A stretch of 64,000 bases of DNA from Candidatus Auribacterota bacterium. GTDB lineage: Bacteria; Auribacterota; JAFGBW01; JAFGJP01. The notes beneath the pieces are model-generated. The model was not told the DNA's origin and did not search any database. It was given only the letters and a program-made list of their open reading frames with translations. The stretch lies in contig JAGLFH010000030.1 in the NCBI GenBank assembly GCA_023144635.1, positions 144,386-208,385 on the forward strand, written 5' to 3'. The stretch's first letter is position 1. The number at the start of each line of letters is the position of its first letter. The position numbers were made by a program, and so were the translations under genes. Below are positions 1 through 64,000 of this stretch, one piece after another.

Positions 1-1148
1 TAGGAAAAGACGGTACTATTACAGTAGAAGAAGCAAAAACAATTGAAACAAGCCTTGATGTTGTTGAAGGTATGCAGTTTGATAAGGGATATCTTTCTCC
101 TTATTTCGTAACTGATCCTGAGACAATGGAAGTTGTTCTTGAGAATGCTCTTATACTTATTAATGAAAAGAAAATATCTAGCCTTAAAGACCTTGTTCCT
201 GTTCTTGAAAAAGTAGCTCAAATGGGAAAACAGCTTCTTATAATATCAGAAGATGTTGAAGGCGAAGCTCTGGCAACTCTTGTTGTTAACAAAATAAGAG
301 GCACACTAAAAGTTGCAGCTGTTAAATCTCCGGGTTTTGGAGATAGAAGAAAAGCAATGCTTGAAGATATTGCGATACTTACAGGTGGAAAATGTCTTAC
401 AGAAGATCTTGGATTAAAACTGGAAAACACTAAAGTTGAAGATCTTGGTAGTGCATCACGCATAACTATCGACAAAGAAAACACAACAATAGTCGAAGGA
501 AACGGAAAACAGGCAGCTATTAAAGCAAGGATCGAACAGATAAAAAAAGAGATCGAAGATTCTACTTCTGATTATGATAAAGAAAAACTTCAGGAGCGCC
601 TTGCTAAATTAGCTGGAGGTGTTGCTGTGATAAAAGTTGGTGCTGCAACAGAAACAGAAATGAAAGAGAAAAAAGCACGCGTTGAAGATGCTCTTCATGC
701 TACACGTGCTGCTGTTGATGAAGGTATTGTTCCTGGTGGTGGTGTTGCTCTGCTTCGCAGTGCCAAAGCACTTGATAGCTTAAAGCTTGATGGTGATGAA
801 ACCATAGGAGTAGCTATTGTAAAGCGTGCTCTTCAGGAACCAGTAAGACAGCTTGCAATAAATGCTGGTCTTGAAGGATCTATCGTTGTTGAAAGGATCC
901 TTGAAGGAAAAGGAAATAACTATGGATTAAACGTTGCTACTGAAAAGTATGAAGACCTTGTTGCAGCGGGTGTAATAGATCCTACTAAAGTAACAAGAAC
1001 TGCTCTTCAGAATGCAGCAAGTATTGCAGCTCTTATGCTGACTACAGAAGCTATAATAACCGATCTTCCTGAGAAGGAAAGTTCTGCTCCAGCAATGCCA
1101 GGTGGCGGAATGGGCGGAATGGGCGGAATGGGTGGTGGAATGTACTAA
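1..1148 (+). CDS. groEL: 60 kDa chaperonin GroEL (3' part, 5' end outside window)
   Basis: ATP-driven protein-folding chamber subunit of the cytosol. The reading frame is open from base 3, so the gene begins upstream; about 381 codons are visible, corresponding to roughly the last 70% of a normal ~545-residue GroEL. Visible hallmarks are the apical-domain stretch with [16 protein letters not shown], the [18 protein letters not shown] block, the intermediate/equatorial motif [13 protein letters not shown] and the Gly-Met-rich C-terminal tail ([14 protein letters not shown]). The first internal ATG (72) is not the start because homology continues upstream of it. It is followed closely by rpoZ, grpE and dnaK on the same strand. 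Family assignment is certain; only the N-terminus is missing. Confidence 0.98.
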
Positions 1149-1225
1149 TTAGTACATCCCCTTAAAGGATAGAGGTAATTTTTTCACAAAATCTTTTGGG
1201 GTGTGGCGCGCAACTGCACCCCAAA
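1141..1225 (+). other. Palindrome over the groEL stop codon plus 9-bp hairpin without U-tract
   Basis: The groEL stop lies inside a perfect 16-bp palindrome, TGTACTAATTAGTACA (1141-1156). About 40 bases further on, TTTGGGGTG (1195-1203) pairs perfectly with CACCCCAAA (1217-1225) around a 13-nt loop. Neither element is followed by a run of T, so a classical intrinsic terminator is not supported; they may be mRNA-processing or stability elements between groEL and rpoZ. Confidence 0.5.
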
Positions 1226-1246
1226 TGCATACAAATGAGGTGAATA

Positions 1247-1561
1247 ATGGATAATAAAATTTCCATGCAGGCGTTAATAGGAAAGACAGATAATATTTAT
1301 AAAGTTGTTCGTGTTGCATCCTTGCGGGCAAAAGAATTGAATATGGGAGGTAAAAGCCTGCTTGATAAGCCTACATCTAAGAACTATGCTACGATCGCAC
1401 TACAAGAGATAATAGCAGATAAGATACACGTTGTTAAAAAATCAGAAGTTTTAGAACAGCAGGATAATAATGAGACGCAGCAGGATAAAGTGAAAAATAT
1501 ATTTAAAGATGACAATGAAGATGGCGGAGAAGAAACTGCTACTGAAGATTCACAAGAATAA
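1247..1561 (+). CDS. rpoZ: DNA-directed RNA polymerase omega subunit
   Basis: Small subunit that assists assembly and stability of RNA polymerase by clamping beta-prime. The 104-residue product carries the family core NIYKVVRVASLRAKEL followed by KNYATIALQEI, then an acidic tail (about residues 75-104) rich in Asp/Glu. The ATG at 1247 is preceded by GAGGTGA. It sits between groEL and grpE, which is an unusual but plausible housekeeping context. The acidic tail is longer than in the E. coli protein, which is common in other phyla. Confidence 0.85.
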   Translation: MDNKISMQALIGKTDNIYKVVRVASLRAKELNMGGKSLLDKPTSKNYATIALQEIIADKIHVVKKSEVLEQQDNNETQQDKVKNIFKDDNEDGGEETATEDSQE

Positions 1562-1579
1562 AAGAGGAATTTTATTGAG

Positions 1580-2254
1580 ATGAAACAAAAGAAAGCACAT
1601 CAGGAAAAGGATGCTTATAAAAAGAACAATGTTAAAGAAAGCTCTGATCCTATGAATGTATATGAAAATAAAAAAGAAACAGATGTCCTTTGTGAAGAAA
1701 AAGAATCTGTAAACTCTGAAAAAGATCTTAAGCTAGAAAGTAATAACGGGGAACAAAATACAGACTATCTTGATCATTTGCAAAGATTACAAGCAGAATT
1801 TGATAACTTTAGAAAAAGGACAGTAAAAGAAAAACAGATGTTTCGAAATTATATACTCGAAGAGTTTGTTGCAAACCTTTTGCCTGTTTTAGATAATTTT
1901 GGTAGAGCAATGGCATCATGTAATGATAAAGACGCTTCTTCGAATCCGTTTATTGAAGGAGTAAAAATGATATATACACAATTCGTGGAAGTACTAAAAG
2001 GATATGGTGTTGAGCCTATTAAAGCAATAGGTGAGGTATTTGATCCTGCTTTTCATGAAGCAGTGGGTACAGAAGAGTCAATTAGTGATGAACACACTAT
2101 CCTGAAAGAAGTTCAGACAGGGTTCAAAATAAATGAAAGAGTTATTCGTCCGTCAGCAGTAATAGTTGCTAAAAATATTAACAATGAAAACTCTCTTGCA
2201 GATGAGGATGCTAATGAAAGTTCTCCTCAAAAGCAGGAAGAATCCGCAGATTAA
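1580..2254 (+). CDS. grpE: Nucleotide exchange factor GrpE
   Basis: Co-chaperone that releases ADP from DnaK. The protein has 224 residues: a charged low-complexity N-terminus (about 1-55), a long coiled-coil helix beginning near LQRLQAEFDNFRKRT, and the C-terminal beta domain with GVEPIKAIGEVFDPAFHEAV and the closing N-RVIRPSAVIVA motif that contacts DnaK. The N-terminal extension and an acidic C-terminal tail are somewhat longer than in E. coli GrpE. It lies 18 bases before dnaK, as expected for a grpE-dnaK operon; no dnaJ follows. Confidence 0.95.
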   Translation: MKQKKAHQEKDAYKKNNVKESSDPMNVYENKKETDVLCEEKESVNSEKDLKLESNNGEQNTDYLDHLQRLQAEFDNFRKRTVKEKQMFRNYILEEFVANLLPVLDNFGRAMASCNDKDASSNPFIEGVKMIYTQFVEVLKGYGVEPIKAIGEVFDPAFHEAVGTEESISDEHTILKEVQTGFKINERVIRPSAVIVAKNINNENSLADEDANESSPQKQEESAD

Positions 2255-2272
2255 TAATAAGGGGGTTCAATT

Positions 2273-4198
2273 ATGGGAAAAATTATAGGAATTGATCTTG
2301 GAACAACAAATTCATGTGTCTCTGTAATGGAAGGCGGCCAGCCGGTAGTTATACCAAATGCAGAAGGCGGCAGAACTACACCTTCAGTAGTTGCATTTTC
2401 TAAAGATGGTGAAATGCTTGTAGGTACTGTTGCTAAACGGCAGGCAATTACAAATCCCGAAAACACCATATATTCCATAAAAAGATTTATGGGACGTAAA
2501 TATAGTGAAGTGGGAAGTGAAATACCTAAAGTTCCTTATAAGGTTATGCAAGGAGATAATGGTGATGTTAAGGTTAGTGTGAGCAAGGGAGTTTTTACTC
2601 CACCAGAAATTTCTGCACGTATCCTTCAAAAAATGAAGCAAACAGCAGAAGATTATCTTGGACAAACAGTTACAGATGCTGTTATTACGGTGCCGGCATA
2701 TTTTAATGATTCTCAAAGACAGGCAACCAAAGATGCTGGAGCTATTGCAGGTCTTAACGTCCTTCGAATAATCAATGAGCCAACGGCGGCATCTCTTGCT
2801 TATGGAATTGATAAAAAGAAAGATGAAAAAATAGCTATCTATGATTTTGGTGGAGGTACATTTGATGTATCTATACTTGAACTCGGAGAGGGTGTATTCG
2901 AAGTAAAAGCTACAAATGGCGATACACATCTTGGAGGAGATGATCTGGATCAGCGTATTATTGATTGGATGGTCGCTGAATTTAAAAAAGATCAGGGAAT
3001 AGATCTATCTAAAGACAGTATGGCTCTTCAAAGGCTTAAAGAAGCTGCAGAAAAAGCTAAATGCGAACTTTCAGGTACTGTTGAGACAGTAATAAATCTT
3101 CCGTTTGTAACTGCAGATCAAAGTGGTCCAAAACATTTGAACATGACTCTTACAAGAGCAAAGTTTGAACAGCTTGTAGATGATTTAATCGAAAGAACAG
3201 TGGAGCCTTGTAAAACGGCTCTTAAAGATGCTGGAATGACAGCTGCAGATATTGATGAAGTAATTCTTGTAGGAGGAACTACAAGGATTCCTAAAGTTCA
3301 GGAATCAGTAAAAAGCCTTTTTAAAAAAGATCCTCATAAAGGCGTGAACCCTGATGAAGTAGTTGCAATAGGAGCTGGGATACAGGGTGGAGTACTAAGT
3401 GGAGAGAGCTCTCTTAAGGATGTTGTTTTACTTGATGTTACACCTCTTTCTCTGGGGATCGAGACTCTTGGCGGAGTTTTTACAAAACTCATTGAGAAAA
3501 ACACTACCATACCTTCTAAGCGAAGCCAGATATTTTCAACAGCTGAAGATAACCAAAATGCAGTAAGTATTAATGTCCTTCAGGGTGAAAGAGAACTTGC
3601 TTCATATAATAGGTCTATAGGAAGGTTTGATCTAGTTGGAGTTCCACCATCACCAAGAGGGGTTCCTCAGATAGAAGTAACTTTTGATATAGATGCAAAT
3701 GGTATTATGCATGTTTCAGCAAAAGACCTTGGAACTGGAAAAGAACAGAAAATAAAGATAGAAACTTCATCAGGGCTTAATGATGAAGAGATAGAACGCA
3801 TGAAAAATGATGCTGAGGCTCATGCTGATGAAGATAAAAAGAAAAAAGAAGAGATCGATATAAAAAATCAGGCAGAGCATTTGGCCTATTCCATGGAAAA
3901 AACTTTAAAAGAGCATGGCGATAAAGTTGATCAGGAAGAAAAGAAAAAAGTAGAAGATGCTATAGCTGAATTAAAAAAAGCAATAGAAACAAATAATGTT
4001 GATGATATTAAAGAAAAAATGGAAGCCTTAAATAAGGCATCTCATAAACTTTCTGAAATGCTTTATAAAGAAGCTACAAAAGCACAACAGCAGCAACAGG
4101 ATACCACTGCTTCCGGCGATGAACCACAAAAAGAACAAAGCAAATCTGATGATGATGTGATCGATGCGGAATATACTGTGGATGATGAAAAAAAATAA
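2273..4198 (+). CDS. dnaK: Chaperone protein DnaK (Hsp70)
   Basis: ATP-dependent cytosolic chaperone. The 641-residue length is typical. The nucleotide-binding domain shows [13 protein letters not shown] (phosphate 1), [14 protein letters not shown] (phosphate 2) and [13 protein letters not shown] (adenosine motif). The interdomain linker [16 protein letters not shown] leads into the substrate-binding domain, and the C-terminus ends in a bacterial-type [10 protein letters not shown] tail. The start ATG follows a strong AAGGGGG site. It is the last gene of the groEL-rpoZ-grpE-dnaK run, and an intrinsic terminator lies directly downstream. Confidence 0.98.
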
Positions 4199-4209
4199 AA
4201 AGCAGGTAA

Positions 4210-4254
4210 ATATTATCCGGCCTTTATTGTAAATGGCCGGATAATATGTTTTTT
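4210..4254 (+). terminator. Intrinsic terminator after dnaK
   Basis: A perfect 13-bp stem, ATATTATCCGGCC (4210-4222) with its complement at 4235-4247, encloses a 12-nt loop and is followed by GTTTTTT (4248-4254). It lies only a few bases before the ribosome-binding site of the next gene, so that gene is either read through or has its own start within this short space. Confidence 0.9.
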
Positions 4255-4267
4255 AAAGGAGTTTCCG

Positions 4268-5590
4268 TTGAAGATCAGCAAAATATTTCCTGCCATTATT
4301 GTTTTAGTTATACTCGTTACTTATATTGTCTTTTTTATGCCTAAAATAAAAACTACTGACAAAATCAAAAAAAGTTCAGAACTCGTTTTTGATATTCCTG
4401 AAGACGTATATTTAGAAAAAATAAATTGTCAAAATATTACTCTTGAAAAATACGGGGCAAATACTCCGTGGATGATCACCAGTCCTATAAACTTTCCTGC
4501 TGACCAAGCTATATGTGCTTCAATAGAAAAGACAATTAAAGAGCTTCCGTTTGAACGTGTTTTTAAAAAAGGTGAACTTTCTCAAGAAAAGCTTAAAAGT
4601 TTAAAGCTTCTTAATGTAAGTGATAGAAATATGTTGAATTTTTTGTACAATTCTGGCAAAGAAAAGTTAAGTTATAGTATTGCTGTAGGAGCTGATACAC
4701 CTATCGACAGTTTTTGTTACATCAGATTTTTAAGCAATGATATTGTATATGTAATAGGGCGCGGAATAAAAGGCCTTCTATATAATCCCATAGAAATTTT
4801 TGCTGATAAGGCAATTTTTAAAGATATCAATATTACTGCATGTAAAAGTTTTAAGATATCAGGTGAAAAAGTAAATCTAACCATTGCGCGTGAAGGTGAA
4901 AAAGAACATTTAATATTAAAAAATCCGTATATTGCTTTTATAAATGCAGATTCTTTAGAAAGATTATTTAAAAATATTGAAGATATCAGAATAGAAAGAT
5001 TTCTTGAAATTCCTGTTAAGTCTGAATTTATAAACAAGATAGTCTGGGATAACAATAGCAGTGTTACAGAACTTATCTTAACAGAATCTGAAGAGAATAG
5101 AGAGACTATTGCTCGTTTTAAAGGGGATGATAATTATTTTTATATTCCATCTAAAAAAGTGCGTAAAATTATTAAGGAAGATATCTATAAAGATCTATTA
5201 TCTAGGAAAATAACACCTTTTGAAGTTGAAGAGGTGAAAAATATAATAATAAAAGTTAATGGCGAGATGATCTTCCTTAAAAATGAAGACGTTTGGAAAT
5301 ATAAAATGGATGAAGGCGAAAAAAAGACTTCATATGGGGCTTTAATGCTTGCAAAAAATATAATAAATATAAAAATTAACGAATATAAAAATAAGGAAGA
5401 TCTTGAACCATTAGAACAATATATTGATATAATTTTTGTTTTTTCAAAGAACAAAAAATATGATGTTAGTATAAATAAAGGAAAGAGCGGAAATATTTAT
5501 TCAACAATGGATGATAAGCTTTATGGAGTAATTGAAGATATAGATATAGAATTTCTTGAAAATATGATAGATCTTATACGCGTTGATTAA
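4268..5590 (+). CDS. Membrane-anchored DUF4340-like protein
   Basis: A 440-residue protein with one N-terminal hydrophobic segment (about residues 6-26) and a large, probably periplasmic, remainder. The repeated pattern of a short beta strand followed by W-K/W-M segments and the overall shape resemble DUF4340 proteins, which have no firmly known function and are often found near ABC-type gliding/export systems; no such genes are adjacent here. The TTG at 4268 is chosen because AAAGGAG lies just upstream and the hydrophobic anchor immediately follows. It lies 13 bases before the FmdB-type gene. Function is not claimed. Confidence 0.6.
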   Translation: MKISKIFPAIIVLVILVTYIVFFMPKIKTTDKIKKSSELVFDIPEDVYLEKINCQNITLEKYGANTPWMITSPINFPADQAICASIEKTIKELPFERVFKKGELSQEKLKSLKLLNVSDRNMLNFLYNSGKEKLSYSIAVGADTPIDSFCYIRFLSNDIVYVIGRGIKGLLYNPIEIFADKAIFKDINITACKSFKISGEKVNLTIAREGEKEHLILKNPYIAFINADSLERLFKNIEDIRIERFLEIPVKSEFINKIVWDNNSSVTELILTESEENRETIARFKGDDNYFYIPSKKVRKIIKEDIYKDLLSRKITPFEVEEVKNIIIKVNGEMIFLKNEDVWKYKMDEGEKKTSYGALMLAKNIINIKINEYKNKEDLEPLEQYIDIIFVFSKNKKYDVSINKGKSGNIYSTMDDKLYGVIEDIDIEFLENMIDLIRVD

Positions 5591-5603
5591 ATGGAGTTAA
5601 AGT

Positions 5604-5909
5604 ATGCCTACTTATGAATATGAATGTTTAAAATGTGGTGAAATATTTGAACTTTTTCAGAGCATTAAGGCTGAAGCGTTAAAAAAACATGCCAGTTGCG
5701 GCGGAAAAGTAAAAAGACTTATTAGTGGTGGAGCAGGTATTATCTTTAAGGGAAGTGGATTTTATGAAACAGATTATAGAAGAAAAACTAAACCTCCAAC
5801 AGCTACTAAACAGACAGAAAGTAAAAGTCCTTCAAAATCTGAGGGTTTAAAAAAAGAATTTAAGCCTTCAGGGGATAACAAAAAAGCAAAACCTGCGAAT
5901 TCTAAATAG
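5604..5909 (+). CDS. FmdB-type zinc-ribbon protein
   Basis: A 101-residue protein that opens with the FmdB family signature PTYEYECLKCGEIFE (C8-x2-C11). The usual second CxxC knuckle is reduced to H-x2-C (KHASCGGK), so zinc might be bound by three Cys and one His. Residues from about 62 are a Lys/Ser/Pro-rich low-complexity tail. FmdB-like proteins are putative regulatory proteins of uncertain role. It forms a pair with the preceding gene (13-base gap) and ends before a structured intergenic region. Confidence 0.8.
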   Translation: MPTYEYECLKCGEIFELFQSIKAEALKKHASCGGKVKRLISGGAGIIFKGSGFYETDYRRKTKPPTATKQTESKSPSKSEGLKKEFKPSGDNKKAKPANSK

Positions 5910-6005
5910 ATGATTTGTAATACATAATGTAAGTTTCCTCACCATAATGTGTAAAGGCTGAGGCAAGGCAAAGTATCGCTTTTTTTAAAAACCTTTTGCT
6001 CATTT

Positions 6006-6055
6006 TTTCTTAAAAATTGTTTTCTAAGCAATTTTTAAGAAACGCAAGTGTTGCG
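6006..6055 (+). other. Two adjacent hairpin-forming inverted repeats
   Basis: TTTCTTAAAAATTG (6006-6019) is perfectly complementary to 6029-6042 (9-nt loop), and directly behind it CGCAA (6043-6047) pairs with TTGCG (6051-6055). They lie between the fmdB-type gene and the Rex palindrome. The first stem followed by no clear T-run downstream is at best a weak terminator; on the opposite strand it is also not followed by T. Possibly a transcription boundary. Confidence 0.45.
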
Positions 6056-6080
6056 TAACGTATTGATAACATGATAATTA

Positions 6081-6134
6081 ACAAAAAAGTCAACAGTAAT
6101 GTGAAATATTTCACATTACTGTTGACTTTTTTGT
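6081..6134. promoter_or_regulatory. 54-bp perfect palindrome centred on a Rex operator
   Basis: Bases 6081-6107 are the exact reverse complement of 6108-6134, with no loop. The centre, TGTGAAATATTTCACA (6100-6115), matches the established Rex half-site arrangement TGTGAA-N4-TTCACA. The next gene encodes Rex, so autoregulation by NADH/NAD+ ratio is expected, and the co-directional hydrogenase genes are probably controlled with it. The right arm ends in TTGACT, a consensus-like -35 box, so a bound repressor would cover the promoter. The arms extending far beyond the 16-bp core are unusual for a simple operator. Confidence 0.85.
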
Positions 6135-6149
6135 TTTTAATGATATATT
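6122..6149 (+). promoter_or_regulatory. Putative sigma-70 promoter of the rex/hydrogenase run
   Basis: TTGACT (6122-6127) and TATATT (6144-6149) are separated by 16 bases, close to the sigma-70 consensus. The -35 box lies in the right arm of the Rex palindrome. A start about seven bases downstream of the -10 box would leave a ~25-nt leader before the ATG at 6183. Confidence 0.65.
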
Positions 6150-6182
6150 TTTATTGTTTATGTGAATACAAGGAACAATAAA

Positions 6183-6809
6183 ATGAAATCAGCAAAACAG
6201 ATAATTTTAAGATTATTTCAATATCGAGAATTTTTAATGCGAGCTAAAAGTATCGGAATAAAAAATGTTTATTCTGATACTTTAGCAGAAGCTTTAGGTT
6301 CTACTGCAACACAAGTTCGAAAGGATTTTTCATTGTTTGGAATCACTGGCAATAAGCGTGCAGGTTATAAGCTAGATGATTTATTAAGTCAATTAAGCGA
6401 GTTATTGGGAAAAAATCAAAAACAAAAAATAATTATTGCCGGAGCTGGAAATTTAGGAAAAGCATTAATGCAGTATGATGGATTTAAAAAAGAGGGTATA
6501 GAAATTGTTGCGCTTTTTGACAATGATCCTGTGAAGGTAAATATAGAGAGCAGTCCTCCAATACTTCCAATTGAAAGACTGTTTGAATTTATTGGAAAGA
6601 ATAAAATCAATTTAGGAGTTATAGCTGTTCCCTATTTTGCAGCACAACAAATGCTGGATTTAATGATTTTAGCAGGAATTAAAGGTGTTTTGAATTTTGC
6701 ACCAATTTCTTTAAAGTCACCTAAAGATTTTTTTATTAATGATATTAATTTACGTCTTGAACTTGAAACTGTAGCCTATTTTATTAAGCCGCTAAAACAA
6801 GAAGATTAA
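6183..6809 (+). CDS. rex: Redox-sensing transcriptional repressor Rex
   Basis: Dimeric DNA-binding repressor that releases DNA when NADH is high. The 208-residue protein has the N-terminal winged helix with the family-specific recognition stretch ATQVRKDFSLFG and a C-terminal NAD(H)-binding Rossmann fold with IIIAGAGNLGKAL. The ATG at 6183 is chosen because AAGGAA lies eight bases upstream; an in-frame GTG at 6162 would lie almost at the predicted transcription start and has no ribosome-binding site. The Rex-type operator directly upstream and the hydrogenase genes downstream agree with the known role of Rex in controlling fermentative and hydrogen metabolism. Confidence 0.92.
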   Translation: MKSAKQIILRLFQYREFLMRAKSIGIKNVYSDTLAEALGSTATQVRKDFSLFGITGNKRAGYKLDDLLSQLSELLGKNQKQKIIIAGAGNLGKALMQYDGFKKEGIEIVALFDNDPVKVNIESSPPILPIERLFEFIGKNKINLGVIAVPYFAAQQMLDLMILAGIKGVLNFAPISLKSPKDFFINDINLRLELETVAYFIKPLKQED

Positions 6810-6824
6810 AAAAAGAGAAAAAAT

Positions 6825-8657
6825 ATGAAACCAATAAAATTGAAAATAAAAATAATGTTATCTATTTTATATGTAATTATTTTTCTTGGTTTATGTATGT
6901 CTGTTTTTGGATATTTTGTTTTAAAAAAATACGTTTACGAAAGTGCTCAAGAAAAAGTTGTCAAAGATTTGGAAATTGTTAGAGATGCTTATGACCAGAA
7001 GTTAAAAGAAATGAAATTAGCTTTCAATATGATTAATGAAGCTAATGATCTGGGTTTAATGCGTGAATATTTACATCTTGATTATTTGTATTGGGTGCCG
7101 ATATCTAAAATAGATGAGGAATCAAGCGAGATCATTAAAAAAGTTTTAAATTCAGCTCAGGATACCGGTGGTACTCGAATAATTTCAAAAAAACAAATAT
7201 CACGCTTGTTTGCGGGTATAGAAGGTATAAAAATCAAACCAACACCTAAAGCCTGCCCTACTGATAAAAAACTATTAGAAAGTATAATGTCTATAGAATA
7301 TGCAAAACCTTACTTAAATGCTAAAGGTAAAATAGAAAAAATATTAGTTGGCGGTAAGCTTATAAATAAAAACTTCCAGTTTATTGATAATATTGTAAAT
7401 ACTGTATTTGAAAATAGACTTTATGAAGGTAAACCTGTTGGAACAATTACTCTTTTCCAAAATGATGTACGAATAGCAACAAATGTATTAGATAAAAATG
7501 GTAAAAGAGCCATTGGAACACGTGTTTCAGAAGTTGTCTATAAAAGAATATTTGAACAAAAAGAAAAGTGGCTGGATAGAGCTTTTGTTGTTACTGATTG
7601 GTATGTTACAGCTTATGAACCCATTAAAAATATAAATGGAAATGTGATTGGTATTCTTTATGTAGGAATATTAGAAAAACCTTTTGTTGAATTTCAGAAA
7701 AACTTATTTATTGCATTATTAATAATAATTTTTTCAGGATGTATTATATCTATTTTTTTCTCAATGTTTATTTCAAAATCCATAGCTGTACCACTTACTA
7801 AGGTTATAAAAAGTACAAATCAGATTTCTAATGGTAATTTAGGAATAAAAATAGAATCAGAAACTGACATTTATGAACTTAATGAATTGATATCTGCTGT
7901 TAATGATATGTCAATGACATTGATACATAGAGAGGAAAGTTTAGATATTTCAAACAAAAAATTAGAGGTATTAAATAAGAGTTATTTAGATTTAATCGGT
8001 TTCGTTTCTCATGAATTAAAAGGTATTTTATCTTCTATTATTTTAAATGTTTATTTAATTAGAAAAAGAATACTTGGAAACATAAGCGAAAAGCAAGAAA
8101 AAACGCTTAACTCTATTGCTCGTAATTTAGATTATTTGGCTGTCACTGTTAAGAATTTTTTAAACTTAAGCCGGATTGAAAAGAATGAAATTGAAATCAA
8201 TAAAAGTCAAATACTTTTAAAAGAGCATATTTTTGATGTTGCTATTGAAGCTTTTGAGCAGCCGTTAAAGGATAAGGAAATGTACTTGCAAAATAATATA
8301 GCAAAAGATTTATCTGTTAATGCGGATTCTGCTTTGATGCAAATAGTTGCAAATAACTTGATTAGCAATGCTATAAAATATGGTAAACCTCGTGGGGAAA
8401 TAGTATTGAAATCAAGTGAAAAAGACGATGTCTTGGAAATAGAAGTTTATAATGACGGAGAAACTATTTGTGACGTTGATATTGAAAAATTGTTTAAAAA
8501 GTTTTCTCGAATTGTTTATAGGGGTATGGAAAGTATAAAAGGCTCTGGTATAGGGCTGTATATTACTAAAGAAATTATCAAGCTTCATGGTGGAACAATT
8601 AAAGTAGAGCCTAGTAAAAAAGGCAATTCTTTCATATTTAGTATTGATAAAGATTAA
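6825..8657 (+). CDS. Sensor histidine kinase with extracytoplasmic Cache domain and HAMP
   Basis: A 610-residue membrane kinase. It has a transmembrane helix at about 11-33, a periplasmic Cache-type sensor (about 34-292; GTITLFQNDVRIATN and WYVTAYEPIKN-NGNVIGILYVG are typical of the Cache_3-Cache_2 class), a second transmembrane helix (about 294-316) and HAMP (about 317-370). A HisKA domain with H396 in FVSHELKG follows, then an HATPase domain with the N box NNLISNAIKYG and GSGIGLYITKEI. It starts 15 bases after rex and is followed by the receiver-HydC fusion, so it is the natural candidate for phosphorylating the two receivers in this locus. Such Cache domains often bind small organic ligands; the ligand here is unknown. 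Confidence 0.9.
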   Translation: MKPIKLKIKIMLSILYVIIFLGLCMSVFGYFVLKKYVYESAQEKVVKDLEIVRDAYDQKLKEMKLAFNMINEANDLGLMREYLHLDYLYWVPISKIDEESSEIIKKVLNSAQDTGGTRIISKKQISRLFAGIEGIKIKPTPKACPTDKKLLESIMSIEYAKPYLNAKGKIEKILVGGKLINKNFQFIDNIVNTVFENRLYEGKPVGTITLFQNDVRIATNVLDKNGKRAIGTRVSEVVYKRIFEQKEKWLDRAFVVTDWYVTAYEPIKNINGNVIGILYVGILEKPFVEFQKNLFIALLIIIFSGCIISIFFSMFISKSIAVPLTKVIKSTNQISNGNLGIKIESETDIYELNELISAVNDMSMTLIHREESLDISNKKLEVLNKSYLDLIGFVSHELKGILSSIILNVYLIRKRILGNISEKQEKTLNSIARNLDYLAVTVKNFLNLSRIEKNEIEINKSQILLKEHIFDVAIEAFEQPLKDKEMYLQNNIAKDLSVNADSALMQIVANNLISNAIKYGKPRGEIVLKSSEKDDVLEIEVYNDGETICDVDIEKLFKKFSRIVYRGMESIKGSGIGLYITKEIIKLHGGTIKVEPSKKGNSFIFSIDKD

Positions 8658-8683
8658 TTTTATTTAAAAGAAAGGAAATAAAA

Positions 8684-9577
8684 ATGAAGTATTTAATACT
8701 GCTAATCGATGATGATTCGGATTTTGTAGAAGCTACTAGGTTGTTGTTAGAAGCTAATGATTATAAAGTAATTACTGCAAAAAATGGACAGGAAGGCTTC
8801 CAAAAAGTAAAAAAAGAGTCACCGAACTTAATTATATTAGATATGATGATGACTTATAAGACTGAAGGTGCCGAAACAGCAAAAGCTATTACAGCAGATG
8901 CGTCAACTAAAGATATTCCCTTAATAATGATAACAGGAGCTAGAAAAGAATTTTCTTTTCCTTTTGAGCTTAAAGCTAATCAGCCAGGATTGCCTGTTAA
9001 AGTTATCTTAGAAAAACCTGTAGACCCTGAGCATTTACTTAAAACAGTCGCTTTATATATAGCAAAAAGGGGAGATGAACCTGTAAAAAAGCAGGTAGAA
9101 GTAAAAAATTTAATCAATAAATGGCAGGATAAAGAAGGTAATTTAATTATGATATTGCATGAGCTTCAGAATTATTATGGTTATATACCTCGAGATGTTG
9201 CTTTTAATCTAACAAGAGATTTAGGCATTCCTTTAGCTAGAATTTATGAAGTAATTTCCTTTTATCACTATTTTCAGCTTGAGCCTCCGGGCAAGCATAT
9301 TATTTCTGTTTGTATGGGGACAGCCTGTTATTTAAAGGGGGCTACTCAATTATTTAAAGAGTTAAAAGATATTCTGAATATTGAAGAGGGAGAAATAACA
9401 AAAGATGGCTTATTTCAATTAAAGGGAGTTAGATGTATTGGCTGTTGTGGGCTTGCTCCTGTAATTATGATAGATGAAAAAGTTTATGGCAATTTAAAAG
9501 CAGGAGATTTAATGGATATTATTTCTCAATATAGCAATAAGTCTGAAAAGAGTGTTAAAGAAGGAGTAGTAGTATGA
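8684..9577 (+). CDS. Response-regulator receiver fused to NuoE/HydC-like [2Fe-2S] hydrogenase subunit
   Basis: A 297-residue fusion. Residues 1-130 are a complete receiver: acidic pocket D9-D11, phosphoacceptor D53 (LIILD), T84 and K111 (EKP). Residues about 136-285 are a NuoE/HydC/HndA-type thioredoxin-like [2Fe-2S] subunit with the ligand pattern C210-x4-C215 (CMGTAC) and C251-x3-C255 (CIGCC), plus the usual N-terminal helical part (LHELQNYYGYIPRDVA). NuoE-like subunits feed electrons to or from the flavoprotein in NADH-linked and electron-bifurcating hydrogenases. A receiver domain is not a normal part of this family. The same frame is open through both domains, with no stop or shift. The next gene overlaps its stop by 4 bases (ATGA), which argues for tightly coupled translation. 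Confidence 0.93.
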   Translation: MKYLILLIDDDSDFVEATRLLLEANDYKVITAKNGQEGFQKVKKESPNLIILDMMMTYKTEGAETAKAITADASTKDIPLIMITGARKEFSFPFELKANQPGLPVKVILEKPVDPEHLLKTVALYIAKRGDEPVKKQVEVKNLINKWQDKEGNLIMILHELQNYYGYIPRDVAFNLTRDLGIPLARIYEVISFYHYFQLEPPGKHIISVCMGTACYLKGATQLFKELKDILNIEEGEITKDGLFQLKGVRCIGCCGLAPVIMIDEKVYGNLKAGDLMDIISQYSNKSEKSVKEGVVV

Positions 9578-9924
9578 GCAAGTTAACATTAGATAGCTTT
9601 AAGAATAAGTCAAAAAAAGCAAAAAAAAATAATACAAACTTTATAAAAGTTGGTTTAAGTACCTGTGGCATTGCGGCGGGTGCAGATACGGTGTTTAATG
9701 TTTTAAAAGAAGAGCTTAAAAAAAAGGAAATAAATGTTCCTGTTCTTAGATGTGGTTGTGCAGGGATGTGTTATGCAGAACCTCTAGTTGAAGTTAAGAT
9801 CGAAGGTATGCCGTGGATCATATATGGCAAAGTAAATGAAGATGTTGCATTAAAAATAATAAGAAAGCATGTTGCAAGAAAACAAGTTATCAATGATTAT
9901 ATCTTTTCAATAAAGGACGAATAA
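9574..9924 (+). CDS. Thioredoxin-like [2Fe-2S] ferredoxin subunit (HndB-like)
   Basis: A 116-residue protein with a basic N-terminus and a thioredoxin-like ferredoxin domain: STCGIAAGA near residue 30 and [12 protein letters not shown] in the middle provide the Cys ligands expected of this family. In NADP-reducing hydrogenases of the HndABCD type this is the separate small subunit; in HydB-type flavoproteins the same domain is fused to the N-terminus. Here it overlaps the upstream receiver-HydC gene by 4 bases and ends 1 base before the flavoprotein start, so it is almost certainly a stoichiometric component of the complex. Confidence 0.85.
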
Positions 9925-9925
9925 A

Positions 9926-11665
9926 ATGCAGAACCAAAAGAAAATTATATTAGTTAAAGATACAAATATGGATAAAGAAACATCTAGCATGATTGATAAA
10001 TTCTTGTTTGGCCTTCGTGAAAGAGGATTGAGTGAGGATGTCAAAGTAATACGTGCTGCTGACCTTAATATTTATAATAAAGGTGTAGTCGTTAAAATTT
10101 GGCCGGAAAATATTACTTATGCAAATGTAAAAAAAGATGATATTGATTTGATTATTCATAGAACTGTCGAGAATGGCAAAAATATTGATGAACTTCTTGT
10201 AAGTGAAACAAATAAACAGCTGCGTATTGTATTAAGAAACTGTGGAATTATTGACCCTGAAAAGATAGATGATTATTTGGATAATGAAGGCTATTGTGCT
10301 TTGGCAAAAGTTCTTTCTGAATATAGTCCTGATGAGGTTATTGAACAGATGAAAATTAGTGGACTTAGAGGTAGAGGCGGCGGCGGATTTCCAACATGGA
10401 TGAAATGGAATTTTGCCAAAGCACAAAAAGAGGAAACAAAATATATTATATGTAATGCTGACGAAGGTGATCCGGGTGCTTATATGGATCGTAGCGTTTT
10501 GGAAGGAGATCCGCATTCTGTCATCGAGGGAATGATAATTGCCGGATATACTGTTGGAGCCCAAAAAGGTTATTTATATATTAGAGCAGAATATCCTTTA
10601 GCTATTAAAAGAATAACTTTAGCGATAAATCAGGCAAGAGAGAAGGGGCTTTTAGGTGATAATATATTAGGTACAGATTTTTCTTTTGATCTAGATGTAC
10701 GCTTGGGTGCAGGAGCTTTTGTTTGTGGAGAAGAAACAGCCTTGATCGCTTCTATAGAAGGGAAAAGAGGATGTCCCTCTCCAAGGCCACCTTATCCATC
10801 TGTAAACGGATTATGGGGAAAACCTACTATTATTAATAATGTAGAGACCTTAGCCAATATTGCTCCTATTTTGCATAATGGTGGTGATTGGTTTGCATCA
10901 ATTGGCACAGAGAAATCCAAAGGAACAAAAGTGTTTGCATTAACGGGGAAAGTTAATAATTCAAGCTTAATTGAAGTTCCTATGGGGACTACGCTAAGAG
11001 ATATTGTTTATAACATAGGCGGCGGTGTTTTAAATAACAAAAAAATAAAAGCTGTTCAAACCGGAGGCCCTTCCGGAGGAGTTATTCCGGAGAATCTTTT
11101 AGATACATCAATTGATTATGAAAATCTGCAGAGGCTTGGTTCCATAATGGGGTCTGGAGGTATGATAGTTATGGACGAAGACGATTGTATGGTAGATATA
11201 GCAAAGTTCTACCTTCAATTTTGTGTAGATGAATCTTGTGGTAAATGTGCGCCTTGCCGAATTGGTGGAAAGCAGATGCTTAATATTTTGAGTAATATTT
11301 CTGAAGGTAAAGGAGATTTGGAAGATATTTCCAGTTTAAAAAGAATATCCCAAGCATTACAAAAAGCATCACTCTGTGGTCTGGGGCAGACAGCACCGAA
11401 CCCCGTTGTTTCTACTTTAAAACATTTTGAAGAGGAATATATTGAACATATAAATGAAAAAATATGTAGGGCAAAAAAATGTTCATTACTTTCAATTTAT
11501 GAAATTATTGAGGAGAAATGTAAACGATGTTCACTTTGTCAGAGAAGTTGTCCTGTTGAGGCAATAAATGGAAATAGAGAAGTTGGTTTTACTATTGATC
11601 AGGAAAAGTGTATTAAATGTGGAAAATGTTTTGAAGTGTGTAAATTTGAAGCAGTTTCTCTATAA
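9926..11665 (+). CDS. NuoF/HydB-like NAD(P)H- and FMN-binding hydrogenase subunit
   Basis: A 579-residue flavoprotein subunit of a multimeric [FeFe] hydrogenase. Domains in order: a thioredoxin-like N-terminal region (about 1-95) that has lost its Cys residues; the NuoF core with the FMN/NADH motifs [14 protein letters not shown] and [14 protein letters not shown], then [13 protein letters not shown]; an SLBB-like part; the [4Fe-4S] N3-type site [13 protein letters not shown] with a fourth Cys in [12 protein letters not shown]; and a C-terminal two-cluster ferredoxin ([11 protein letters not shown] and [11 protein letters not shown]). This layout is typical of HydB/HndC of electron-bifurcating or NADP-reducing hydrogenases. 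HydA follows 40 bases downstream with no terminator between. Confidence 0.92.
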
Positions 11666-11705
11666 GGCAAATTATAGAAGATTTTTTTATTGAAGGAGTT
11701 ATTAA

Positions 11706-13451
11706 ATGGGAAAAGCATATATTAACAAAATAGAAGTTGATTTTAACGATGGAGATACTATTCTCGAGACCGCTTCTAGTGTACAGATAAAAATTCCTAC
11801 ATTATGTAAGCATCCCGATCTGTCCCCGACAGGAGGCTGCGGTATTTGTGTTGTTAAAATTGAAGGTACAAATAAGATGCTTCGTGCCTGTTGTACGAAA
11901 ATTGAAGACGGAATGAAAATAATAACCCACGACCCAGAAATTGTTGAGATAAGAAGAACAGTAATCGAACTTATCTTATCTGATCATCCTAACGACTGTT
12001 TGATATGTGGACGGAATAATAATTGTGAGTTACAAACCATTGTTGCAGATTTTGGAATTAGAGAAGAATCTTTTGAGAAAATAGTAAAAGAAATACCGCA
12101 AGACAAATCAACCGGAACCATTAAACTGGAACCTTCAAAATGTATTAAATGTGGAAGATGTATTGAAGTTTGCCAGGATATTCAAAATGTTTGGGCTCTT
12201 TCGTTTTTAGAAAGAGGTATCAATACGCGTATGGCACCTGCAGGGGATATACAGTTAAAAGATTCTCCCTGTGTTAGATGTGGACAATGTTCCGCTCATT
12301 GCCCAACAGGAGCAATTTTTGAACATGATCATACAAGAGAAGTTTGGGCGGAACTGCAGAATCCGGATATGCATTGTATTGTTCAAATAGCTCCGTCGGT
12401 AAGAGTTGCTGTTGGGGAAGGTTTCGGCTATGCTCCTGGAGAGAATCTGACTAATAAACTATATGCTGCATTAAGACGTTTAGGTTTTAATACGGTTTTT
12501 GATACAAATTTTTCTGCAGATGTAACTATCATGGAAGAAGCTAGCGAATTTGTTGAAAGATTTGTTCATAAAAAAGGTGTTTTGCCTCTAATAACTACAT
12601 GTTGTCCTGCTTGGGTGGATTTCATGGAAAAATTTCATACTGATATTATACCTCATTTTTCTTCTGCAAAATCTCCTCAGGAAATAATGGGGACGTTATG
12701 TAAGACATATTATGCTGAAAAGAAAGGTATTGATCCAAGTAAAATACGAGTTATATCAATTATGCCTTGTACCGCTAAAAAATATGAAATCTCCAGATCT
12801 AATGAAATGTTTGCATCAGGTTATCAGAGTACAGACTTTGTTTTGACTACGAGAGAATTGATTAGAATGATAAAACAAGCAGGGATTGATTTTAATTTTA
12901 TTGAAGGCGAAGAACCTGATAATTTAATGGGTGATTATTCCGGTGCAGGAACTATTTTTGGTGTAACTGGCGGAGTCATGGAGGCAGCTCTAAGAACAGC
13001 ACATCATTTTATTACAGGAAATAAGTTAGAAAAAGTTGAATTTGAAAATGTTCGCGGACTTGATGGTGTAAAAGAAACATCTGTTGAAATTAGCGGAAAT
13101 ATTTTAAAAATAGTTGTTGCGCATGGTCTTGGTAATGTAGAATATGTGTTGAATAAAGTCAAGGAAGCAAAAGATAAAGGCAAAGAGATTCCATATCATT
13201 TTATTGAGGTTATGGCATGTTCTGGTGGCTGTATAGGCGGTGGAGGTCAACCCTATGGTGTTACGGATGAGATTAGAAAAGCACGTGCAAAAGGTCTATA
13301 TTCTGATGATAAAAACAGTGAAGTAAGGTGTAGCCATGAAAATCCATTTATTAAACAACTATACAAAGAGTTTTTAGGTGAACCTTTAAGTGAAAAAGCA
13401 CATCATTTGTTACATACAAAATATGTACCGAGGCCTGAATATAAAAAGTAG
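11706..13451 (+). CDS. hydA: [FeFe] hydrogenase catalytic subunit HydA (multi-subunit type)
   Basis: Catalyses reversible proton reduction to H2 at the H-cluster. The 581-residue protein has an N-terminal [2Fe-2S] ferredoxin domain (C34, C45, C48, C62/C63 region), a His-ligated cluster region (HPNDCLICGRNNNCELQ, about 94-110), a double [4Fe-4S] ferredoxin (CIKCGRCIEVC about 146-156 and CVRCGQCSAHC about 189-199) and the H-domain. H-cluster motifs are L1 TTCCPAW with C299/C300, L2 MPCTAKK with C355 and L3 MACSGGC with C505/C509. L1 has T where S is usual and L3 has S506 where P is usual. The gene lies after HydC- and HydB-like subunits and before the maturases. Confidence 0.95.
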   Translation: MGKAYINKIEVDFNDGDTILETASSVQIKIPTLCKHPDLSPTGGCGICVVKIEGTNKMLRACCTKIEDGMKIITHDPEIVEIRRTVIELILSDHPNDCLICGRNNNCELQTIVADFGIREESFEKIVKEIPQDKSTGTIKLEPSKCIKCGRCIEVCQDIQNVWALSFLERGINTRMAPAGDIQLKDSPCVRCGQCSAHCPTGAIFEHDHTREVWAELQNPDMHCIVQIAPSVRVAVGEGFGYAPGENLTNKLYAALRRLGFNTVFDTNFSADVTIMEEASEFVERFVHKKGVLPLITTCCPAWVDFMEKFHTDIIPHFSSAKSPQEIMGTLCKTYYAEKKGIDPSKIRVISIMPCTAKKYEISRSNEMFASGYQSTDFVLTTRELIRMIKQAGIDFNFIEGEEPDNLMGDYSGAGTIFGVTGGVMEAALRTAHHFITGNKLEKVEFENVRGLDGVKETSVEISGNILKIVVAHGLGNVEYVLNKVKEAKDKGKEIPYHFIEVMACSGGCIGGGGQPYGVTDEIRKARAKGLYSDDKNSEVRCSHENPFIKQLYKEFLGEPLSEKAHHLLHTKYVPRPEYKK

Positions 13452-13486
13452 ATGTTAACATTTATTTATTTAAAAGGAGGTAGTTA

Positions 13487-13870
13487 GTGAGCAAGAGAAT
13501 ATTAATTATTGATGATGATCCTGATTTTGTGCAAGCAGTTGTTAATTTGCTGGAAGCAAATAATTATGAAGTAGCTACAGCAAATAATGGAGAAAATGGA
13601 TTAAGCAAGGCAAAAGAAATAGTTCCTGATTTAATTACTTTAGATTTAATGATGACTAATGATAGTGAAGGTTTTGATATTAGCAAAAAAATCAATGAAG
13701 ATGATTTATTGAAAGATATTCCTATTATAATGATCTCAGGAGTTAAGAAGTTTGATAATTGTGCCTATGATTTTGAAACTGGTAAAAAAACAATTCCAGC
13801 AAAAGCTTTTCTTGAAAAACCAATTAATCCTGAGAAGCTGTTAAGTACTATTAAGCAGCATATCGGATAA
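13487..13870 (+). CDS. Stand-alone response-regulator receiver, paralogue of the fused receiver
   Basis: A 127-residue single-domain receiver with D9-D11, phosphoacceptor D53 (LITLD), a Ser in the Thr/Ser position (IIMISG) and Lys in LEKP. It shares with the receiver fused to the HydC-like subunit the same N-terminus, LLEAN-Y-V, MMT followed by S/TEG, and the EKP--PE-LL ending, so the two look like recent duplicates. AAAGGAGG precedes the start codon GTG at 13487. Lacking an output domain, it probably acts by protein contact, as a phosphate sink or as a shuttle for the upstream kinase. Confidence 0.9.
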   Translation: MSKRILIIDDDPDFVQAVVNLLEANNYEVATANNGENGLSKAKEIVPDLITLDLMMTNDSEGFDISKKINEDDLLKDIPIIMISGVKKFDNCAYDFETGKKTIPAKAFLEKPINPEKLLSTIKQHIG

Positions 13871-13909
13871 AATAATAGCTTGTTCTACCTGCAATTAAGG
13901 ACTGAAAAT

Positions 13910-13990
13910 TTCTGAGATTAAGGGTTTATATAACAATATAAATCGACCCGGTTATAATCTCAGAATATATGGGATGTAGCTGGGTTTTTT
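13910..13990 (+). promoter_or_regulatory. Possible attenuator/leader RNA before the H-cluster maturation genes
   Basis: In the gap between the receiver and the TM1266-type gene, TCTGAGATTA (13911-13920) pairs perfectly with 13955-13964. Within it GGGTTTATAT (13922-13931) can pair with 13936-13949 (bulged), giving a long imperfect hairpin. The inner ACCCGG (13946-13951) can instead pair with CTGGGT (13980-13985), which is followed by a run of T. The two foldings exclude each other, the arrangement expected of an attenuator or riboswitch expression platform. I do not recognise the RNA family. Confidence 0.4.
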
Positions 13991-14022
13991 ATTATTATTA
14001 ATATTAAAAAGGAGAAATGGTA

Positions 14023-14274
14023 ATGCAAAAACAAAGGTTAGGATTTGTAGGGATTATAGTAGAGGATAGAATAAAATCAGCAGATCCTGTAAATCATATT
14101 TTATCTGATTATGGAAATCATATAGTTGCTAGAGTAGGGATCCCATATAAAGGGAAAAACTGTAGTGTTATTACGCTTGTTATTGATATGACAACAGATG
14201 AGCTTGGATCATTAACAGGAAAATTGGGTTCTTTAAAAGGTGTTTTAATTAAATCAGCATTAATGCAAAAGTAA
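14023..14274 (+). CDS. TM1266-type iron-only hydrogenase system putative regulator
   Basis: An 83-residue protein resembling the small ACT/NikR-C-like TM1266 family that recurs beside [FeFe]-hydrogenase maturation genes; its exact role is not established. Visible features are RLGFVGIIVEDR at the N-terminus, a central IVARVGIPYKGKNCSVITLVID strand region and the ending LKGVLIKSALMQK. ATG 14023 is preferred to ATG 14017 because AAAAAGGAG then lies eight bases upstream; with 14017 the spacing would be only about two bases. It is followed by hydF after 22 bases. Confidence 0.82.
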   Translation: MQKQRLGFVGIIVEDRIKSADPVNHILSDYGNHIVARVGIPYKGKNCSVITLVIDMTTDELGSLTGKLGSLKGVLIKSALMQK

Positions 14275-14296
14275 TTAATAATTATTAAAGGTAATA

Positions 14297-15556
14297 ATGA
14301 AAATAACACCAAAGTCATTACGTTTACAAATTGGTATTTTTGGACGCACAAATGTAGGAAAGTCCAGTTTTTTAAATTTGATCTCAGGACAGGATGTTGC
14401 CATCACATCGCAAGTTCCTGGAACGACCACTGATGTTGTTGAAAAAGTAATGGAATTGCTTCCAGTAGGACCTGTTGTATTTCTAGATACTGCAGGGATA
14501 GATGATAATTCGCTTTTATCAGAAAAAAGAATTTATAAAACAAATAAGATTTTTAATAGGGCAGATGTAATTGTTCTGGTAATAGAACCTAATAAATGGA
14601 GCAGTTTTGAAGAGAGTATAGTTGAATCAGCACAAAAATATAATACTCCTCTGATTATTGTTATAAATAAGTCAGACATAGAAAATCCTTTAAATGAATT
14701 TATTTCTTCATTAAAGGAAAGGTCTGCTCAAGTAATGACTTGTTCTAGTACAGATGTTGATCGCAGGGATAAATATGTTCATAGATTTAAAGCTCTTTTA
14801 ATGTCTATTTGTCCGAAGAGTTTTTTAAATCCACCGCCATTGCTTGGTGATTTAATACCTAAAGGGAAAATGGCTGTATTTATTATTCCTATTGATAAAG
14901 AAGCTCCTAAAGGAAGAATTATACTGCCACAAGTACAGGCTATACGAGATATTCTTGATCATGGTCAATCAGTTGTTGTCGTAAGAGAATTAGAATATAA
15001 AAAAGTTTTAGCACAATTGAAGGAGCCGCCGGCTTTAGTTGTATGTGATTCACAAGTAGTAGATAAAATGGTTGCGGAGACACCTGACAATGTGAAATGT
15101 ACAACTTTTTCAATTTTATTAGCTAGATTAAAAGGTGATTTAGTTACATTAGTAAAAGGCATAGCTGCTTTAGAAACATTAAAGGAAAACGACAGTATTC
15201 TTATTGCAGAGAGTTGTTCTCATCATGCTATTGAAGACGATATTGGAAGAATTAAAATACCTAAATGGTTAAACAAATACAAAGGTTTTAATGTTAAATG
15301 GGATGTTAGTTCTGGGAGAGATTATCCTGATGACCTAAAAAAATATAAGTTAGTGATACATTGTGGAGCTTGCATGATTACAAGAAGAGAGATGTTGACA
15401 AGGATAGAAAAAGCAGCTCAGGAAGGTGTGTTTGTAACGAATTATGGAATATGTATTTCCCTAATGCATAATGTAATAGAAAGAGTTCTTGAACCTTTTA
15501 AAGATTCGCTGGATGCATATTTCAAAACAAAACAAACATTAGAAGGAGTAAAATAA
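14297..15556 (+). CDS. hydF: [FeFe] hydrogenase maturation GTPase HydF
   Basis: Scaffold on which the 2Fe subcluster is assembled before transfer to HydA. The 419-residue protein has an N-terminal GTPase domain with G1 GRTNVGKSS (16-24), a DTAG G3 motif and NKSD G4 motif, a dimerisation domain, and a C-terminal cluster-binding domain with SCSHH and HCGACMITRRE, matching the C-x-H plus HC-x2-C type ligand set of HydF. It starts 22 bases after the TM1266-type gene and ends 2 bases before hydG, indicating one transcript for the maturation genes. Confidence 0.95.
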   Translation: MKITPKSLRLQIGIFGRTNVGKSSFLNLISGQDVAITSQVPGTTTDVVEKVMELLPVGPVVFLDTAGIDDNSLLSEKRIYKTNKIFNRADVIVLVIEPNKWSSFEESIVESAQKYNTPLIIVINKSDIENPLNEFISSLKERSAQVMTCSSTDVDRRDKYVHRFKALLMSICPKSFLNPPPLLGDLIPKGKMAVFIIPIDKEAPKGRIILPQVQAIRDILDHGQSVVVVRELEYKKVLAQLKEPPALVVCDSQVVDKMVAETPDNVKCTTFSILLARLKGDLVTLVKGIAALETLKENDSILIAESCSHHAIEDDIGRIKIPKWLNKYKGFNVKWDVSSGRDYPDDLKKYKLVIHCGACMITRREMLTRIEKAAQEGVFVTNYGICISLMHNVIERVLEPFKDSLDAYFKTKQTLEGVK

Positions 15557-15558
15557 TA

Positions 15559-17055
15559 ATGCAGATAAAGGAACAAAACGAAATAAATTGGATTGACAGT
15601 CGCATTAAGCAAGATGAAATTGATAAATATCTGGATAATGGAAAGTGTTTTTTAGATGAAATTGAAATAAATAATGCATTAAAAGATAATTGTGAGCCGG
15701 ACTCCAATTATATTAGAAAGATATTAAATAAATCTTTAATGATAAAAAATTTATCATTAAAAGAAACAGCTGCTCTATTAAATGTAAAGGATCCTGATGT
15801 TTTGTCAGAAATGAAAGATGCTGCACTAAAGATAAAAAAGAAGGTTTATGATAATAGAGTTGTTACTTTTGCTCCATTATATTTGGGTAATTATTGTGTT
15901 AATAATTGTCTTTATTGCGGTTTTAAAAAAGATAATATTGATGCGCAAAGAAAAGTTTTAGATCATCAGGAAATAATTAATGAAACAAAAGCATTGGCTG
16001 GTGAAATAGGACATAAACGGCTCATTGTTGTTTATGGTGAACACCCAAAAAATGATATTGATTATATCGTAGATAGCATAAGCACAATCTATAATGTAAA
16101 AGTAAAAGCAAGGCAGGGCGAAGGAAATATCAGGCGGGTTAATGTTAATGCGCCTCCTTTTGCAATCAATGATTTAAAAAAATTGCCTCAAGTTGGTATA
16201 GGGACTTATCAGGTTTTTCAGGAAACTTATCACAGGCAAACTTATGAGCATATACATCCTTCTAATACTATTAAAGGAAATTACCTTTGGAGGCTTTATG
16301 CGATGCACAGAGCTTTTGAAGCAGGAATTGATGATATCGGTCTAGGAGTTTTATTTGGTTTGTATGATTGGAAGTTTGAAGTCATGGCTTTAATTAAACA
16401 TTCATTAGAATTGGAAAGGGTATTTGGAATTGGTCCGCATACGGTTTCTTTTCCTCGTTTAGAGCCAGCACTAAATACAAAGATGGATGATTTAATGAAT
16501 TATCAAGTATCTGATGAAGATTTTAAAAAGATAATTTTAGTTTTGCGATTATCAATCCCGCATACAGGTATGATTATTACTGCTAGAGAAAGCGGTGCAA
16601 TGAGAAAAGAATCACTTGAGCTTGGAGTTACACAAATGGATGCTTCTACAAAAATTGGGGTTGGAGCATATCAAAAAGATACCAATATACAGGATGAACA
16701 CAAACAACAATTTATTTTAGGAGATCAAAGAAGCCTTGATGAATTAATTAGAGAATTGTGTTCAGAAGGAATGATAACATCTTTTTGTACGGCAGGTTAT
16801 AGATGCGGACGAACTGGGAAATGTATTATGGACCTTCTCCGTAAAGGAGAGGAAGGGAAGTTTTGTAAGTTAAATGCCATTATTACTTTTCAAGAATGGT
16901 TGGATGATTTTTCAAGTGAAGATACTAAGAAAATTGCAAGACCTATCATTGAAAAGGAAATCAATGAAGTCCAAGAAAAATACCCAGAAATTTATCCAAA
17001 ATTTAAGGAATTTTATGAAAGAACTAAAAATGGGGAACGCGATTTATATATATAA
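15559..17055 (+). CDS. hydG: [FeFe] hydrogenase maturation radical SAM tyrosine lyase HydG
   Basis: Cleaves tyrosine to supply CO and CN ligands and an Fe(CO)2(CN) synthon for the H-cluster. The 498-residue protein has the radical SAM site C113-x3-C117-x2-C120 (CVNNCLYC) and a ThiH-like barrel. The C-terminal auxiliary cluster of HydG normally uses C-x2-C-x22-C. Here positions 410, 413 and 436 fit that spacing exactly, but 413 is Gly (FCTAGYRCGRTG); C416 and C422 lie nearby and could substitute. The rest of the C-terminal domain looks intact, so it is called functional with an atypical auxiliary site. Confidence 0.93.
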   Translation: MQIKEQNEINWIDSRIKQDEIDKYLDNGKCFLDEIEINNALKDNCEPDSNYIRKILNKSLMIKNLSLKETAALLNVKDPDVLSEMKDAALKIKKKVYDNRVVTFAPLYLGNYCVNNCLYCGFKKDNIDAQRKVLDHQEIINETKALAGEIGHKRLIVVYGEHPKNDIDYIVDSISTIYNVKVKARQGEGNIRRVNVNAPPFAINDLKKLPQVGIGTYQVFQETYHRQTYEHIHPSNTIKGNYLWRLYAMHRAFEAGIDDIGLGVLFGLYDWKFEVMALIKHSLELERVFGIGPHTVSFPRLEPALNTKMDDLMNYQVSDEDFKKIILVLRLSIPHTGMIITARESGAMRKESLELGVTQMDASTKIGVGAYQKDTNIQDEHKQQFILGDQRSLDELIRELCSEGMITSFCTAGYRCGRTGKCIMDLLRKGEEGKFCKLNAIITFQEWLDDFSSEDTKKIARPIIEKEINEVQEKYPEIYPKFKEFYERTKNGERDLYI

Positions 17056-17064
17056 ACGGTGATT

Positions 17065-18102
17065 ATGAATAAAAAGGAAATGCTCTATTGGTTAAATGAG
17101 AATGATTTAACTAAATGTAAAAAATTATTTGAACGTGCATATGAAATTAAGATAAATGCTGTAGGGAAAACTGTATATTTTAGAGGAATTATTGAACTTA
17201 GTAACATATGTCAAAAAAATTGTTATTATTGTGGTGTCAGAAGAGATTCAGAGATAAACAGATATTCGCTATTACAAACAGAGATACTTGATTCTGCCGA
17301 ATTTGCTTATAAAAAAGGATATGCTTCAATTGTTATTCAAGCTGGAGAACAAACGAGTGAAAAGTATACAGCTTTTATTAGTGATACAATTAAAAAAATA
17401 AAAGACCTTTCTAAAGGAGAACTTGGAATTACATTATCTCTAGGAGAGCAAACTAAAGATGTTTACAAAAAATGGTTTAGTGCAGGTGCTCATAGATATT
17501 TACTCAGGATAGAAACATCTTCAAAAGATCTATATAAAAAGTTACATCCACAGGATCATTTATTTAAAGAAAGAGTAATATGTTTATATGATCTTAAAGA
17601 TATAGGATATCAGGTAGGTACTGGTGTTATGATAGGTCTGCCTTATCAGAAAAATAGTGATTTAGCAGAGGATCTCTTGTTTTTTAAAAAGAATGATATT
17701 GATATGATTGGGATGGGACCATACATCTTTTGTGAAAAGACACCATTAAGTAAATTTAAAATTGATTTAAATAACAATTTTTATCTTTCATTAAAGATGA
17801 TTGCACTTACAAGAATTATTATGCCTGATATTAATATTGCGGCAACAACTGCTTTACAAGCCATTGATCCTGTGGGTAGAGAAAAAGCGCTACAAGTAGG
17901 AGCAAATATTATTATGCCAAATATTACTCCTAAAAAGTATAGAGTAGATTATCAGCTTTACAATAATAAACCTTGTTTAAGTGAAGAAGCTTTTATGTGT
18001 CAAGAATGTCTTGAAACGAGAGTAAAAGTAATAGGAGAAAATATTGGATATAATAAATGGGGTGATTCTATTCATTTTTATAAAAGAATTAAGTGTAAGT
18101 AA
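17065..18102 (+). CDS. hydE: [FeFe] hydrogenase maturation radical SAM protein HydE
   Basis: Radical SAM enzyme of the BioB-like family required to build the dithiomethylamine-bridged diiron unit. The 345-residue protein has C49-x3-C53-x2-C56 (CQKNCYYC) followed by GVRRDSEINRY, a BioB-like barrel, and a C-terminal CQECLET segment. ATG 17065 is preferred because GGTGATT lies just before it; an in-frame GTG at 17059 lacks a ribosome-binding site. It begins about ten bases after hydG and is the last gene of the hydrogenase island; the following genes are convergent. Confidence 0.93.
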   Translation: MNKKEMLYWLNENDLTKCKKLFERAYEIKINAVGKTVYFRGIIELSNICQKNCYYCGVRRDSEINRYSLLQTEILDSAEFAYKKGYASIVIQAGEQTSEKYTAFISDTIKKIKDLSKGELGITLSLGEQTKDVYKKWFSAGAHRYLLRIETSSKDLYKKLHPQDHLFKERVICLYDLKDIGYQVGTGVMIGLPYQKNSDLAEDLLFFKKNDIDMIGMGPYIFCEKTPLSKFKIDLNNNFYLSLKMIALTRIIMPDINIAATTALQAIDPVGREKALQVGANIIMPNITPKKYRVDYQLYNNKPCLSEEAFMCQECLETRVKVIGENIGYNKWGDSIHFYKRIKCK

Positions 18103-18126
18103 ATGCTTAAGAATTATATGATTTTT

Positions 18127-19119
18127 TTATTCTTCTACAATGTGTTCTTTGATCTTAATTCCAAAATGCCTTCCACTTTCTTCTACAAAAGCTAGTACAT
18201 TGTCTCCTTCTTTTAGGTTTACAACAGATACCGGCAAGCCCTCTTTTGTTACCAGGCGAATTGTTTCTGCATTTTGAAGTATTAAAGAAATATTTTTATC
18301 TTTAGCGGTTGCCTCGATAAGCATCATTGGTCTTTTCTCAAGCTTTGTCCTTCCTACTATTACTTCCTGTGAAGAACCGTCAGCTTTTACAGCCATAGCA
18401 GTATCGCCGCTTTTTATTTCACTTAAGTATTTAGTTCTATCGCCCGGAACTTTTATATATGCATGTACCCCTCCAGCATTGACGCGGAAAGGCCTCTTTT
18501 CAACATAAGGATTATCAATGCTTTCAGAATGTACAAGAAAACTTCCCAAAGAGGTGTTTCCTATGAGCATTCCCTCTCCTGGTAACAGATTAGTCGATGT
18601 ATCTATACAAACCCTGTCGCCCATACCAAGTTTTTTTATTGCTGTTATCTTTGCTTCAATAAGATCAAATCGTTCAGTAGATGCTGAAATAATTTGTGAT
18701 ACTTTTTTTATTTCGGAAAGATCTTGTGTTTTAAGAAGGATTCCATCAGTTCCTTTTTCTAAAACAGATAAAGCTGTTTTTGCTTCTTCTGAATTTGTGA
18801 CTTCAGCGATAAGGTTTTTACGCTGAGCAATAAGGTTTTCAAGAGGGATAATGGTCCAGTCATCAGTGCTGATAACGAGCAGTTTATTGTGATCTTTTTT
18901 TGATGCTTCTATCTCATTTTCTTTAGAACTAATTGTAATAAATTCGATGTCTTTACCCATAACAATAGTACCATCAGGAGCGATCGTGTCAATAACACCA
19001 AGTTCACTGACTCTAGAAGACATGCCTTTTTCTACTAAAATAGCATGTGCTCCACTCTCAATAGCTGTAGTAACTATATCTTTATTAAACGGTATGGAAC
19101 TAACAAAAAACTTTTTCAT
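18127..19119 (-). CDS. 3-dehydroquinate synthase II (archaeal-type, DHQS')
   Basis: Catalyses the NAD-dependent oxidative deamination and cyclisation of 2-amino-3,7-dideoxy-D-threo-hept-6-ulosonate to 3-dehydroquinate, the archaeal alternative to AroB. The 330-residue protein matches the MJ1249 family: the central [24 protein letters not shown] region and the [29 protein letters not shown] region are characteristic. Its start overlaps the stop of the upstream aldolase by 4 bases, so the pair is translationally coupled. Bacterial occurrence is patchy in the known family, which suggests replacement or lateral transfer. Confidence 0.9.
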
Positions 19120-19910
19120 GAGTTGAGCTCTTCTTTAGCTTTTTTTACGCTATAATCATTGTGAACGATGTTCTTTAAAGCCCTGGTCATTTTTTCAGGT
19201 GATTTGTGCTGGAAGGCATTCCTTCCTATAGAGATACCTCCTGCTCCGGCATCCATTGCATCTTTTACCATTTGTAAAAGATCTTCATCTGTTTCTGTCT
19301 TTTCTCCTCCTGCTATAACTACAGGTACTGAACAACCTTTAACTACTTCGTTAAAAGATTCCGGTGATCCTGAATAGTTTACCTTCACAATATCAGCACC
19401 AAGCTCTGCCCCTACCCTTGCTGCATGTTTAATTACTTTAACATCAAATTCATTTTTAATGTGTTCTCCTCTTGTGTACATCATTGCAAGTAAAGGCATT
19501 CCCCATTCCTGACATGAACTGGAAATAAGCCCAAAGTCTTTAAGCATTTCCTTTTCATTGTTTGCGCCAAGATTTATATGGATAGAAACAGCATCAGCAC
19601 CTAACTTTATGGCTTCTTCTACAGAACAGACTATTGCTTTTGAATGTGGATCCTGACTTAAGCTGGTACTTGCAGAAAGGTGTATAATAAGACCTATATC
19701 CTTTCCACTTTTTCGGTGACCTTTTTTTACATTTCCCTTATGAAGGATAATAGCATTAGCCCCGCCTGTAGAGATCTTGTCTACTGCTGAGGTAAGGTTC
19801 TCAATACCGAGTATAGGACCTACAGTTACACCATGATCCATAGGTACAATGACCGTTTTCCGGTTCTGTCTATTAATTATCCTTTCTAAACGGACATCTT
19901 TTCCTATCAT
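19116..19910 (-). CDS. 2-amino-3,7-dideoxy-D-threo-hept-6-ulosonate synthase (class I aldolase type)
   Basis: First step of the archaeal-type route to aromatic amino acids, condensing aspartate semialdehyde with a deoxy-ketohexose phosphate. The 264-residue protein is a FbaB/DhnA-like class I aldolase: [16 protein letters not shown] near the N-terminus, the Schiff-base Lys in [11 protein letters not shown], and [15 protein letters not shown] near the C-terminus. The ATG at 19910 has AAAGGAG eight bases upstream; the in-frame GTG at 19919 overlaps that site and is rejected. It forms a two-gene operon with DHQS II, which is the strongest evidence for this function over a plain fructose-bisphosphate aldolase. 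Confidence 0.88.
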
Positions 19911-20182
19911 ATAAAACACTCCTTTAGATATAATCAGTATATGTATACTATTTATTAGAATAAAAGATCATTCATTATATATCACAACTTCATGATATGA
20001 AACTATTTTTTACAATTTAGAATAAAGGTGTAATTTTGATTATTATTTATAAAAAGTTGCAATGCAACGGGTAAAAACGTTTTTGCAATATATGGGGTTT
20101 TCCTTTAGATGTTTGAAAAATAATATATTTTGATTATAATAATCTAGAATTATCAAATGTTTATTAAGTAAATTGAGATTTA

Positions 20183-20527
20183 TTGAAAATGGAATATATT
20201 AAAAAAAGTTATATTGAATGTATTTACTGCCATCAAAAAGCTCCGTTAAAAACAAAACCGATATATGATGAAAGTTTTAAAAAAACAGGAGAGAAGTTTT
20301 CTTGCGGTTTTTGTAAAAAAGAATATGAAGAATCTGAGATTCCATTTGTTAAAAAACAAAAACTTGAAGTAGGTGACAGAACAGCCCTCGAGACATGTTC
20401 TAATTGTGAGTATTTTGTCAAAAATATATTTTGTCAAAAATGCATGTTAACAAAAAAAACAGTCAATGTTTATGACTCATGTGATTTTTTTACTGTAAAA
20501 AAAGAAACACGGGACCTTCCTTTTTGA
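20183..20527 (+). CDS. Small double zinc-ribbon protein of unknown function
   Basis: A 114-residue protein (TTG at 20183; in-frame ATG at 20189 is an equally possible start). It has four CxxC knuckles: CIYC near the N-terminus, CGFC about 30 residues later, then CSNC and CQKC close together, followed by single Cys residues in KCMLTK and SCDFF. This suggests two zinc ribbons, the second short. I do not recognise the family. It stands alone between an AT-rich 270-base gap and a membrane protein gene, so context gives no function. Confidence 0.6.
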   Translation: MKMEYIKKSYIECIYCHQKAPLKTKPIYDESFKKTGEKFSCGFCKKEYEESEIPFVKKQKLEVGDRTALETCSNCEYFVKNIFCQKCMLTKKTVNVYDSCDFFTVKKETRDLPF

Positions 20528-20634
20528 GATATCAAAATTCTTTTAATTGCCAAATTCTTAAGTCTTTATTTGACTTGAAGACCTTGTTTTTTATATACTT
20601 ATATAACAGTATTATTAATAGTGGAGGAATTTAG

Positions 20635-21249
20635 ATGAAAATTATTTTTAATATCCTTATAGAAAGTTCAGAATATTTTGCAATCATTGCAGGTATTTTA
20701 GGACTTATGCTTTTTTTTACAATGTCTTTTTCTTTGGATATTCTAAAAATTTTAGGAAAGCTTTTTAACCGACCTTATTCTACAAAAAATATTGAACAAT
20801 CAGTTAATAAAACCACAAATATCGAAAATGCCCTTTATGCCCGCTCAATGCTCGTTGGTGCAATTGTTAGTTTTGCATCTGTATGGATATTTTTCTTTTT
20901 GGTCTTTCAGCTTGATCTTGAAAAGATTATAAAAATATTAAGTATCAAACACGAAATGATACCTTTTATGCTTGCTCTCTTTCAAACAGCAAAACTTTTT
21001 AGTATTTTTAGTATTGTTATTTGTTTTATTTTTGGGCTCATATTGTCTTTTGATCGAAATTCAGCTGAAGCAATAAGTAATAAATTAAACAGCTGGTATG
21101 ATACAGAACGGCTTGAAGAGAAACTTGATAATACTATTTTTAAAGATACAGACACAATATGTTTTCTTCACAATAAGTTTTTTGGATTTCTCGGGCTAAT
21201 TGCTTCTATTATTTTATTAGTACTTGCAATAACAAATATTGTAAGTTAA
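20635..21249 (+). CDS. Integral membrane protein of unknown function
   Basis: A 204-residue protein with about four hydrophobic helices (roughly 14-36, 70-95, 112-142 and 183-203) separated by a polar loop (about 45-68) and a charged loop (about 143-180, with SWYDTERLEEKLDN). GTGGAGGAATTT precedes the ATG. No family is recognised. The neighbours (zinc-ribbon protein, HPP-family protein on the other strand) do not suggest a role. Confidence 0.6.
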   Translation: MKIIFNILIESSEYFAIIAGILGLMLFFTMSFSLDILKILGKLFNRPYSTKNIEQSVNKTTNIENALYARSMLVGAIVSFASVWIFFFLVFQLDLEKIIKILSIKHEMIPFMLALFQTAKLFSIFSIVICFIFGLILSFDRNSAEAISNKLNSWYDTERLEEKLDNTIFKDTDTICFLHNKFFGFLGLIASIILLVLAITNIVS

Positions 21250-21353
21250 TAATAAGCATTATTATAAAATCTAGCTTTTTCTGCAAAACAAGCAAGTGGG
21301 TATAGCTATATGCTCTTGAATTCTATCCAGAAATAAATTATAAGAGGGAAGAT

Positions 21354-21866
21354 TTAAATTAAATCTATTAATAAAGGGTAAAATGTTTTTTTTAAAATAA
21401 ACATAAATAAAAGAGCTGCAAAAATATAGAGAATAGTTACTTCATCCCATTCACCTATTACCATACCAAGAGCAAAGCCAGCACATGGAGGATGCTCCGT
21501 GTCAGTTACCACCATTATAAATATAGATAAACCTACTGCTACTGCTCCCCAAAAAATAAGAAATGTTTGTGGATTCTGAATCAGATTTTCAAAAAATGTA
21601 ATTTGTGAGAGAAGATAACATGAATACCCGACACTAGCACCTACAACATAACCGCCGAATAAACGTCTTGGCATTGAAGAATAATACTTTGGCCTTGTAA
21701 ATACTATAAAGGCAGTTGCTCCTAAAGAAGCAATTGTTACCTTATGTGTAAGAAGATCAATAAAAAATAAAACAAAAAAAATGGATAGTGTTGCTAAAAA
21801 ACACTGAAATATATACCTTCCGGCATGAGATTTAAATTTACTGTCAATAAAACTAGTAATTTTCAT
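21354..21866 (-). CDS. HPP-family membrane protein
   Basis: A 170-residue membrane protein with about five hydrophobic segments. The family motif appears as TEHPPCAGFALGMVIGEW, and LGATAFIVFTRP lies in the N-terminal half. Plant and cyanobacterial HPP proteins are implicated in nitrite transport; the role of short bacterial members is open. Monocistronic, convergent with the preceding membrane-protein gene. Confidence 0.8.
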   Translation of the reverse strand: MKITSFIDSKFKSHAGRYIFQCFLATLSIFFVLFFIDLLTHKVTIASLGATAFIVFTRPKYYSSMPRRLFGGYVVGASVGYSCYLLSQITFFENLIQNPQTFLIFWGAVAVGLSIFIMVVTDTEHPPCAGFALGMVIGEWDEVTILYIFAALLFMFILKKTFYPLLIDLI

Positions 21867-21968
21867 AACAACCTTATTTGTATAGAGTTATTATATCATA
21901 GGTTTAAACTTATTTATAAATAAAAACATTTACAGTCTTTAGTTGCAATTTATTTTTTTAAAATCATG

Positions 21969-21996
21969 TTGCAAAAATAGGTTATATCATTATATT
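21969..21996 (+). promoter_or_regulatory. Putative tRNA promoter
   Basis: TTGCAA (21969-21974) and TATATT (21991-21996) with a 16-base spacer lie about 15 bases before the tRNA 5' end, a good sigma-70-like arrangement. Confidence 0.5.
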
Positions 21997-22010
21997 TTAG
22001 TGTTTTACTA

Positions 22011-22103
22011 GGAGAGGTGGCAGAGTGGCTTAATGCGGCGGTCTCGAAAACCGTTTTGCCGGCAACACCGGCAACGAGGGTTCAAATCCCTCCCTCTCCG
22101 CCA
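22011..22103 (+). tRNA. tRNA-Ser (anticodon CGA)
   Basis: A class II tRNA with a complete cloverleaf. The acceptor stem GGAGAGG (22011-22017) pairs with CCTCTCC (22093-22099). The anticodon arm CGGT-CTCGAAA-ACCG gives anticodon CGA, reading UCG. A long variable arm (TTGCCGGCAACACCGGCAA region) is typical of serine tRNA. The T arm is GAGGG-TTCAAAT-CCCTC. Discriminator G and the CCA end (22101-22103) are encoded. Confidence 0.97.
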
Positions 22104-22370
22104 CTTCTCTTTATAAAATGGCGGATCCGCAATAATAAACAACTCACCATCCTCTTTTGGTGGACTTTTAGCACAATCACAGAGGTGAGTAGTTAAATTT
22201 ATTTTACTCTCAAACGAAAAAAATGAGTTATGCTAGAAAGAGAAGTTTTAGATATCAAGATTTGAGTTTTTTCTGACTTCTGTTTTTCCATCTGTGTTTA
22301 TTTGTGTGCATTTGTGGCGAATAAGTTTTCGTTTTTTATCTGTCGTCTGTTTTCTGACTTCTGTCTTCTG
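22104..22370. repeat. Structured spacer and CTTCTG-rich dispersed-type repeat
   Basis: After the tRNA there is a GCGGATCCGC palindrome and then an inverted repeat ACTCACC ... GGTGAGT. The block 22271-22364 carries two copies of TTCTGACTTCTGT (22271-22283 and 22352-22364) around a TCTGTGTTTATTTGTGTGC-type segment. Such CTTCTG/TCTGTG tracts look like dispersed non-coding repeat debris. The second copy runs into the 3' end of the receiver-like gene on the minus strand. Confidence 0.5.
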
Positions 22371-22755
22371 GCTTTTCAGGGGAAGCGGTGATTTCATTTA
22401 TAGTCTTTAAAAAATCTTGAAAAATGATGGGTTTTTTTAATATTTTTTTCAATCCGTGAACTTTTACCAATTGTATAAGACCGGGAGACACTTCATAACA
22501 TGTTGCAATAATCGGTATCTCATGATTTATAACAGATGAGTTTTTAACACGTTCAATAATCTCTATCCAAGTAGGATTTTTTAGTTTACTGGAAAAGATC
22601 AAGAGGTCAGGTTTAAACTTTGATAATAATTGAAAAAGTTGAGCACCATTAGTAATACCTGCACTTAAAAATCCGCATGCTTTTAATCTTTCAGATATTG
22701 CATCAACAAAGTCTTTGTCTTCATCGATTATTATTATTTGTGTTTTATTGCTCAC
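22336..22755 (-). CDS. Degenerate (pseudo-)receiver protein
   Basis: A 139-residue receiver-fold protein. The acidic pocket (D11, E12, D13) and the Lys of LKKP are kept, but the phosphoacceptor position is Ser (S55 in LLIFSSKLKN), so phosphorylation of the usual kind is not expected. The C-terminal ~14 residues (PEKPEDRSQKTDDR) are encoded by the dispersed CTTCTG repeat and are probably acquired. The GTG start overlaps the upstream receiver gene by 11 bases and has GGAGAG upstream, so it belongs to the kinase-receiver-pseudoreceiver operon. It may bind or compete with the neighbouring kinase. Confidence 0.8.
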   Translation of the reverse strand: MSNKTQIIIIDEDKDFVDAISERLKACGFLSAGITNGAQLFQLLSKFKPDLLIFSSKLKNPTWIEIIERVKNSSVINHEIPIIATCYEVSPGLIQLVKVHGLKKILKKPIIFQDFLKTINEITASPEKPEDRSQKTDDR

Positions 22756-23143
22756 TTTCCATCTCTCCGGTTATTTTTTCAAATTTTTCCAGTATTTTTT
22801 CAAAAGGTGTTGTCTTAAGTATAAAATCTTTTGCTCCGGCTTTGAGAGACTTTTCTACCACTTGAGGATATGCTTCAGATGTATACAACATTAAGTAGGA
22901 ACTTTTTAAATCCGGATCTTTATTTAATTTTTGCATTGTTTCTATACCATCCATCTCAGGCATTATATAATCAACTAAGATTATCTCAGGCTGGGTTTCC
23001 TTTGCTTTTATTATTCCTTCATAGCCATTTTTTGCGGCAATGACCTCATAATTATGAGATGCAAGTTTATACTTTAGATTTGTTGCAAAAAAAGGATGAT
23101 CATCAATAACAAGAACTTTTATTGTTTTTTTGTCTTCTGTCAT
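22745..23143 (-). CDS. Single-domain response regulator (receiver)
   Basis: A 132-residue CheY-like receiver with D14-D15, phosphoacceptor D58 (IILVDYIMPEMDG), a Thr in LMLYTS and the KTTP Lys region. It begins 4 bases inside the upstream kinase gene (ATGA overlap), so it is the likely partner of that kinase. There is no output domain. It is followed by an overlapping gene for a receiver lacking the phosphoacceptor. Confidence 0.9.
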   Translation of the reverse strand: MTEDKKTIKVLVIDDHPFFATNLKYKLASHNYEVIAAKNGYEGIIKAKETQPEIILVDYIMPEMDGIETMQKLNKDPDLKSSYLMLYTSEAYPQVVEKSLKAGAKDFILKTTPFEKILEKFEKITGEMESEQ

Positions 23144-23892
23144 AGATCAACAATATCCTTATGTGGTTTAAATCTGTTATAAAGAAAAACAAGTGAGAAT
23201 GTACTTCCTTTTTCCGGAGCACTTTCTACATGTATATATCCGTTATGCAATGACATTATATCCCAGCATACACTTAAACCCAGGCCAGTCCCTTTACCTT
23301 TAGTCGTAAAGAACGGTTGGAAAAGTTTCTTTGTAGTTTCTTCGCTCATGCCGCAGCCGGTGTCATGTATCTTTACAAAAATGCCAAAAGCAGAGGGAAG
23401 TTTTCCTGAAGTAATAGTAATGCTACCTTTTTTATTATTCAATGCGTCAACCCCGTTCATTATCATATTTATAAGAACCTGTTTGATCTTTTGAGGATCA
23501 AGGGGTATAAGATTTAAAGTTTTATCCAAATTTTTTATGAAGGTTGTTTTTTTAATAGTTTGTAGGATCATCAATGTATCTTCAATGAGCTCATTGATGT
23601 TTACTGAAGGGAGTTCTTTGTCAGTTCCTCCGCGGCTGAAAGAGAGGATTTCCATAAAGATTTTTTGAGCAAGACTTGCAGCTTTTTTTATCTCTACTAT
23701 TTCTTCTTCAACAGAATCCTTGTTTTTTAATTTTTGATCAATAAGTTCACAATAGCCGTTTATTGAAATAAGCAGGTTTTTCAACTCATGGGAAATGCTT
23801 GCTGTTAGTTCACCAAGAGTTATAAACTTTTGAATGACTGCTTTTCTATCTGGTGAGATTGACTCGTTTTTTACCAGTGGATTTTCATCCAT
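23140..23892 (-). CDS. Cytosolic sensor histidine kinase
   Basis: A short 250-residue kinase with no transmembrane or sensory domain: HisKA begins at about residue 25 with H35 in SISHELKNLL, followed by an HATPase domain with N box INMIMNGVDAL, HDTGCGM and KGTGLGLSVCWDIM. Lack of an input domain suggests that its activity is set by partner proteins. It is translationally coupled to a receiver and a pseudo-receiver and lies downstream of nucleotide-sugar genes on the same strand. Confidence 0.9.
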   Translation of the reverse strand: MDENPLVKNESISPDRKAVIQKFITLGELTASISHELKNLLISINGYCELIDQKLKNKDSVEEEIVEIKKAASLAQKIFMEILSFSRGGTDKELPSVNINELIEDTLMILQTIKKTTFIKNLDKTLNLIPLDPQKIKQVLINMIMNGVDALNNKKGSITITSGKLPSAFGIFVKIHDTGCGMSEETTKKLFQPFFTTKGKGTGLGLSVCWDIMSLHNGYIHVESAPEKGSTFSLVFLYNRFKPHKDIVDL

Positions 23893-23927
23893 AAAGAGTT
23901 TTCCTGTCTGTCTTCCAATATTCGTGA

Positions 23928-25223
23928 TTAACGCCCGATCGAGGTATAGATAAATCCTTTTTCTTTCATTATCAGAGGGTCATAGATATTTCTGCCATCA
24001 ATGACAATGGGTTGTGACATAAGATTTTTTATCTTATCAAGATCTGCTTTTTTAAATTCATCCCATTCTGTAGCAATTATCAGAGCTTCACTTCCTTTAA
24101 GGGCATCATACATATTATCATGGTATGTAATATTATCAGGTAAGACTTCTTTTGCTTTTTCAGATGAAACAGGATCATAAACATGTAGTTTAGCACAATC
24201 TTTAAGAAGAGTTTCAATAATGGGTATTGACGGAGCATTTCGCATATCATCAGTATCAGGCTTAAAAGCAAGCCCCCAGACAGTGATTTTTTTATCCTTA
24301 ACTATCCATAATGTTTTCTCTATTTTCTTAATGAAATGCTGTACCTGATCTTTATTTACACTTTCAACACTTTTTAGCAAGTTAAAATCGTATCCGAGTT
24401 CTTCAGAAATTTTTATAAAAGCTGATACATCTTTCGGAAAGCAGGATCCGCCATAACCAATACCTGCATTTAAAAATCTACGTCCTATTCTCTGGTCAAG
24501 TCCCATGCCTAAAGCAACTTCTTTTATATTGGCACCGGATAGCTCGCATATGCGGGAGACTGCATTTATAAATGATATTTTCATTGCTAAAAATGAATTT
24601 GAAGCATGTTTTATTATTTCAGCACTCTTAATATTTGTTATTATAAGTTCTCCGCCAAGAGGTTTATATAATTTGTCAAGAATGTCTGCAGCTTTTTTAC
24701 TATTAACTCCGATAACTATCCTGTCAGGGTGCATAGTGTCGTAGATAGCAGTGCCTTCTCTTAAAAATTCTGGATTAGAAACTACATCAAAATCAATAGT
24801 TTTATCCTTGATATTTCTTTTGATGGTTTCTTCTACTTTTTCACTTGTTTCTACAGGGACAGTACTTTTATCTATTATTATCTTATATTCGTTTATGTGT
24901 TTTGCTATAGAACGTGCAACATTTTCAACAAAACTAAGATCTGCTCTTCCGTCACTCCGCGGAGGTGTACTTACACAAATAAAAATTATTTGTGAGTTAA
25001 CAACACCTTCTTTTATCTCAGTTGTAAAAACGAGACGTCCTTCATCAACATTCTTTTTTACCATCTCATCAAGACCGGGTTCATAAATAGGTATTTTACC
25101 GTTCTTGAGATCTTTTATCTTTTTTTCATCATTATCTATACAGATAACTGAATTACCTATTTCGGCAAGACTTGTACCGGTGACAAGTCCGACATAGCCC
25201 GTGCCGATTACGCAGATGTTCAT
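23928..25223 (-). CDS. ugd: UDP-glucose 6-dehydrogenase
   Basis: Oxidises UDP-glucose to UDP-glucuronate with two NAD+. The 431-residue protein has the N-terminal Rossmann motif VIGTGYVGLVTGTSLAEIG, the central EFLREGTAI and substrate-loop motifs, the catalytic Cys in GYGGSCFPKDVSA, and the C-terminal UDP-binding domain (WGLAFKPDTDDMR-APS). It lies directly after the UDP-glucuronate decarboxylase gene (12-base gap), so the pair would make UDP-xylose or a related pentose for surface glycans. Confidence 0.95.
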   Translation of the reverse strand: MNICVIGTGYVGLVTGTSLAEIGNSVICIDNDEKKIKDLKNGKIPIYEPGLDEMVKKNVDEGRLVFTTEIKEGVVNSQIIFICVSTPPRSDGRADLSFVENVARSIAKHINEYKIIIDKSTVPVETSEKVEETIKRNIKDKTIDFDVVSNPEFLREGTAIYDTMHPDRIVIGVNSKKAADILDKLYKPLGGELIITNIKSAEIIKHASNSFLAMKISFINAVSRICELSGANIKEVALGMGLDQRIGRRFLNAGIGYGGSCFPKDVSAFIKISEELGYDFNLLKSVESVNKDQVQHFIKKIEKTLWIVKDKKITVWGLAFKPDTDDMRNAPSIPIIETLLKDCAKLHVYDPVSSEKAKEVLPDNITYHDNMYDALKGSEALIIATEWDEFKKADLDKIKNLMSQPIVIDGRNIYDPLIMKEKGFIYTSIGR

Positions 25224-25235
25224 AACTGCTCCTTT

Positions 25236-26162
25236 CTAACTTGATTTAAACCAATCTATAGTTGTATGCAATCCCTGCTCAAGCATAACTGCTGGATTCC
25301 AACCTAATTTTTCTTTTGCTAATGTTATATCAGGACGTCGTACTTTTGGGTCATCTACCGGAAGATCCTTGAAAGTCAACTTACTCTTGCTGTTTGTTAG
25401 CCTAATAATTGTTTCAGCACATTCTTTTATTGATATTTCACTGGGATTACCAATGTTAACAGGTGTATTTATATCAGACATAGCCAGGCGGTATATTCCG
25501 TCAATCAAATCAGAAATATAACAAAAGCTTCTAGTCTGATCACCTTTCCCATAAATTGTAAGATCTTCTCCATTAAGCGCCTGAGTAATAAAATTGGGTA
25601 CAGCACGTCCATCATTTTTTCTCATCCTTGGTCCGTAGGTGTTAAATATGCGAATGATGTGTGTGTTAACGCCATGGTATCTGTTATAGGCCATGGTGAG
25701 TGCTTCGGCAAAACGCTTGGCCTCATCATATACACCTCTTGGTCCTATTGGATTTACATTGCCCCAGTATGATTCAGGCTGAGGATTTACTAGAGGATCT
25801 CCATATACTTCTGATGTGGAAGTAAGAAAAAAAGATGCTTTTTTGTCTTTAGCAAGTCCTAGTGTTTTATGTGTACCAAGAGCACCGACCTTTAAAGTAG
25901 GAATTGGATATTTTAAATAATCAATAGGAGAAGCAGGAGAGGCAAAGTGAAAAACATAATCAATATTTCCGCTTATATAAAGATATTCTGTAACATCTTG
26001 ATTGATAAACCTAAATTTTTCATTGCTGTCATGATGTTCGATATTTGCAACTGTTCCCGTAATAAGATTGTCTATACAAATTACTTCATGCCCTTCATGA
26101 AGAAGTTTATCACAAAGATGAGAGCCCAAAAAACCAGCTCCTCCAGTAACAACGATACGCAT
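25236..26162 (-). CDS. UDP-glucuronate decarboxylase (UDP-xylose synthase type SDR)
   Basis: A 308-residue extended short-chain dehydrogenase. [15 protein letters not shown] binds [14 protein letters not shown] and [10 protein letters not shown] are typical of the UXS subgroup, and the catalytic YxxxK is in [11 protein letters not shown]. The subgroup assignment from a generic epimerase rests on the FASPASP stretch and on the ugd gene next to it. AAAGGAGC precedes the ATG. Confidence 0.9.
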
Positions 26163-26238
26163 GTCATGCTCCTTTTAATTTAAATATTTTCATCTATTAT
26201 AATTAAATTTTACTTTTTTGCATATTTTAAAAGAATAA

Positions 26239-27537
26239 TCACTTTTGCCACGAAGGATTTTCACATTTACCAAAATCTTTGGTTATCTGAATTTCCTGAC
26301 GAGTAAAAATATCTACAGCATAAATATTACTTCTACCAAAGCGGTCGCTCTGGTAGATAAGATGTCTGCCGTCAGCTGCCCAATCAGGGTTTTCATCATT
26401 TCCGCGGCTTTCAACGATTGGGAAACTGACTCTTTCCTTAAAATCATATACATATATGTTAAAACGTCCGTTCTTCATCGAAGCATAAGCTATCATATCA
26501 CCTTTGGGATTCCAGACAGGAGAGGTGTTATAACGCCCGTCATATGTTATTCTTTGAGGTTTTTCATTTCCTTTTTGGATAAAGATCTGAGGAGTCCCAT
26601 ATCTATTAGAAACAAAAGCAACAGATCTTCCGTCAGGAGATATTGTGGGATCGCCTTCTACGGCTCTATGATTAGTGACTCTTAATAAATGATTTGTTTT
26701 GAGGTCTTTTACATAAATTTCTGGATTACCATCCTTGCTAGCTGTAAAAGCTATGAACCTTCCATCAGGTGAAATATTTGGACTTACATTTAAGCCAGGA
26801 AGATGTATGGCTGTAGAGTTCTTTCCTGTTTTTAGGTCAATTATGTAAATAGCAGGATTTCTTTTTCTATATGATACATATGCAAGCTTATCTTCTCCCG
26901 TGAACCAACATGGTGTTATTGAAAGTGTTTTTTCATTAAAAAGACGTGTTCTTTTTTTACATGCTATATCAGAGACTACAATGGTTTTTGTTTTATAATA
27001 GTCAGTAGTAAAAGCAATTTTTTTGGAGAATATTGGAGGGTTACCTGTAAGATGTTTCAAAATATCATCAGTTATTGTATTTACAATATATTGAACTTCA
27101 TTAGCATTGCTTTGATATCCTTTACCAAATATTCTTTTCTGGTCAGATGGAGAGAATACCTCGTATTCAATCTTTAAAGTATTGCCGGAAATAATGGTGT
27201 TTCCTTTTATTAATATTTCTGCTGTCAGTGCTTGCCATCCCTTAAAATCAATAAAACCCTTTTTAATATCTTGCGTTTGCTGGTCTACGACAAAAGATTG
27301 ATTTGGCACCATTTGAAAAAAACCTGAGAATTCCAGATTTTTTTGTAGAAGAGAGGATACTTGTTTAGATTTATATGTATTTCCTGTAAAGGGGGCAACA
27401 GCGACTTTTGTCCTTTCGCCGAATTTTTTAGAAATGGAAAGTGTTACTTGGGAATATGCAAGATTGCAAAATGACAGCATGCATAGAAATGCTGCAGCAA
27501 ATATGATCAAAGTTGATATTTTCAGCTTTTTTTTCAT
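26239..27537 (-). CDS. tolB: Tol-Pal system periplasmic protein TolB
   Basis: Periplasmic beta-propeller that links the TolQRA motor to Pal and outer-membrane proteins. The 432-residue protein has a signal peptide (about 1-29), an N-terminal alpha/beta domain with RTKVAVAPFTGN, and four or more WD-like repeats of the pattern SPDGRFIAFTASKDGNPEIYV. The start overlaps the stop of the TolA/TonB-like gene by 4 bases. Genes upstream are TolA, TolR and TolQ homologues in canonical order, while pal lies 3 kb away on the other strand. Confidence 0.95.
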   Translation of the reverse strand: MKKKLKISTLIIFAAAFLCMLSFCNLAYSQVTLSISKKFGERTKVAVAPFTGNTYKSKQVSSLLQKNLEFSGFFQMVPNQSFVVDQQTQDIKKGFIDFKGWQALTAEILIKGNTIISGNTLKIEYEVFSPSDQKRIFGKGYQSNANEVQYIVNTITDDILKHLTGNPPIFSKKIAFTTDYYKTKTIVVSDIACKKRTRLFNEKTLSITPCWFTGEDKLAYVSYRKRNPAIYIIDLKTGKNSTAIHLPGLNVSPNISPDGRFIAFTASKDGNPEIYVKDLKTNHLLRVTNHRAVEGDPTISPDGRSVAFVSNRYGTPQIFIQKGNEKPQRITYDGRYNTSPVWNPKGDMIAYASMKNGRFNIYVYDFKERVSFPIVESRGNDENPDWAADGRHLIYQSDRFGRSNIYAVDIFTRQEIQITKDFGKCENPSWQK

Positions 27538-28202
27538 TCTTTTAATGTAAAATCTATAGCAAAATCAATAGGTTTATTACCTGATTTTTCTGGTATAGGC
27601 GGAAAAGGAGACGCGCTTTTTACAGCATTTACAGCACTTATATCAACGACTGCTATTCCGCTGCTTTTTAAAATCCTGACCTTTTTGGCTGAGCCATTTT
27701 TCTGCAATGTAAACCCTATTGTGAGTTTTACAGTTTCAAGACCGCTCATAAGAATTCGGCTTGGTTGTTGCCAGGAATTTTCTATCTTACTCTTAATTTG
27801 AGCCAGATACCAGTTTTCTTTTATTGTTGTACGAATATTTGTTGTTGTTTTTGGAGTAGATGATTGTTTTTTTGTTACCTTAGGTTTTTCTTTAAGCTTT
27901 TCCTGTAGGCGGTTTTTTAGGTCATCAGGTGTGTACTTTTTAACAATTTTTTTCTTTTTAACTGGTTTAGGTTTTGATTTTTTAGGTTTGGGCTTCTCGG
28001 GTTTGGGCTTTGGTTTTTCAGGTTCAGGTTTAGGCTTAACAGGCTCGGGTTTAATCTCTGGTTCAACAGGAGTAACTATTTGAAGACTTTCTATAACTTC
28101 TATTTTTTTCTTTTTTTCAGGACAGCTTGGAAAAAAAAGGATAAGGCTGATTATTGCTAGATGGACTATCAACGAAATTATAAAATGCTTTTTTGTTTTC
28201 AT
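27534..28202 (-). CDS. tolA: TonB/TolA-family energy-transducing protein
   Basis: A 222-residue protein with an N-terminal membrane anchor (about 8-24), a Pro-Lys/Pro-Glu-rich extended linker (about 42-90) and a C-terminal TonB/TolA domain (about 130-222) with LKSSGIAVVDISAVNAVKSASPFPPIP. Position between tolR and tolB makes TolA the likely role, though the C-terminal domain is written like the TonB_C family. It overlaps both neighbours by 4 bases. Confidence 0.85.
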   Translation of the reverse strand: MKTKKHFIISLIVHLAIISLILFFPSCPEKKKKIEVIESLQIVTPVEPEIKPEPVKPKPEPEKPKPKPEKPKPKKSKPKPVKKKKIVKKYTPDDLKNRLQEKLKEKPKVTKKQSSTPKTTTNIRTTIKENWYLAQIKSKIENSWQQPSRILMSGLETVKLTIGFTLQKNGSAKKVRILKSSGIAVVDISAVNAVKSASPFPPIPEKSGNKPIDFAIDFTLKE

Positions 28203-28627
28203 GAATGTTTTTCCCTAGTAACAATACCAATATTCTCAAAACCAGCACTTTTAATGCTGTCCAGAATATCTACAATAGCTCCATATGAATTTTTGTAATC
28301 AGCTTTGATGAGTACAGTCATATTCTTTTTTACCTTTGCAAGCGTATACAAAGAATTATTCAAGGTTTCCTTGCTTACTCTTTCTCCATCAAGATATATC
28401 CAACCCTGTTCATTTATTTCTATAGTGAGGCTTTCTTCGCTTTCTATTTTACTTGCTTTTGAACGAGGTAAAGTAATATTTATACCTTGTTCAAGTATGG
28501 GAGCAACAAGAATAAATATTATAAGTATTACAAAAGTGACATCAACAAGAGGTGTTATGTTTATTTCGCTTAAAGGTGTCTGACCTTCGGAAGAGAATTG
28601 TTTTATTAAATATCTTCTTTTTTTCAT
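28199..28627 (-). CDS. tolR: TolR/ExbD-type biopolymer transport protein
   Basis: A 142-residue inner-membrane protein of the proton-driven Tol motor. The single transmembrane helix carries the conserved Asp in ITPLVDVTFVILIIF, followed by a periplasmic domain ending with the family's GFENIGIVT-like strand. It overlaps tolQ by 1 base and tolA by 4 bases. Confidence 0.93.
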   Translation of the reverse strand: MKKRRYLIKQFSSEGQTPLSEINITPLVDVTFVILIIFILVAPILEQGINITLPRSKASKIESEESLTIEINEQGWIYLDGERVSKETLNNSLYTLAKVKKNMTVLIKADYKNSYGAIVDILDSIKSAGFENIGIVTREKHS

Positions 28628-29307
28628 TATTCATTATCGCTTTGCATTAACCTTAGTTTTTCGATTTTATCTAAAAGTTCCAGAGAAAAATTGTTTATCT
28701 CGACCATTTCTTCTTTAATGCAGTTTATGGTGTAGTTGTAAACGACAACAGCAGGAATAGCTACAATAAGACCTGCTACTGTAGTTATAAGTGCTTCAGA
28801 AAGACCGGGAGCGACTGCTGTAATGCTTGCTGACCCCATCATTCCCATATTTCTAAATGATTTCATAATGCCCCAGACTGTTCCTAGAAGCCCAAGAAAA
28901 GGGCTTATGGATGCTATTGTTGCAAGTACAAAATTAGAATCCTCCATTTTTATTCGCTCTTGTGATATTACTTTTTGTATAACTATTTCAAGAGCTTCTA
29001 TATCTCCTTCATCTATTCGGTCTTTTATCATAATGCTTTCTCTGAGGGATTCGGTGCAATTGTTAAATACGTTAAAAAGGGGAGAGTTCAAAAATAGTTG
29101 TTCATTAAGTTCAATATTTAATATGTTGCCTCTTTTACCTTTTATTTTTTTTAAAAACAGCTTATTTTCCTTTCTTATTTTTTTAAAAAAGAAAAACTTG
29201 TTTTGGACTATAGACCATGCATATATCGAAAGTACTGCCAGTATAATGAGAATAAATTTCCCAAAAGGGCCGGATTCTAAAAAAGAGGTTAATAAAACAT
29301 TTTGCAT
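28627..29307 (-). CDS. tolQ: TolQ/ExbB-type motor protein
   Basis: A 226-residue inner-membrane proton-channel subunit with three transmembrane helices: N-terminal (about 14-34), and two in the conserved part containing IASISPFLGLLGTVWGIMKSF and GLSEALITTVAGLIVAIPAVVVYNY. It is the first gene of the tolQ-tolR-tolA-tolB run and has AAAGGAAAAG before the ATG. Confidence 0.93.
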   Translation of the reverse strand: MQNVLLTSFLESGPFGKFILIILAVLSIYAWSIVQNKFFFFKKIRKENKLFLKKIKGKRGNILNIELNEQLFLNSPLFNVFNNCTESLRESIMIKDRIDEGDIEALEIVIQKVISQERIKMEDSNFVLATIASISPFLGLLGTVWGIMKSFRNMGMMGSASITAVAPGLSEALITTVAGLIVAIPAVVVYNYTINCIKEEMVEINNFSLELLDKIEKLRLMQSDNE

Positions 29308-29467
29308 TAAACTTTTCCTTTATATGTAATATTAAAAGATTTATATTTAAAATTCAAAATAATCTTTATTTAATTCATGTATAAATTAAAATTACACGAA
29401 AAAAAAGACATCGTTAAAAAATCAAGAAATTGGAAAATTACAGGATATATCGAAGAAATATATGTGT

Positions 29468-29992
29468 TTATTCTTTTTTATCTGATGATTTAGGTTTTTT
29501 GGGGCCGTCTTCAGGGCCTTCATCCCAAACCCATTTAGGTTTTGGCTTTTGTTCTCTTAACTCTTCGAAGTAGTCCGGATTCAGCTCAGAAATATCCATA
29601 AAATGGGTTCCGGTAAGTTCATCGCCAAGTGATTCTTGAGAAAGGTCATTGATCTCTTCTTCAAAAATCATCTCATCAGAAAAAGGAACTATTTCAAATT
29701 GCATTTCAACATCACTTATAAAAATAGTGTCTCCGGTTTTCAGCTGTTCATTTCCAAGTATCATACAGCCATTTACAACAACACCATTTTCACTGCCTTC
29801 ATCAAATATGTAAAAATTCTCTTCTTTTTCTTTCCATTCGATACGGGCATGGTGGCGTGAAACAAGATTCTTGCTTATAACAAAAGAATTGTCTATATCT
29901 CTCCCTATGGTAAATCTGTTTTTTATAAAGAAAACCGGAGTTTCCGGAAGTCCTTTGAGAATCGATAATTTTCCTGCATTTTCCCGTGCCAT
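29468..29992 (-). CDS. FHA-domain protein
   Basis: A 174-residue cytosolic protein with an FHA phosphothreonine-binding domain at about 20-105: FTIGRDIDNSFVI, SRHHARIEW and GSENGVVVNG are the canonical loop residues. The remainder is acidic, ending in a Pro/Lys-rich tail. It lies 160 bases before tolQ and divergent from a receiver gene. No Ser/Thr kinase is seen in this window, so its phospho-partner is unknown. Confidence 0.88.
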   Translation of the reverse strand: MARENAGKLSILKGLPETPVFFIKNRFTIGRDIDNSFVISKNLVSRHHARIEWKEKEENFYIFDEGSENGVVVNGCMILGNEQLKTGDTIFISDVEMQFEIVPFSDEMIFEEEINDLSQESLGDELTGTHFMDISELNPDYFEELREQKPKPKWVWDEGPEDGPKKPKSSDKKE

Positions 29993-30198
29993 ATTTTTAT
30001 GATAATTCTTTGGGAATAATTTTTCAATGAAAAATTTTAAATAAAGGACTAAAGTATTTGTAATGCTAAATTCATATAATATAAACGTAATCAGTAACAG
30101 TAGAAGTTAAATTATTAAATAATTGAAAAATTGAGTTTTGTTTTTGCAGAAAAGATATTATACTAAGTACAATCTTAATGGAAGAAGAGGGGTCTTTA

Positions 30199-30591
30199 GT
30201 GGAAGATTCTAGTTTAAAAATTGCTGTTGTAGAAGATGATAATTCTTTACGTGAATTATTAAAAATAAGACTGGGAACTCAGGGGTTCGATGTCTGTGAT
30301 TTTGCTAATGCTGAGGATGCTGAAGAAGCTCTTCTAAAAAATCCTGTTGATGTCATACTTCTAGACGCTAATCTTCCTAAAAAGCTGGGCGTAGAGCTTG
30401 CAAAAGAGATAAAACAAGATCCTGCATTTGGAAATCCCAAAATAATTATAATTACTGGAGTTTCTTTTTCTGTTGAAAATATAAAAAGGCAATGGAAAAA
30501 CAAATATCTTATAGATGATTACATAGAAAAACCGTTTGATTTTAATATTCTATTACAAAAAATAAAAGGTGAACCTGAAGAGGCAGATTAG
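30199..30591 (+). CDS. Single-domain response regulator (receiver)
   Basis: A 130-residue CheY-like receiver with E12-D14, phosphoacceptor D56 (VILLDANLP), Thr in IIIITG and Lys in IEKP. The GTG at 30199 is preferred because AGAGGGG lies six to seven bases upstream; an in-frame ATG at 30178 lacks such a site. It sits just before pal and may be cotranscribed with it (31-base gap). Confidence 0.85.
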   Translation: MEDSSLKIAVVEDDNSLRELLKIRLGTQGFDVCDFANAEDAEEALLKNPVDVILLDANLPKKLGVELAKEIKQDPAFGNPKIIIITGVSFSVENIKRQWKNKYLIDDYIEKPFDFNILLQKIKGEPEEAD

Positions 30592-30622
30592 GCCTTGTTA
30601 ACATCTTTAATTGGAGGAAATT

Positions 30623-31129
30623 ATGAAAATTTTTAAAATGTTTGCTATCTTGTTAGCTTGCAGTGTTGTATTTACAGGTTGTAAAAAATCGGCTAAAAAG
30701 GATGCGACAGCCACGGATGCTACTCTTGGATATAAAGATATCCCTCTTACTGAGATATCTTTAGAGAATTTTGAAGAGCCTTCGGAAGAACTGGCATTTA
30801 TTTTTAGAAGTATACATTTTGATTACAATAAATATAATATCAAAAGTTCTGATGCCTCTATCTTAAATGATATTGCAGGGTGGATGAGAGAAAATCCTTC
30901 TAAGCTTCTTCTTATAGAAGGCCATTGTGATGAAAGAGGATCAAATGAATATAATCTTGCACTTGGTGAGCAAAGATCACTAAGCGTAAGAAGATATCTA
31001 ATTAGTCTTGGTCTTGACCCGGCTAGGCTTCATACCGTAAGTTATGGTGAAGAAAGGCCTATCGCTTTTAGTCAAAATGAAGAATCCTGGAATAAGAACA
31101 GGCGAGCAGAGTTCCTTATTTCAAAATAA
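30623..31129 (+). CDS. pal: Peptidoglycan-associated lipoprotein Pal
   Basis: Outer-membrane lipoprotein that binds peptidoglycan and TolB. The 168-residue precursor has a lipoprotein signal ending in VFTGC (C20) and a C-terminal OmpA-like domain with IHFDYNKYNI, IEGHCDERGSNEYN and NRRAEF. ATG 30623 is chosen because GGAGG lies six bases upstream; an in-frame TTG at 30611 overlaps that site. Confidence 0.95.
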   Translation: MKIFKMFAILLACSVVFTGCKKSAKKDATATDATLGYKDIPLTEISLENFEEPSEELAFIFRSIHFDYNKYNIKSSDASILNDIAGWMRENPSKLLLIEGHCDERGSNEYNLALGEQRSLSVRRYLISLGLDPARLHTVSYGEERPIAFSQNEESWNKNRRAEFLISK

Positions 31130-31156
31130 TTCATACGGTTTTTCGGGATTGTCGTT

Positions 31157-31714
31157 ATGATAAAAAAAATATTTTACATTTTGCCTACAGTTTTATTAAT
31201 GGCTGGTTGCGTAACTGATGAAATAGCTAATAAACAGGACGTACGTCTAGTCAGAACACAGGTCAATGAACAGGTAATACAGCTTGAAGATAGAATAAAT
31301 GCATTGACAGGTCAAGTTGACGGTCTTGAGAGGAACATTGAAAACTTGCAGCAAAAGATGGGAAGTCTCGAAAATTCTGTGAGTAATAAAATGTTTAATT
31401 ATCAAAAAGAAGTCAAAGAGATGCAGAATGAACTTAAGTCCACAAAAAAATCTTTGTCGGATGATTTTGAAAGAAAAATGAACATAGTTATCGAAGAAGT
31501 TATAAATGAAAATAAAAAAATAGCTGAAAAAATAAATGTTCTTCAAAAAGATAAATATGATTTGGGAGTATATCACACTGTTGATAGAGGAGAGACCTTA
31601 TCACATATAGCTTCAAAATATGGAATTAGTGTTGATGATATAATTTCATCAAATGAGTTGGAAAACCCGGATCGCCTTAAAGTAGGCCAGAAGCTATTCA
31701 TTCCACAAAATTAG
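31157..31714 (+). CDS. Coiled-coil LysM lipoprotein
   Basis: A 185-residue envelope protein: lipoprotein signal ending in LLMAGC (C18), a long coiled coil (about 30-132) and a C-terminal LysM domain (about 138-184, YHTVDRGETLSHIASKYGIS and RLKVGQKLFIP) that binds peptidoglycan. It follows pal by 27 bases, in the place that cpoB/ybgF takes in proteobacterial tol-pal operons, but carries LysM where CpoB carries TPR repeats. Confidence 0.85.
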   Translation: MIKKIFYILPTVLLMAGCVTDEIANKQDVRLVRTQVNEQVIQLEDRINALTGQVDGLERNIENLQQKMGSLENSVSNKMFNYQKEVKEMQNELKSTKKSLSDDFERKMNIVIEEVINENKKIAEKINVLQKDKYDLGVYHTVDRGETLSHIASKYGISVDDIISSNELENPDRLKVGQKLFIPQN

Positions 31715-31799
31715 AATTATAAAATTCAGAAGACTCTTCTTTTTGGTATTACAGCTTATTAATAATGTAGATTACTTGTTTTTTACCTGATTAAAAAAA

Positions 31800-34700
31800 T
31801 TATTCAGAAGTAAGGCTAAGGTCATCTTGCCGTGATATAATAATATCTTCTTCTTTTTCTTCCGGTAAACGCTCTACAAGGTCTTCTGTTCTAGGAAGAC
31901 GTGAAGTATCGACAGTGTTTATATTAGGCACTGATTCTTTAGTTTCTTGTTCCCACATAGGTTCTGAAATTTTTGGCTTTTTGTCTGCAGATTTTTTCTT
32001 TTCTTTTCTTTCTTTCTTTTGCAAGTTAACAGAGACTGTTGTGGAGAGCCCCGGTGTTTGCATAGTTATACCAAATATAAAATCAGCTATTTTAAGAGTC
32101 GTTTTGGAATGAGTAATTATTAAAAACTGTGTTTTATCAGTAAAGCTTTTTAGAAGGTCTAGAAAACGAAGAATATTAGATTCATCAAGAGGAGCATCAA
32201 GTTCATCAAGCACAGAGAAAAAACTTGGTTTCAATTTGAAAATCGAAAAGAGTAAAGCAATTGAAGAAAGCGCTTTTTCTCCACCTGAAAGAAGAGAAAT
32301 GGTCTGATTCTTCTTTCCAGGCGGTTTTGCCATTATCTCAATACCAGATTCAAGTATATCATTTTCATCGATTAGCGAGATATCTGCTTTACCGCCTCCA
32401 AAGAGTAAAGTAAATATTTCCCTGAAGTTCTGTCTGATTTTCTCAAAATTTTCTGCAAACTGGTCTTTTGCCTGTTTGTTAAGCTTATTAATTATTTTGA
32501 TTAGAGAAACTTTTGCATTATGAAGATCATTTTGCTGGGTTTGTAGAAAAGTATATCTTTCCTGGAGTTCATCATATTCCTTTATTGCATCAAGGCTAAC
32601 AGGTCCAAGATATTTCAATCTTTTCCTTAATTTCTCGATCTCTTGTTCCATCTCCTGAATAGTTTCACCGCTCTCAAGAGGTGATTCATCTATTGGTTCC
32701 GGAACGTCTTCATATTTTGCAAGATAACTTTCTATAAGATGAGATAGGTTGCCTTCCAACTCAGTATGATGAATATTCAGTTTTGTAAGATCTTCCTGCT
32801 CAACCTGAAGGTTTACATTATTATTATGTATCCCTTGTGTCATCATTTCTTCTTCTTTACGAAACCTTACTCTATCTTGTTCAATAGAAGAAATATTTGA
32901 TTTTATCTCTTCCTCTTTTGTGCGTTTTTCATTAATAGCTTTATTTAACTCTGTTATTTGCCCGGCAAGAGCTTCGTCGGAATGCATAAGGTTGGATATT
33001 TCAGCTTCTTTTCTGCTTACCTCAGACTGGTTATCATTAATATTACTTTCTATTTCAATATTTCTTTTTTTGATACTGCTTATTTTTTCTGTTATAGATG
33101 TCTGTTGTATTCTGATTTCAGATATAGCATCTCTTAAAACATCGATATCATTGACTTTTTGTTCTATTTGTTTTTTATGTTCTAGCAGCTCGCTTTCAAC
33201 TAAGGAAGTATTATGCTGAATATCTGCTACCATGTTTTGATAATCAGTTTTGCTCTTTTCAAGCTCTTTTGTTTGATTATCTATCATGACGAGTTCAGAA
33301 GAAATCGTCTCAAGATTTTGCTGAATTGATTCGAATTTGCGTTTTTCTTCTCTTACTTCAGTTTCTTTCTCATGAAATGCTATACGTTTTTCAGTAAAGA
33401 GTTTTTCGCATTGTTGCATTCTTGAGGAAAGATCCTCTATTTCTATGCGCTTTTGTTTTGTTTTATTCTGAAAAACTTCCAATTCGGATGTTTTTTCATC
33501 AATTTTTTGCTTTAGTTCTGTTATTTCAGATTTTCGTGAAATAATGCCTTTGAGAGTTCCTTTTAAATATCCTCCCGTCATTACGCCAGATGCATTAATA
33601 TGGTCTCCGTCGACTGTAATAAAATTATACCGTCCACTCCAGCTTTTAGCACTTTTGGTTGCTATATTAAGATCTTTAACAAGTATGTAGCTTCCAAGCA
33701 AGTGATGCATGACAGAACTGTATTTTTCATCGTAACGGATAAAATCAAGTACATGGCCTATTATCCCTTCCTGAGGCTTATAAGAAGATTTTTGAGAATT
33801 AGATAAAAGGTCTAGAGGAAGAAATGTAGCGCGTCCCAGTTTGTTTGACTTCAAATATTCTATTGAAAGAGTAGCATCATCAGCATGTTCCACAACAATA
33901 TTCTGAATCCTGTTTCCCAGGGCGATTTCAACAGCATCTGCATGCTGCTTATCAACATTTATGATATCAGAGATGGTTCCTATAATGTTTTTTAGAGGGC
34001 TGTTTTCCTTATTTTTTATTTCCATTAGTTTTTTTATGCCAAAAAAGAAGCCTTCATAATTTTTTTCAAGCACGGTAAGGGCATTTAGGCGTGATGTTTT
34101 TTCTAATAATTTTGACCTAAGATCTATAAGATTTCTTTCTTCTGAATCAAGTACAGTTTTTGTTTCTTCAATGGTTATGTGGAGCTGTTCTTTAAGGTTC
34201 TTTTCTTCTTCCAAAGAATGTTTCAATGAGAGAACTTCTTTAAGTCTTGTTTCAAGATTGTGATCTGTATTTGAAAGCATCCGAGAAAGAGATGCTCTTT
34301 CTGTTTGTATTCTTTCTTTTTGACTGTTAAGGCTATTTATTGTAGCGCAGGTTTCTATCAGTTTGTTCTTGATGCGTGATTCTTCCTGTGCCGCTTGCAG
34401 TGAAGTGCTTGTTTTTTCTTGCAATATACTTTGAGATTCTTCGATAGCCTCTTTACTGATAGTTACCTGATGTTCTTTATGGGAAAGAAGGCTATTTTTT
34501 TCAGAGAGTGACTGCTTAAGCTCTTCTTCATTTGCAGCAGATTCTTCAAGAAGAGAATGCCACTCTGAAACTCTTCCCTCGAGACGCTTTATTTCTGATT
34601 CCAGTGATCCTTTGTATTCAAGATTATCCTGTATCCTTTTTTCATTTAATACTCTTTCTTGAATACTGTGTTCTATGGAGTTATTAATCAGATTTAGGTT

Positions 34701-35564
34701 TTCAAAGCTTTGTTTATATATTTCATCTGAATCTTCAAGGTTTATTCTTATTTTATGAAGCTGTTTTTCGAGTAAAGCAATAGCTTCCCTTATGCGTTTT
34801 ATTGTTTCTTCCTTTTCATTGCTGTTTTTTTCTAAAGCAGAGATCTCATGACGGAATTCATTTGTTTTAGTATATGTAAAATATGTCTCGAGATACCTTA
34901 AGCGCTCAAAACACTCTTTATACTTTTTTGCTTTGCCTGCTTTTATCTTAAGAGAAGCAATTGTTTTCTCGATCTCTCTTACAATATCATTGACGCGGGT
35001 AAGGTTCTCATCGGTTCTTTGGAGCTTTCGGAGTGCTTCATTACGTCTGGTCTTGTATTTAGTAATGCCTGCAGCTTCTTCAAAAAATACACGCCGGTCT
35101 TCCGGTTTAGATGTCAATAGCTGGTCTATTTTTCCTTGTGCCATAATAGCATATGAATCATTGCTCATACCTGTATCCATGAACAGTTCCTGAATATCTT
35201 TCAAGCGGCACTGTTTTTTGTTTATCAGGTATTGGCTTTCGCCGGTTCTAAATAGACGTCTTGTTATTCTTATGTCTATGTAATCAAGTGGCAGTTTGTT
35301 TTCTGTATCTTCTATTGTTATTGAGACTTCTGCCATTCCAAGAGGTTTAAGGGAAGTTGTTCCATTAAAAATTATATCCTGCATATTTGAGCCACGGAGT
35401 TTGCTTGGGCTTTGCTCTCCAAGAACCCATCTTATTGCGTCTACAACATTACTCTTTCCACATCCGTTTGGACCTACTATAGCGGTGGTTCCATCGTTTA
35501 TCTCAAATACCGTTTTTTCTCCAAAGGATTTAAATCCCAATATTTCAATTCTTTTTAGTCTCAA
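31800..35564 (-). CDS. smc: Chromosome segregation ATPase SMC
   Basis: Condensin-type ATPase that compacts and segregates chromosomes. The 1254-residue protein has the N-terminal Walker A GPNGCGKSNVVDAIRWVLGE, two long coiled-coil stretches around a hinge (about 510-670, containing GVMTGGYLKG), and the C-terminal signature LLSGGEKALSSIALLFSIF with Walker B VLDELDAPLDESN. The TTG start at 35564 has AAAGGA upstream and reads straight into RLKRIEILGFKSFG. It has a C-terminal extension of about 80 charged residues beyond the usual end. Divergent from the receiver-PilZ gene. Confidence 0.96.
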   Translation of the reverse strand: MRLKRIEILGFKSFGEKTVFEINDGTTAIVGPNGCGKSNVVDAIRWVLGEQSPSKLRGSNMQDIIFNGTTSLKPLGMAEVSITIEDTENKLPLDYIDIRITRRLFRTGESQYLINKKQCRLKDIQELFMDTGMSNDSYAIMAQGKIDQLLTSKPEDRRVFFEEAAGITKYKTRRNEALRKLQRTDENLTRVNDIVREIEKTIASLKIKAGKAKKYKECFERLRYLETYFTYTKTNEFRHEISALEKNSNEKEETIKRIREAIALLEKQLHKIRINLEDSDEIYKQSFENLNLINNSIEHSIQERVLNEKRIQDNLEYKGSLESEIKRLEGRVSEWHSLLEESAANEEELKQSLSEKNSLLSHKEHQVTISKEAIEESQSILQEKTSTSLQAAQEESRIKNKLIETCATINSLNSQKERIQTERASLSRMLSNTDHNLETRLKEVLSLKHSLEEEKNLKEQLHITIEETKTVLDSEERNLIDLRSKLLEKTSRLNALTVLEKNYEGFFFGIKKLMEIKNKENSPLKNIIGTISDIINVDKQHADAVEIALGNRIQNIVVEHADDATLSIEYLKSNKLGRATFLPLDLLSNSQKSSYKPQEGIIGHVLDFIRYDEKYSSVMHHLLGSYILVKDLNIATKSAKSWSGRYNFITVDGDHINASGVMTGGYLKGTLKGIISRKSEITELKQKIDEKTSELEVFQNKTKQKRIEIEDLSSRMQQCEKLFTEKRIAFHEKETEVREEKRKFESIQQNLETISSELVMIDNQTKELEKSKTDYQNMVADIQHNTSLVESELLEHKKQIEQKVNDIDVLRDAISEIRIQQTSITEKISSIKKRNIEIESNINDNQSEVSRKEAEISNLMHSDEALAGQITELNKAINEKRTKEEEIKSNISSIEQDRVRFRKEEEMMTQGIHNNNVNLQVEQEDLTKLNIHHTELEGNLSHLIESYLAKYEDVPEPIDESPLESGETIQEMEQEIEKLRKRLKYLGPVSLDAIKEYDELQERYTFLQTQQNDLHNAKVSLIKIINKLNKQAKDQFAENFEKIRQNFREIFTLLFGGGKADISLIDENDILESGIEIMAKPPGKKNQTISLLSGGEKALSSIALLFSIFKLKPSFFSVLDELDAPLDESNILRFLDLLKSFTDKTQFLIITHSKTTLKIADFIFGITMQTPGLSTTVSVNLQKKERKEKKKSADKKPKISEPMWEQETKESVPNINTVDTSRLPRTEDLVERLPEEKEEDIIISRQDDLSLTSE

Positions 35565-35873
35565 AATGCCCGTCCTTTGATCTAATTTTACTTAAAGTAA
35601 ACTTGTACAAGTTTAATTTTATATAACTATATATGTCAATATAAAAAAGAGTAAAATAAAAGAAAAAAAAGTAATATTTATTGTAAGTAAACTTTACTTA
35701 AAGTAAAATTGCAAGATACAAGAAATTATTTTATAAAAATATCTATATTAAAGACACAATTTATTGATTCTAAATTTAAAAGTTTCTATATATAATAAAT
35801 AACTATTAACTTGTCAATAATTGTTATTTTGTTAAAATCAAAAGCTATAAGTAAAATAAAGGTAAAAAGTTTT
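35565..35873. promoter_or_regulatory. Divergent promoter region with repeated AAGTAAA/TTTACTT palindromes
   Basis: This 309-base AT-rich gap holds no gene. TTTACTTAAAGTAAA occurs twice (35587-35601 and 35693-35707). The second copy overlaps AAGTAAACTTTACTT (35685-35699), and AAACTTGTACAAGTTT (35599-35614) is a perfect palindrome adjoining the first copy. The array looks like operator sites for a dimeric regulator between smc and the receiver-PilZ gene; the regulator is not identified. Confidence 0.5.
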
Positions 35874-36602
35874 ATGAAAAAATTACAAATATTAATAGTT
35901 GATGATGAGCCGATCATACAAAAGCTTTTTAAAGATTTTCTTACCGATGAATATGACGTTTATACGGCAATAGATGGAGAAGAAGCTTTAAAAGTTCTTG
36001 GTCGTATTAATATAGATGTAGTCTTCAGTGATGTACACATGCCGCGTATGGGAGGTGTTGAGGTATTAAAATCAGTAAAAGAAAATTATCCGGTCCTTCC
36101 CGTTATAATGATGGATAGTTTTCCTGAGATCACATCACAGAAAATGCAGGAGATGGGAGCTTTTGCTTTTATTCATAAACCCTTTTATTTAAGAGAGATA
36201 AAGGCTGTTTTAAAGGAAGTAATAGAATCAAACTTGAGTGAATCGAAGTTTTCTGGAGAAAATAGAAGAAAAGATCAGAGATTTCCTTCTTTACTGGAAG
36301 TTACTTATAAGGTAGAAGGCATAGACGGTCATGATGAGGAAAAAAGTCTTAGTAAAAATTTAAGTACATCAGGCATCCTTATAGAAAGTTCTCAATACTT
36401 AAAAAAAGATTTGATAGTCATTCTTAAAATCAAGATTCCTGAAGATGGTCAAAAGAAATTTATAACTATAAAAGGCCAGGTAAAGTGGTGCATGGAAAAA
36501 CGGCTTGGTGAGCGTTATGATACTGGCGTGCAGTTCCTTGAAGGTCAGGAAACTGAACTAAATCAAATAAAGAATCTTCTTAGCAATTTTTACACAAAGT
36601 AA
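35874..36602 (+). CDS. Response regulator with PilZ (c-di-GMP-binding) output domain
   Basis: A 242-residue protein. Residues 1-120 are a receiver with D10-D11 and phosphoacceptor D53 (VVFSDVHMPRMGG) and Lys in IHKPF; the residue usually Thr/Ser is replaced in IMMDS. The C-terminal half is a PilZ domain with an RRKDQR (RxxxR) motif and NLSTSG (NxSxxG), the residues that bind cyclic di-GMP. ATG 35874 is preferred to an upstream in-frame TTG at 35811 because the receiver begins directly there. Confidence 0.88.
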   Translation: MKKLQILIVDDEPIIQKLFKDFLTDEYDVYTAIDGEEALKVLGRINIDVVFSDVHMPRMGGVEVLKSVKENYPVLPVIMMDSFPEITSQKMQEMGAFAFIHKPFYLREIKAVLKEVIESNLSESKFSGENRRKDQRFPSLLEVTYKVEGIDGHDEEKSLSKNLSTSGILIESSQYLKKDLIVILKIKIPEDGQKKFITIKGQVKWCMEKRLGERYDTGVQFLEGQETELNQIKNLLSNFYTK

Positions 36603-36610
36603 ATTTTTTT

Positions 36611-37504
36611 TTATTTTAGCGTAAACTTTACAACAATTCCTTTGCTAACTCCTTCTGTCGATACATATATTTTTTCAGGTGAAATGATCTCAATAAAAGA
36701 GTTGATAATAGCTATTCCTGATTGTACTAGATCTGCTCTTCTTGAATGTAAATTATAAGATCTACAAAGAGTTCTTAAACTTATTTTTTGCAAGTTATTT
36801 TCGAGTTTACTGAACTGATCAGGGATAAAGATCTTTTTAGATATCATTTTTGCATTGAAGGTCTTCTGTTTTAATAAAATGCTTGCAGCAGTTGTAAAGC
36901 TGCCGCCAACCCCTACTAAAAATATAGAGTCCTTAAAATGTTTGGTGATATTTTTTCTTAAATTTCGTTTAACTTCTAAAATTATGCTTTTAGAATTAAA
37001 GGGAGATAACATTTTTTCTTTTATGCTAAGAGCACCGATTTCAATGCTTTTTTGTGCTATCAGATTGTTTTTTTCTGATATGATTATTTCGGAACTTCCA
37101 GCACCTATATCTAGATAAATACCTTTTTTTGATTTTAAAACATTCTTTAAGCTTTGTGATGCACCTAGAAAAGTAAGCTCTGCCTCTTTTTCCCCTGATA
37201 GGATTTTTAAAGGTACGCAAAAGACGTTCTTGACGGTTTTAGAAAAATCTTCTTTGTTGCGGAAGTTTCTAAGTGCGCTTGTGCCAAGTATAATTGTTTT
37301 TTCTGCACCAGATTTTTTCGCCCGATTAAAAAATATTTTGATAATACTCAGTGCTTTTTGTTCCTTTTCTGTGGATAACCATTTTTTCTCTATGTCTTCT
37401 CCTATCCTCAAATAATCAAGTTCTCTTGCTATAAGACGGAGTTTACTGTTAAATAAACTATATTTGACAGTATTTGTACCTATTTCTATTACAGCATATT
37501 TCAT
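36611..37504 (-). CDS. Ppx/GppA phosphatase family protein
   Basis: A 297-residue protein of the ASKHA fold covering the Ppx/GppA core only. It shows IEIGTNTVKYSLF (phosphate 1), LGTSALRNFRN, the YLDIGAGSSEIII phosphate-2 motif and VGVGGSFTTAASI. The HD-type C-terminal part of full-length Ppx is absent. Members hydrolyse polyphosphate or pppGpp; which one is not decidable here. The start overlaps the upstream GT39 gene by 4 bases. Confidence 0.88.
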   Translation of the reverse strand: MKYAVIEIGTNTVKYSLFNSKLRLIARELDYLRIGEDIEKKWLSTEKEQKALSIIKIFFNRAKKSGAEKTIILGTSALRNFRNKEDFSKTVKNVFCVPLKILSGEKEAELTFLGASQSLKNVLKSKKGIYLDIGAGSSEIIISEKNNLIAQKSIEIGALSIKEKMLSPFNSKSIILEVKRNLRKNITKHFKDSIFLVGVGGSFTTAASILLKQKTFNAKMISKKIFIPDQFSKLENNLQKISLRTLCRSYNLHSRRADLVQSGIAIINSFIEIISPEKIYVSTEGVSKGIVVKFTLK

Positions 37505-39201
37505 GGATCGATCCTTAAAAGCACTCCGTCTAATTGCTGAATTCCTGTATCAAAAAGTATTTTATGTTTTATATTTAAATCATTGAACTGTTGTAAATAT
37601 TTTTTATCAGTAAAGATATAAATAAGATCAGGTTTCTTTTCAATAACTGCTTTTATATCTTCTATATTTTGGCATGAGATCACTTTTCTTTTACTATAAT
37701 ACACCAGATCTTCATTACCTATCCCGTAAGAATAGACTATGTCGTTTTTATCTAGCTCATCATCTACTTTAAGTGTAAAAGGTTTTAGTGATCGCTGAGA
37801 ATCAAGAAGAGGTGTTATCATGTTAACAGAAAAAAGATTTAAAAAAAGGATCCCGAATGCAGTTATATAAAATGTAAGCAGATATCTTTTTTTGTATAAA
37901 GCTACTATTATAATTATTCCTGTAAAAAAGATCACAAAAGATGTAGTGAGCATTGCTATGCTATGTTTTTCAATAAAAGGCTGTATCTTTTCAAACATTA
38001 TTTGATCAAATTCTGAAAGATGTGGTAATGATATGTTGTAGACAAAACTTTGCAGAGAGTTGTTCTGAAAAACAAAAAATAAGCTTGCCAGGATTATAAA
38101 AAAGGTTGCATTTAGAAAAGAGGAAATTTTGTAAAGTACTGGAAAAACCTTTTTTTGGGAAGTATCTGTAAACTCAGCTATGTATATTCCTGTCAAGATG
38201 GATGCTGAGATATAAAGAGGAAGTATATATACTCCTCGTTTACTTCCTGAAAAAGAAAAAAATAGAAAAATAAATGAAAAACACATAAATGAAAAAAACA
38301 TTATCTTTTTTTCATATATTCTTCTATTTATTGTTGTAATACATCCTGCAATAAAAAAGAAACTCCAGGGCATGAAACCGCCAATAAATTTTGCGATATA
38401 ATATGTAAAAGGGTGTTTATGGTCAAATGCATTAAAAAATCTGTTTATGTTCTGAACAATAAAAAATTCATAAGCAAATTCTTTTCCTTTTATAAAAATA
38501 ATAGTCAAATACCAGCTGGAACTTATTAGCACAAAAATTAGTAACCCCCATAGATCTATACATTTAGGGATGAAGGATAAATTGCGGTCAAAGAGAAGAA
38601 ATAAAAATATTCCACCTGTTATAAGAACAATGCCTGCTGGTCCTTTTGCGAGAACAGCCAGTGCAGAAACGGTATAAAAAAGGAGTAGATATGATTTTTT
38701 TTGCTTTTCCGTAAGATTTTGATGAAAATAATAAAACCTAAAAAAAAGTAGAAGGGCGGTTCCTACAAGTACAGAGAACATAAGATCTATTTGGGCGACC
38801 CGTGACATCCAAGAAGATTTATTAGCAGTTAGAAATATTATTGCAGCAAAAAAACGGGAATTGATATTTGTGATACCAGAAAGAATAAAAAAAATGATAA
38901 ATGCTCCTATAAGAAAAGATAATGAAGAAGGAAGCCTTGAAGAAAAGGAATCGACCTGCTTCTTTGTGAAGACTGAAGCAATGCACTCCATCCAATGAAA
39001 AAGAGGAGGCTTCCAAGGAAGAAATTCTTTGTTGAATTTTGGTACCAGATAATCGTTGCTTTCGATCATTTCTTGAGCGATCTCAGCTTCACGTGTTTCT
39101 CCAGTACTCCATAGGTCACGATCGCTTATTTTATAAAAGGATGTGATGAACCAAAAAATTAAAATAGTAAGTATTGGTATAATGCTGTTTTTTTTTGTCA
39201 T
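37501..39201 (-). CDS. GT39/ArnT-like membrane glycosyltransferase
   Basis: A 566-residue polytopic membrane protein (about 11-12 hydrophobic segments) that would transfer a sugar from a polyprenyl phosphate to an envelope acceptor. The first periplasmic loop motif reads STGETREAEIAQEM, where ArnT/PMT enzymes usually have an Asp before the Glu; a second loop has MSRVAQIDLMF. It overlaps neighbours on both sides by 4 bases, forming an operon with a second, diverged copy, a radical SAM protein and a Ppx/GppA protein. Confidence 0.82.
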   Translation of the reverse strand: MTKKNSIIPILTILIFWFITSFYKISDRDLWSTGETREAEIAQEMIESNDYLVPKFNKEFLPWKPPLFHWMECIASVFTKKQVDSFSSRLPSSLSFLIGAFIIFFILSGITNINSRFFAAIIFLTANKSSWMSRVAQIDLMFSVLVGTALLLFFRFYYFHQNLTEKQKKSYLLLFYTVSALAVLAKGPAGIVLITGGIFLFLLFDRNLSFIPKCIDLWGLLIFVLISSSWYLTIIFIKGKEFAYEFFIVQNINRFFNAFDHKHPFTYYIAKFIGGFMPWSFFFIAGCITTINRRIYEKKIMFFSFMCFSFIFLFFSFSGSKRGVYILPLYISASILTGIYIAEFTDTSQKKVFPVLYKISSFLNATFFIILASLFFVFQNNSLQSFVYNISLPHLSEFDQIMFEKIQPFIEKHSIAMLTTSFVIFFTGIIIIVALYKKRYLLTFYITAFGILFLNLFSVNMITPLLDSQRSLKPFTLKVDDELDKNDIVYSYGIGNEDLVYYSKRKVISCQNIEDIKAVIEKKPDLIYIFTDKKYLQQFNDLNIKHKILFDTGIQQLDGVLLRIDP

Positions 39202-40922
39202 TTTTTGTCAGGATTTTTATTTGAGATCAAATATACAGGATAAAGAGATGGAGATCCTTCCTTCAGAACAAAAGGTATGTGGATTCCTTCTTGTATTAAA
39301 TGATTATAATCTTTTTTTCTTATAAGAAAAAAAGACTCTTTATCGTTGCTTTTCATAATATGTTCAAAAGTATCTCTTCCCATCCCCTTATCAGGTGTTC
39401 TAGGTTCAATAAAGCGGTTAAGATAAAAGACAAATTCGTCATTCCAGAATCCGTAAAACCAGAGATCCTTATTTGATACAACACTTTTTATGTCTCTGCA
39501 AAAAGAGCGTATGTTTCTGTTACTGTCTATGATAGGTAATATCATCAAACAACTGTAAAGGAAAAGAAACGTCATTAAACAAAGAGATGTTGATAAATAT
39601 GATGATAAATTCTTTTTTATCATTGCAAATACGGAAAGTATTATAGATATAAAAAACAGAGTGATAGTAAAGGGGAATATTTTATTAGCATGTTGTAATA
39701 TAAGCTTTGCTTTTTGTAGATCACTTGAAGAAAAAAATTTCATTAGAAAAGGATTTTGTATATTAGGATTTAGGCTATAGAAAAGAATGACAGAAAGGGA
39801 AAAGAGCAATACGATAATTAATACAGAAGATATAAAATATGTAAGAGTAAAAGATTTTAAAGGTTTTTTTGAACAGAATGCTTTTGCAATTAAAAATGAT
39901 GCAGCAGGATATATTGGAAGAATGTAATCTCCTCTTTTTACTCCGGCAAGAGTAAATAGTAAAAAAGTCATTACAATATATGAAACGAGTATAAAATCAG
40001 AAACAGTTTTTTTGTCCCTTTTTAAAAGAACCGGCAATAAAGAAATAAAAAAAAGGCTCCAAGGAAAAAAACCGCTAATAAATTGAGGAATATAAAACCA
40101 GAAGGGCTGACGTTTAGAAAATTCCTTTGCTATCGATAACCCTGAAGGGCCTATAAAGCGTCCTAGGTTATCTGATATGATGAATTTATAGAAGAATCGT
40201 CCGTCTGTCTTGATAATGATAGCTGTATACCACGGAAGGATTATCAGGCATAAAACAATTAAACCTTTACCTAAAAAAAAATGTTTCAGATCTTGGTATT
40301 TTTTATTTATCAAAAAATAACTTAAGATGGGCAAAGATGGAAGTATAAATCCTGCCGGACCTTTGCAAAGAACTGCAAATCCTGAGGAAACAAAAAATAA
40401 ATAATAAAAGAGCTTTTTTGTTTTTTGCTTTTCCTCTTGTTGATAGTTAATAAAAAAAACTACCTGAGAAAAACAAAGGACTGCAAAAACCATATCCATA
40501 CGTGATACTTGTGACATCCAGAATACCTTTGGAGAGGTAATAAGTATTGCAGATGCAATAATAGATGTAAAAATTTTGTTTTTATCTTTTTCTAATCTAA
40601 AAAAAAGAACCATAATAAATATCAGGCTTAAAAAAGAAGGAAGTCGACTGGAAAGTTCAGATACAGAGCCTAAAAAGAATGAACAAATCGCAATGAGCCA
40701 AAAGAAGAATGCAGGTTTTTCATTATCTTCAACACCGTTCAAATGAGGAACAACAAAATCATTATGCTCAAGAAATTCTTTTGCTATTTGAGATGATTGC
40801 GTCTCTAGTGAACTCCATAAACCCCTTTGAGATCCAATAATTAAGGAAAGTACAAGCAGTGTGAGCACCGTTAAAAGGGAAATTAAAATGACGTATTTTT
40901 TTGCACTGTCTCGCATGATCAT
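39198..40922 (-). CDS. GT39/ArnT-like membrane glycosyltransferase (second copy)
   Basis: A 574-residue paralogue of the following gene, with the same topology and the same opening (GLWSSLETQSSQIAKEFLEHNDFVVPHLNG, then KPAFFFWLIA and SSRLPSFLS). The loop position usually Asp-Glu reads Leu-Glu, so it may be catalytically altered or a different subfamily. A conserved Asp remains in MSQVSRMDMVFAV. An in-frame second Met two codons in is an alternative start. It is coupled to the radical SAM gene by a 4-base overlap. Confidence 0.8.
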   Translation of the reverse strand: MIMRDSAKKYVILISLLTVLTLLVLSLIIGSQRGLWSSLETQSSQIAKEFLEHNDFVVPHLNGVEDNEKPAFFFWLIAICSFFLGSVSELSSRLPSFLSLIFIMVLFFRLEKDKNKIFTSIIASAILITSPKVFWMSQVSRMDMVFAVLCFSQVVFFINYQQEEKQKTKKLFYYLFFVSSGFAVLCKGPAGFILPSLPILSYFLINKKYQDLKHFFLGKGLIVLCLIILPWYTAIIIKTDGRFFYKFIISDNLGRFIGPSGLSIAKEFSKRQPFWFYIPQFISGFFPWSLFFISLLPVLLKRDKKTVSDFILVSYIVMTFLLFTLAGVKRGDYILPIYPAASFLIAKAFCSKKPLKSFTLTYFISSVLIIVLLFSLSVILFYSLNPNIQNPFLMKFFSSSDLQKAKLILQHANKIFPFTITLFFISIILSVFAMIKKNLSSYLSTSLCLMTFLFLYSCLMILPIIDSNRNIRSFCRDIKSVVSNKDLWFYGFWNDEFVFYLNRFIEPRTPDKGMGRDTFEHIMKSNDKESFFLIRKKDYNHLIQEGIHIPFVLKEGSPSLYPVYLISNKNPDKK

Positions 40923-41791
40923 TTTATTTTATCGCATGAACTGCAAATGGGTATAGAAGTTATTTTGTATTCGTTGTTCAATTTCCGAAGTGATTGATAT
41001 TTTTTACTTTCCCAAACATTTTTTAGGCCGGATTCAAGCACGTTGCCTATAATATAATCTCCATTAAAATCATAACAACAGGGTACAACATCACCATTCC
41101 ATAGGATCTGCATTATTGGACGGCTTACCATAGGGCATAAAGGTTTTTTATTCTTTTTTTGGAGCTTGAATTTCCTTCCTGATCCGTAATTATGAAAATG
41201 GCTGAATTCAACATTTGCCTTTCCTATCCACTGAAATATGAAGCTGATAAATTCTGAAATAGAGCCTATATATTTTACACTTACTCTTGGTTTTGAGCTT
41301 TTGAGTGTTTTTTTTAATTTAATGAAATCCAAAATATTTTTTCTAATTGCTGCATATTTTAATGGCCGATGAATGTTTTCATAATCACAAGCTGTTATTC
41401 CATAAAAACTTATCTTTATTTTGTCAACACCTGAAAGTATTATTTCTTTTGCGAGATCTCCTTTAAGAAGAGAAGCGTTTGTTACAAAAAAAAGTCGTGT
41501 ATTAGGTAGCTTTTTTCTAGCATAAATTATCTTTTTTACAAAATCATTATCAAGTAAAGGTTCACCGAATCCCTGCAGATGCAAGTCTTTGAGCTTATCT
41601 GGATCACATTGGTCTAAAATAGTGCAAAAATTTTCAAACGACATTGTGCCTTGAGGACGGGTTAATTTTTCTCTTGGGCATATTGTACAACTTGCATTGC
41701 AATTTATTGTGTTTTCAATTCGTATTTGTACAGGAAAATTTTTGTATGCGGTCTTCATATGATTATGATATTCTACAATTAAATTTTTCAA
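40919..41791 (-). CDS. Radical SAM/SPASM-type protein
   Basis: A 290-residue radical SAM protein with the cluster motif CNASCTICP (C-x3-C-x2-C) near residues 30-37, HLQGFGEPLLD in the barrel, and a short C-terminal Cys-rich stretch (CPMVSRPIMQ, CCYDFNGD and ICSSCDKIK) consistent with a truncated SPASM auxiliary-cluster domain. Substrate unknown. As first gene of the operon with two GT39 proteins it may modify a lipid or surface molecule, but this is inference. Confidence 0.85.
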   Translation of the reverse strand: MKNLIVEYHNHMKTAYKNFPVQIRIENTINCNASCTICPREKLTRPQGTMSFENFCTILDQCDPDKLKDLHLQGFGEPLLDNDFVKKIIYARKKLPNTRLFFVTNASLLKGDLAKEIILSGVDKIKISFYGITACDYENIHRPLKYAAIRKNILDFIKLKKTLKSSKPRVSVKYIGSISEFISFIFQWIGKANVEFSHFHNYGSGRKFKLQKKNKKPLCPMVSRPIMQILWNGDVVPCCYDFNGDYIIGNVLESGLKNVWESKKYQSLRKLNNEYKITSIPICSSCDKIK

Positions 41792-41889
41792 TTTTATAGT
41801 AACTTTACAACTAATCCAGTATTTTAGTCAAAGTATCTTAAAGAATAAAGAATCTAAATTTTAAAAAAATAGTAATAACATACATTAAT

Positions 41890-42459
41890 ATGAAAAAGCA
41901 AACGTATTATAACAGTCTTTTGATAGGGCTTTTAATCAATGTAAGTTTTATCTTGATCTTTGTAAATTCTCTACAAGCGTCTTTGATAAAATCTACACGT
42001 TGGCGATATATTGTCATACATCATAGCGGAACAAAAATTGGTAATTTAAAGATTTTTGATAATTATCACAGAAGCCGCGGGATGAAAAATGGTGTAGCAT
42101 ATCATTTTGTCATAAATAACGGTACAGCAGGAAGAGGTAACGGACAGATAGAAGTTACAAGCAGATGGAAACGTCAGATACATGGTGGTCATTGCCGTCA
42201 GAACTGGGTAAATAGAACGGGTATAGGTATATGCCTTGTAGGGAATTTTGATAAAACATATCCTAAAAGAAATCAAATTAGATCACTTGTTTCGTTGATA
42301 AAACTGCTTCGTAAGCGATATTTTATACCGATTTCTAATATTCAAGGACATGGTCATCTTAATGGCGAAAAGACAAATTGTCCTGGAAAAAATTTCCCGA
42401 TTAAGGAAGTAAAAAAAATGCTTATTTCTGCGGAAGAGAAATCTTTAAGTATTAATTAA
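41890..42459 (+). CDS. N-acetylmuramoyl-L-alanine amidase (amidase_2/PGRP fold)
   Basis: A 189-residue cell-wall amidase with an N-terminal hydrophobic export or anchor segment (about 9-31). The zinc ligands are the His of VIHHSG, the His of QGHGHLN and the Cys of KTNCPGK, and YHFVINNG is the usual fold motif. It is expected to act on peptidoglycan in the periplasm. It is upstream of, and co-directional with, the rod-shape cluster. Confidence 0.9.
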   Translation: MKKQTYYNSLLIGLLINVSFILIFVNSLQASLIKSTRWRYIVIHHSGTKIGNLKIFDNYHRSRGMKNGVAYHFVINNGTAGRGNGQIEVTSRWKRQIHGGHCRQNWVNRTGIGICLVGNFDKTYPKRNQIRSLVSLIKLLRKRYFIPISNIQGHGHLNGEKTNCPGKNFPIKEVKKMLISAEEKSLSIN

Positions 42460-42577
42460 AAAAAATATTGATTTTATAAGAGTTTAGCTATAAATTAGAC
42501 ATTCTTAAACATATGTAATATAATAAGCGATAATTAGCTTCTAGAATAGACAATATAGAGTTTACAAAATTTTATAG

Positions 42578-43630
<1,053 letters not shown>

Positions 43631-43641
43631 TTGATCAGCCT

Positions 43642-44502
43642 GTGTACGAACGTGGCTCAAAAAAAAGACTATTTTTTTTCCTCATCATCCTAATTATTAT
43701 TTTGACAGTGCTTCCTTCAAAGTGGAAACATGCTTTCAGGATGAAAATAGTAAGTATTTTTTCTCCTGCGATGCATTCTGTCAATAAGACGACGATTAGG
43801 ACTAAAGATAATCTGTCTGCTTGGTTTCATTCCGGTGATGTAAAAAGAGAAAACAAAAAACTTAAGATTAGAATACAAAGTATTGAAGCAGACCTGGTTA
43901 CACTTGAAGAAAATAAGCTTGAAAATCAACGTTTAAGGCAATTACTTCAATTAAAGGAAAGTATTCCCGAGTATCAGTTTATTGCCGCAAAAGTCATAGG
44001 AAGAGATGCAACTAATTGGTATAAGAGCATAACAATAGATAAAGGTCTTAATAATGGTATTCATCGTGGTGATCCTGTTGTCTCATACGGTGGTGTCATT
44101 GGGAGTGTTTTTGAGTGTGGTAATTATCAAAGTAAAATTTTACTTTTAAATGATAATAATTCGCGCGTTGGAGTAATTGTTCAACGAACACGCGATATTG
44201 GTGTTGTTGAAGGACAGTCTAATAGTCTTCTTGTGCTTAACTATATTCCAAGAAATTCAGAAATTAAGCCAGGTGACATACTTATTTCATCAGGTCTTGG
44301 ATCAATTTATCCGAAAGGAATCGTTGTTGGTGAAATAGTCAAGGTATTCGAAGAAAAATATAAGTTATATAAATTTGCAGAAGTCAAACCGGCTGTTGAT
44401 TTTGGTAAATTAGAAGAAGTATTGATAATAAATTGGCATGATCACAATGATAAAGAAATGCAATTAGATAATAAAGAAGAAGTTGTCAAAGTAAGTAAAT
44501 GA
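43642..44502 (+). CDS. mreC: Rod shape-determining protein MreC
   Basis: A 286-residue bitopic membrane protein with an N-terminal helix (about 10-26), a coiled coil (about 60-100, ending in LENQRLRQLLQLKE) and the periplasmic beta domain with VIGRDATNWYKSITIDKGLNNGI and GDPVVSYGGVIGSV. GTG start at 43642, 11 bases after mreB. Links MreB to the wall-synthesis enzymes. Confidence 0.94.
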   Translation: MYERGSKKRLFFFLIILIIILTVLPSKWKHAFRMKIVSIFSPAMHSVNKTTIRTKDNLSAWFHSGDVKRENKKLKIRIQSIEADLVTLEENKLENQRLRQLLQLKESIPEYQFIAAKVIGRDATNWYKSITIDKGLNNGIHRGDPVVSYGGVIGSVFECGNYQSKILLLNDNNSRVGVIVQRTRDIGVVEGQSNSLLVLNYIPRNSEIKPGDILISSGLGSIYPKGIVVGEIVKVFEEKYKLYKFAEVKPAVDFGKLEEVLIINWHDHNDKEMQLDNKEEVVKVSK

Positions 44503-44512
44503 AAGGTCTTTA

Positions 44513-45010
44513 ATGGAAACTTTTGTAGGATTGATTTTGTTTACTATTTTAATTGTAATTCAATCATCATTATTGGTTCACTTAAATATCCTTTCTTATA
44601 TGCCGGAACTTCTTCTCATATTTTGTGTTTATATGGGAGCGCGTCTTAATTGGTATAGAGGTTTTTGGTGGGGTATTTTATGTGGAATAGGAGTATCTGC
44701 CTTTTCTGTGATTGACTTGCGTTTTGCTATTGCTGTTTTTGCTTTATCTGGCCTTATTGCAGGTTCTTTCAGGGGAACACTTTTTGTTGACAGCATAGGA
44801 ATAAAAGTAATACTTCTTTTTTTTATTTCACTTTTGCAGGCTATTTTATTCGGGGTTTTCTATAAGGAAATATCACTATCATTTTTTTCCTTTAATCCAG
44901 CAAATAAATATTTGTTTAAGATACCCTTTATTAACTGTGTTTTTGCTATACCTCTTTATTATATTATGGAAAAAGTGTTTACCAAGTTGAGTCCTTATGA
45001 GAAGAGTTAG
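44513..45010 (+). CDS. mreD: Rod shape-determining protein MreD
   Basis: A 165-residue hydrophobic protein with about five transmembrane helices, of the size and gene position expected for MreD (between mreC and the PBP2 gene). Sequence conservation in this family is low; the assignment rests mainly on topology and position. It overlaps the next gene by 14 bases. Confidence 0.88.
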   Translation: METFVGLILFTILIVIQSSLLVHLNILSYMPELLLIFCVYMGARLNWYRGFWWGILCGIGVSAFSVIDLRFAIAVFALSGLIAGSFRGTLFVDSIGIKVILLFFISLLQAILFGVFYKEISLSFFSFNPANKYLFKIPFINCVFAIPLYYIMEKVFTKLSPYEKS

Positions 45011-46814
45011 TAGGCATGTTTCTTACCAGTTTAATTTAAAAGTAATTCAAACGGCTATTTTTTTGATGTTTCTTGTTCTTGTCCTGAGAATATGGAACTT
45101 ACAGATAATTCACGGTGAAGAGTATAGAGAACTATCAAAAAATAACCGTGTAAGAAAAATCGTTCTTCCCGCTCCACGAGGAAATATATACGACCGAAAC
45201 GGAAAGTTGCTTGCAGACACGCGTCCAAGTTATAATCTTACTGTTTTTTTGGAAGATATAAAAGATATTGAGAAGCTTTCAAAATCATTAGCTCCTTTGG
45301 TTGATATGGAATCGAAAAAAATAAGTAGTCTTTTAGAAAAAGCCACTAGTGATAAAAGAAGACTTCCGTACTTACCTTTTGCTCTTAAAAAAGATCTTTC
45401 TCTTGAGGAGATAATAAAGGTAGAAGAAGTAGGTTTTGACCTTCCGGGAGTCAGTATTGCACCTGTTCCAATAAGAAATTATCTCTATAAAGATATAACT
45501 GCACATTTAATCGGATATATAGGAAGGGTAAATAAAAAACAATATAATGATCTTAAGGATAGCGGATATTTCAGATGGGACGAAATTGGAAAAATAGGTG
45601 CTGAGCAGGCATTTGAAAAATATTTACGGGGAACTCATGGTGGAAAGCAGGTTCAAATAAATAATAGGAATCTTCTTGATAAGGTGCTTGGGGAAAAGGA
45701 TCCTTTGCAGGGAATGGATCTTTACCTTACGATTGATATTGATATTCAGAAAAAGATAACAGAGGCTTTTGAGGATCACAGAGGAGCTTGTGTTCTTATG
45801 AATGCTAAAACAGGCGAAATACTTTCATATGTAAGTCGTCCGTCTTATGATCCAAATTGGTTTTCTACTGGTAGTCGTAAAATAGGTACTCTCTTTATTG
45901 ATGAAGCATATCCCCTTGTTGATAGGATAATAAGTGGAGAATATGCTCCGGGCTCGACATTCAAGCCGGTTGTAGCTCTTGCTGCGCTTAAAGAGGAAAT
46001 AATTAATAAACAAACAAGCATTCTTTGTAATGGTGTTTTCAGGTTTGGAGGAATGAGGTTTAAATGCTGGAAAAAATATGGACATGGTGAAGTAAATTTA
46101 AATACTTCTTTAGAACAATCATGTAACGTATTTTATTATAATATTGGAAAAGAAATAGGGTGGAAGCCTATTCACGATACAGGTAAAAATTTAGGTTTTG
46201 GAAAGTTGACTGGGATAATACTTAAGGGAGAAAAAAGGGGAATACTTCCTTCTGAGGGATGGAAAAGAAAAAGGATTGGTGAGCCATGGTATAAAGGAGA
46301 AACTATAAACTATTCGATCGGACAAGGTTATCTTTTAGTTACGCCTTTACAGCTTGCTTTGTATACTACTGCTCTTGCCAATCGTGAAAAACTTTTTAAG
46401 CCAATAATAGAAAAGGAAATACTGGATGGTGACGGTTCTGTTGTACATAAAAAAGATCCGGAAATTATGAGCAATATAAATATAGACATTGATGATCTTG
46501 GTCTAGTGAGACAAGGACTTTATTCTGTGGTTTCAGGTAAACGAGGAACAGGGCGTCGTGTCAGCCTTAAAAAAGAATTTGAGATCGAAGTTGCTGGAAA
46601 AACAGGGACAGCTCAGGCTTCTGAAAAAGGAAAGAAAATAAACCATTCATTGTTTATTTGTTTTGCTCCTTATGATGATCCAATAGTTGCTTGTGCTGTT
46701 TTAGTTGAATATACTGATAGTGGAGCAAAATATGCGTCTCCTATTGCTCGTGTTGCCCTGAAATCCTATTTTGAGAAATATCCGTATGTAAAGAAAGAAG
46801 AAGCAGAACAATGA
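44997..46814 (+). CDS. mrdA: Penicillin-binding protein 2 (peptidoglycan transpeptidase)
   Basis: Class B PBP that cross-links peptidoglycan during elongation. The 605-residue protein has one transmembrane anchor (about 15-35), the dimerisation domain starting at PAPRGNIYDRNGKLLAD, and a transpeptidase domain with SxxK in APGSTFKPV, the SxN motif in EQSCNVFYY and KTG in AGKTGTAQA. It overlaps mreD by 14 bases and rodA by 4 bases. Confidence 0.96.
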   Translation: MRRVSRHVSYQFNLKVIQTAIFLMFLVLVLRIWNLQIIHGEEYRELSKNNRVRKIVLPAPRGNIYDRNGKLLADTRPSYNLTVFLEDIKDIEKLSKSLAPLVDMESKKISSLLEKATSDKRRLPYLPFALKKDLSLEEIIKVEEVGFDLPGVSIAPVPIRNYLYKDITAHLIGYIGRVNKKQYNDLKDSGYFRWDEIGKIGAEQAFEKYLRGTHGGKQVQINNRNLLDKVLGEKDPLQGMDLYLTIDIDIQKKITEAFEDHRGACVLMNAKTGEILSYVSRPSYDPNWFSTGSRKIGTLFIDEAYPLVDRIISGEYAPGSTFKPVVALAALKEEIINKQTSILCNGVFRFGGMRFKCWKKYGHGEVNLNTSLEQSCNVFYYNIGKEIGWKPIHDTGKNLGFGKLTGIILKGEKRGILPSEGWKRKRIGEPWYKGETINYSIGQGYLLVTPLQLALYTTALANREKLFKPIIEKEILDGDGSVVHKKDPEIMSNINIDIDDLGLVRQGLYSVVSGKRGTGRRVSLKKEFEIEVAGKTGTAQASEKGKKINHSLFICFAPYDDPIVACAVLVEYTDSGAKYASPIARVALKSYFEKYPYVKKEEAEQ

Positions 46815-47896
46815 AAGTTCAAAAAAAAGAATTCTTATTTGGTATTTTCTTGACAGCAATTATACTCAGCATAATTGGCTGCATTGTTATTTATAGTGCA
46901 AAATCTTCAGAATCATTCATAAGAAGTTATGCTTTTAAGCAGTGCATTGTTATGTTTCTTGGAATCTTTGTTTCAGTATTTATTTTCTTTTTAAGCTATA
47001 GATTTATATCATTTTTTACATGGATAGCGTATATAGGAAATGTGATGCTTCTTATAGCAGTGCTTATGATGGGAGTTGTTCGTATGGGAGCACAGCGATG
47101 GCTTGTGATAGGAGGTTTTACTATACAGCCTTCAGAATTGTGCAAGATCACAGTTATACTTGCTCTTGCAAAGTATTTTAGCTGGGATTTTGATAATAGA
47201 AAATCAATTCGCTATTTTATCTTTTCTTTTCTAATAGCTGGAGTTCCTATGCTTTTGATCTTAAAGCAGCCTGACCTAGGTACAGCTATGATAATTATAC
47301 CTGTACTCTTTTCCATGTTGTTCTTTATTGGTGCTAATTATTATTATTTGTTCGGAACTATCGGTTTGGGGCTACTCTCAGCACCACTTTTATGGAGTCG
47401 TTTAGCTGATTATCAAAAAAGTAGACTTCTTACTTTTATAAATCCAAATGCTGATCCAACTGGTACTGGTTATACTTTATTGCAATCAAAAGTAGCTATA
47501 GGCTCAGGAGGTCTTTACGGAAAGGGCTGGTTTCATGGTACTCAGACACAACTTGGTTTTTTGCCTGAAAAACATACCGATTTTATTTTTTCAGTTCTTG
47601 GTGAAGAATGGGGATTTATTGGAGCGTTGGTAGTGATGTTTATTTATCTTGTTCTAATCTATTATTGTCTTGCTGTTGCAGATCACTCAAAAAATGTGTT
47701 TGGAAAAGTTGCATCAGTAGGATTGGCCGTTATGCTTTTTACTCATATTTTTATTAATATAGCTATGACGCTTGGACTTATGCCTATAACAGGTCTTCCG
47801 CTTCCGTTTTTAAGCTATGGAGGATCATCTCTTATGACTAATTTTATTGTTATAGGACTTTTACTTAATACTTATAAACAAAGGCATTGGTTTTAA
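46811..47896 (+). CDS. rodA: Peptidoglycan glycosyltransferase RodA (SEDS family)
   Basis: Polymerises lipid II in partnership with PBP2. The 361-residue protein has about ten transmembrane helices and SEDS motifs: GAQRWLVIGGFTIQPSE, LKQPDLGTAMIII, and TGLPLPFLSYGGSSLM near the C-terminus. Last gene of the rod-shape cluster; convergent with the downstream helicase gene. Confidence 0.96.
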   Translation: MKVQKKEFLFGIFLTAIILSIIGCIVIYSAKSSESFIRSYAFKQCIVMFLGIFVSVFIFFLSYRFISFFTWIAYIGNVMLLIAVLMMGVVRMGAQRWLVIGGFTIQPSELCKITVILALAKYFSWDFDNRKSIRYFIFSFLIAGVPMLLILKQPDLGTAMIIIPVLFSMLFFIGANYYYLFGTIGLGLLSAPLLWSRLADYQKSRLLTFINPNADPTGTGYTLLQSKVAIGSGGLYGKGWFHGTQTQLGFLPEKHTDFIFSVLGEEWGFIGALVVMFIYLVLIYYCLAVADHSKNVFGKVASVGLAVMLFTHIFINIAMTLGLMPITGLPLPFLSYGGSSLMTNFIVIGLLLNTYKQRHWF

Positions 47897-47954
47897 CCTG
47901 CGCATATTTCACAAGCTAAGTGTGTCACATGTGAGGTAAACATAAAAAATTGTC

Positions 47955-48000
47955 ATTTTTGCCCCGTATCAAGTACGGGATAAACTCCAGCAGGGATCCA
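47955..48000. repeat. Dispersed-type intergenic repeat with hairpin
   Basis: In the convergent gap between rodA and the helicase, CCCGTA (47963-47968) and TACGGG (47974-47979) form a short hairpin, followed by ATAAACTCCAGCAGGGATCCA. The CCCG...CGGG plus GGGATCCA layout resembles common REP/MITE-like non-coding repeats. It could also act as a weak bidirectional terminator. A 10-bp palindrome TCACATGTGA lies nearby (47925-47934). Confidence 0.45.
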
Positions 48001-48073
48001 AGCAAATATAGTATTTGATAACGAAGTAGACGAGATGTAATAAACTTGTTCAATATGCGAACATTATAAGTTA

Positions 48074-50020
48074 TCAATTCACAGAAAGCTGTTTTTCTGC
48101 ATCAACTACATCGCGCTTTATTTTTTTAAGAAGAAGGGATAGTTTTTCGTAAAATTTGCCGGAACATCCCTTTGTATTAATCAACTCTCTCGCCATTTGT
48201 ATAACCATACGAAAATTTCTAACTAGTTCTCCTTCAGCTACATTTGAGAGTGAAGGCAGTTCCTCAAATGGTGTACCATGCATCCATTCAATAATCGATG
48301 GACTGAGGTGATAATGGAATTTTGGAGAAGAAGAATTTATTTTAAATCGTCTCTCTTTTTTAAATATCCTTTTTGTAAGTTTTCTTGTCTCTTTTCTTAT
48401 GCTCATTATTTCATCTGTCAAATGTGGCATAAACTCATATCCTTTTCTTGGTTCAAATGTTATTGCGCTTAGGACAGATGCTATTTCTTCAATATTTGCT
48501 TTTTCAAAAAAACCTTCAACAAAAAGTTCTGATAAAGGTATTTCATACCCATAGATCTTAGTAGCAAAATTACCCTTTGCAGTAAGTCCCTTATCATCTA
48601 TATAATCCATGTTTTTCAAAAAGAGTATTTTGTCTTTTATATTTTGAATTGCCTTGTTTCTTTGCTTATGATCTGTTTGAAAATAGTGAAAGCTTTTAGG
48701 GTATATTTGAATAAGTTCAGCCCCCATTTTTTCATATAGGCTTAATAATACAGCATAAGTTGTGTTAAATTGGCTGGATACTTTTTCAGGAGGACTAAAA
48801 ACTATTTTTTTGACTATTTGAAAAGGAATACGGCTTGGATTTATTCTAGAATAAACATTACCTATTTTATCCATACCTCTTCTTCCGGAACGTCCTGCCA
48901 TCTGGTAATAATCACGGGTCGTCAAAAAATCGAAAGAATGCCCGTAAAATTTTCTAAGCTCATCAAAAACAACACTTTTTGCAGGCATGTTTATCCCTAA
49001 AGCAAAAGTTTCGGTAGTGAAAATAAGTTTTATTAATGCTTGCGTAAAAAGACGTTCAATTATTTCCTTAAGGCTTGGAAGCATTCCGGCATGATGAAAA
49101 GCGATTCCCCGTTTTATAAGTCTGAATAATTTTTTTGCAACGCGGTCCTGCTCAATATTCATTTTTTTGATCATATAATTATATTCTGAAATAACTTTAT
49201 TCTGATCGTCTTTTTCAAGAAGGTAGAGTTTATCTACTTTTTCAGCAAGCATTTCACAACGTTTCCGTCCAAAAGAAAAATATATACAAGGAAAACCGTT
49301 TTTTCGAGAAATATGTTGAAGAAGATCTTGTGTACGGTTATTAGAAATTTCTCTGTTTCTTGGATATCTTGTTGATCTTTTTGGGAATCTCGCAAAGGAT
49401 TTTGAAAAATCTTTGAAATTATCATATATTTTATTTCTGCACTGAAACATGTGGGAAAGAGGTACAGGTCTTTTACTTTCAGTAACTATTTTAATCTCTT
49501 CATTTCTAATACTTTGTATCCATGATGCTAGCTGCTGTATATTTGGTATAGTAGCGCTTAAACATAAGAAACGTATTTCCGGTGGAGAAAAAATTATGCT
49601 TTCTTCCCAGACAGTGCCTCTTTCTATGTTGTCAATATAATGGATCTCATCAAAAATAACCCATTTTTTTCCAGAGATCTTATTTGTTTCCGTGTTTTCA
49701 AAAAGGGAGTTTCTGTAGATTTCAGTTGTCATTATAAGTATTTCGGCATCAGAATTTATTGATACATCACCGGTTAAAATACCGACTTTATCCTTATAAA
49801 TTTTTTGAAAATCACGGAATTTTTGATTGCTAAGAGCTTTAATAGGAGCTGTATATATTGCACCGCTTCTTTCTTCTATTGCTTTTTCTATGCTATGCTC
49901 GGCTATTTTTGTTTTGCCGCTTCCGGTGGGTGCAGAGACAATGACAGAGAACCCTTCATTTATAAAGGTCATTGCTTGTGTCTGAAACTCGTCAAGAATT
50001 ATTTGCGTACTGTTTTGCAC
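48074..50020 (-). CDS. Ski2/Mtr4-like DExH-box RNA helicase
   Basis: A 648-residue superfamily 2 helicase. Motif I SAPTGSGKTKIAE, motif Ib APIKALSNQKF, motif II FDEIHYIDN, motif III LSATIPN, motif V TETFALGINMPAKSVVF and motif VI YYQMAGRSGRRGMD are all present, with the Ski2-type spacing, followed by a helical C-terminal region. Such proteins unwind RNA for turnover in eukaryotes; bacterial members (HelY-like) are less studied. GTG start with AAAGGAATGGGAAA upstream; it overlaps the upstream radical SAM gene by 29 bases. Confidence 0.9.
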   Translation of the reverse strand: MQNSTQIILDEFQTQAMTFINEGFSVIVSAPTGSGKTKIAEHSIEKAIEERSGAIYTAPIKALSNQKFRDFQKIYKDKVGILTGDVSINSDAEILIMTTEIYRNSLFENTETNKISGKKWVIFDEIHYIDNIERGTVWEESIIFSPPEIRFLCLSATIPNIQQLASWIQSIRNEEIKIVTESKRPVPLSHMFQCRNKIYDNFKDFSKSFARFPKRSTRYPRNREISNNRTQDLLQHISRKNGFPCIYFSFGRKRCEMLAEKVDKLYLLEKDDQNKVISEYNYMIKKMNIEQDRVAKKLFRLIKRGIAFHHAGMLPSLKEIIERLFTQALIKLIFTTETFALGINMPAKSVVFDELRKFYGHSFDFLTTRDYYQMAGRSGRRGMDKIGNVYSRINPSRIPFQIVKKIVFSPPEKVSSQFNTTYAVLLSLYEKMGAELIQIYPKSFHYFQTDHKQRNKAIQNIKDKILFLKNMDYIDDKGLTAKGNFATKIYGYEIPLSELFVEGFFEKANIEEIASVLSAITFEPRKGYEFMPHLTDEIMSIRKETRKLTKRIFKKERRFKINSSSPKFHYHLSPSIIEWMHGTPFEELPSLSNVAEGELVRNFRMVIQMARELINTKGCSGKFYEKLSLLLKKIKRDVVDAEKQLSVN

Positions 50021-51710
50021 TTTCCCATTCCTTTAAAAGATGTTTTTTTGATGTAAAAGTCTGAATGTTATCCCAAGGAAGGATATCTTCAGTTTTCTTT
50101 TCACTGAAATAATCATTTAATTCAAGAGATAGTGAATTTATTGCTTCATTCCATATATTAATATTGAATGTTTCAGACCAGTTATCAAAACGTGCTCCCA
50201 GTTCCCATGCTTTTTTTACAAGAAGAGCGGTTTTTTGATCTCCTCTTGCCAGAATACCTTCTACAAAGGACTGCGAGGGATGGGTAAACTTAAGTGTTAC
50301 AAAGCGGTTTTTTATATTTCTCTTTATAAATTGCTGTTTTTTTAATATCTCTTCAATAGAACTTTGTGCAGACCATTGGAACGGTGTTTGAGGTTTAGGA
50401 ATAAAATTTGAAATTGTTACATTGATTCGTGCCATTTTCCCATCTACTTTTTTTCTGGCAGAACTTATGTTTTGAATAACATCAATAATACCCGTTAAAT
50501 CTTTTTCTGTTTCAAATGGGAGTCCGATCATAAAGTAAAGTTTAATATTTTGCCATCCTGTTTTGTATAGATCACCTGCTATTTCATAAAAATCACTAAA
50601 GACAAGTTTTTTTCCTATTATATTTATCATTCGCTCTGTTCCTGCTTCAGGGGCAAGAGTTATGGTAGGCTTTTTTTTAGTATATACAGATTCTAGTATT
50701 TTAAGAGTTGACCTTGTTATTCTCATTGAAGGAAAATTCAATGAAACATGGTCAGAATTTTCATCTTTTTTTAAGTTTTCTATTATTTTGGAAAGGTCCT
50801 TATAGTCAGAAGATGAAAGAGACAAAAAAGAAATCTCAGAATCTCCCCTGTATTCAAGTGATGCGAAAGCTTCGTCTACAGCATCATTCCAATTTTTCTC
50901 ACGATATGGCCTGTAGGCATACCCTGCTTGACAGTAACGGCACCCCCATGGACATCCTCTGGCTATTTCTACAACACTCCTGTCATGAACTGGAGGGACA
51001 TTAGATATAACAGGAAACGGATGATCAGGTTTTTTGATAGTTGATGTATAAACTCGAGAAGTGTTTTTTTTGCTGCCCGGAAGGTAGATTCCGCTGATAT
51101 CTTTAAACTCGTTCAAAAAATCATTACGTGAAGTGGTCTTTTTTATGGTTTTATATTTATCAAGCAAAACATTTATTACTTCTTCACCTTCTCCTATAAC
51201 TATCATATCGAAAAAATCTTCTATTGGTGAGGGATTATAGGATAAAGCACCTCCTCCTATAATAAGCGGGTATTTATCTGGAGATCTTTTACTCGCATTT
51301 ATAGGAATACCTGCAAGGGATAATATAGTAAGAATATTTGTATAACACATTTCATGCGGGGAAGAAATACCGATAATATCAAAGTTTTTTAATGGTGTGT
51401 ATGTACCATGGCTGTAAAGTTGTATCCCTTCACTTTTCATTTTCTTTTCCATGTCAGGCCAAGGGCAAAAGCAAAGTTCTGCAAGAGTATCGATGCGTTC
51501 ATTAATAGTGTTATAAAGAAGTTGAATTCCAATATTAGACATTGCTATTTCGTAAGTATCGGCGAAAACAAGGCAAAAATGCAGATCAAAATCATCTTTT
51601 AAAATAGTTCCACCTTCACCGCCTGTGTATCTTTCCGGCTTTTGAACATATGGAAGAACCTGATATTCAAGAGTATTTAAAAAGGCTTTATTCCTGATTT
51701 TATTTTGCAT
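49992..51710 (-). CDS. TIGR03960-type B12-binding-like radical SAM protein
   Basis: A 572-residue protein with an N-terminal B12-binding-like domain (LHFCLVFADTYEIAMSNIGIQ, IIGGGALSYNP) and a radical SAM core (ARGCPWGCRYCQAGYAYRPYRE). In the TIGR03960 group the family is often followed by or fused to a DUF2344 domain, which is not seen here. Biochemical function is unknown. The AUG lies 5 bases from the oppositely oriented ABC-transporter region. Confidence 0.88.
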   Translation of the reverse strand: MQNKIRNKAFLNTLEYQVLPYVQKPERYTGGEGGTILKDDFDLHFCLVFADTYEIAMSNIGIQLLYNTINERIDTLAELCFCPWPDMEKKMKSEGIQLYSHGTYTPLKNFDIIGISSPHEMCYTNILTILSLAGIPINASKRSPDKYPLIIGGGALSYNPSPIEDFFDMIVIGEGEEVINVLLDKYKTIKKTTSRNDFLNEFKDISGIYLPGSKKNTSRVYTSTIKKPDHPFPVISNVPPVHDRSVVEIARGCPWGCRYCQAGYAYRPYREKNWNDAVDEAFASLEYRGDSEISFLSLSSSDYKDLSKIIENLKKDENSDHVSLNFPSMRITRSTLKILESVYTKKKPTITLAPEAGTERMINIIGKKLVFSDFYEIAGDLYKTGWQNIKLYFMIGLPFETEKDLTGIIDVIQNISSARKKVDGKMARINVTISNFIPKPQTPFQWSAQSSIEEILKKQQFIKRNIKNRFVTLKFTHPSQSFVEGILARGDQKTALLVKKAWELGARFDNWSETFNINIWNEAINSLSLELNDYFSEKKTEDILPWDNIQTFTSKKHLLKEWESAKQYANNS

Positions 51711-51833
51711 AAGGTAATTATATCATCCAATATGAAAAATCAGAAGATAGAAGGTGTAATGTATAAAAGTATTGGAGAATTTTGTATATATGTTATAAAA
51801 TTTACTAAATATACTAAAGCTATAGGTGAATGC

Positions 51834-52562
51834 ATGCTAAAGATAGATAATCTCAAAAAAACTTTTAATAAAAAGATTGCTTTAGATGGCATAAACTTAA
51901 ATGTCAAAAAAGGCGAAGTTTTCGGATTTATAGGCCGTAACGGTGCTGGTAAGTCGACAACTATCAAGAGTGTGCTCGGGTTTGTTTTTCCTGATTCCGG
52001 AGAGATGTTTTTTAAAGATGAACCTTTAGATCAGTCAAAATTTCGGGAATCGATCGGATATCTCCCGGAAATAGCAAAATTTCCGGAAAAGCTGACTGCT
52101 AAAGAGTTTTTGACCTATTCTTACAGCTTTTACAAAAAAATAACTGGTGCTACTCGGGATAAAATATCTCAACTTTTAGAAGATGTTGGGTTAAAAGAAT
52201 CAAAGAATAAGCTTATAAACACTTTTTCAAAAGGAATGAAGCAGCGTCTTGGAATTGCTCAGTCAGTAATACATGATCCTGAACTTCTTATACTTGATGA
52301 GCCATTCACAGGGCTTGATCCTGTTGGCAAAGATGGTCTCAAAAAAATACTTATTGATCAGAACAAAGAAGGAAAAACTATTTTTTTCAGTTCTCATAAT
52401 CTAACAGAAGTGCAGGATATTTGTTCGGTAATATGTACTCTTCATAATGGAAAAGTTGTTTATCAGGGTGCAACCTCAGATTTTATAAAGGAGCAATCCT
52501 CTAATAGCCTTGAAGAAGCGTTCATCAAGAGTTATTCCAGGTCAGGAGGTAAAGATGTATAG
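51834..52562 (+). CDS. ABC transporter ATP-binding protein
   Basis: A 242-residue ATPase of the ABC-2/DrrA-like type: Walker A GRNGAGKSTTIKS, signature FSKGMKQRLGIAQ, Walker B LLILDEPFTGLD and the switch His in FFSSHNLTE. ATG 51834 has AGGTGA upstream and begins exactly at the domain; the upstream in-frame extension lacks domain homology. The downstream permease gene overlaps its end by 8 bases. Confidence 0.93.
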   Translation: MLKIDNLKKTFNKKIALDGINLNVKKGEVFGFIGRNGAGKSTTIKSVLGFVFPDSGEMFFKDEPLDQSKFRESIGYLPEIAKFPEKLTAKEFLTYSYSFYKKITGATRDKISQLLEDVGLKESKNKLINTFSKGMKQRLGIAQSVIHDPELLILDEPFTGLDPVGKDGLKKILIDQNKEGKTIFFSSHNLTEVQDICSVICTLHNGKVVYQGATSDFIKEQSSNSLEEAFIKSYSRSGGKDV

Positions 52563-53328
52563 TGTTATTAAATATAGCATTATTGAGAATTTAAGGAGTA
52601 AGTTCTATCTTGCTTCCATCGGAATGATCCTTTTTATAATATGGCTCAGCCATTACAGCTCTCAGATAAATTATAATTATGGAAATTATACTTTATCTAT
52701 ATTAACGCTTGGAATGTATTTTACAAAGCTGATTCTTTTTGCATTCATTATTTTTCTTCCTGTTTCAAACCTTTCGCAGGAGATTGAGACGGGTACTATT
52801 TATTTTTTGCTTTCAAAGAAATTAAAAAGATATAAATACCTTGCGGCAAAATATATTACATACATGATTCTTTACGCAGCGTTACTTTTTTTTGCAGTAT
52901 TTTCGTTGTGGCTTCTTACTTATGTTTTTGTAAGTAAACGTCCGGAAATGAGTTTAAAACTATTGTATTTTATGTATTCAGAATTTTTAAGTGGGATGAT
53001 GATATTGTCTATAGTTTTTTTCATATATACTGCAATAAAAGCACAAGTTGTAACTTCGATACTAACTGCTATTACTTATTTCATTTCCATAATGCTTAAT
53101 TCAGCTAAAGAAATAGCAGAAAAAGCACAGGATGCATCTGTAAGGTGTTTTTATTTGTTTTTGTATTATATTTTTCCGAATTTTAGCTATTTTAATTTAG
53201 AAAAGAATATTGTTTATGGTAGGGCCGTTGATATTAAATATTTTTTTATGATGTTTTGTTATGCGGCAATATTCAGCTTGATCCTTTTTATTATTTCAGC
53301 AGTCTTTTTCAATAGCAGGGAGCTTTGA
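52555..53328 (+). CDS. ABC-2-type transporter permease
   Basis: A 257-residue membrane protein with about six hydrophobic helices, typical of ABC-2 permease partners of the preceding ATPase. ATG 52555 has AGGAGGT four bases upstream and is preferred to the upstream in-frame start at 52510. The conserved GTIYFLLSKKLKRYKYLAAKY segment after the second helix is the usual coupling region. Substrate unknown. Confidence 0.88.
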   Translation: MYSVIKYSIIENLRSKFYLASIGMILFIIWLSHYSSQINYNYGNYTLSILTLGMYFTKLILFAFIIFLPVSNLSQEIETGTIYFLLSKKLKRYKYLAAKYITYMILYAALLFFAVFSLWLLTYVFVSKRPEMSLKLLYFMYSEFLSGMMILSIVFFIYTAIKAQVVTSILTAITYFISIMLNSAKEIAEKAQDASVRCFYLFLYYIFPNFSYFNLEKNIVYGRAVDIKYFFMMFCYAAIFSLILFIISAVFFNSREL

Positions 53329-53329
53329 A

Positions 53330-54385
53330 ATGCATTCATTCAAAGCTTTTATTCTCTTTATATTCCTTGTTGTAGTGTTATTTGGAGCTAGCTTTGTAAC
53401 AAAATCATATTTATCGGCTAACGAAAAGAGCATAGTAAAGGAATTCATAAGTATTCCTTTCAGCATGCAGATGTCAAAACTGTTTTTTATGAATCAGCAT
53501 ATAGCTGCGTCTCAGTATTACCAGTTTCTTGCAGTAGTGTACTGTACTACTCTTAATTACCCACATTATCATCTTATATCAAAGGAAGGTAAAGAAGAGC
53601 ATCATAATGAACAGAAATGTGATTGTAATGATCATGATCATCATCATTCGGAGGGATCAGCTGAAAATAAATACGTAGCTTATACGCATGGAAGCAATAA
53701 TGAAGATATTTATTTTACACAGGAGAAACTTGATGAAATGCTTGCTCGCGAGGAGAATATAAAACAGTATACGAGTAACTATATAGACACAAAATATTTC
53801 TATGACCTAATAGATCTTTCTAATGCTCTTGACCCTGATAATGATTATGTGCTTTTTTTCGGAAGAGGATGGGTACTTAATGTAAACATGGCAAGGCAGA
53901 TGGTGGGTGTTCTAGAGCATTCTTATGAAAGAACTCCTAAATGGCGGACAATGTTTGATGCAGGATGGATAGCTCTTTATGCATTACGTGATTATGAGCG
54001 CGCCAGAAAATATTTTGAAAAAGCTATGAAGCATGAAGATGTTCCTTCATTTGTAGTGGGTATATATACACATTCTTTTTCTATGGATAAAAAATATGAA
54101 TCTGCAATAAAGCATATAGCTTATCAGATGTTGAACACAAAAGATCACGGGCTTCGCACTAGGCTGGAAAAGAAGCTTAAATGGTATCAGGATCTTTTTT
54201 TATTAAATCGCGGTGCAATAGAATTTGAAAAGCGTTATAAGCGTCCTATACAAAGCTTGAAAGATCTTGTAAATGCCGGATTTTTCAAAGTTGTTCCGGA
54301 AGATTGTGTAGGAAAAGGTTTTGTGTGGGACAGTAAAAATAGTGAAGTCATAAGCAAAAATATATATGATCTTGTGAATAAGTGA
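53330..54385 (+). CDS. Membrane-anchored TPR-like protein with His/Cys-rich insert
   Basis: A 351-residue protein with an N-terminal hydrophobic anchor (about 7-28). A His/Asp/Cys-rich segment near residues 88-112 (EEHHNEQKCDCNDHDHHH) looks able to bind metal. The C-terminal two thirds contain TPR-like helices (DYERARKYFEKAMKHEDVP). No family recognised. It begins 1 base after the permease stop, and the GT39-like gene overlaps its end region, so it is part of this four-gene operon. Confidence 0.65.
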   Translation: MHSFKAFILFIFLVVVLFGASFVTKSYLSANEKSIVKEFISIPFSMQMSKLFFMNQHIAASQYYQFLAVVYCTTLNYPHYHLISKEGKEEHHNEQKCDCNDHDHHHSEGSAENKYVAYTHGSNNEDIYFTQEKLDEMLAREENIKQYTSNYIDTKYFYDLIDLSNALDPDNDYVLFFGRGWVLNVNMARQMVGVLEHSYERTPKWRTMFDAGWIALYALRDYERARKYFEKAMKHEDVPSFVVGIYTHSFSMDKKYESAIKHIAYQMLNTKDHGLRTRLEKKLKWYQDLFLLNRGAIEFEKRYKRPIQSLKDLVNAGFFKVVPEDCVGKGFVWDSKNSEVISKNIYDLVNK

Positions 54386-54390
54386 GTTTT

Positions 54391-56112
54391 ATGTACTTTA
54401 AAAAGCCTCCATCTACCGTGCTTTATTTTTCCTTGTCAGCTTTTTTGCTTATTTTGTTTTTTTTCCAAGCAACCTTTAGTATGATCGGGAAGTCTCCTAC
54501 TTACGATGAGGTGGTTCATTTACCTGCAGGAATGACAGAGATATTAACAGGGAACCACAGACTTGTTAATGACCATCCTCCATTGTTCAGATATTTTTTA
54601 TCTCTTCCATTATTTTTTTTAAAAACTGAAGTGCCTTTTAGTTCAGATGCCTGGGGTGAAAAAAATCCGTACGACAGGCGTTATAATTTTGGGAAAGAAT
54701 TCTTTTTCGGTTGCAGCAATGATGCAGACAAGCTTCTTTTTATAGGTCGCCTTGTAGTCGTATTGTTTGCTGCTTTGTTGGGGATAATGGTACTTTCTTT
54801 TACTACTTTGCTTTTCGGCAGATGGCCCGGATTATTTGCTCTATTTATTTATGTTTTTGATCCTTCTATACTTGCTCATGCAAGAATAGCAAAGAATGAT
54901 ATGTTTTTGACGGTATTTATTTTTATGACTTTTTACCAACTATATAGTTATTTTAAAAGAAAGAACACGTGGAATTTTGTTTTTTTAGGTCTTAATTTAG
55001 GTCTTGCGGTTTCCACAAAATATTCAGCATTTATGATATTGCCTATCATTTTTTTTCTTATGCTTCGATTTTATATTAAGCAGGATAAAAATACTGTAAA
55101 AGCGTTTTTTAAAACACTTGGACGGATTTTTTATTTGAGTATTATATCATTTCTGGTACTTTTCTTTTCTTATGTATTGTTTTCCTCAAACGCGAAGGAA
55201 TACAAAAGTAGGTATTGTGATGAGGAAAATCTTGTAAAAGAGTATACAATGTTTCAGTACTCTAGGAATCTGCTTAACGGTATAACGGGAGGTGTTACTC
55301 ATCTTCAAAAAGGGCATAGCGGATATCTTATGGGCAATTATACCAATCAGCGTTGGCTTCGTTATTTTCCATTGTGTTTTCTCATTAAGAATCCAATTTC
55401 GCTGTTACTTTTTTTCTTTTCTTCATTGATCTTGTTTTTTTTCTATTATCACGAGGACAGAGAGCCGAATGTTTTTCTTTTTGCAATAATAGGTGGATTT
55501 TCATTGTTGATAATGTTGTTTTCTTTGAATTTGGGATATAGGTATTTGCTGCCGATACATCCTTTTATTGCTGTGTATTGTTCAATAATTTTTGTGTTTT
55601 TAATAAGGTACGGCACAAAGATCAAATGGATGGTTTTTATAATATTATGTATTTGGTATGTTGGATCTGCATTTTCAATATATCCTCATTACCTTGCATA
55701 TTTTAATGAAATAATAGGTGGCCCAAATCGTGGAAGCGAGTACTTGATCGATTCAAATCTTGATTGGGGACAGGATTTGAGAGGTGTTAAGGTATATATG
55801 GATAAAAATAAAATAGACTGGATATATCTTATTTATTTTGGTAATGATGATCCTGCTTACCGCAAGATACAGGTTGCTCCTGACAATATAGATCTTGGTT
55901 TGGTCCCCGGAAAGAAAGATAATATTGAAAAAGCTTTTTTAGCAGGAGTGAATGCACTTGATCAAAGAAAGCCGGGCTATTATGCGATAAGTGCAACATA
56001 TTTCCGCGGAGGCTATTTGGATGAAAAGGACAGGGGCTTTTTTAAATTTTTGTGGAATGTTGAACCTTTGGCAAAGATAGGTCATTCCATATTCATATAT
56101 AAGATAGAATAG
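54391..56112 (+). CDS. GT39/PMT-like membrane glycosyltransferase
   Basis: A 573-residue polytopic membrane protein with about ten hydrophobic segments and the GT39-type first-loop motif SPTYDEVVHLPAGMTEI, retaining the Asp-Glu pair, plus a conserved RIAKNDMFLTVF loop. It would use a polyprenyl-phosphate sugar to modify envelope proteins or lipids. ATG 54391 or GTG 54382 are both possible starts; both lie at the stop of the preceding gene. Confidence 0.8.
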   Translation: MYFKKPPSTVLYFSLSAFLLILFFFQATFSMIGKSPTYDEVVHLPAGMTEILTGNHRLVNDHPPLFRYFLSLPLFFLKTEVPFSSDAWGEKNPYDRRYNFGKEFFFGCSNDADKLLFIGRLVVVLFAALLGIMVLSFTTLLFGRWPGLFALFIYVFDPSILAHARIAKNDMFLTVFIFMTFYQLYSYFKRKNTWNFVFLGLNLGLAVSTKYSAFMILPIIFFLMLRFYIKQDKNTVKAFFKTLGRIFYLSIISFLVLFFSYVLFSSNAKEYKSRYCDEENLVKEYTMFQYSRNLLNGITGGVTHLQKGHSGYLMGNYTNQRWLRYFPLCFLIKNPISLLLFFFSSLILFFFYYHEDREPNVFLFAIIGGFSLLIMLFSLNLGYRYLLPIHPFIAVYCSIIFVFLIRYGTKIKWMVFIILCIWYVGSAFSIYPHYLAYFNEIIGGPNRGSEYLIDSNLDWGQDLRGVKVYMDKNKIDWIYLIYFGNDDPAYRKIQVAPDNIDLGLVPGKKDNIEKAFLAGVNALDQRKPGYYAISATYFRGGYLDEKDRGFFKFLWNVEPLAKIGHSIFIYKIE

Positions 56113-56118
56113 AACAGA

Positions 56119-56421
56119 TTATGATGTTGCTTTTATCTCTTGATTTTTCTTTTTGTAAATAAGATAAAGATTCCTTGAATAAATAAGTGGTCCCATTGAT
56201 TGCCCGAGTATGAAAACAGGATTACGAGTATGTATTGAATATATAAAAAGAAGTAGTCCTCCTATAATGCTTAAATACCAAAACCCTATAGGAATGACAG
56301 ATTCATTTTTTCTTTCAGATGCAATCCATTGAACAATAAATCGTGAAAAAAAGCAGAACTGTGCAATAAATCCAAGTATTACCCATTTATCCCACTCTAA
56401 ACTTTTTATAAATTCAATCAT
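56119..56421 (-). CDS. LAB_N-domain (lipid A biosynthesis N-terminal) small membrane protein
   Basis: A 100-residue membrane protein with about three helices, matching the LAB_N family (FIAQFCFFSRFIVQWIASERKNESVIPIGFWYLSIIGG). Such proteins sit beside polyisoprenyl-phosphate GT2 enzymes and GT39-like transferases in many genomes and are thought to take part in lipid-linked sugar handling, for which no reaction is established. It shares 1 base with the GT2 gene. Confidence 0.88.
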   Translation of the reverse strand: MIEFIKSLEWDKWVILGFIAQFCFFSRFIVQWIASERKNESVIPIGFWYLSIIGGLLLFIYSIHTRNPVFILGQSMGPLIYSRNLYLIYKKKNQEIKATS

Positions 56422-57128
56422 TATAAGATCTCCTTAACTTTATAGCATATCTTTTTTTTCTGCATCCACTTAACAGCAATGAGGTCAGAAAAAGCCGTGA
56501 ACACCCTGTTTGTGACATTGTATTTTGTTTTACCTTTTTTTCTTGGTCGATGATTTACTTCAGTTTCAATAAATTTGGTATTTTTCATTTTTAAAAGAGA
56601 AGGGAAAAAACGATGTATGCCTTTAAACGGGAAAAGATCCAGTAAAAGATGTTTTTTAATAACCTTAAGTCCGCACCCTGTATCATGTACATCTACGCCT
56701 AGAATAAAAATTCGTACACTGTTTGCTATTTTTGAAGAGATTCTTTTTATAAAGGGGTCATTTCGTTTTTTGCGCCATCCAAAGACCGCATCATTTTTTT
56801 TTATCAGTTCAAGCATTCGAGGTATGTCGATTGGGTCATTTTGGCCGTCACCATCCATCATTACAATAATATCTGAGGTGGAATTGTGGATTCCTGCCCA
56901 TAAAGCTGCAGATTGGCCGCTTCTTTTTTCAAGACTGATTATACGTAGTTTCGAGGATTCATTTTTCTCATTTTTAAGTTTTATAAAGGTATTATCGAGG
57001 CTTCCGTCATCAACAGCTATTATTTCATATTCTTCTGATACAGCGGTGCAGGATTTAATAATTTCTTGTATAAGAAATGATATGTTTTCTTCTTCGTTAT
57101 AGAAGGGTATAACAACAGAAAAGTCCAT
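56421..57128 (-). CDS. GT2 glycosyltransferase (polyprenyl-phosphate sugar synthase-like)
   Basis: A 235-residue family 2 glycosyltransferase with VVIPFYNEEENI, the DxD-like VMMDGDGQNDP and GLKVIKKHLL plus a basic C-terminus (RPRKKGKTKYN). It resembles dolichol-phosphate mannose synthase-type enzymes but has no C-terminal membrane helices, so it is probably peripheral. It probably supplies the polyprenyl-phosphate sugar for the GT39-like proteins; the sugar is unknown. Confidence 0.88.
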   Translation of the reverse strand: MDFSVVIPFYNEEENISFLIQEIIKSCTAVSEEYEIIAVDDGSLDNTFIKLKNEKNESSKLRIISLEKRSGQSAALWAGIHNSTSDIIVMMDGDGQNDPIDIPRMLELIKKNDAVFGWRKKRNDPFIKRISSKIANSVRIFILGVDVHDTGCGLKVIKKHLLLDLFPFKGIHRFFPSLLKMKNTKFIETEVNHRPRKKGKTKYNVTNRVFTAFSDLIAVKWMQKKKICYKVKEIL

Positions 57129-57190
57129 AAGCTCCTCTTTTAAGATTTATATTATATTAAAATATAAGGAATGACAAATCAAACGGTTAA

Positions 57191-59563
57191 TTAAGCATCT
57201 GCTATTTTGATTTCAGGAATAGGTGACACAAGCGGCAGTGTAAAATAGAAAGTAGTTCCTTTATTAAGCTCACTTTCCACCCAGATCTTTCCAAGATGCA
57301 TTTCTACTATTTTTTTTGCTATAGGAAGTCCAAGTCCTGTTCCGCGAACATCCATAGGAGTAGTTTTGCCTACCTGAATAAATTTTTCAAATATTTTTTC
57401 AAGGTTTTCTTTTGCTATTCCTTTTCCGTTATCAGCGATTGTTATTTGAATAAACCCGTTTTTTTCCCTCGCTTCCTGCATTAGATGAGCTTTAACCAGA
57501 ATAGTTCCTTTTTCGTTAGTAAACTTTATTGCGTTGCTGAGTATGTTTATAAGCACCTGCATTATTTTATCACTGTCAACGTATATTTCAGGAAGGTCTT
57601 CGGGAACTTCTTTTGTAAGTGAAATAAATTTAGAAGCAGCCCAGGCCTGAAGAGATAATACTGTTTCATTAATAAGATCATCAACTTTACAATTGGAAAT
57701 AGTTAACTGGGTTTTTCCTGAAGTCATTTTTGAAAAATCAAGAAGGCTATTGATCAGTTTGCTAAGCCTTGTGATATTTCTTTGAGATATTTCAAGAAGT
57801 TTTCTCTGATGTTCATTTATTTCACCTGCAGTGTGATTCAGTATAAGGTTTACTGAGTGTTTTATTGCAACAAGTGGTGTTCTCAGTTCATGAGTGACAT
57901 TATCAACAAAATCACCCTGTAACTTTTCGAATACTTTTTGTTTGTGCGTATCTTTTACTATAGATACCATACCGAGTGTTTTACCTTCTTTATTTTGCAA
58001 TACAGCAGAACTTGATTGAATTGAATGTCTGGATTCCTCTGATCCGCTTAACTCCAGCACTTCTAAAGATTTCCCTGTACTTTTATGAATAATTGTCTTT
58101 GAAAGAGTGATCATGTGGTCTTCCGGAAGCCCATCGTGGAGATCTTTACCTATTTTGTCTTTTTTCTTGGTATCGAGAACCATTTCTGCACTATCATTCA
58201 TGAAAAGGACTTTCCCTTTATTATCAACAACAACGACTCCCTGAGATGTCCCTTTCATTATGTTTGTAAGCTTCTTTTTTTCTACATTTAGCTGTTTAGC
58301 AGAGTCATATAATTTTTGGTGTGTCTTTTCTATGGCATTAATAGTAGATTCAATATTACCCTTAAAAATTTCATTTACTTTGTGAAGGAGCTCTTCTTTT
58401 TCTTGAGGATTTAATTTATTTGCAAAAGGAAGATGTGACATTTCCTGAGTTACAGAATCTTTTACTTTTTTTATGACTTCTAAAGGATCTACAGGAAGGT
58501 CTTTATAATTTTCAGGTGAATCTTGTGAAGAAAACAATACTTTTTCATACAGATCATCATTTTCAAGTATATCTGTTAGCTTTTTTCGTGCTTCCTGGTC
58601 AGCAAGAAGTATCTTAAGCTTTTCTTCCATTTTATCCAGCTCTTGTTTTTTTTTCTGAAAATCTCCGGAGATGATATCAAGTTCGAGGGAGTTTCTGTAT
58701 TCGCTGATTACTTTATGCACAAAATCTTCTGCGCTCTCAGAAATAGTTTGTGAACTGATGTCTTTTACATATTTTATAATTTCTTTTTCAAAAACTTCAA
58801 ATGCTTTTAAGATACTTTTTTTAGTACGTACAGAAGAGGTTGATTTTATTTTTTGAAGAGCAAGTGTTCCTATTCGTTTTAGTGATTCCTCGAGAGAGCT
58901 GTTAAACTTTTCAGAATCCTTTTCAGGGGGAGCTGAATCAAAAGAGGCTTTTACGCTTAAATGTGCTAACTTTTCCGGTGTTGACTGAAGAGAATTGAAA
59001 ATTTGTTTTTTATCAATTTCATCATCAAAGGAGCCTTTTTGCAGAGCCTGCATTATTGAGTTATCTTGTCCTTTAGAGGATGTTTCTTTTTTATTAACTA
59101 CTTTTTGTCCATGAGATATTCTTTTATATACAACTTTTTCAAGAAATATTCCTTTTATCTTTGAGTTTTCTATGGTTTTTGAGAGTCCCCCAGAACTTTC
59201 AATCTTTTCAGGATCTGAATTAATGATCTCAAAAAAAGTTGTGATGTGTTCTTTGGTTATTTCATTTGTGATCTTTGCATTTACAAAACGCCTTGCAGAA
59301 AGATGTAAGAGAAGATTTTTGATTAAAGGATTAACAGATTCGAGAGAATGTCCGTTTAATATAATTGTCTGGTGGTCATCAGAGATACTAAGTTCAAGTA
59401 ATTTATCTGCTGAAATGATCTGTTGAAGATTATCATAAAAACGGCTGATAGCATCTTGTGCAATACGATGTTTAACAGTATAAAGACTTGCCTGATTAAG
59501 GACGAGTCCAAAATTTTTTAAGAACTGCTCATATTCTGTATTTGTTATATTTGAATCATTCAT
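57191..59563 (-). CDS. Large PAS-containing sensor histidine kinase
   Basis: A 790-residue apparently cytosolic kinase. An N-terminal region of about 400 residues, largely charged and helical with no domain I recognise, is followed by a PAS domain (about 404-520, GVVVVDNKGKVLFMNDSAEMVL), HisKA (VDNVTHELRTPLVAIKHS) and HATPase (INILSNAIKFTNEKG, then VRGTGLGLPIAKKIV). No membrane segment or receiver is seen. Monocistronic, with no response regulator gene beside it. Confidence 0.9.
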   Translation of the reverse strand: MNDSNITNTEYEQFLKNFGLVLNQASLYTVKHRIAQDAISRFYDNLQQIISADKLLELSISDDHQTIILNGHSLESVNPLIKNLLLHLSARRFVNAKITNEITKEHITTFFEIINSDPEKIESSGGLSKTIENSKIKGIFLEKVVYKRISHGQKVVNKKETSSKGQDNSIMQALQKGSFDDEIDKKQIFNSLQSTPEKLAHLSVKASFDSAPPEKDSEKFNSSLEESLKRIGTLALQKIKSTSSVRTKKSILKAFEVFEKEIIKYVKDISSQTISESAEDFVHKVISEYRNSLELDIISGDFQKKKQELDKMEEKLKILLADQEARKKLTDILENDDLYEKVLFSSQDSPENYKDLPVDPLEVIKKVKDSVTQEMSHLPFANKLNPQEKEELLHKVNEIFKGNIESTINAIEKTHQKLYDSAKQLNVEKKKLTNIMKGTSQGVVVVDNKGKVLFMNDSAEMVLDTKKKDKIGKDLHDGLPEDHMITLSKTIIHKSTGKSLEVLELSGSEESRHSIQSSSAVLQNKEGKTLGMVSIVKDTHKQKVFEKLQGDFVDNVTHELRTPLVAIKHSVNLILNHTAGEINEHQRKLLEISQRNITRLSKLINSLLDFSKMTSGKTQLTISNCKVDDLINETVLSLQAWAASKFISLTKEVPEDLPEIYVDSDKIMQVLINILSNAIKFTNEKGTILVKAHLMQEAREKNGFIQITIADNGKGIAKENLEKIFEKFIQVGKTTPMDVRGTGLGLPIAKKIVEMHLGKIWVESELNKGTTFYFTLPLVSPIPEIKIADA

Positions 59564-59653
59564 ATTTTATGATTTTGTATTTATTTAAGGTTTTATGTAT
59601 TTTATATTAATATCACTTTAGATGCAAGATTGCATAGATAATATAGAAGGTTG

Positions 59654-62605
59654 TTATTTAGAAGTGTAGAAAGCACGAAGGATGTCAAAGAAAAGAAAGT
59701 CATAACAGATTTCAGTTATATCTTTGTTTTTGTTCAAAAAGTTTGAGTTTTTTGCAAGATCGCTGAAGAAAGGAATATGGGAAAGGTCTATTTTGTTGGG
59801 TAGGGCTTCGTTTAATATGTAGATTTTTTCCAGAAGGTCCGCGTCAAAAATATCTTTGGTTAAAAAAGAGAGGTGAGATGCGGCTTTTTTTGAATCTTTT
59901 TTGTTTAAGTAGTAAATATTTGCAAGATAAAGCCTTATGCGTTGCAGACAAGGTTCTTGTTTTAGGGCTTTTTCAAAATGTTCAATGGCTTTATTAAAAT
60001 TTCCTGCTTTTTTTTGACATATTCCTGCAAGAGCATGATAAAAGGGATTGTCGTCATCTTCTTTTATTTTAGTGTAAATAAGCTCAAGACACTCTTTATT
60101 TTGATTTGAGGTTATGATTGAATCTAAGATAAGGATTTCTTTATTAGGAAAAGATTTGTTTTTTAGAAGGATGCGGTTTTTATTTGTTTTTTTGTGTAAT
60201 CGGTTTTTTAGATATTTTTTTAAAAAATCAAAATCGATTTTTGTTTCGTCAGATTCTTTGAGGGCTATGAGTGAATCTTTTAGTGTAGATAAGTCTTTGC
60301 TGGGGGATGCGGCAAATTTTGAACGTATTGATAGATATGGCACATATAAACTATAGTATAGGTATTTGTTTCGTAACTCTTTTTGAGAATAAGGTTTTTG
60401 GGTTAAAGGATCCATGTTGAAAGAAGTGGTATTATTAAGCAGGCGTTTTATTTTATCCAATGAATAAGCCATATTGAGTCGTGCCATTTTATATTCAAGG
60501 GCCGGAAAATCTATTGTATGAATTGGAAGATCTTTTATGAGTTCATTTGTTTGTTTGCCTGAAATATTATTTGAGAGAATATATGTATTTATAGAATATG
60601 GAGTTTTGGTAATGTTGGTTAGTGCTTTTATAAGGGTGTTGTTTTTTTTATTATGAACAGGAAAAGGGTTATCGGATGCGTAAAGAAGGAAGTATGATTT
60701 TCTAAGTGATATTATGCCGCAATATCGAAACGATGAAAGCAGGGTTTTTATCAGTATAAGTGCTCCTTCATCTCCGCATCTATTATCGAACCATGTGTAG
60801 TAAACGCCTTTATTTGTTAAGCGTTTTTTTACTATTTCAAAAAAATCTTTTGTATAAAGCTTTGATGAACTGAAATAAAGTGGAGTAGTAACGGTGTTGA
60901 TGACAACATCATATTTTGTTGAACTTTTTTTCAAATAACTGATACCGTCATCAAGTATTATATTTACATTTTTGTTTTTATGAATGTTATTGTTGTATTC
61001 GGAAAATCGTTCCTGGTTATCTACCACGGCTTTATTTATCTCGACAACATCCATTTTTGTAAAAACCCTGCTTGCTGCACCTGCAGTTGTACCTGAGCCT
61101 AGACCTAGTACTAAAACATCTTTTGCTTGAGGCTGAATTAGTTTAGGAATAACACCAACAAGTTTTTCTATATTATTTCCAAGCTGCACGCTGTGATAAC
61201 CGTTAATAAAAAAAGTTTTCTTACCGTTTTTTTTGTGAATGATAGCAAGAATTTGGTTGTGTGCTTTAAAAGGTTCTATTTTTGAAATATTATTATATTC
61301 ATCAATAAGTGAGGAGGGGTGTAAAAAACTTGAATGCGACAGGAAAAGAAGTTTTTCATCCCACAAAAAAATGACAAGCAGTGTAGTAATAGCTGCTTTA
61401 ATGATGAAAGATTTTTTTTGAGATGATATTAGGATAAAAGATAAGATAAGAATAATTAGGAGTATTATAAAAATAGACCTATAAGAAAAGAATGGATGCA
61501 GGAGAAAGAACATTAAAAGATATCCTGCGGCATTTCCTGCTGACGAGTAAAAAAGAACAAGGCCTGATGCATTTTCAATATGTTTATAGATGGATTCTTT
61601 TAATATTACCGGAACAGACATCCCGAATGTTATGAGTGGGAGTCCCCATAGCGCTATCAGAAGTATTTTTGTGAGAATGGAGAAGAGTATTATATTTCCA
61701 AGTTTTAACTGGATAAATGAGAGGAGGAAAGTGCTTGGCTTGAAGAATGCTATTTCGAGAATGATAAGAAAAAATCCTATTTGAATAAGCTTTTCAAAGG
61801 TGATTTTCTTTTTACTTTGTATGTATGTTCCCAGCCATATGTACGTGATAGCAATAAAAACGGTTAAAGAAAAATTTTCACGAAAAGGCCCGAAGACAAA
61901 AGTGGTCATTTTAAGTAGTAGCAGTTGAAAACAAGCGCTTACTATACAGAAAAGAATTAGGGCGGTTGTTTTTTTGAAGCTTATAATTTTGAGGAAAAGT
62001 GGATGTGATATTTCTTTGTTATAGATATCTTTCAATAAAAAAAGGCAGATACCTATTATAATGTTTATAATCCCAAAAAAAGTCATAGTTTGTGAAATGG
62101 GCAGAAACTGTAGAATGATAAATTCTACAATTAGGATAGTAATGGCAGCGCCAACATTGTAAAAAAAATAGGTTTTATCAAAGGATGAGTTTTTATTATG
62201 GATGTTTGTCATATAGCTTGAAAGCACAGGTATGCTGATACCAATAAGAGTGGAGGGTATAATAAGGAAGATCACGGCATAGATGATGCTGAATTCAGAA
62301 TGAAGAGGTAAAATTGAGAGAAATTTATCACTTGCATAACTGTTTGTTGCTTGGATCAGATGAATTGATGAAATAGCAAAGATGCCGATAAATATTTCAA
62401 TAGCAAAAAGCCATTTTTTAAATTTATGGGCAAATAGGTATCCGAATGCTAGTCCGAAAAGAAAAGTAAACAGTATAGAAAAACTGACACCGAAAGAGTC
62501 GCCGAAAACATTAGTCAGTACTCTGTTGTAGAGTACTTCATAAGCAAGTCCGCAGCATCCTGAGAGGAATGTAATTATTGGTAATAAGTTTTGTTTTTTT
62601 ATCAT
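59654..62605 (-). CDS. Spermidine synthase-like polytopic membrane protein with TPR C-terminus
   Basis: A 983-residue protein. The N-terminal half (about 1-420) has 12-14 hydrophobic helices in the arrangement of fused MFS-type/spermidine-synthase membrane proteins; residues about 430-680 resemble a spermidine-synthase Rossmann domain with VLVLGLGSGTTAGAASRVF and MDVVEINKAVVDN; residues about 850-960 carry TPR repeats (NKAIEHFEKALKQEPCL). Polyamine synthesis by such fusions is not established, so the name describes the fold only. Located between the large kinase and a divergent acyltransferase-like gene. Confidence 0.82.
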   Translation of the reverse strand: MIKKQNLLPIITFLSGCCGLAYEVLYNRVLTNVFGDSFGVSFSILFTFLFGLAFGYLFAHKFKKWLFAIEIFIGIFAISSIHLIQATNSYASDKFLSILPLHSEFSIIYAVIFLIIPSTLIGISIPVLSSYMTNIHNKNSSFDKTYFFYNVGAAITILIVEFIILQFLPISQTMTFFGIINIIIGICLFLLKDIYNKEISHPLFLKIISFKKTTALILFCIVSACFQLLLLKMTTFVFGPFRENFSLTVFIAITYIWLGTYIQSKKKITFEKLIQIGFFLIILEIAFFKPSTFLLSFIQLKLGNIILFSILTKILLIALWGLPLITFGMSVPVILKESIYKHIENASGLVLFYSSAGNAAGYLLMFFLLHPFFSYRSIFIILLIILILSFILISSQKKSFIIKAAITTLLVIFLWDEKLLFLSHSSFLHPSSLIDEYNNISKIEPFKAHNQILAIIHKKNGKKTFFINGYHSVQLGNNIEKLVGVIPKLIQPQAKDVLVLGLGSGTTAGAASRVFTKMDVVEINKAVVDNQERFSEYNNNIHKNKNVNIILDDGISYLKKSSTKYDVVINTVTTPLYFSSSKLYTKDFFEIVKKRLTNKGVYYTWFDNRCGDEGALILIKTLLSSFRYCGIISLRKSYFLLYASDNPFPVHNKKNNTLIKALTNITKTPYSINTYILSNNISGKQTNELIKDLPIHTIDFPALEYKMARLNMAYSLDKIKRLLNNTTSFNMDPLTQKPYSQKELRNKYLYYSLYVPYLSIRSKFAASPSKDLSTLKDSLIALKESDETKIDFDFLKKYLKNRLHKKTNKNRILLKNKSFPNKEILILDSIITSNQNKECLELIYTKIKEDDDNPFYHALAGICQKKAGNFNKAIEHFEKALKQEPCLQRIRLYLANIYYLNKKDSKKAASHLSFLTKDIFDADLLEKIYILNEALPNKIDLSHIPFFSDLAKNSNFLNKNKDITEICYDFLFFDILRAFYTSK

Positions 62606-62867
62606 AAAAGTTTTTGGATTATAGATGTTGTTTAAATATTATATGAAAAGTGATTATAAATGCATAGTTATATGGATTTAAATATTTTTTTATGGTTGTT
62701 GATATATGTATAATTTTCTTTATTAACTTTTAATTCATTGACCAATACTGAGTTATCAAATTGCTTGAGGGTTCAAAGCACTGCGAAATATGCGGGTAGT
62801 TGAAGAAAAGTGAAAGATGTAGCGCAATTTTGGGCAATTTGTTATTTTTGTATGATATTAGGAAATA

Positions 62868-64000
62868 ATGGATATCAAAAATAAAAGATTGATAAGTGTA
62901 GATATTGCGAGGGGCATAGTGATGATCATTATGGCCTGTGATCATGTATCTTTTTTCTGGAATAGTGGGCGTGTTGCAGAAGAAGGTTTAAGAGGCCATA
63001 TACCGCACTATTTAAATATTTTTCAAATGCTTACCAGAATAATTTCGCATTTTACACCCACTTCATTTATATGGCTTGCTGGTTTTATGGTGGCATTGTC
63101 TGCTTTTAGAAAAAGTAGAGATAATTTATCAGAGACGTCAATATCGAAATATTTGACATTAAGAGGTTTGTTGATAATTTTTTTACAGATAAGCGTTGTT
63201 AATTTTGGGTTTATGGCGATATCTTTTTTAAGTTTAAATCTAAGATCTATTTTTTTCATGGATGTTTTATGGACAATAGGGATGGGGCTAATAATCCTTG
63301 CGTGGTTGAGGCTTTTGGGTAAAAAAATATTATTAGTTATTTTGTTTTTAAATTTTATGGTTTTTCCTTTATTTTATGAAGAGTTGTTGTTATTTAGCAG
63401 TAAAAATGATTTTTTATTATCTCTTGGAATAATTAGTTTTGCTCCGATTGCATCGGGTAAGGCTCATATCAATTGTCTTTATCCAATTATTCCGTGGCTA
63501 GGGGTGATGCTCTTTGGTTATTTATCAGGTAGTTGGTTTAAGGATATAACAGGGGCCATAGATGGTGAGAAGATCTTTAAAAAATGTATAAATTGGGGTC
63601 TGGGGTTATTGTCAGTATTTTTCTTTTTACGCTTTTTTAATGGATATGGAAATTGGATAAAATGGGATAAATTGACATTTCAGGATTTTTTTACAATCTC
63701 AAAATATCCGCCGTCTTTGGTCTATTTATTATTTACATTGGGCTTGATGTTTTTAGTTTTTGCAATAGCATTAAAAATTGAGAAGAGTGGATACAGCGGG
63801 AGACAACCTGTAAAAATGATAATAGCATTTGGCAGAGTTCCTCTTTTTTTCTATTGTGTGCATCTTTTGTTGTATGGAGCAATACCGGTACTTTTGGGGA
63901 TTTGCCAAAAAGGTGGATTGATAAAGGTTTATCTGATATGGTTTGTGGGACTGCTTATTCTTTATAAACCGTGCATTTGGTATTATAATTATAAGAAGAG
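62868..64000 (+). CDS. DUF1624/heparan-alpha-glucosaminide N-acetyltransferase-like membrane protein (3' end outside window)
   Basis: An open frame starts at ATG 62868 (AGGAAATA upstream) and runs to the window edge, giving at least 377 residues. The N-terminus RLISVDIARGIVMIIMACDHVS is the characteristic start of this acyltransferase-like family (DUF1624/DUF5009). At least eight hydrophobic helices follow, with the YPIIPWLGVMLFGYLSG and AFGRVPLFFYCVHLLLYG motifs. These proteins are thought to move acyl groups across the membrane onto sugars; substrate unknown. Confidence 0.88.
   Translation, partial: MDIKNKRLISVDIARGIVMIIMACDHVSFFWNSGRVAEEGLRGHIPHYLNIFQMLTRIISHFTPTSFIWLAGFMVALSAFRKSRDNLSETSISKYLTLRGLLIIFLQISVVNFGFMAISFLSLNLRSIFFMDVLWTIGMGLIILAWLRLLGKKILLVILFLNFMVFPLFYEELLLFSSKNDFLLSLGIISFAPIASGKAHINCLYPIIPWLGVMLFGYLSGSWFKDITGAIDGEKIFKKCINWGLGLLSVFFFLRFFNGYGNWIKWDKLTFQDFFTISKYPPSLVYLLFTLGLMFLVFAIALKIEKSGYSGRQPVKMIIAFGRVPLFFYCVHLLLYGAIPVLLGICQKGGLIKVYLIWFVGLLILYKPCIWYYNYKK

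Follow-up and report, generated by a model that had tools for sequence, protein, structure and literature searches.

The locus considered here raises the question of why a perfect palindrome, much longer than the operator at its center, stands in front of a hydrogenase operon. It was found in a 64,000-nucleotide stretch of contig JAGLFH010000030.1 from a Candidatus Auribacterota bacterium (assembly GCA_023144635.1), hereinafter the window. A preliminary description had reported it as a perfect palindrome of 54 bp; it is real and correctly placed but was cut one pair short on each side, giving 56 bp with 28-base arms. If mismatches are tolerated, the arms extend to 37 bases (6071-6144) with 89% complementarity. 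For perfect palindromes whose arms reach 28 bases or more, the expected number in 3.14 Mb of the same base composition is ~8e-10, and with the 8-base operator core taken as given the remaining 20 pairs have p ~7e-12: a chance origin is not plausible. In a sample of ~0.5 Mb of the genome, from which the background frequency was derived, the perfect palindrome next in length has arms of 15 bases; the second-longest in the window itself, with 13-base arms, lies at 39310-39335 (TCTTTTTTTCTTATAAGAAAAAAAGA). The palindrome is single-copy, its sole other match in the genome being itself on the opposite strand. A mobile palindromic repeat of the MITE or REP kind, for which several copies would be expected, was rejected on this count. 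A search of Rfam at the locus retrieved no RNA family, and a search of IMG/VR with the 28-base center of the palindrome recovered no copy.

A predicted Rex operator in front of rex

The palindrome is followed by rex, the first gene of an operon encoded entirely on the plus strand, in which a response regulator follows the hydrogenase (Table 1). Lys49 in the recognition helix of the Thermotoga maritima Rex, which contacts G7 of the operator in the ternary complex (PMC8836258), aligns with Lys47 of the protein encoded here. Upstream, also on the plus strand, are groEL-, grpE- and dnaK-like genes (named from sequence), a DUF4340 gene and fmdB; hence, fmdB and rex are co-directional and there is no divergent gene.

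Table 1. Features of the palindrome and its flanking operons (positions in the window)
Feature	Position	Strand	Remarks
fmdB-type zinc ribbon gene, last of the upstream operon	5604..5909	+	
Perfect palindrome, 56 bp, 28-base arms: predicted Rex operator core and proposed terminator stem	6080..6135		
Left arm outside the operator	6080..6098		Conservation lacking; proposed to be copied from the right arm as its mirror
Candidate intrinsic terminator for the operon upstream (A-run, hairpin, TTTTTTGTTTTT)	6084..6140	+	
Predicted operator O1, ATGTGAAATATTTCACAT	6099..6116		12/14 specified positions of TTGTGAAnnnnTTCACAA
-35 box of the rex promoter, TTGACT	6122..6127	+	Aligned with TTGACA in relatives
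Extended -10, TGA TATATT, 16-nt spacer	6141..6149	+	Layout shared with L026, L023 and L020
Predicted second Rex operator O2, ATGTGAATACAAGGAACAA	6160..6178		Spans predicted start site and ribosome-binding site
Shine-Dalgarno of rex (AAGGA), within O2	6170..6174	+	Sequence
rex, redox-sensing repressor, 208 aa	6183..6809	+	NF003996, 230.7 bits (cut-off 138); PF06971, PF02629; PDB Rex homologues
Membrane histidine kinase, sCache_3/HAMP/HisKA/HATPase	6825..8657	+	
Response-regulator receiver fused to a NuoE/HoxE-type subunit	8684..9577	+	Equal length in L026
2Fe-2S ferredoxin-like subunit	9574..9924	+	Weak matches only
NuoF/HydB-like flavoprotein subunit	9926..11665	+	
[FeFe]-hydrogenase, NADH-dependent group A6	11706..13451	+	NF040763, 786.5 bits (cut-off 765)

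The central core of the palindrome, TGTGAAATATTTCACA, is at 6100-6115. The site that includes it, O1 (6099-6116), lies 66 bp upstream of rex and agrees with TTGTGAA-N4-TTCACAA at 12/14 positions, the mismatches being confined to the outermost bases. This upholds the first description of the core as fitting a Rex site with rex as the next gene. It likewise fits the consensus of Streptomyces coelicolor, TGTGAACNNNTTCACA, except for its C, and that of Staphylococcus aureus, TTGTGAAWWWWTTCACAA, except for the outermost bases (both as quoted in PMC5355995). The other parts of the 56 bp score no higher than 6/14. Rex-like sites number 417 across the genome as against 383 in a reversed control, and a relaxed pattern yields 86 vs 106; since the genome-wide count barely exceeds the control, the motif alone is weak evidence. 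At this locus, a cognate Rex, the core and the conservation of the site at orthologous rex promoters occur together, features by which Rex autoregulation is recognized. By its sequence and context the core is a Rex operator, with Rex as its predicted ligand.

Rex-like sites also precede the other rex paralogues of the same genome. One of these (L068; G000:C48:57130-57726), with TTGTTAAATAATTCACGG in front of it, adjoins hypA/hypB-like and [NiFe] Hox-type hydrogenase genes; a further Rex-like site, TTGTTAAATATTTCACGA (C48:59535-59552), lies ~60 bp before the NuoE/F-like gene with which the hydrogenase operon begins. The presence of such sites before both the paralogue and its neighboring hydrogenase operon suggests one Rex per hydrogenase. 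The third copy (L069; G000:C36:12287-12847) precedes a phosphoglycerate-dehydrogenase-like gene and has a Rex-like site, GTGTGAATTATTTCACCA, ~45 bp upstream, directly 3' of a TTGACT-TATATT promoter.

The rex promoter and its conserved surroundings

Comparison of the window with the sequences upstream of rex at 14 related loci reveals a conserved layout: the O1 core, the -35 and the extended -10 are retained, mostly together with a second half-site TGTGAA 61-64 bp downstream. The shared block begins with O1 (TGTGAA-N4-TTCACA or close to it), followed by ~5-8 bases and a TTGACA-like -35, and continues with a spacer usually of 16, TGnTATATT, ~10-12 bases and O2 (TGTGAA and then AACAA). The two TGTGAA motifs lie 61-64 bp apart in the window (61 bp), L026, L020, L023, L024, L025, L033, L035, L036 and L019, where L033, L035 and L036, being closely related (their three genomes carry a common genus label), are counted as one. 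L034 has TGTGAT instead, at 64, and a clear O2 is missing in L018, L022 and L037. The chance of TGTGAA at one of the four offsets is at most ~0.004 per locus.

The right arm of the palindrome holds the -35 of this promoter, TTGACT, in keeping with its original assignment: it is followed at a 16-nt spacer by TATATT, with TG before it. The symmetry of the palindrome repeats TTGACT on the minus strand at 6093-6088, and there no -10 is found at 16-18 nt. O2, which lies outside the palindrome, had escaped the first description. The right half of O2 is degenerate and coincides in part with the ribosome-binding site, and the conservation of O2 might therefore be partly translational; in L020 and L025, O2 is located upstream of the ribosome-binding site. 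The separation of 61-64 bp between O1 and O2 corresponds to 5.8-6.1 turns at 10.5 bp per turn, so that Rex dimers on both would face the same side of the DNA and, judging from this spacing, could cooperate.

The closest rex relative, L026, with 82% identity in Rex, comes from a MAG named Candidatus Omnitrophota. The ORFs after its rex match those of the window in order, length and start; the genes upstream of the rex block differ between the two, and the match therefore ends between the upstream gene and O1. Among the ORFs after rex is that of the receiver-NuoE/HoxE fusion (8684-9577), encoded beside the sensor kinase, and an ORF with a similar start is present at L026:10520-11413. Such a fusion might permit control of the hydrogenase enzyme itself by phosphorylation.

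Beyond the 16-bp core the palindrome parts from its relatives: 20/20 flanking pairs are symmetric in the window and 1-9/20 in the relatives (n=14), where chance gives ~5-6. The long arms are absent from all relatives examined, including L026, in which the sequence 5' of O1 has no resemblance to the left arm. The preliminary description would have been contradicted by related loci that kept the hairpin and lost the core; the converse was found, the core being kept and the hairpin not. The conserved -35 lies in the right arm, which makes the left one the likely copy. The long arms thus appear specific to one genome, represented by a single MAG, with their age bracketed at the closest by L026.

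The long arms as a candidate terminator

Folded as RNA, the palindrome forms a 26-bp stem closed by a loop of 4 bases (-36 kcal/mol and z about -12 on both strands), followed by T6-G-T5, with TTTTTTGTTTTT at its 3' side. A stable hairpin directly followed by a U-run, the hallmark of an intrinsic terminator, is hence present, and the early suggestion of a bidirectional transcription stop is plausible. In a simple scan of both strands across 5000-7500 it is the sole terminator-like match, with none other after fmdB; the A+T-richness of the stem counts against such a role. We propose that the long arms most likely act as the stop signal of the dnaK-fmdB operon. Comparable elements are seen at the same place in two relatives: in both L026 (-23.5 kcal/mol, z -5.8) and L023 a hairpin with a T-run stands directly before O1. 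These were recognized by folding and inspection and are unlisted by the simple terminator scanner. With terminator and operator side by side in these loci, the two appear to have merged in the window. Two other hairpins occur nearby: one with 17-bp arms (94%) at 6006-6042, between fmdB and the palindrome, has no T-run on the plus strand, and one with 16-bp arms (94%) at 4210-4247, between dnaK and the DUF4340 gene, is a possible terminator or attenuator.

We therefore consider it probable that the palindrome is an autoregulatory Rex operator whose left arm came to mirror the right one and which, in consequence, terminates the dnaK-fmdB operon as well. The strongest alternative is that the Rex operator alone matters, the added symmetry being due to a recent and neutral template-switch mutation that plays no part in termination. 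Template switching makes perfect hairpins in a single event (PMC8794818), and the restriction of the arms to this genome is in line with such an origin; yet the 26-bp stem and its T-run close a co-directional operon that otherwise has no terminator-like match, and hairpins stand at the same place in L026 and L023. Accordingly, the purely neutral account appears unlikely, if by no means negligible.

Far less probable is an artefact of assembly or library preparation, by which a chimeric inverted copy would have been introduced as the left arm. Short-read MAGs can contain hairpin artefacts, and the arms occur in one genome only; however, the mirror ends after 28 bases, beyond which the contig continues into unrelated dnaK-fmdB sequence, and the genome has other long intergenic hairpins (13/15 of the long perfect hairpins in ~0.5 Mb are intergenic).

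A CRP/FNR-type site (TGTGA-N6-TCACA) in place of a Rex site is scarcely credible, despite the exact match of the core to TGTGANNNNNNTCACA. The site precedes rex in many genomes, and O2 carries AACAA, as in a TTGTTAA-type Rex half-site, rather than TCACA. PF13545, the model searched for a Crp-type HTH, gave no match above the Pfam cut-off and one partial match in an assembly that is ~93% complete; with no such regulator recovered and rex as the neighboring gene, this candidate was rejected. Equally hard to credit is the earlier proposal of divergent promoters or of a composite operator that would hold at least two Rex dimers: the palindrome does exceed a single Rex footprint (23-28 nt in Streptomyces avermitilis; PMC5355995) and has TTGACT on both strands, but it contains no second Rex motif, the second operator lying outside it, and the left-arm TTGACT yields no minus-strand promoter, with fmdB pointing the same way as rex.

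Proposed mechanism and comparison with known systems

Under the preferred reading, an autoregulatory Rex operator that also serves as a terminator, Rex together with NAD+ would occupy O1, directly upstream of the -35, and also O2, over the start site and the ribosome-binding site; the two operators, facing the same side at a distance of about six helical turns, would jointly shut the promoter off. A rise in NADH would cause Rex to leave and the operon to be expressed, whereupon its NADH-dependent [FeFe]-hydrogenase would discharge reductant in the form of H2. Outside the core, the arms would not belong to the operator: the right arm holds the -35 and spacer, and the left arm would be its mirror copy, probably the product of a template switch during replication that the palindromic operator primed. 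The resulting 26-bp RNA hairpin and its U's would end dnaK-fmdB transcription ahead of the rex promoter.

A closer coupling can be envisaged, in which one palindrome is a Rex operator as DNA and an intrinsic terminator as RNA, with Rex bound at O1 as a roadblock that strengthens termination. If so, the NADH/NAD+ ratio would control not only initiation at the hydrogenase operon but also read-through into it from the dnaK-fmdB stress operon, but we regard this as doubtful. Most of what is proposed is the ordinary biology of a Rex autoregulatory operator, the fusion of operator and terminator being the unusual part. The locus offers a concrete architecture for hydrogenase control in uncultured Omnitrophota-like bacteria, with two predicted Rex operators bracketing a TTGACA/extended -10 promoter, and a clear candidate for an operator turned terminator via one inverted-copy mutation. 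If both roles hold, the locus would illustrate how a repressor site can itself give rise to a terminator. Literature searches of partial coverage returned no case of a Rex operator that is also part of a terminator, and no work on Rex in Omnitrophota.

Precedents for the individual elements are available. Rex operators (ROP) and Rex autoregulation in Streptomyces, Staphylococcus, Clostridium and Thermotoga involve the same repressor family and a TTGTGAA/TTCACAA core, and, as here, the site lies at the rex promoter and hydrogenase genes are among the targets (PMC5355995, PMC8457756, PMC8836258): the rex promoter of S. avermitilis is covered by a single ROP, at -39 to -17 (PMC5355995), and in C. 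thermocellum Rex controls hydrogenase operons and rex itself (PMC8457756). Unlike in those systems, two predicted operators bracket the promoter at a fixed 61-64 bp in the lineage considered here and O1 is embedded in a far longer palindrome. With intrinsic (Rho-independent) bidirectional terminators the locus shares the A-run, the perfect GC-containing stem, the short loop, the U-run and the position between co-directional operons; it differs from ordinary ones in that the loop-proximal stem is a predicted repressor operator, while the promoter that follows has its -35 and spacer within the 3' stem arm and T-run. Finally, a perfect reverse-complement copy beside an existing inverted repeat recalls template-switch (quasipalindrome) mutations (PMC8794818, PMC7202029), whereas, in contrast to the known cases, the copy proposed here would extend a protein-binding operator.

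Follow-up and report, generated by a model that had tools for sequence, protein, structure and literature searches.

The window, that is, the whole stretch of 64,000 nucleotides analysed here, contains a cluster of eleven genes running from a Rex-type repressor gene to the gene of the HydE maturase, all located on one strand and separated by gaps of no more than 146 bases (Table 1). The cluster encodes a putative HydABC-type [FeFe] hydrogenase, the predicted HydC subunit of which is fused at its N-terminus to a response-regulator receiver domain.

Table 1 Genes of the hydrogenase cluster in the window, with the profile matches or other evidence for each.
Feature	Coordinates	Strand	Evidence
Rex-type redox-sensing repressor, first gene of the cluster	6162..6809	+	NF003996, 230.6 bits vs cut-off 138
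sCache_3 histidine kinase, 610 aa	6825..8657	+	sCache_3_3, HAMP, HisKA, HATPase_c above Pfam cut-offs
Receiver-NuoE/HydC fusion, 297 aa	8684..9577	+	Pfam domains, key residues, 11 orthologues
Probable thioredoxin-like [2Fe-2S] protein, 116 aa	9574..9924	+	PF01257, 19.4 vs 24.8; NF041612, 24.9, below cut-off
HydB, NuoF-like FMN/NADH subunit	9926..11665	+	Complex1_51K, NADH_4Fe-4S, Fer4; bifurcation motifs (19 protein letters not shown)
HydA, [FeFe] hydrogenase catalytic subunit, group A6 model	11706..13451	+	NF040763, 786.5 bits vs cut-off 765
RR2, second single-domain receiver	13487..13870	+	Response_reg, 73.4 bits; 47% identical to the fused receiver
TM1266-family hydrogenase-linked putative regulator	14017..14274	+	TIGR03959, 97.8 bits vs cut-off 60.8
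HydF maturation GTPase	14297..15556	+	TIGR03918, 511.9 bits vs cut-off 325.55
HydG maturase	15559..17055	+	TIGR03955, 448.7 bits vs cut-off 312.15
HydE maturase	17059..18102	+	TIGR03956, 346.7 bits vs cut-off 254.6

The fusion gene and its neighbours

The receiver occupies residues 1-123 of the fusion protein and the NuoE-like part residues 139-284, with a junction at about residues 124-138. Both halves were recognized by Pfam, namely Response_reg (PF00072) at residues 5-122 (E 7.9e-17, 61.9 bits against a cut-off of 30.2) and 2Fe-2S_thioredx (PF01257) at residues 141-283 (E 2.6e-47, 160.7 bits against a cut-off of 24.8). The receiver is not a pseudo-receiver, as it possesses the complete phosphoacceptor set consisting of D9, D10, D11, D53, T84 and K111, and the NuoE half contains the cluster ligands C210, C215, C251 and C255. 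The original prediction of a single 297-codon frame with an intact receiver and a NuoE-like half is borne out by these domains and residues. The best NCBIfam match of the NuoE half is HoxE (154.6 bits, under the cut-off of 224), and the scores for the NuoE models PRK07539.1-2 (127.2 vs 141) and nuoE_fam (123.5 vs 142.4) are likewise under their cut-offs, so that, as far as these models can classify it, the half is NuoE-like and neither a complex I NuoE nor a Hox HoxE proper.

No in-frame ATG, GTG or TTG codons were found around the junction of the window copy (about residues 116-152), which makes the production of free NuoE from an internal start unlikely there, and the junction of one relative, L031 (loci are numbered with L and genomes with G), likewise has no internal start codon. 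The other ten relatives do have in-frame start codons near the junction, preceded in three of them (L026, L027 and L030) by a Shine-Dalgarno-like stretch, and may form such a second product. According to the predicted structure (mean pLDDT 77), a receiver helix at residues 115-129 is followed by a NuoE helix at residues 132-147. The receiver is joined about where the HydC of Acetobacterium woodii begins, since residue 6 of the latter aligns with residue 133 of the fusion. Both folds are present in the prediction, the domain packing is not fixed (pTM 0.58) and superposition of the NuoE half on solved HydC chains is poor (rmsd 10-11 Å); the helix positions alone were used and the packing was left out.

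The kinase gene adjoins the fusion gene upstream. Its product shows the H-box, N-box and G-boxes in an alignment of nine kinase cores and contains two hydrophobic stretches, which begin close to residues 3-17 and 290-306. On the other side, the gene for the 116-aa [2Fe-2S] protein overlaps the fusion gene by 4 bases; other loci, L036 and L052 among them, have its homologue contained in the HydB frame.

Bifurcating enzymes are described as having, in HydB, A/E and M at the NADH region, an F close to the FMN, and GGPSG (PMC7311640). In the window HydB, the NADH region contains A and M, an F lies close to the FMN, and GGPSG is present (21 protein letters not shown), the positions being read from the alignment with A. 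woodii HydB and not from direct T. maritima numbering, and it also possesses a C-terminal ferredoxin-type 2x[4Fe-4S] part. The NF040763 model which HydA passes bears the name 'NADH-dependent' and not 'bifurcating'. The enzyme is predicted to be electron-bifurcating as read from the HydB motifs only, which speaks in favour of the class proposed for it originally.

RR2 contains S at the position of T84 in the receiver alignment, and its score against the DVU0259 family is 88.2 bits, under the cut-off of 160. No DNA-binding or other output domain was found with Pfam on either the fused receiver or RR2, which makes the enzyme itself the probable target of the signalling. RR2 was also considered as the sole target of the kinase and rejected: among the fusion operons it is present only in the window and in L021-L024, it was not found behind HydA in five others (L025, L026, L028, L029 and L030), and three of the latter (L026, L029 and L030) have another separate receiver upstream.

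A second sensor kinase encoded in the window (57191-59563, minus strand) is unconnected with the hydrogenase; its best matches are the WalK and PnpS models, below their cut-offs.

The fusion and the kinase in related genomes

In one scan of named genome contigs, the full-length fusion was detected in 11 of 49 loci (L021-L031). Ten of the carriers are Omnitrophota, including eight genomes titled Omnitrophota or Omnitrophica, Ca. Aceula meridiana and Ca. Gygaella obscura, and the eleventh is titled 'bacterium'. The source organism stands near the Omnitrophota, the best relative (88% identity) bearing that title. Judging by their titles, the genomes originate from several metagenome projects, with a few coming from one project. 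No full-length match beyond the window's own was found among the matches listed for 59 relatives, and none at E <= 1e-45 in the 44 genomes of the phylum set, which are mostly the same as the 59.

HydB and HydA are encoded downstream of the fusion in all 11 relatives. The refuting outcome considered with the original prediction, namely that relatives lack the fusion, was not borne out, 11 other genomes carrying it. The occurrence of the same full-length fusion in relatives from several metagenome projects removes misassembly as an explanation, and together with a split form that keeps the same gene order (L111, see below) it rules out an assembly or gene-calling artefact, to which we assign practically no probability.

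Compared with the window fusion, the receivers are 89% to 28% identical and the NuoE parts 90% to 60%, the junction being the most variable. The dN/dS values, readable in two pairs as dS was saturated in the other six computed, are 0.022 (L022/L023) and 0.017 (L026/L029) for the receiver, and 0.022 and 0.043, respectively, for NuoE. These values indicate that the receiver half is under purifying selection and about as constrained as NuoE. The fused receivers group weakly in the receiver tree (84/62), and in a quick tree of HydA+HydB (49 rows) the fused forms are split between two groups, one of which has an unfused clade next to it. A single origin of the fusion is therefore not established: the HydA+HydB tree implies two changes, either a gain and a loss or two separate gains.

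When whole genomes were searched with the window kinase as a query, an orthologue (E <= 1e-40) was found in nine of the 11 fusion genomes, directly upstream of the fusion in eight loci and on another contig in L023, where the fusion contig ends just before the fusion. No orthologue at this threshold was found in L027 and L031. The gene located directly before the fusion in L027 codes for Rex, and in L031 there are folC- and pyrC-like genes, as recognized by eye.

The state of the receiver follows this distribution. In the window and the nine kinase-bearing relatives, D9, D53, T84 and K111 are kept in 10 of 10 fusions and D10 in nine (D10N in L025). The receiver of L027 has the substitutions D10N, D11N and T84I, and that of L031, which scores under the Pfam receiver cut-off, has D9E, D10S, D53S and T84L, with the four NuoE cysteines intact in both, as they are in all 12 fusions. 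The set of D9, D53, T84 and K111 is intact in 10 of 10 kinase-bearing fusions vs 0 of 2 kinase-less ones (Fisher p = 0.015, kinship ignored); because the genomes are relatives of one another, these counts do not represent independent events, and the kinase-less genomes, only two in number, are drafts that can miss genes. When L027 was compared with two relatives, the nonsynonymous difference was 0.27 and 0.24 in the receiver and 0.12 in NuoE, giving a ratio of 2.1-2.3, as against 0.5-1.3 in six kinase-bearing pairs.

The receiver half might be a structural or left-over domain having no signalling role, and L031, which keeps a degenerate receiver half and no kinase, fits such an explanation. 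Since the receiver-like half is kept there after the loss of D53, the domain may act without phosphate in that lineage. Nevertheless, the four residues kept in every kinase-bearing fusion, the receiver dN/dS of about 0.02 in two pairs and the faster change where the kinase is gone make a mere remnant improbable.

The adjacent kinase is likely to be the partner of the fused receiver, the two forming a cognate two-component pair by the adjacency of their genes, the intact kinase boxes and their co-occurrence. This had been proposed from the window, and the receiver damage in both kinase-less fusions, as well as the occurrence of related receivers and kinases in the same nine of 384 genomes (see below), is what makes it likely. 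The name 'Cache kinase' given to this partner holds for the window, where the adjacent protein does contain sCache_3, but not for L030, the kinase of which (7290-7979) is a 229-aa HisKA-HATPase core with no sensor part and nonetheless accompanies intact receiver residues.

The architecture of the kinase also bears on the suggestion that phosphorylation decides whether the hydrogenase is placed at the membrane kinase, or how Hyd(ABC) units are put together, with electron transfer as such left untouched. Phosphorylated receivers commonly dimerize or bind partners. The window kinase has its two hydrophobic stretches, and seven orthologues are of similar length (608-619 aa); besides, HydABC is a tetramer of trimers in T. 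maritima (PMC9499530). We consider such a switch quite unlikely, given that the L030 kinase has lost its sensor part, yet its receiver is intact, and that the receiver is a separate small protein in other lineages.

With two receivers beside one kinase in the window, L021, L022 and L024 (L023 is cut before the kinase), the fused receiver could alternatively serve only as a drain for kinase phosphate that sharpens the signalling to RR2 or to an unlinked regulator. This would, however, give no reason for the fusion to HydC, five fusion operons have no RR2 behind HydA, and the constraint on the receiver half is similar to that on NuoE, which leaves very little probability for a phosphate sink.

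Some other features were noticed near the fusions. In L026 (1147-5778), L029 (1136-5763) and L030 (2279-6913), a second, different [FeFe] hydrogenase cluster consisting of Rex, a separate receiver, NuoE, a short HydB and HydA precedes the kinase and the fusion. Between the two hydrogenase clusters and adjoining the kinase, there is a small gene coding for a carboxymuconolactone-decarboxylase-like protein (5781-6119 in L026, 5781-6119 in L029 and 6950-7297 in L030; PF02627 was tested in L026). In L028, repeated short frames and a Cas4-like protein, recognized by eye at about 633-4708 before Rex, suggest a CRISPR array next to the hydrogenase genes.

Separate receivers near hydrogenase genes

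A receiver profile of 11 rows (A1) was searched against 384 genomes, and the kinase was searched alone in the same genomes, with the best few candidates per genome scored in each case. Receivers of at least 170 bits were found in nine genomes, the next genome scoring 142 bits, and kinases of at least 387 bits in nine genomes, the next one scoring 249 bits. The two sets are identical (G000, G002, G004, G013, G019, G026, G171, G280 and G304); G000, G002, G004 and G013 had given rows to the receiver profile and the other five had not. In eight of the nine, the window's own genome apart, a separate receiver gene lies within an [FeFe] hydrogenase cluster or at its end, a frequent order of these unfused genes being Rex, kinase, HydB, HydA, NuoE, receiver. 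In G004, G019 and G171, all or some of the kinase match is located on a different contig.

Of the 38 loci with unfused NuoE, 21 were tried, and in none of these 21 genomes was the kinase found at E <= 1e-40, nor was it found in G001, G011 and G017, which were tried beside the nine genomes. Among 32 genomes, receivers of at least 140 bits occur only in the nine kinase-bearing ones, and in none of the 21 with unfused NuoE.

The second cluster of G280 (L111) contains a receiver gene, followed after 11 bases (as measured between the longest frames) by NuoE, a 2Fe-2S protein and HydB, with the NuoE being 60% identical to that of the window. By its gene order, this cluster is a split form of the fusion. 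The identity of the two sets of nine genomes and the separate receivers in [FeFe] clusters indicate that a hydrogenase-linked two-component module exists, the receiver of which is here a part of HydC; on the same comparison, the fusion represents one version of this module, the receiver of which is elsewhere a single-domain protein of its own.

The neighbourhood of related receivers was assessed in 68 stretches, of which 63 were kept after L075-L078 (no receiver) and the duplicate L164 had been dropped. Genes of [FeFe] or [NiFe] hydrogenases or of Hdr were located on the same strand within 6 kb of the receiver in 8 of 8 stretches scoring at least 170 bits, 10 of 17 at 125-170 bits, 8 of 17 at 105-125 bits and 2 of 21 at 85-105 bits. 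Pooled, this gives 26 of 42 vs 2 of 21 (Fisher p = 1e-4), with tier limits and score cut-offs set after the list was known and with stretches that are not independent because several come from one genome (e.g. G144 and G280). The sample covers a part of the receiver matches, with the range of roughly 100-110 bits hardly represented. Loci L070-L074 had been chosen for a receiver already seen near NuoE (L070, L071 and L072 also gave profile rows), and L113, L115, L118 and L127 (all positive) and L121 supplied reference proteins; without these ten biased loci and L079, the counts are 17 of 32 vs 1 of 20 (Fisher p = 3e-4).

In L113, L115, L121, L127, L118 and L125, related single-domain receivers are located beside [NiFe] hydrogenase, Hyp or HdrA-like genes, some of them with an adjacent kinase, which hints at a possible general class. 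The receiver of L113 lies near a [NiFe] large subunit (PF00374) and that of L118 near an HdrA-like protein, recognized by eye and by its ferredoxin and FAD domains; both loci belong to the middle score tiers. The neighbours of [NiFe] hydrogenases have been reported to include a response-regulator cluster, partly with DNA-binding domains (PMC12727194). In L157 and L148, frames beside the receivers weakly match HydA and the kinase profile, and these may encode sensory hydrogenase-kinase proteins.

Possible role of the receiver and comparison with known systems

The explanation that we prefer, and hold to be rather probable, is that the kinase phosphorylates D53 of the receiver on HydC and so tunes electron sharing in the predicted bifurcating HydABC hydrogenase. 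The gene product would be the HydC of a HydABC-type [FeFe] hydrogenase with a working phosphoreceiver at its N-terminus, and the adjacent sCache histidine kinase would phosphorylate D53 in response to a signal, which is probably an extramembrane small molecule. Since there is hardly any linker between them, the change in the last receiver helix caused by phosphorylation is proposed to pass directly into the first HydC helix, where it would shift the position or the potential of the HydC [2Fe-2S] cluster and thereby tune how electrons are divided between ferredoxin, NAD(H) and H2. The amount of the enzyme would be controlled by Rex and the way in which it works by the kinase. The fusion, its conservation, the dependence of the receiver residues on the kinase and the hydrogenase operon are supported by the comparisons made here; the phosphotransfer, the signal, what Rex does and, most of all, how electron flow is affected are inferences, the last being a choice between cluster potential, bridge movement and assembly.

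The HydC cluster of T. maritima HydABC is located 12 Å from B1, near the bridge domains, and has been called likely important for bifurcation in a study that does not settle this role (PMC9499530). For HoxE, a relative of NuoE, two conformations have been proposed, with cluster potentials more than 100 mV apart and directing ferredoxin reactions (PMC11647496). On the basis of this cluster position and the two-conformation proposal, the phosphate on D53 is suggested to shift such an equilibrium.

The flow of information might also be the reverse, with the hydrogenase acting as a sensor and the redox or turnover state of HydC making the receiver inhibit or drain the kinase in a FixT-FixL-like manner, the final output then being another receiver, either RR2 or an unlinked one. 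An Fe-S-binding receiver-type protein, FixT, has been proposed to be a redox sensor and inhibits its kinase (PMC7078487). A second receiver, RR2, is available in the window and L021-L024, and the L030 kinase has no sensor part, so its signal must originate in another component, perhaps in the complex. On the other hand, RR2 was not found behind HydA in the five operons named above, three of which have another separate receiver upstream, neither operon receiver of the window has an output domain, and the fused receiver, unlike FixT, contains no cysteine (residues 1-124). Moreover, where the kinase is lost, receiver residues are lost too, which would be expected if the receiver accepts phosphate, so the sensor role seems unlikely, if still worth bearing in mind.

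Signalling pairs that respond to hydrogen or to the redox state are familiar chiefly as switches of gene expression. If phosphorylation of the receiver does tune the hydrogenase, a cell signal would act at once on a central anaerobic energy-coupling enzyme, on the enzyme itself instead of its genes, a single aspartate, D53, would provide a handle on the role of the HydC cluster in bifurcation, and the related receivers would be candidates in other lineages. A broader proposal, which we regard as evenly balanced, is that two-component phosphorylation directly sets the direction or tightness of ferredoxin-NAD(H)-H2 coupling through the receiver on HydC, and that a wider unrecognized class of single-domain receivers are signal-controlled parts of hydrogenase complexes, be they [FeFe], [NiFe] or Hdr-linked.

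Among the matches listed, consisting of titles and abstract starts of openly licensed PubMed Central papers, no receiver-NuoE fusion or receiver in a bifurcating hydrogenase was described, and text searches within PMC6288185, PMC9304861, PMC11406978 and PMC10066038 showed none either. The parts of the system are of known kinds; a phosphoreceiver in a bifurcating-type hydrogenase subunit with a kinase adjacent is new in the sense of being undescribed among these open-paper matches.

Sensory [FeFe] hydrogenases (HydS/HfsB) are likewise tied to signalling, the PAS-bearing hydrogenase being itself the proposed sensor or regulator (PMC11837493), whereas the window has a receiver on HydC instead, and no PAS or kinase domain was detected in its HydA with Pfam, so that it does not belong with these proteins. 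FixT of Caulobacter also combines a receiver fold and Fe-S chemistry in one kinase-linked protein, but it has its own 4-Cys motif and inhibits FixL (PMC7078487), while in the window the cluster belongs to the enzyme subunit and the receiver is cysteine-free. The mycobacterial Rv3143 (MSMEG_2064), whose gene lies by those of a NuoE/F/G-type redox complex, is another receiver lacking a DNA-binding domain; it is an orphan response regulator proposed to be a component and modulator of complex I, a separate protein said to bind NuoD and reported not to be phosphorylated by the kinases tried (PMC9274095). The window receiver differs from it in being covalently a part of the NuoE subunit and in having a kinase next to it, and is thus not an orphan of the Rv3143 type. 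The HydABC enzymes of Thermotoga maritima (7P5H), Acetobacterium woodii (7Q4V) and Thermoanaerobacter kivui (8A6T) likewise have HydA, HydB and HydC encoded in one operon, and bifurcating HydABC enzymes share with the window the HydC cysteines, the HydB motifs and the C-terminal ferredoxin-type 2x[4Fe-4S] part. Compared to them, the window HydC has the additional N-terminal phosphoreceiver, and its operon contains a kinase and a second receiver.
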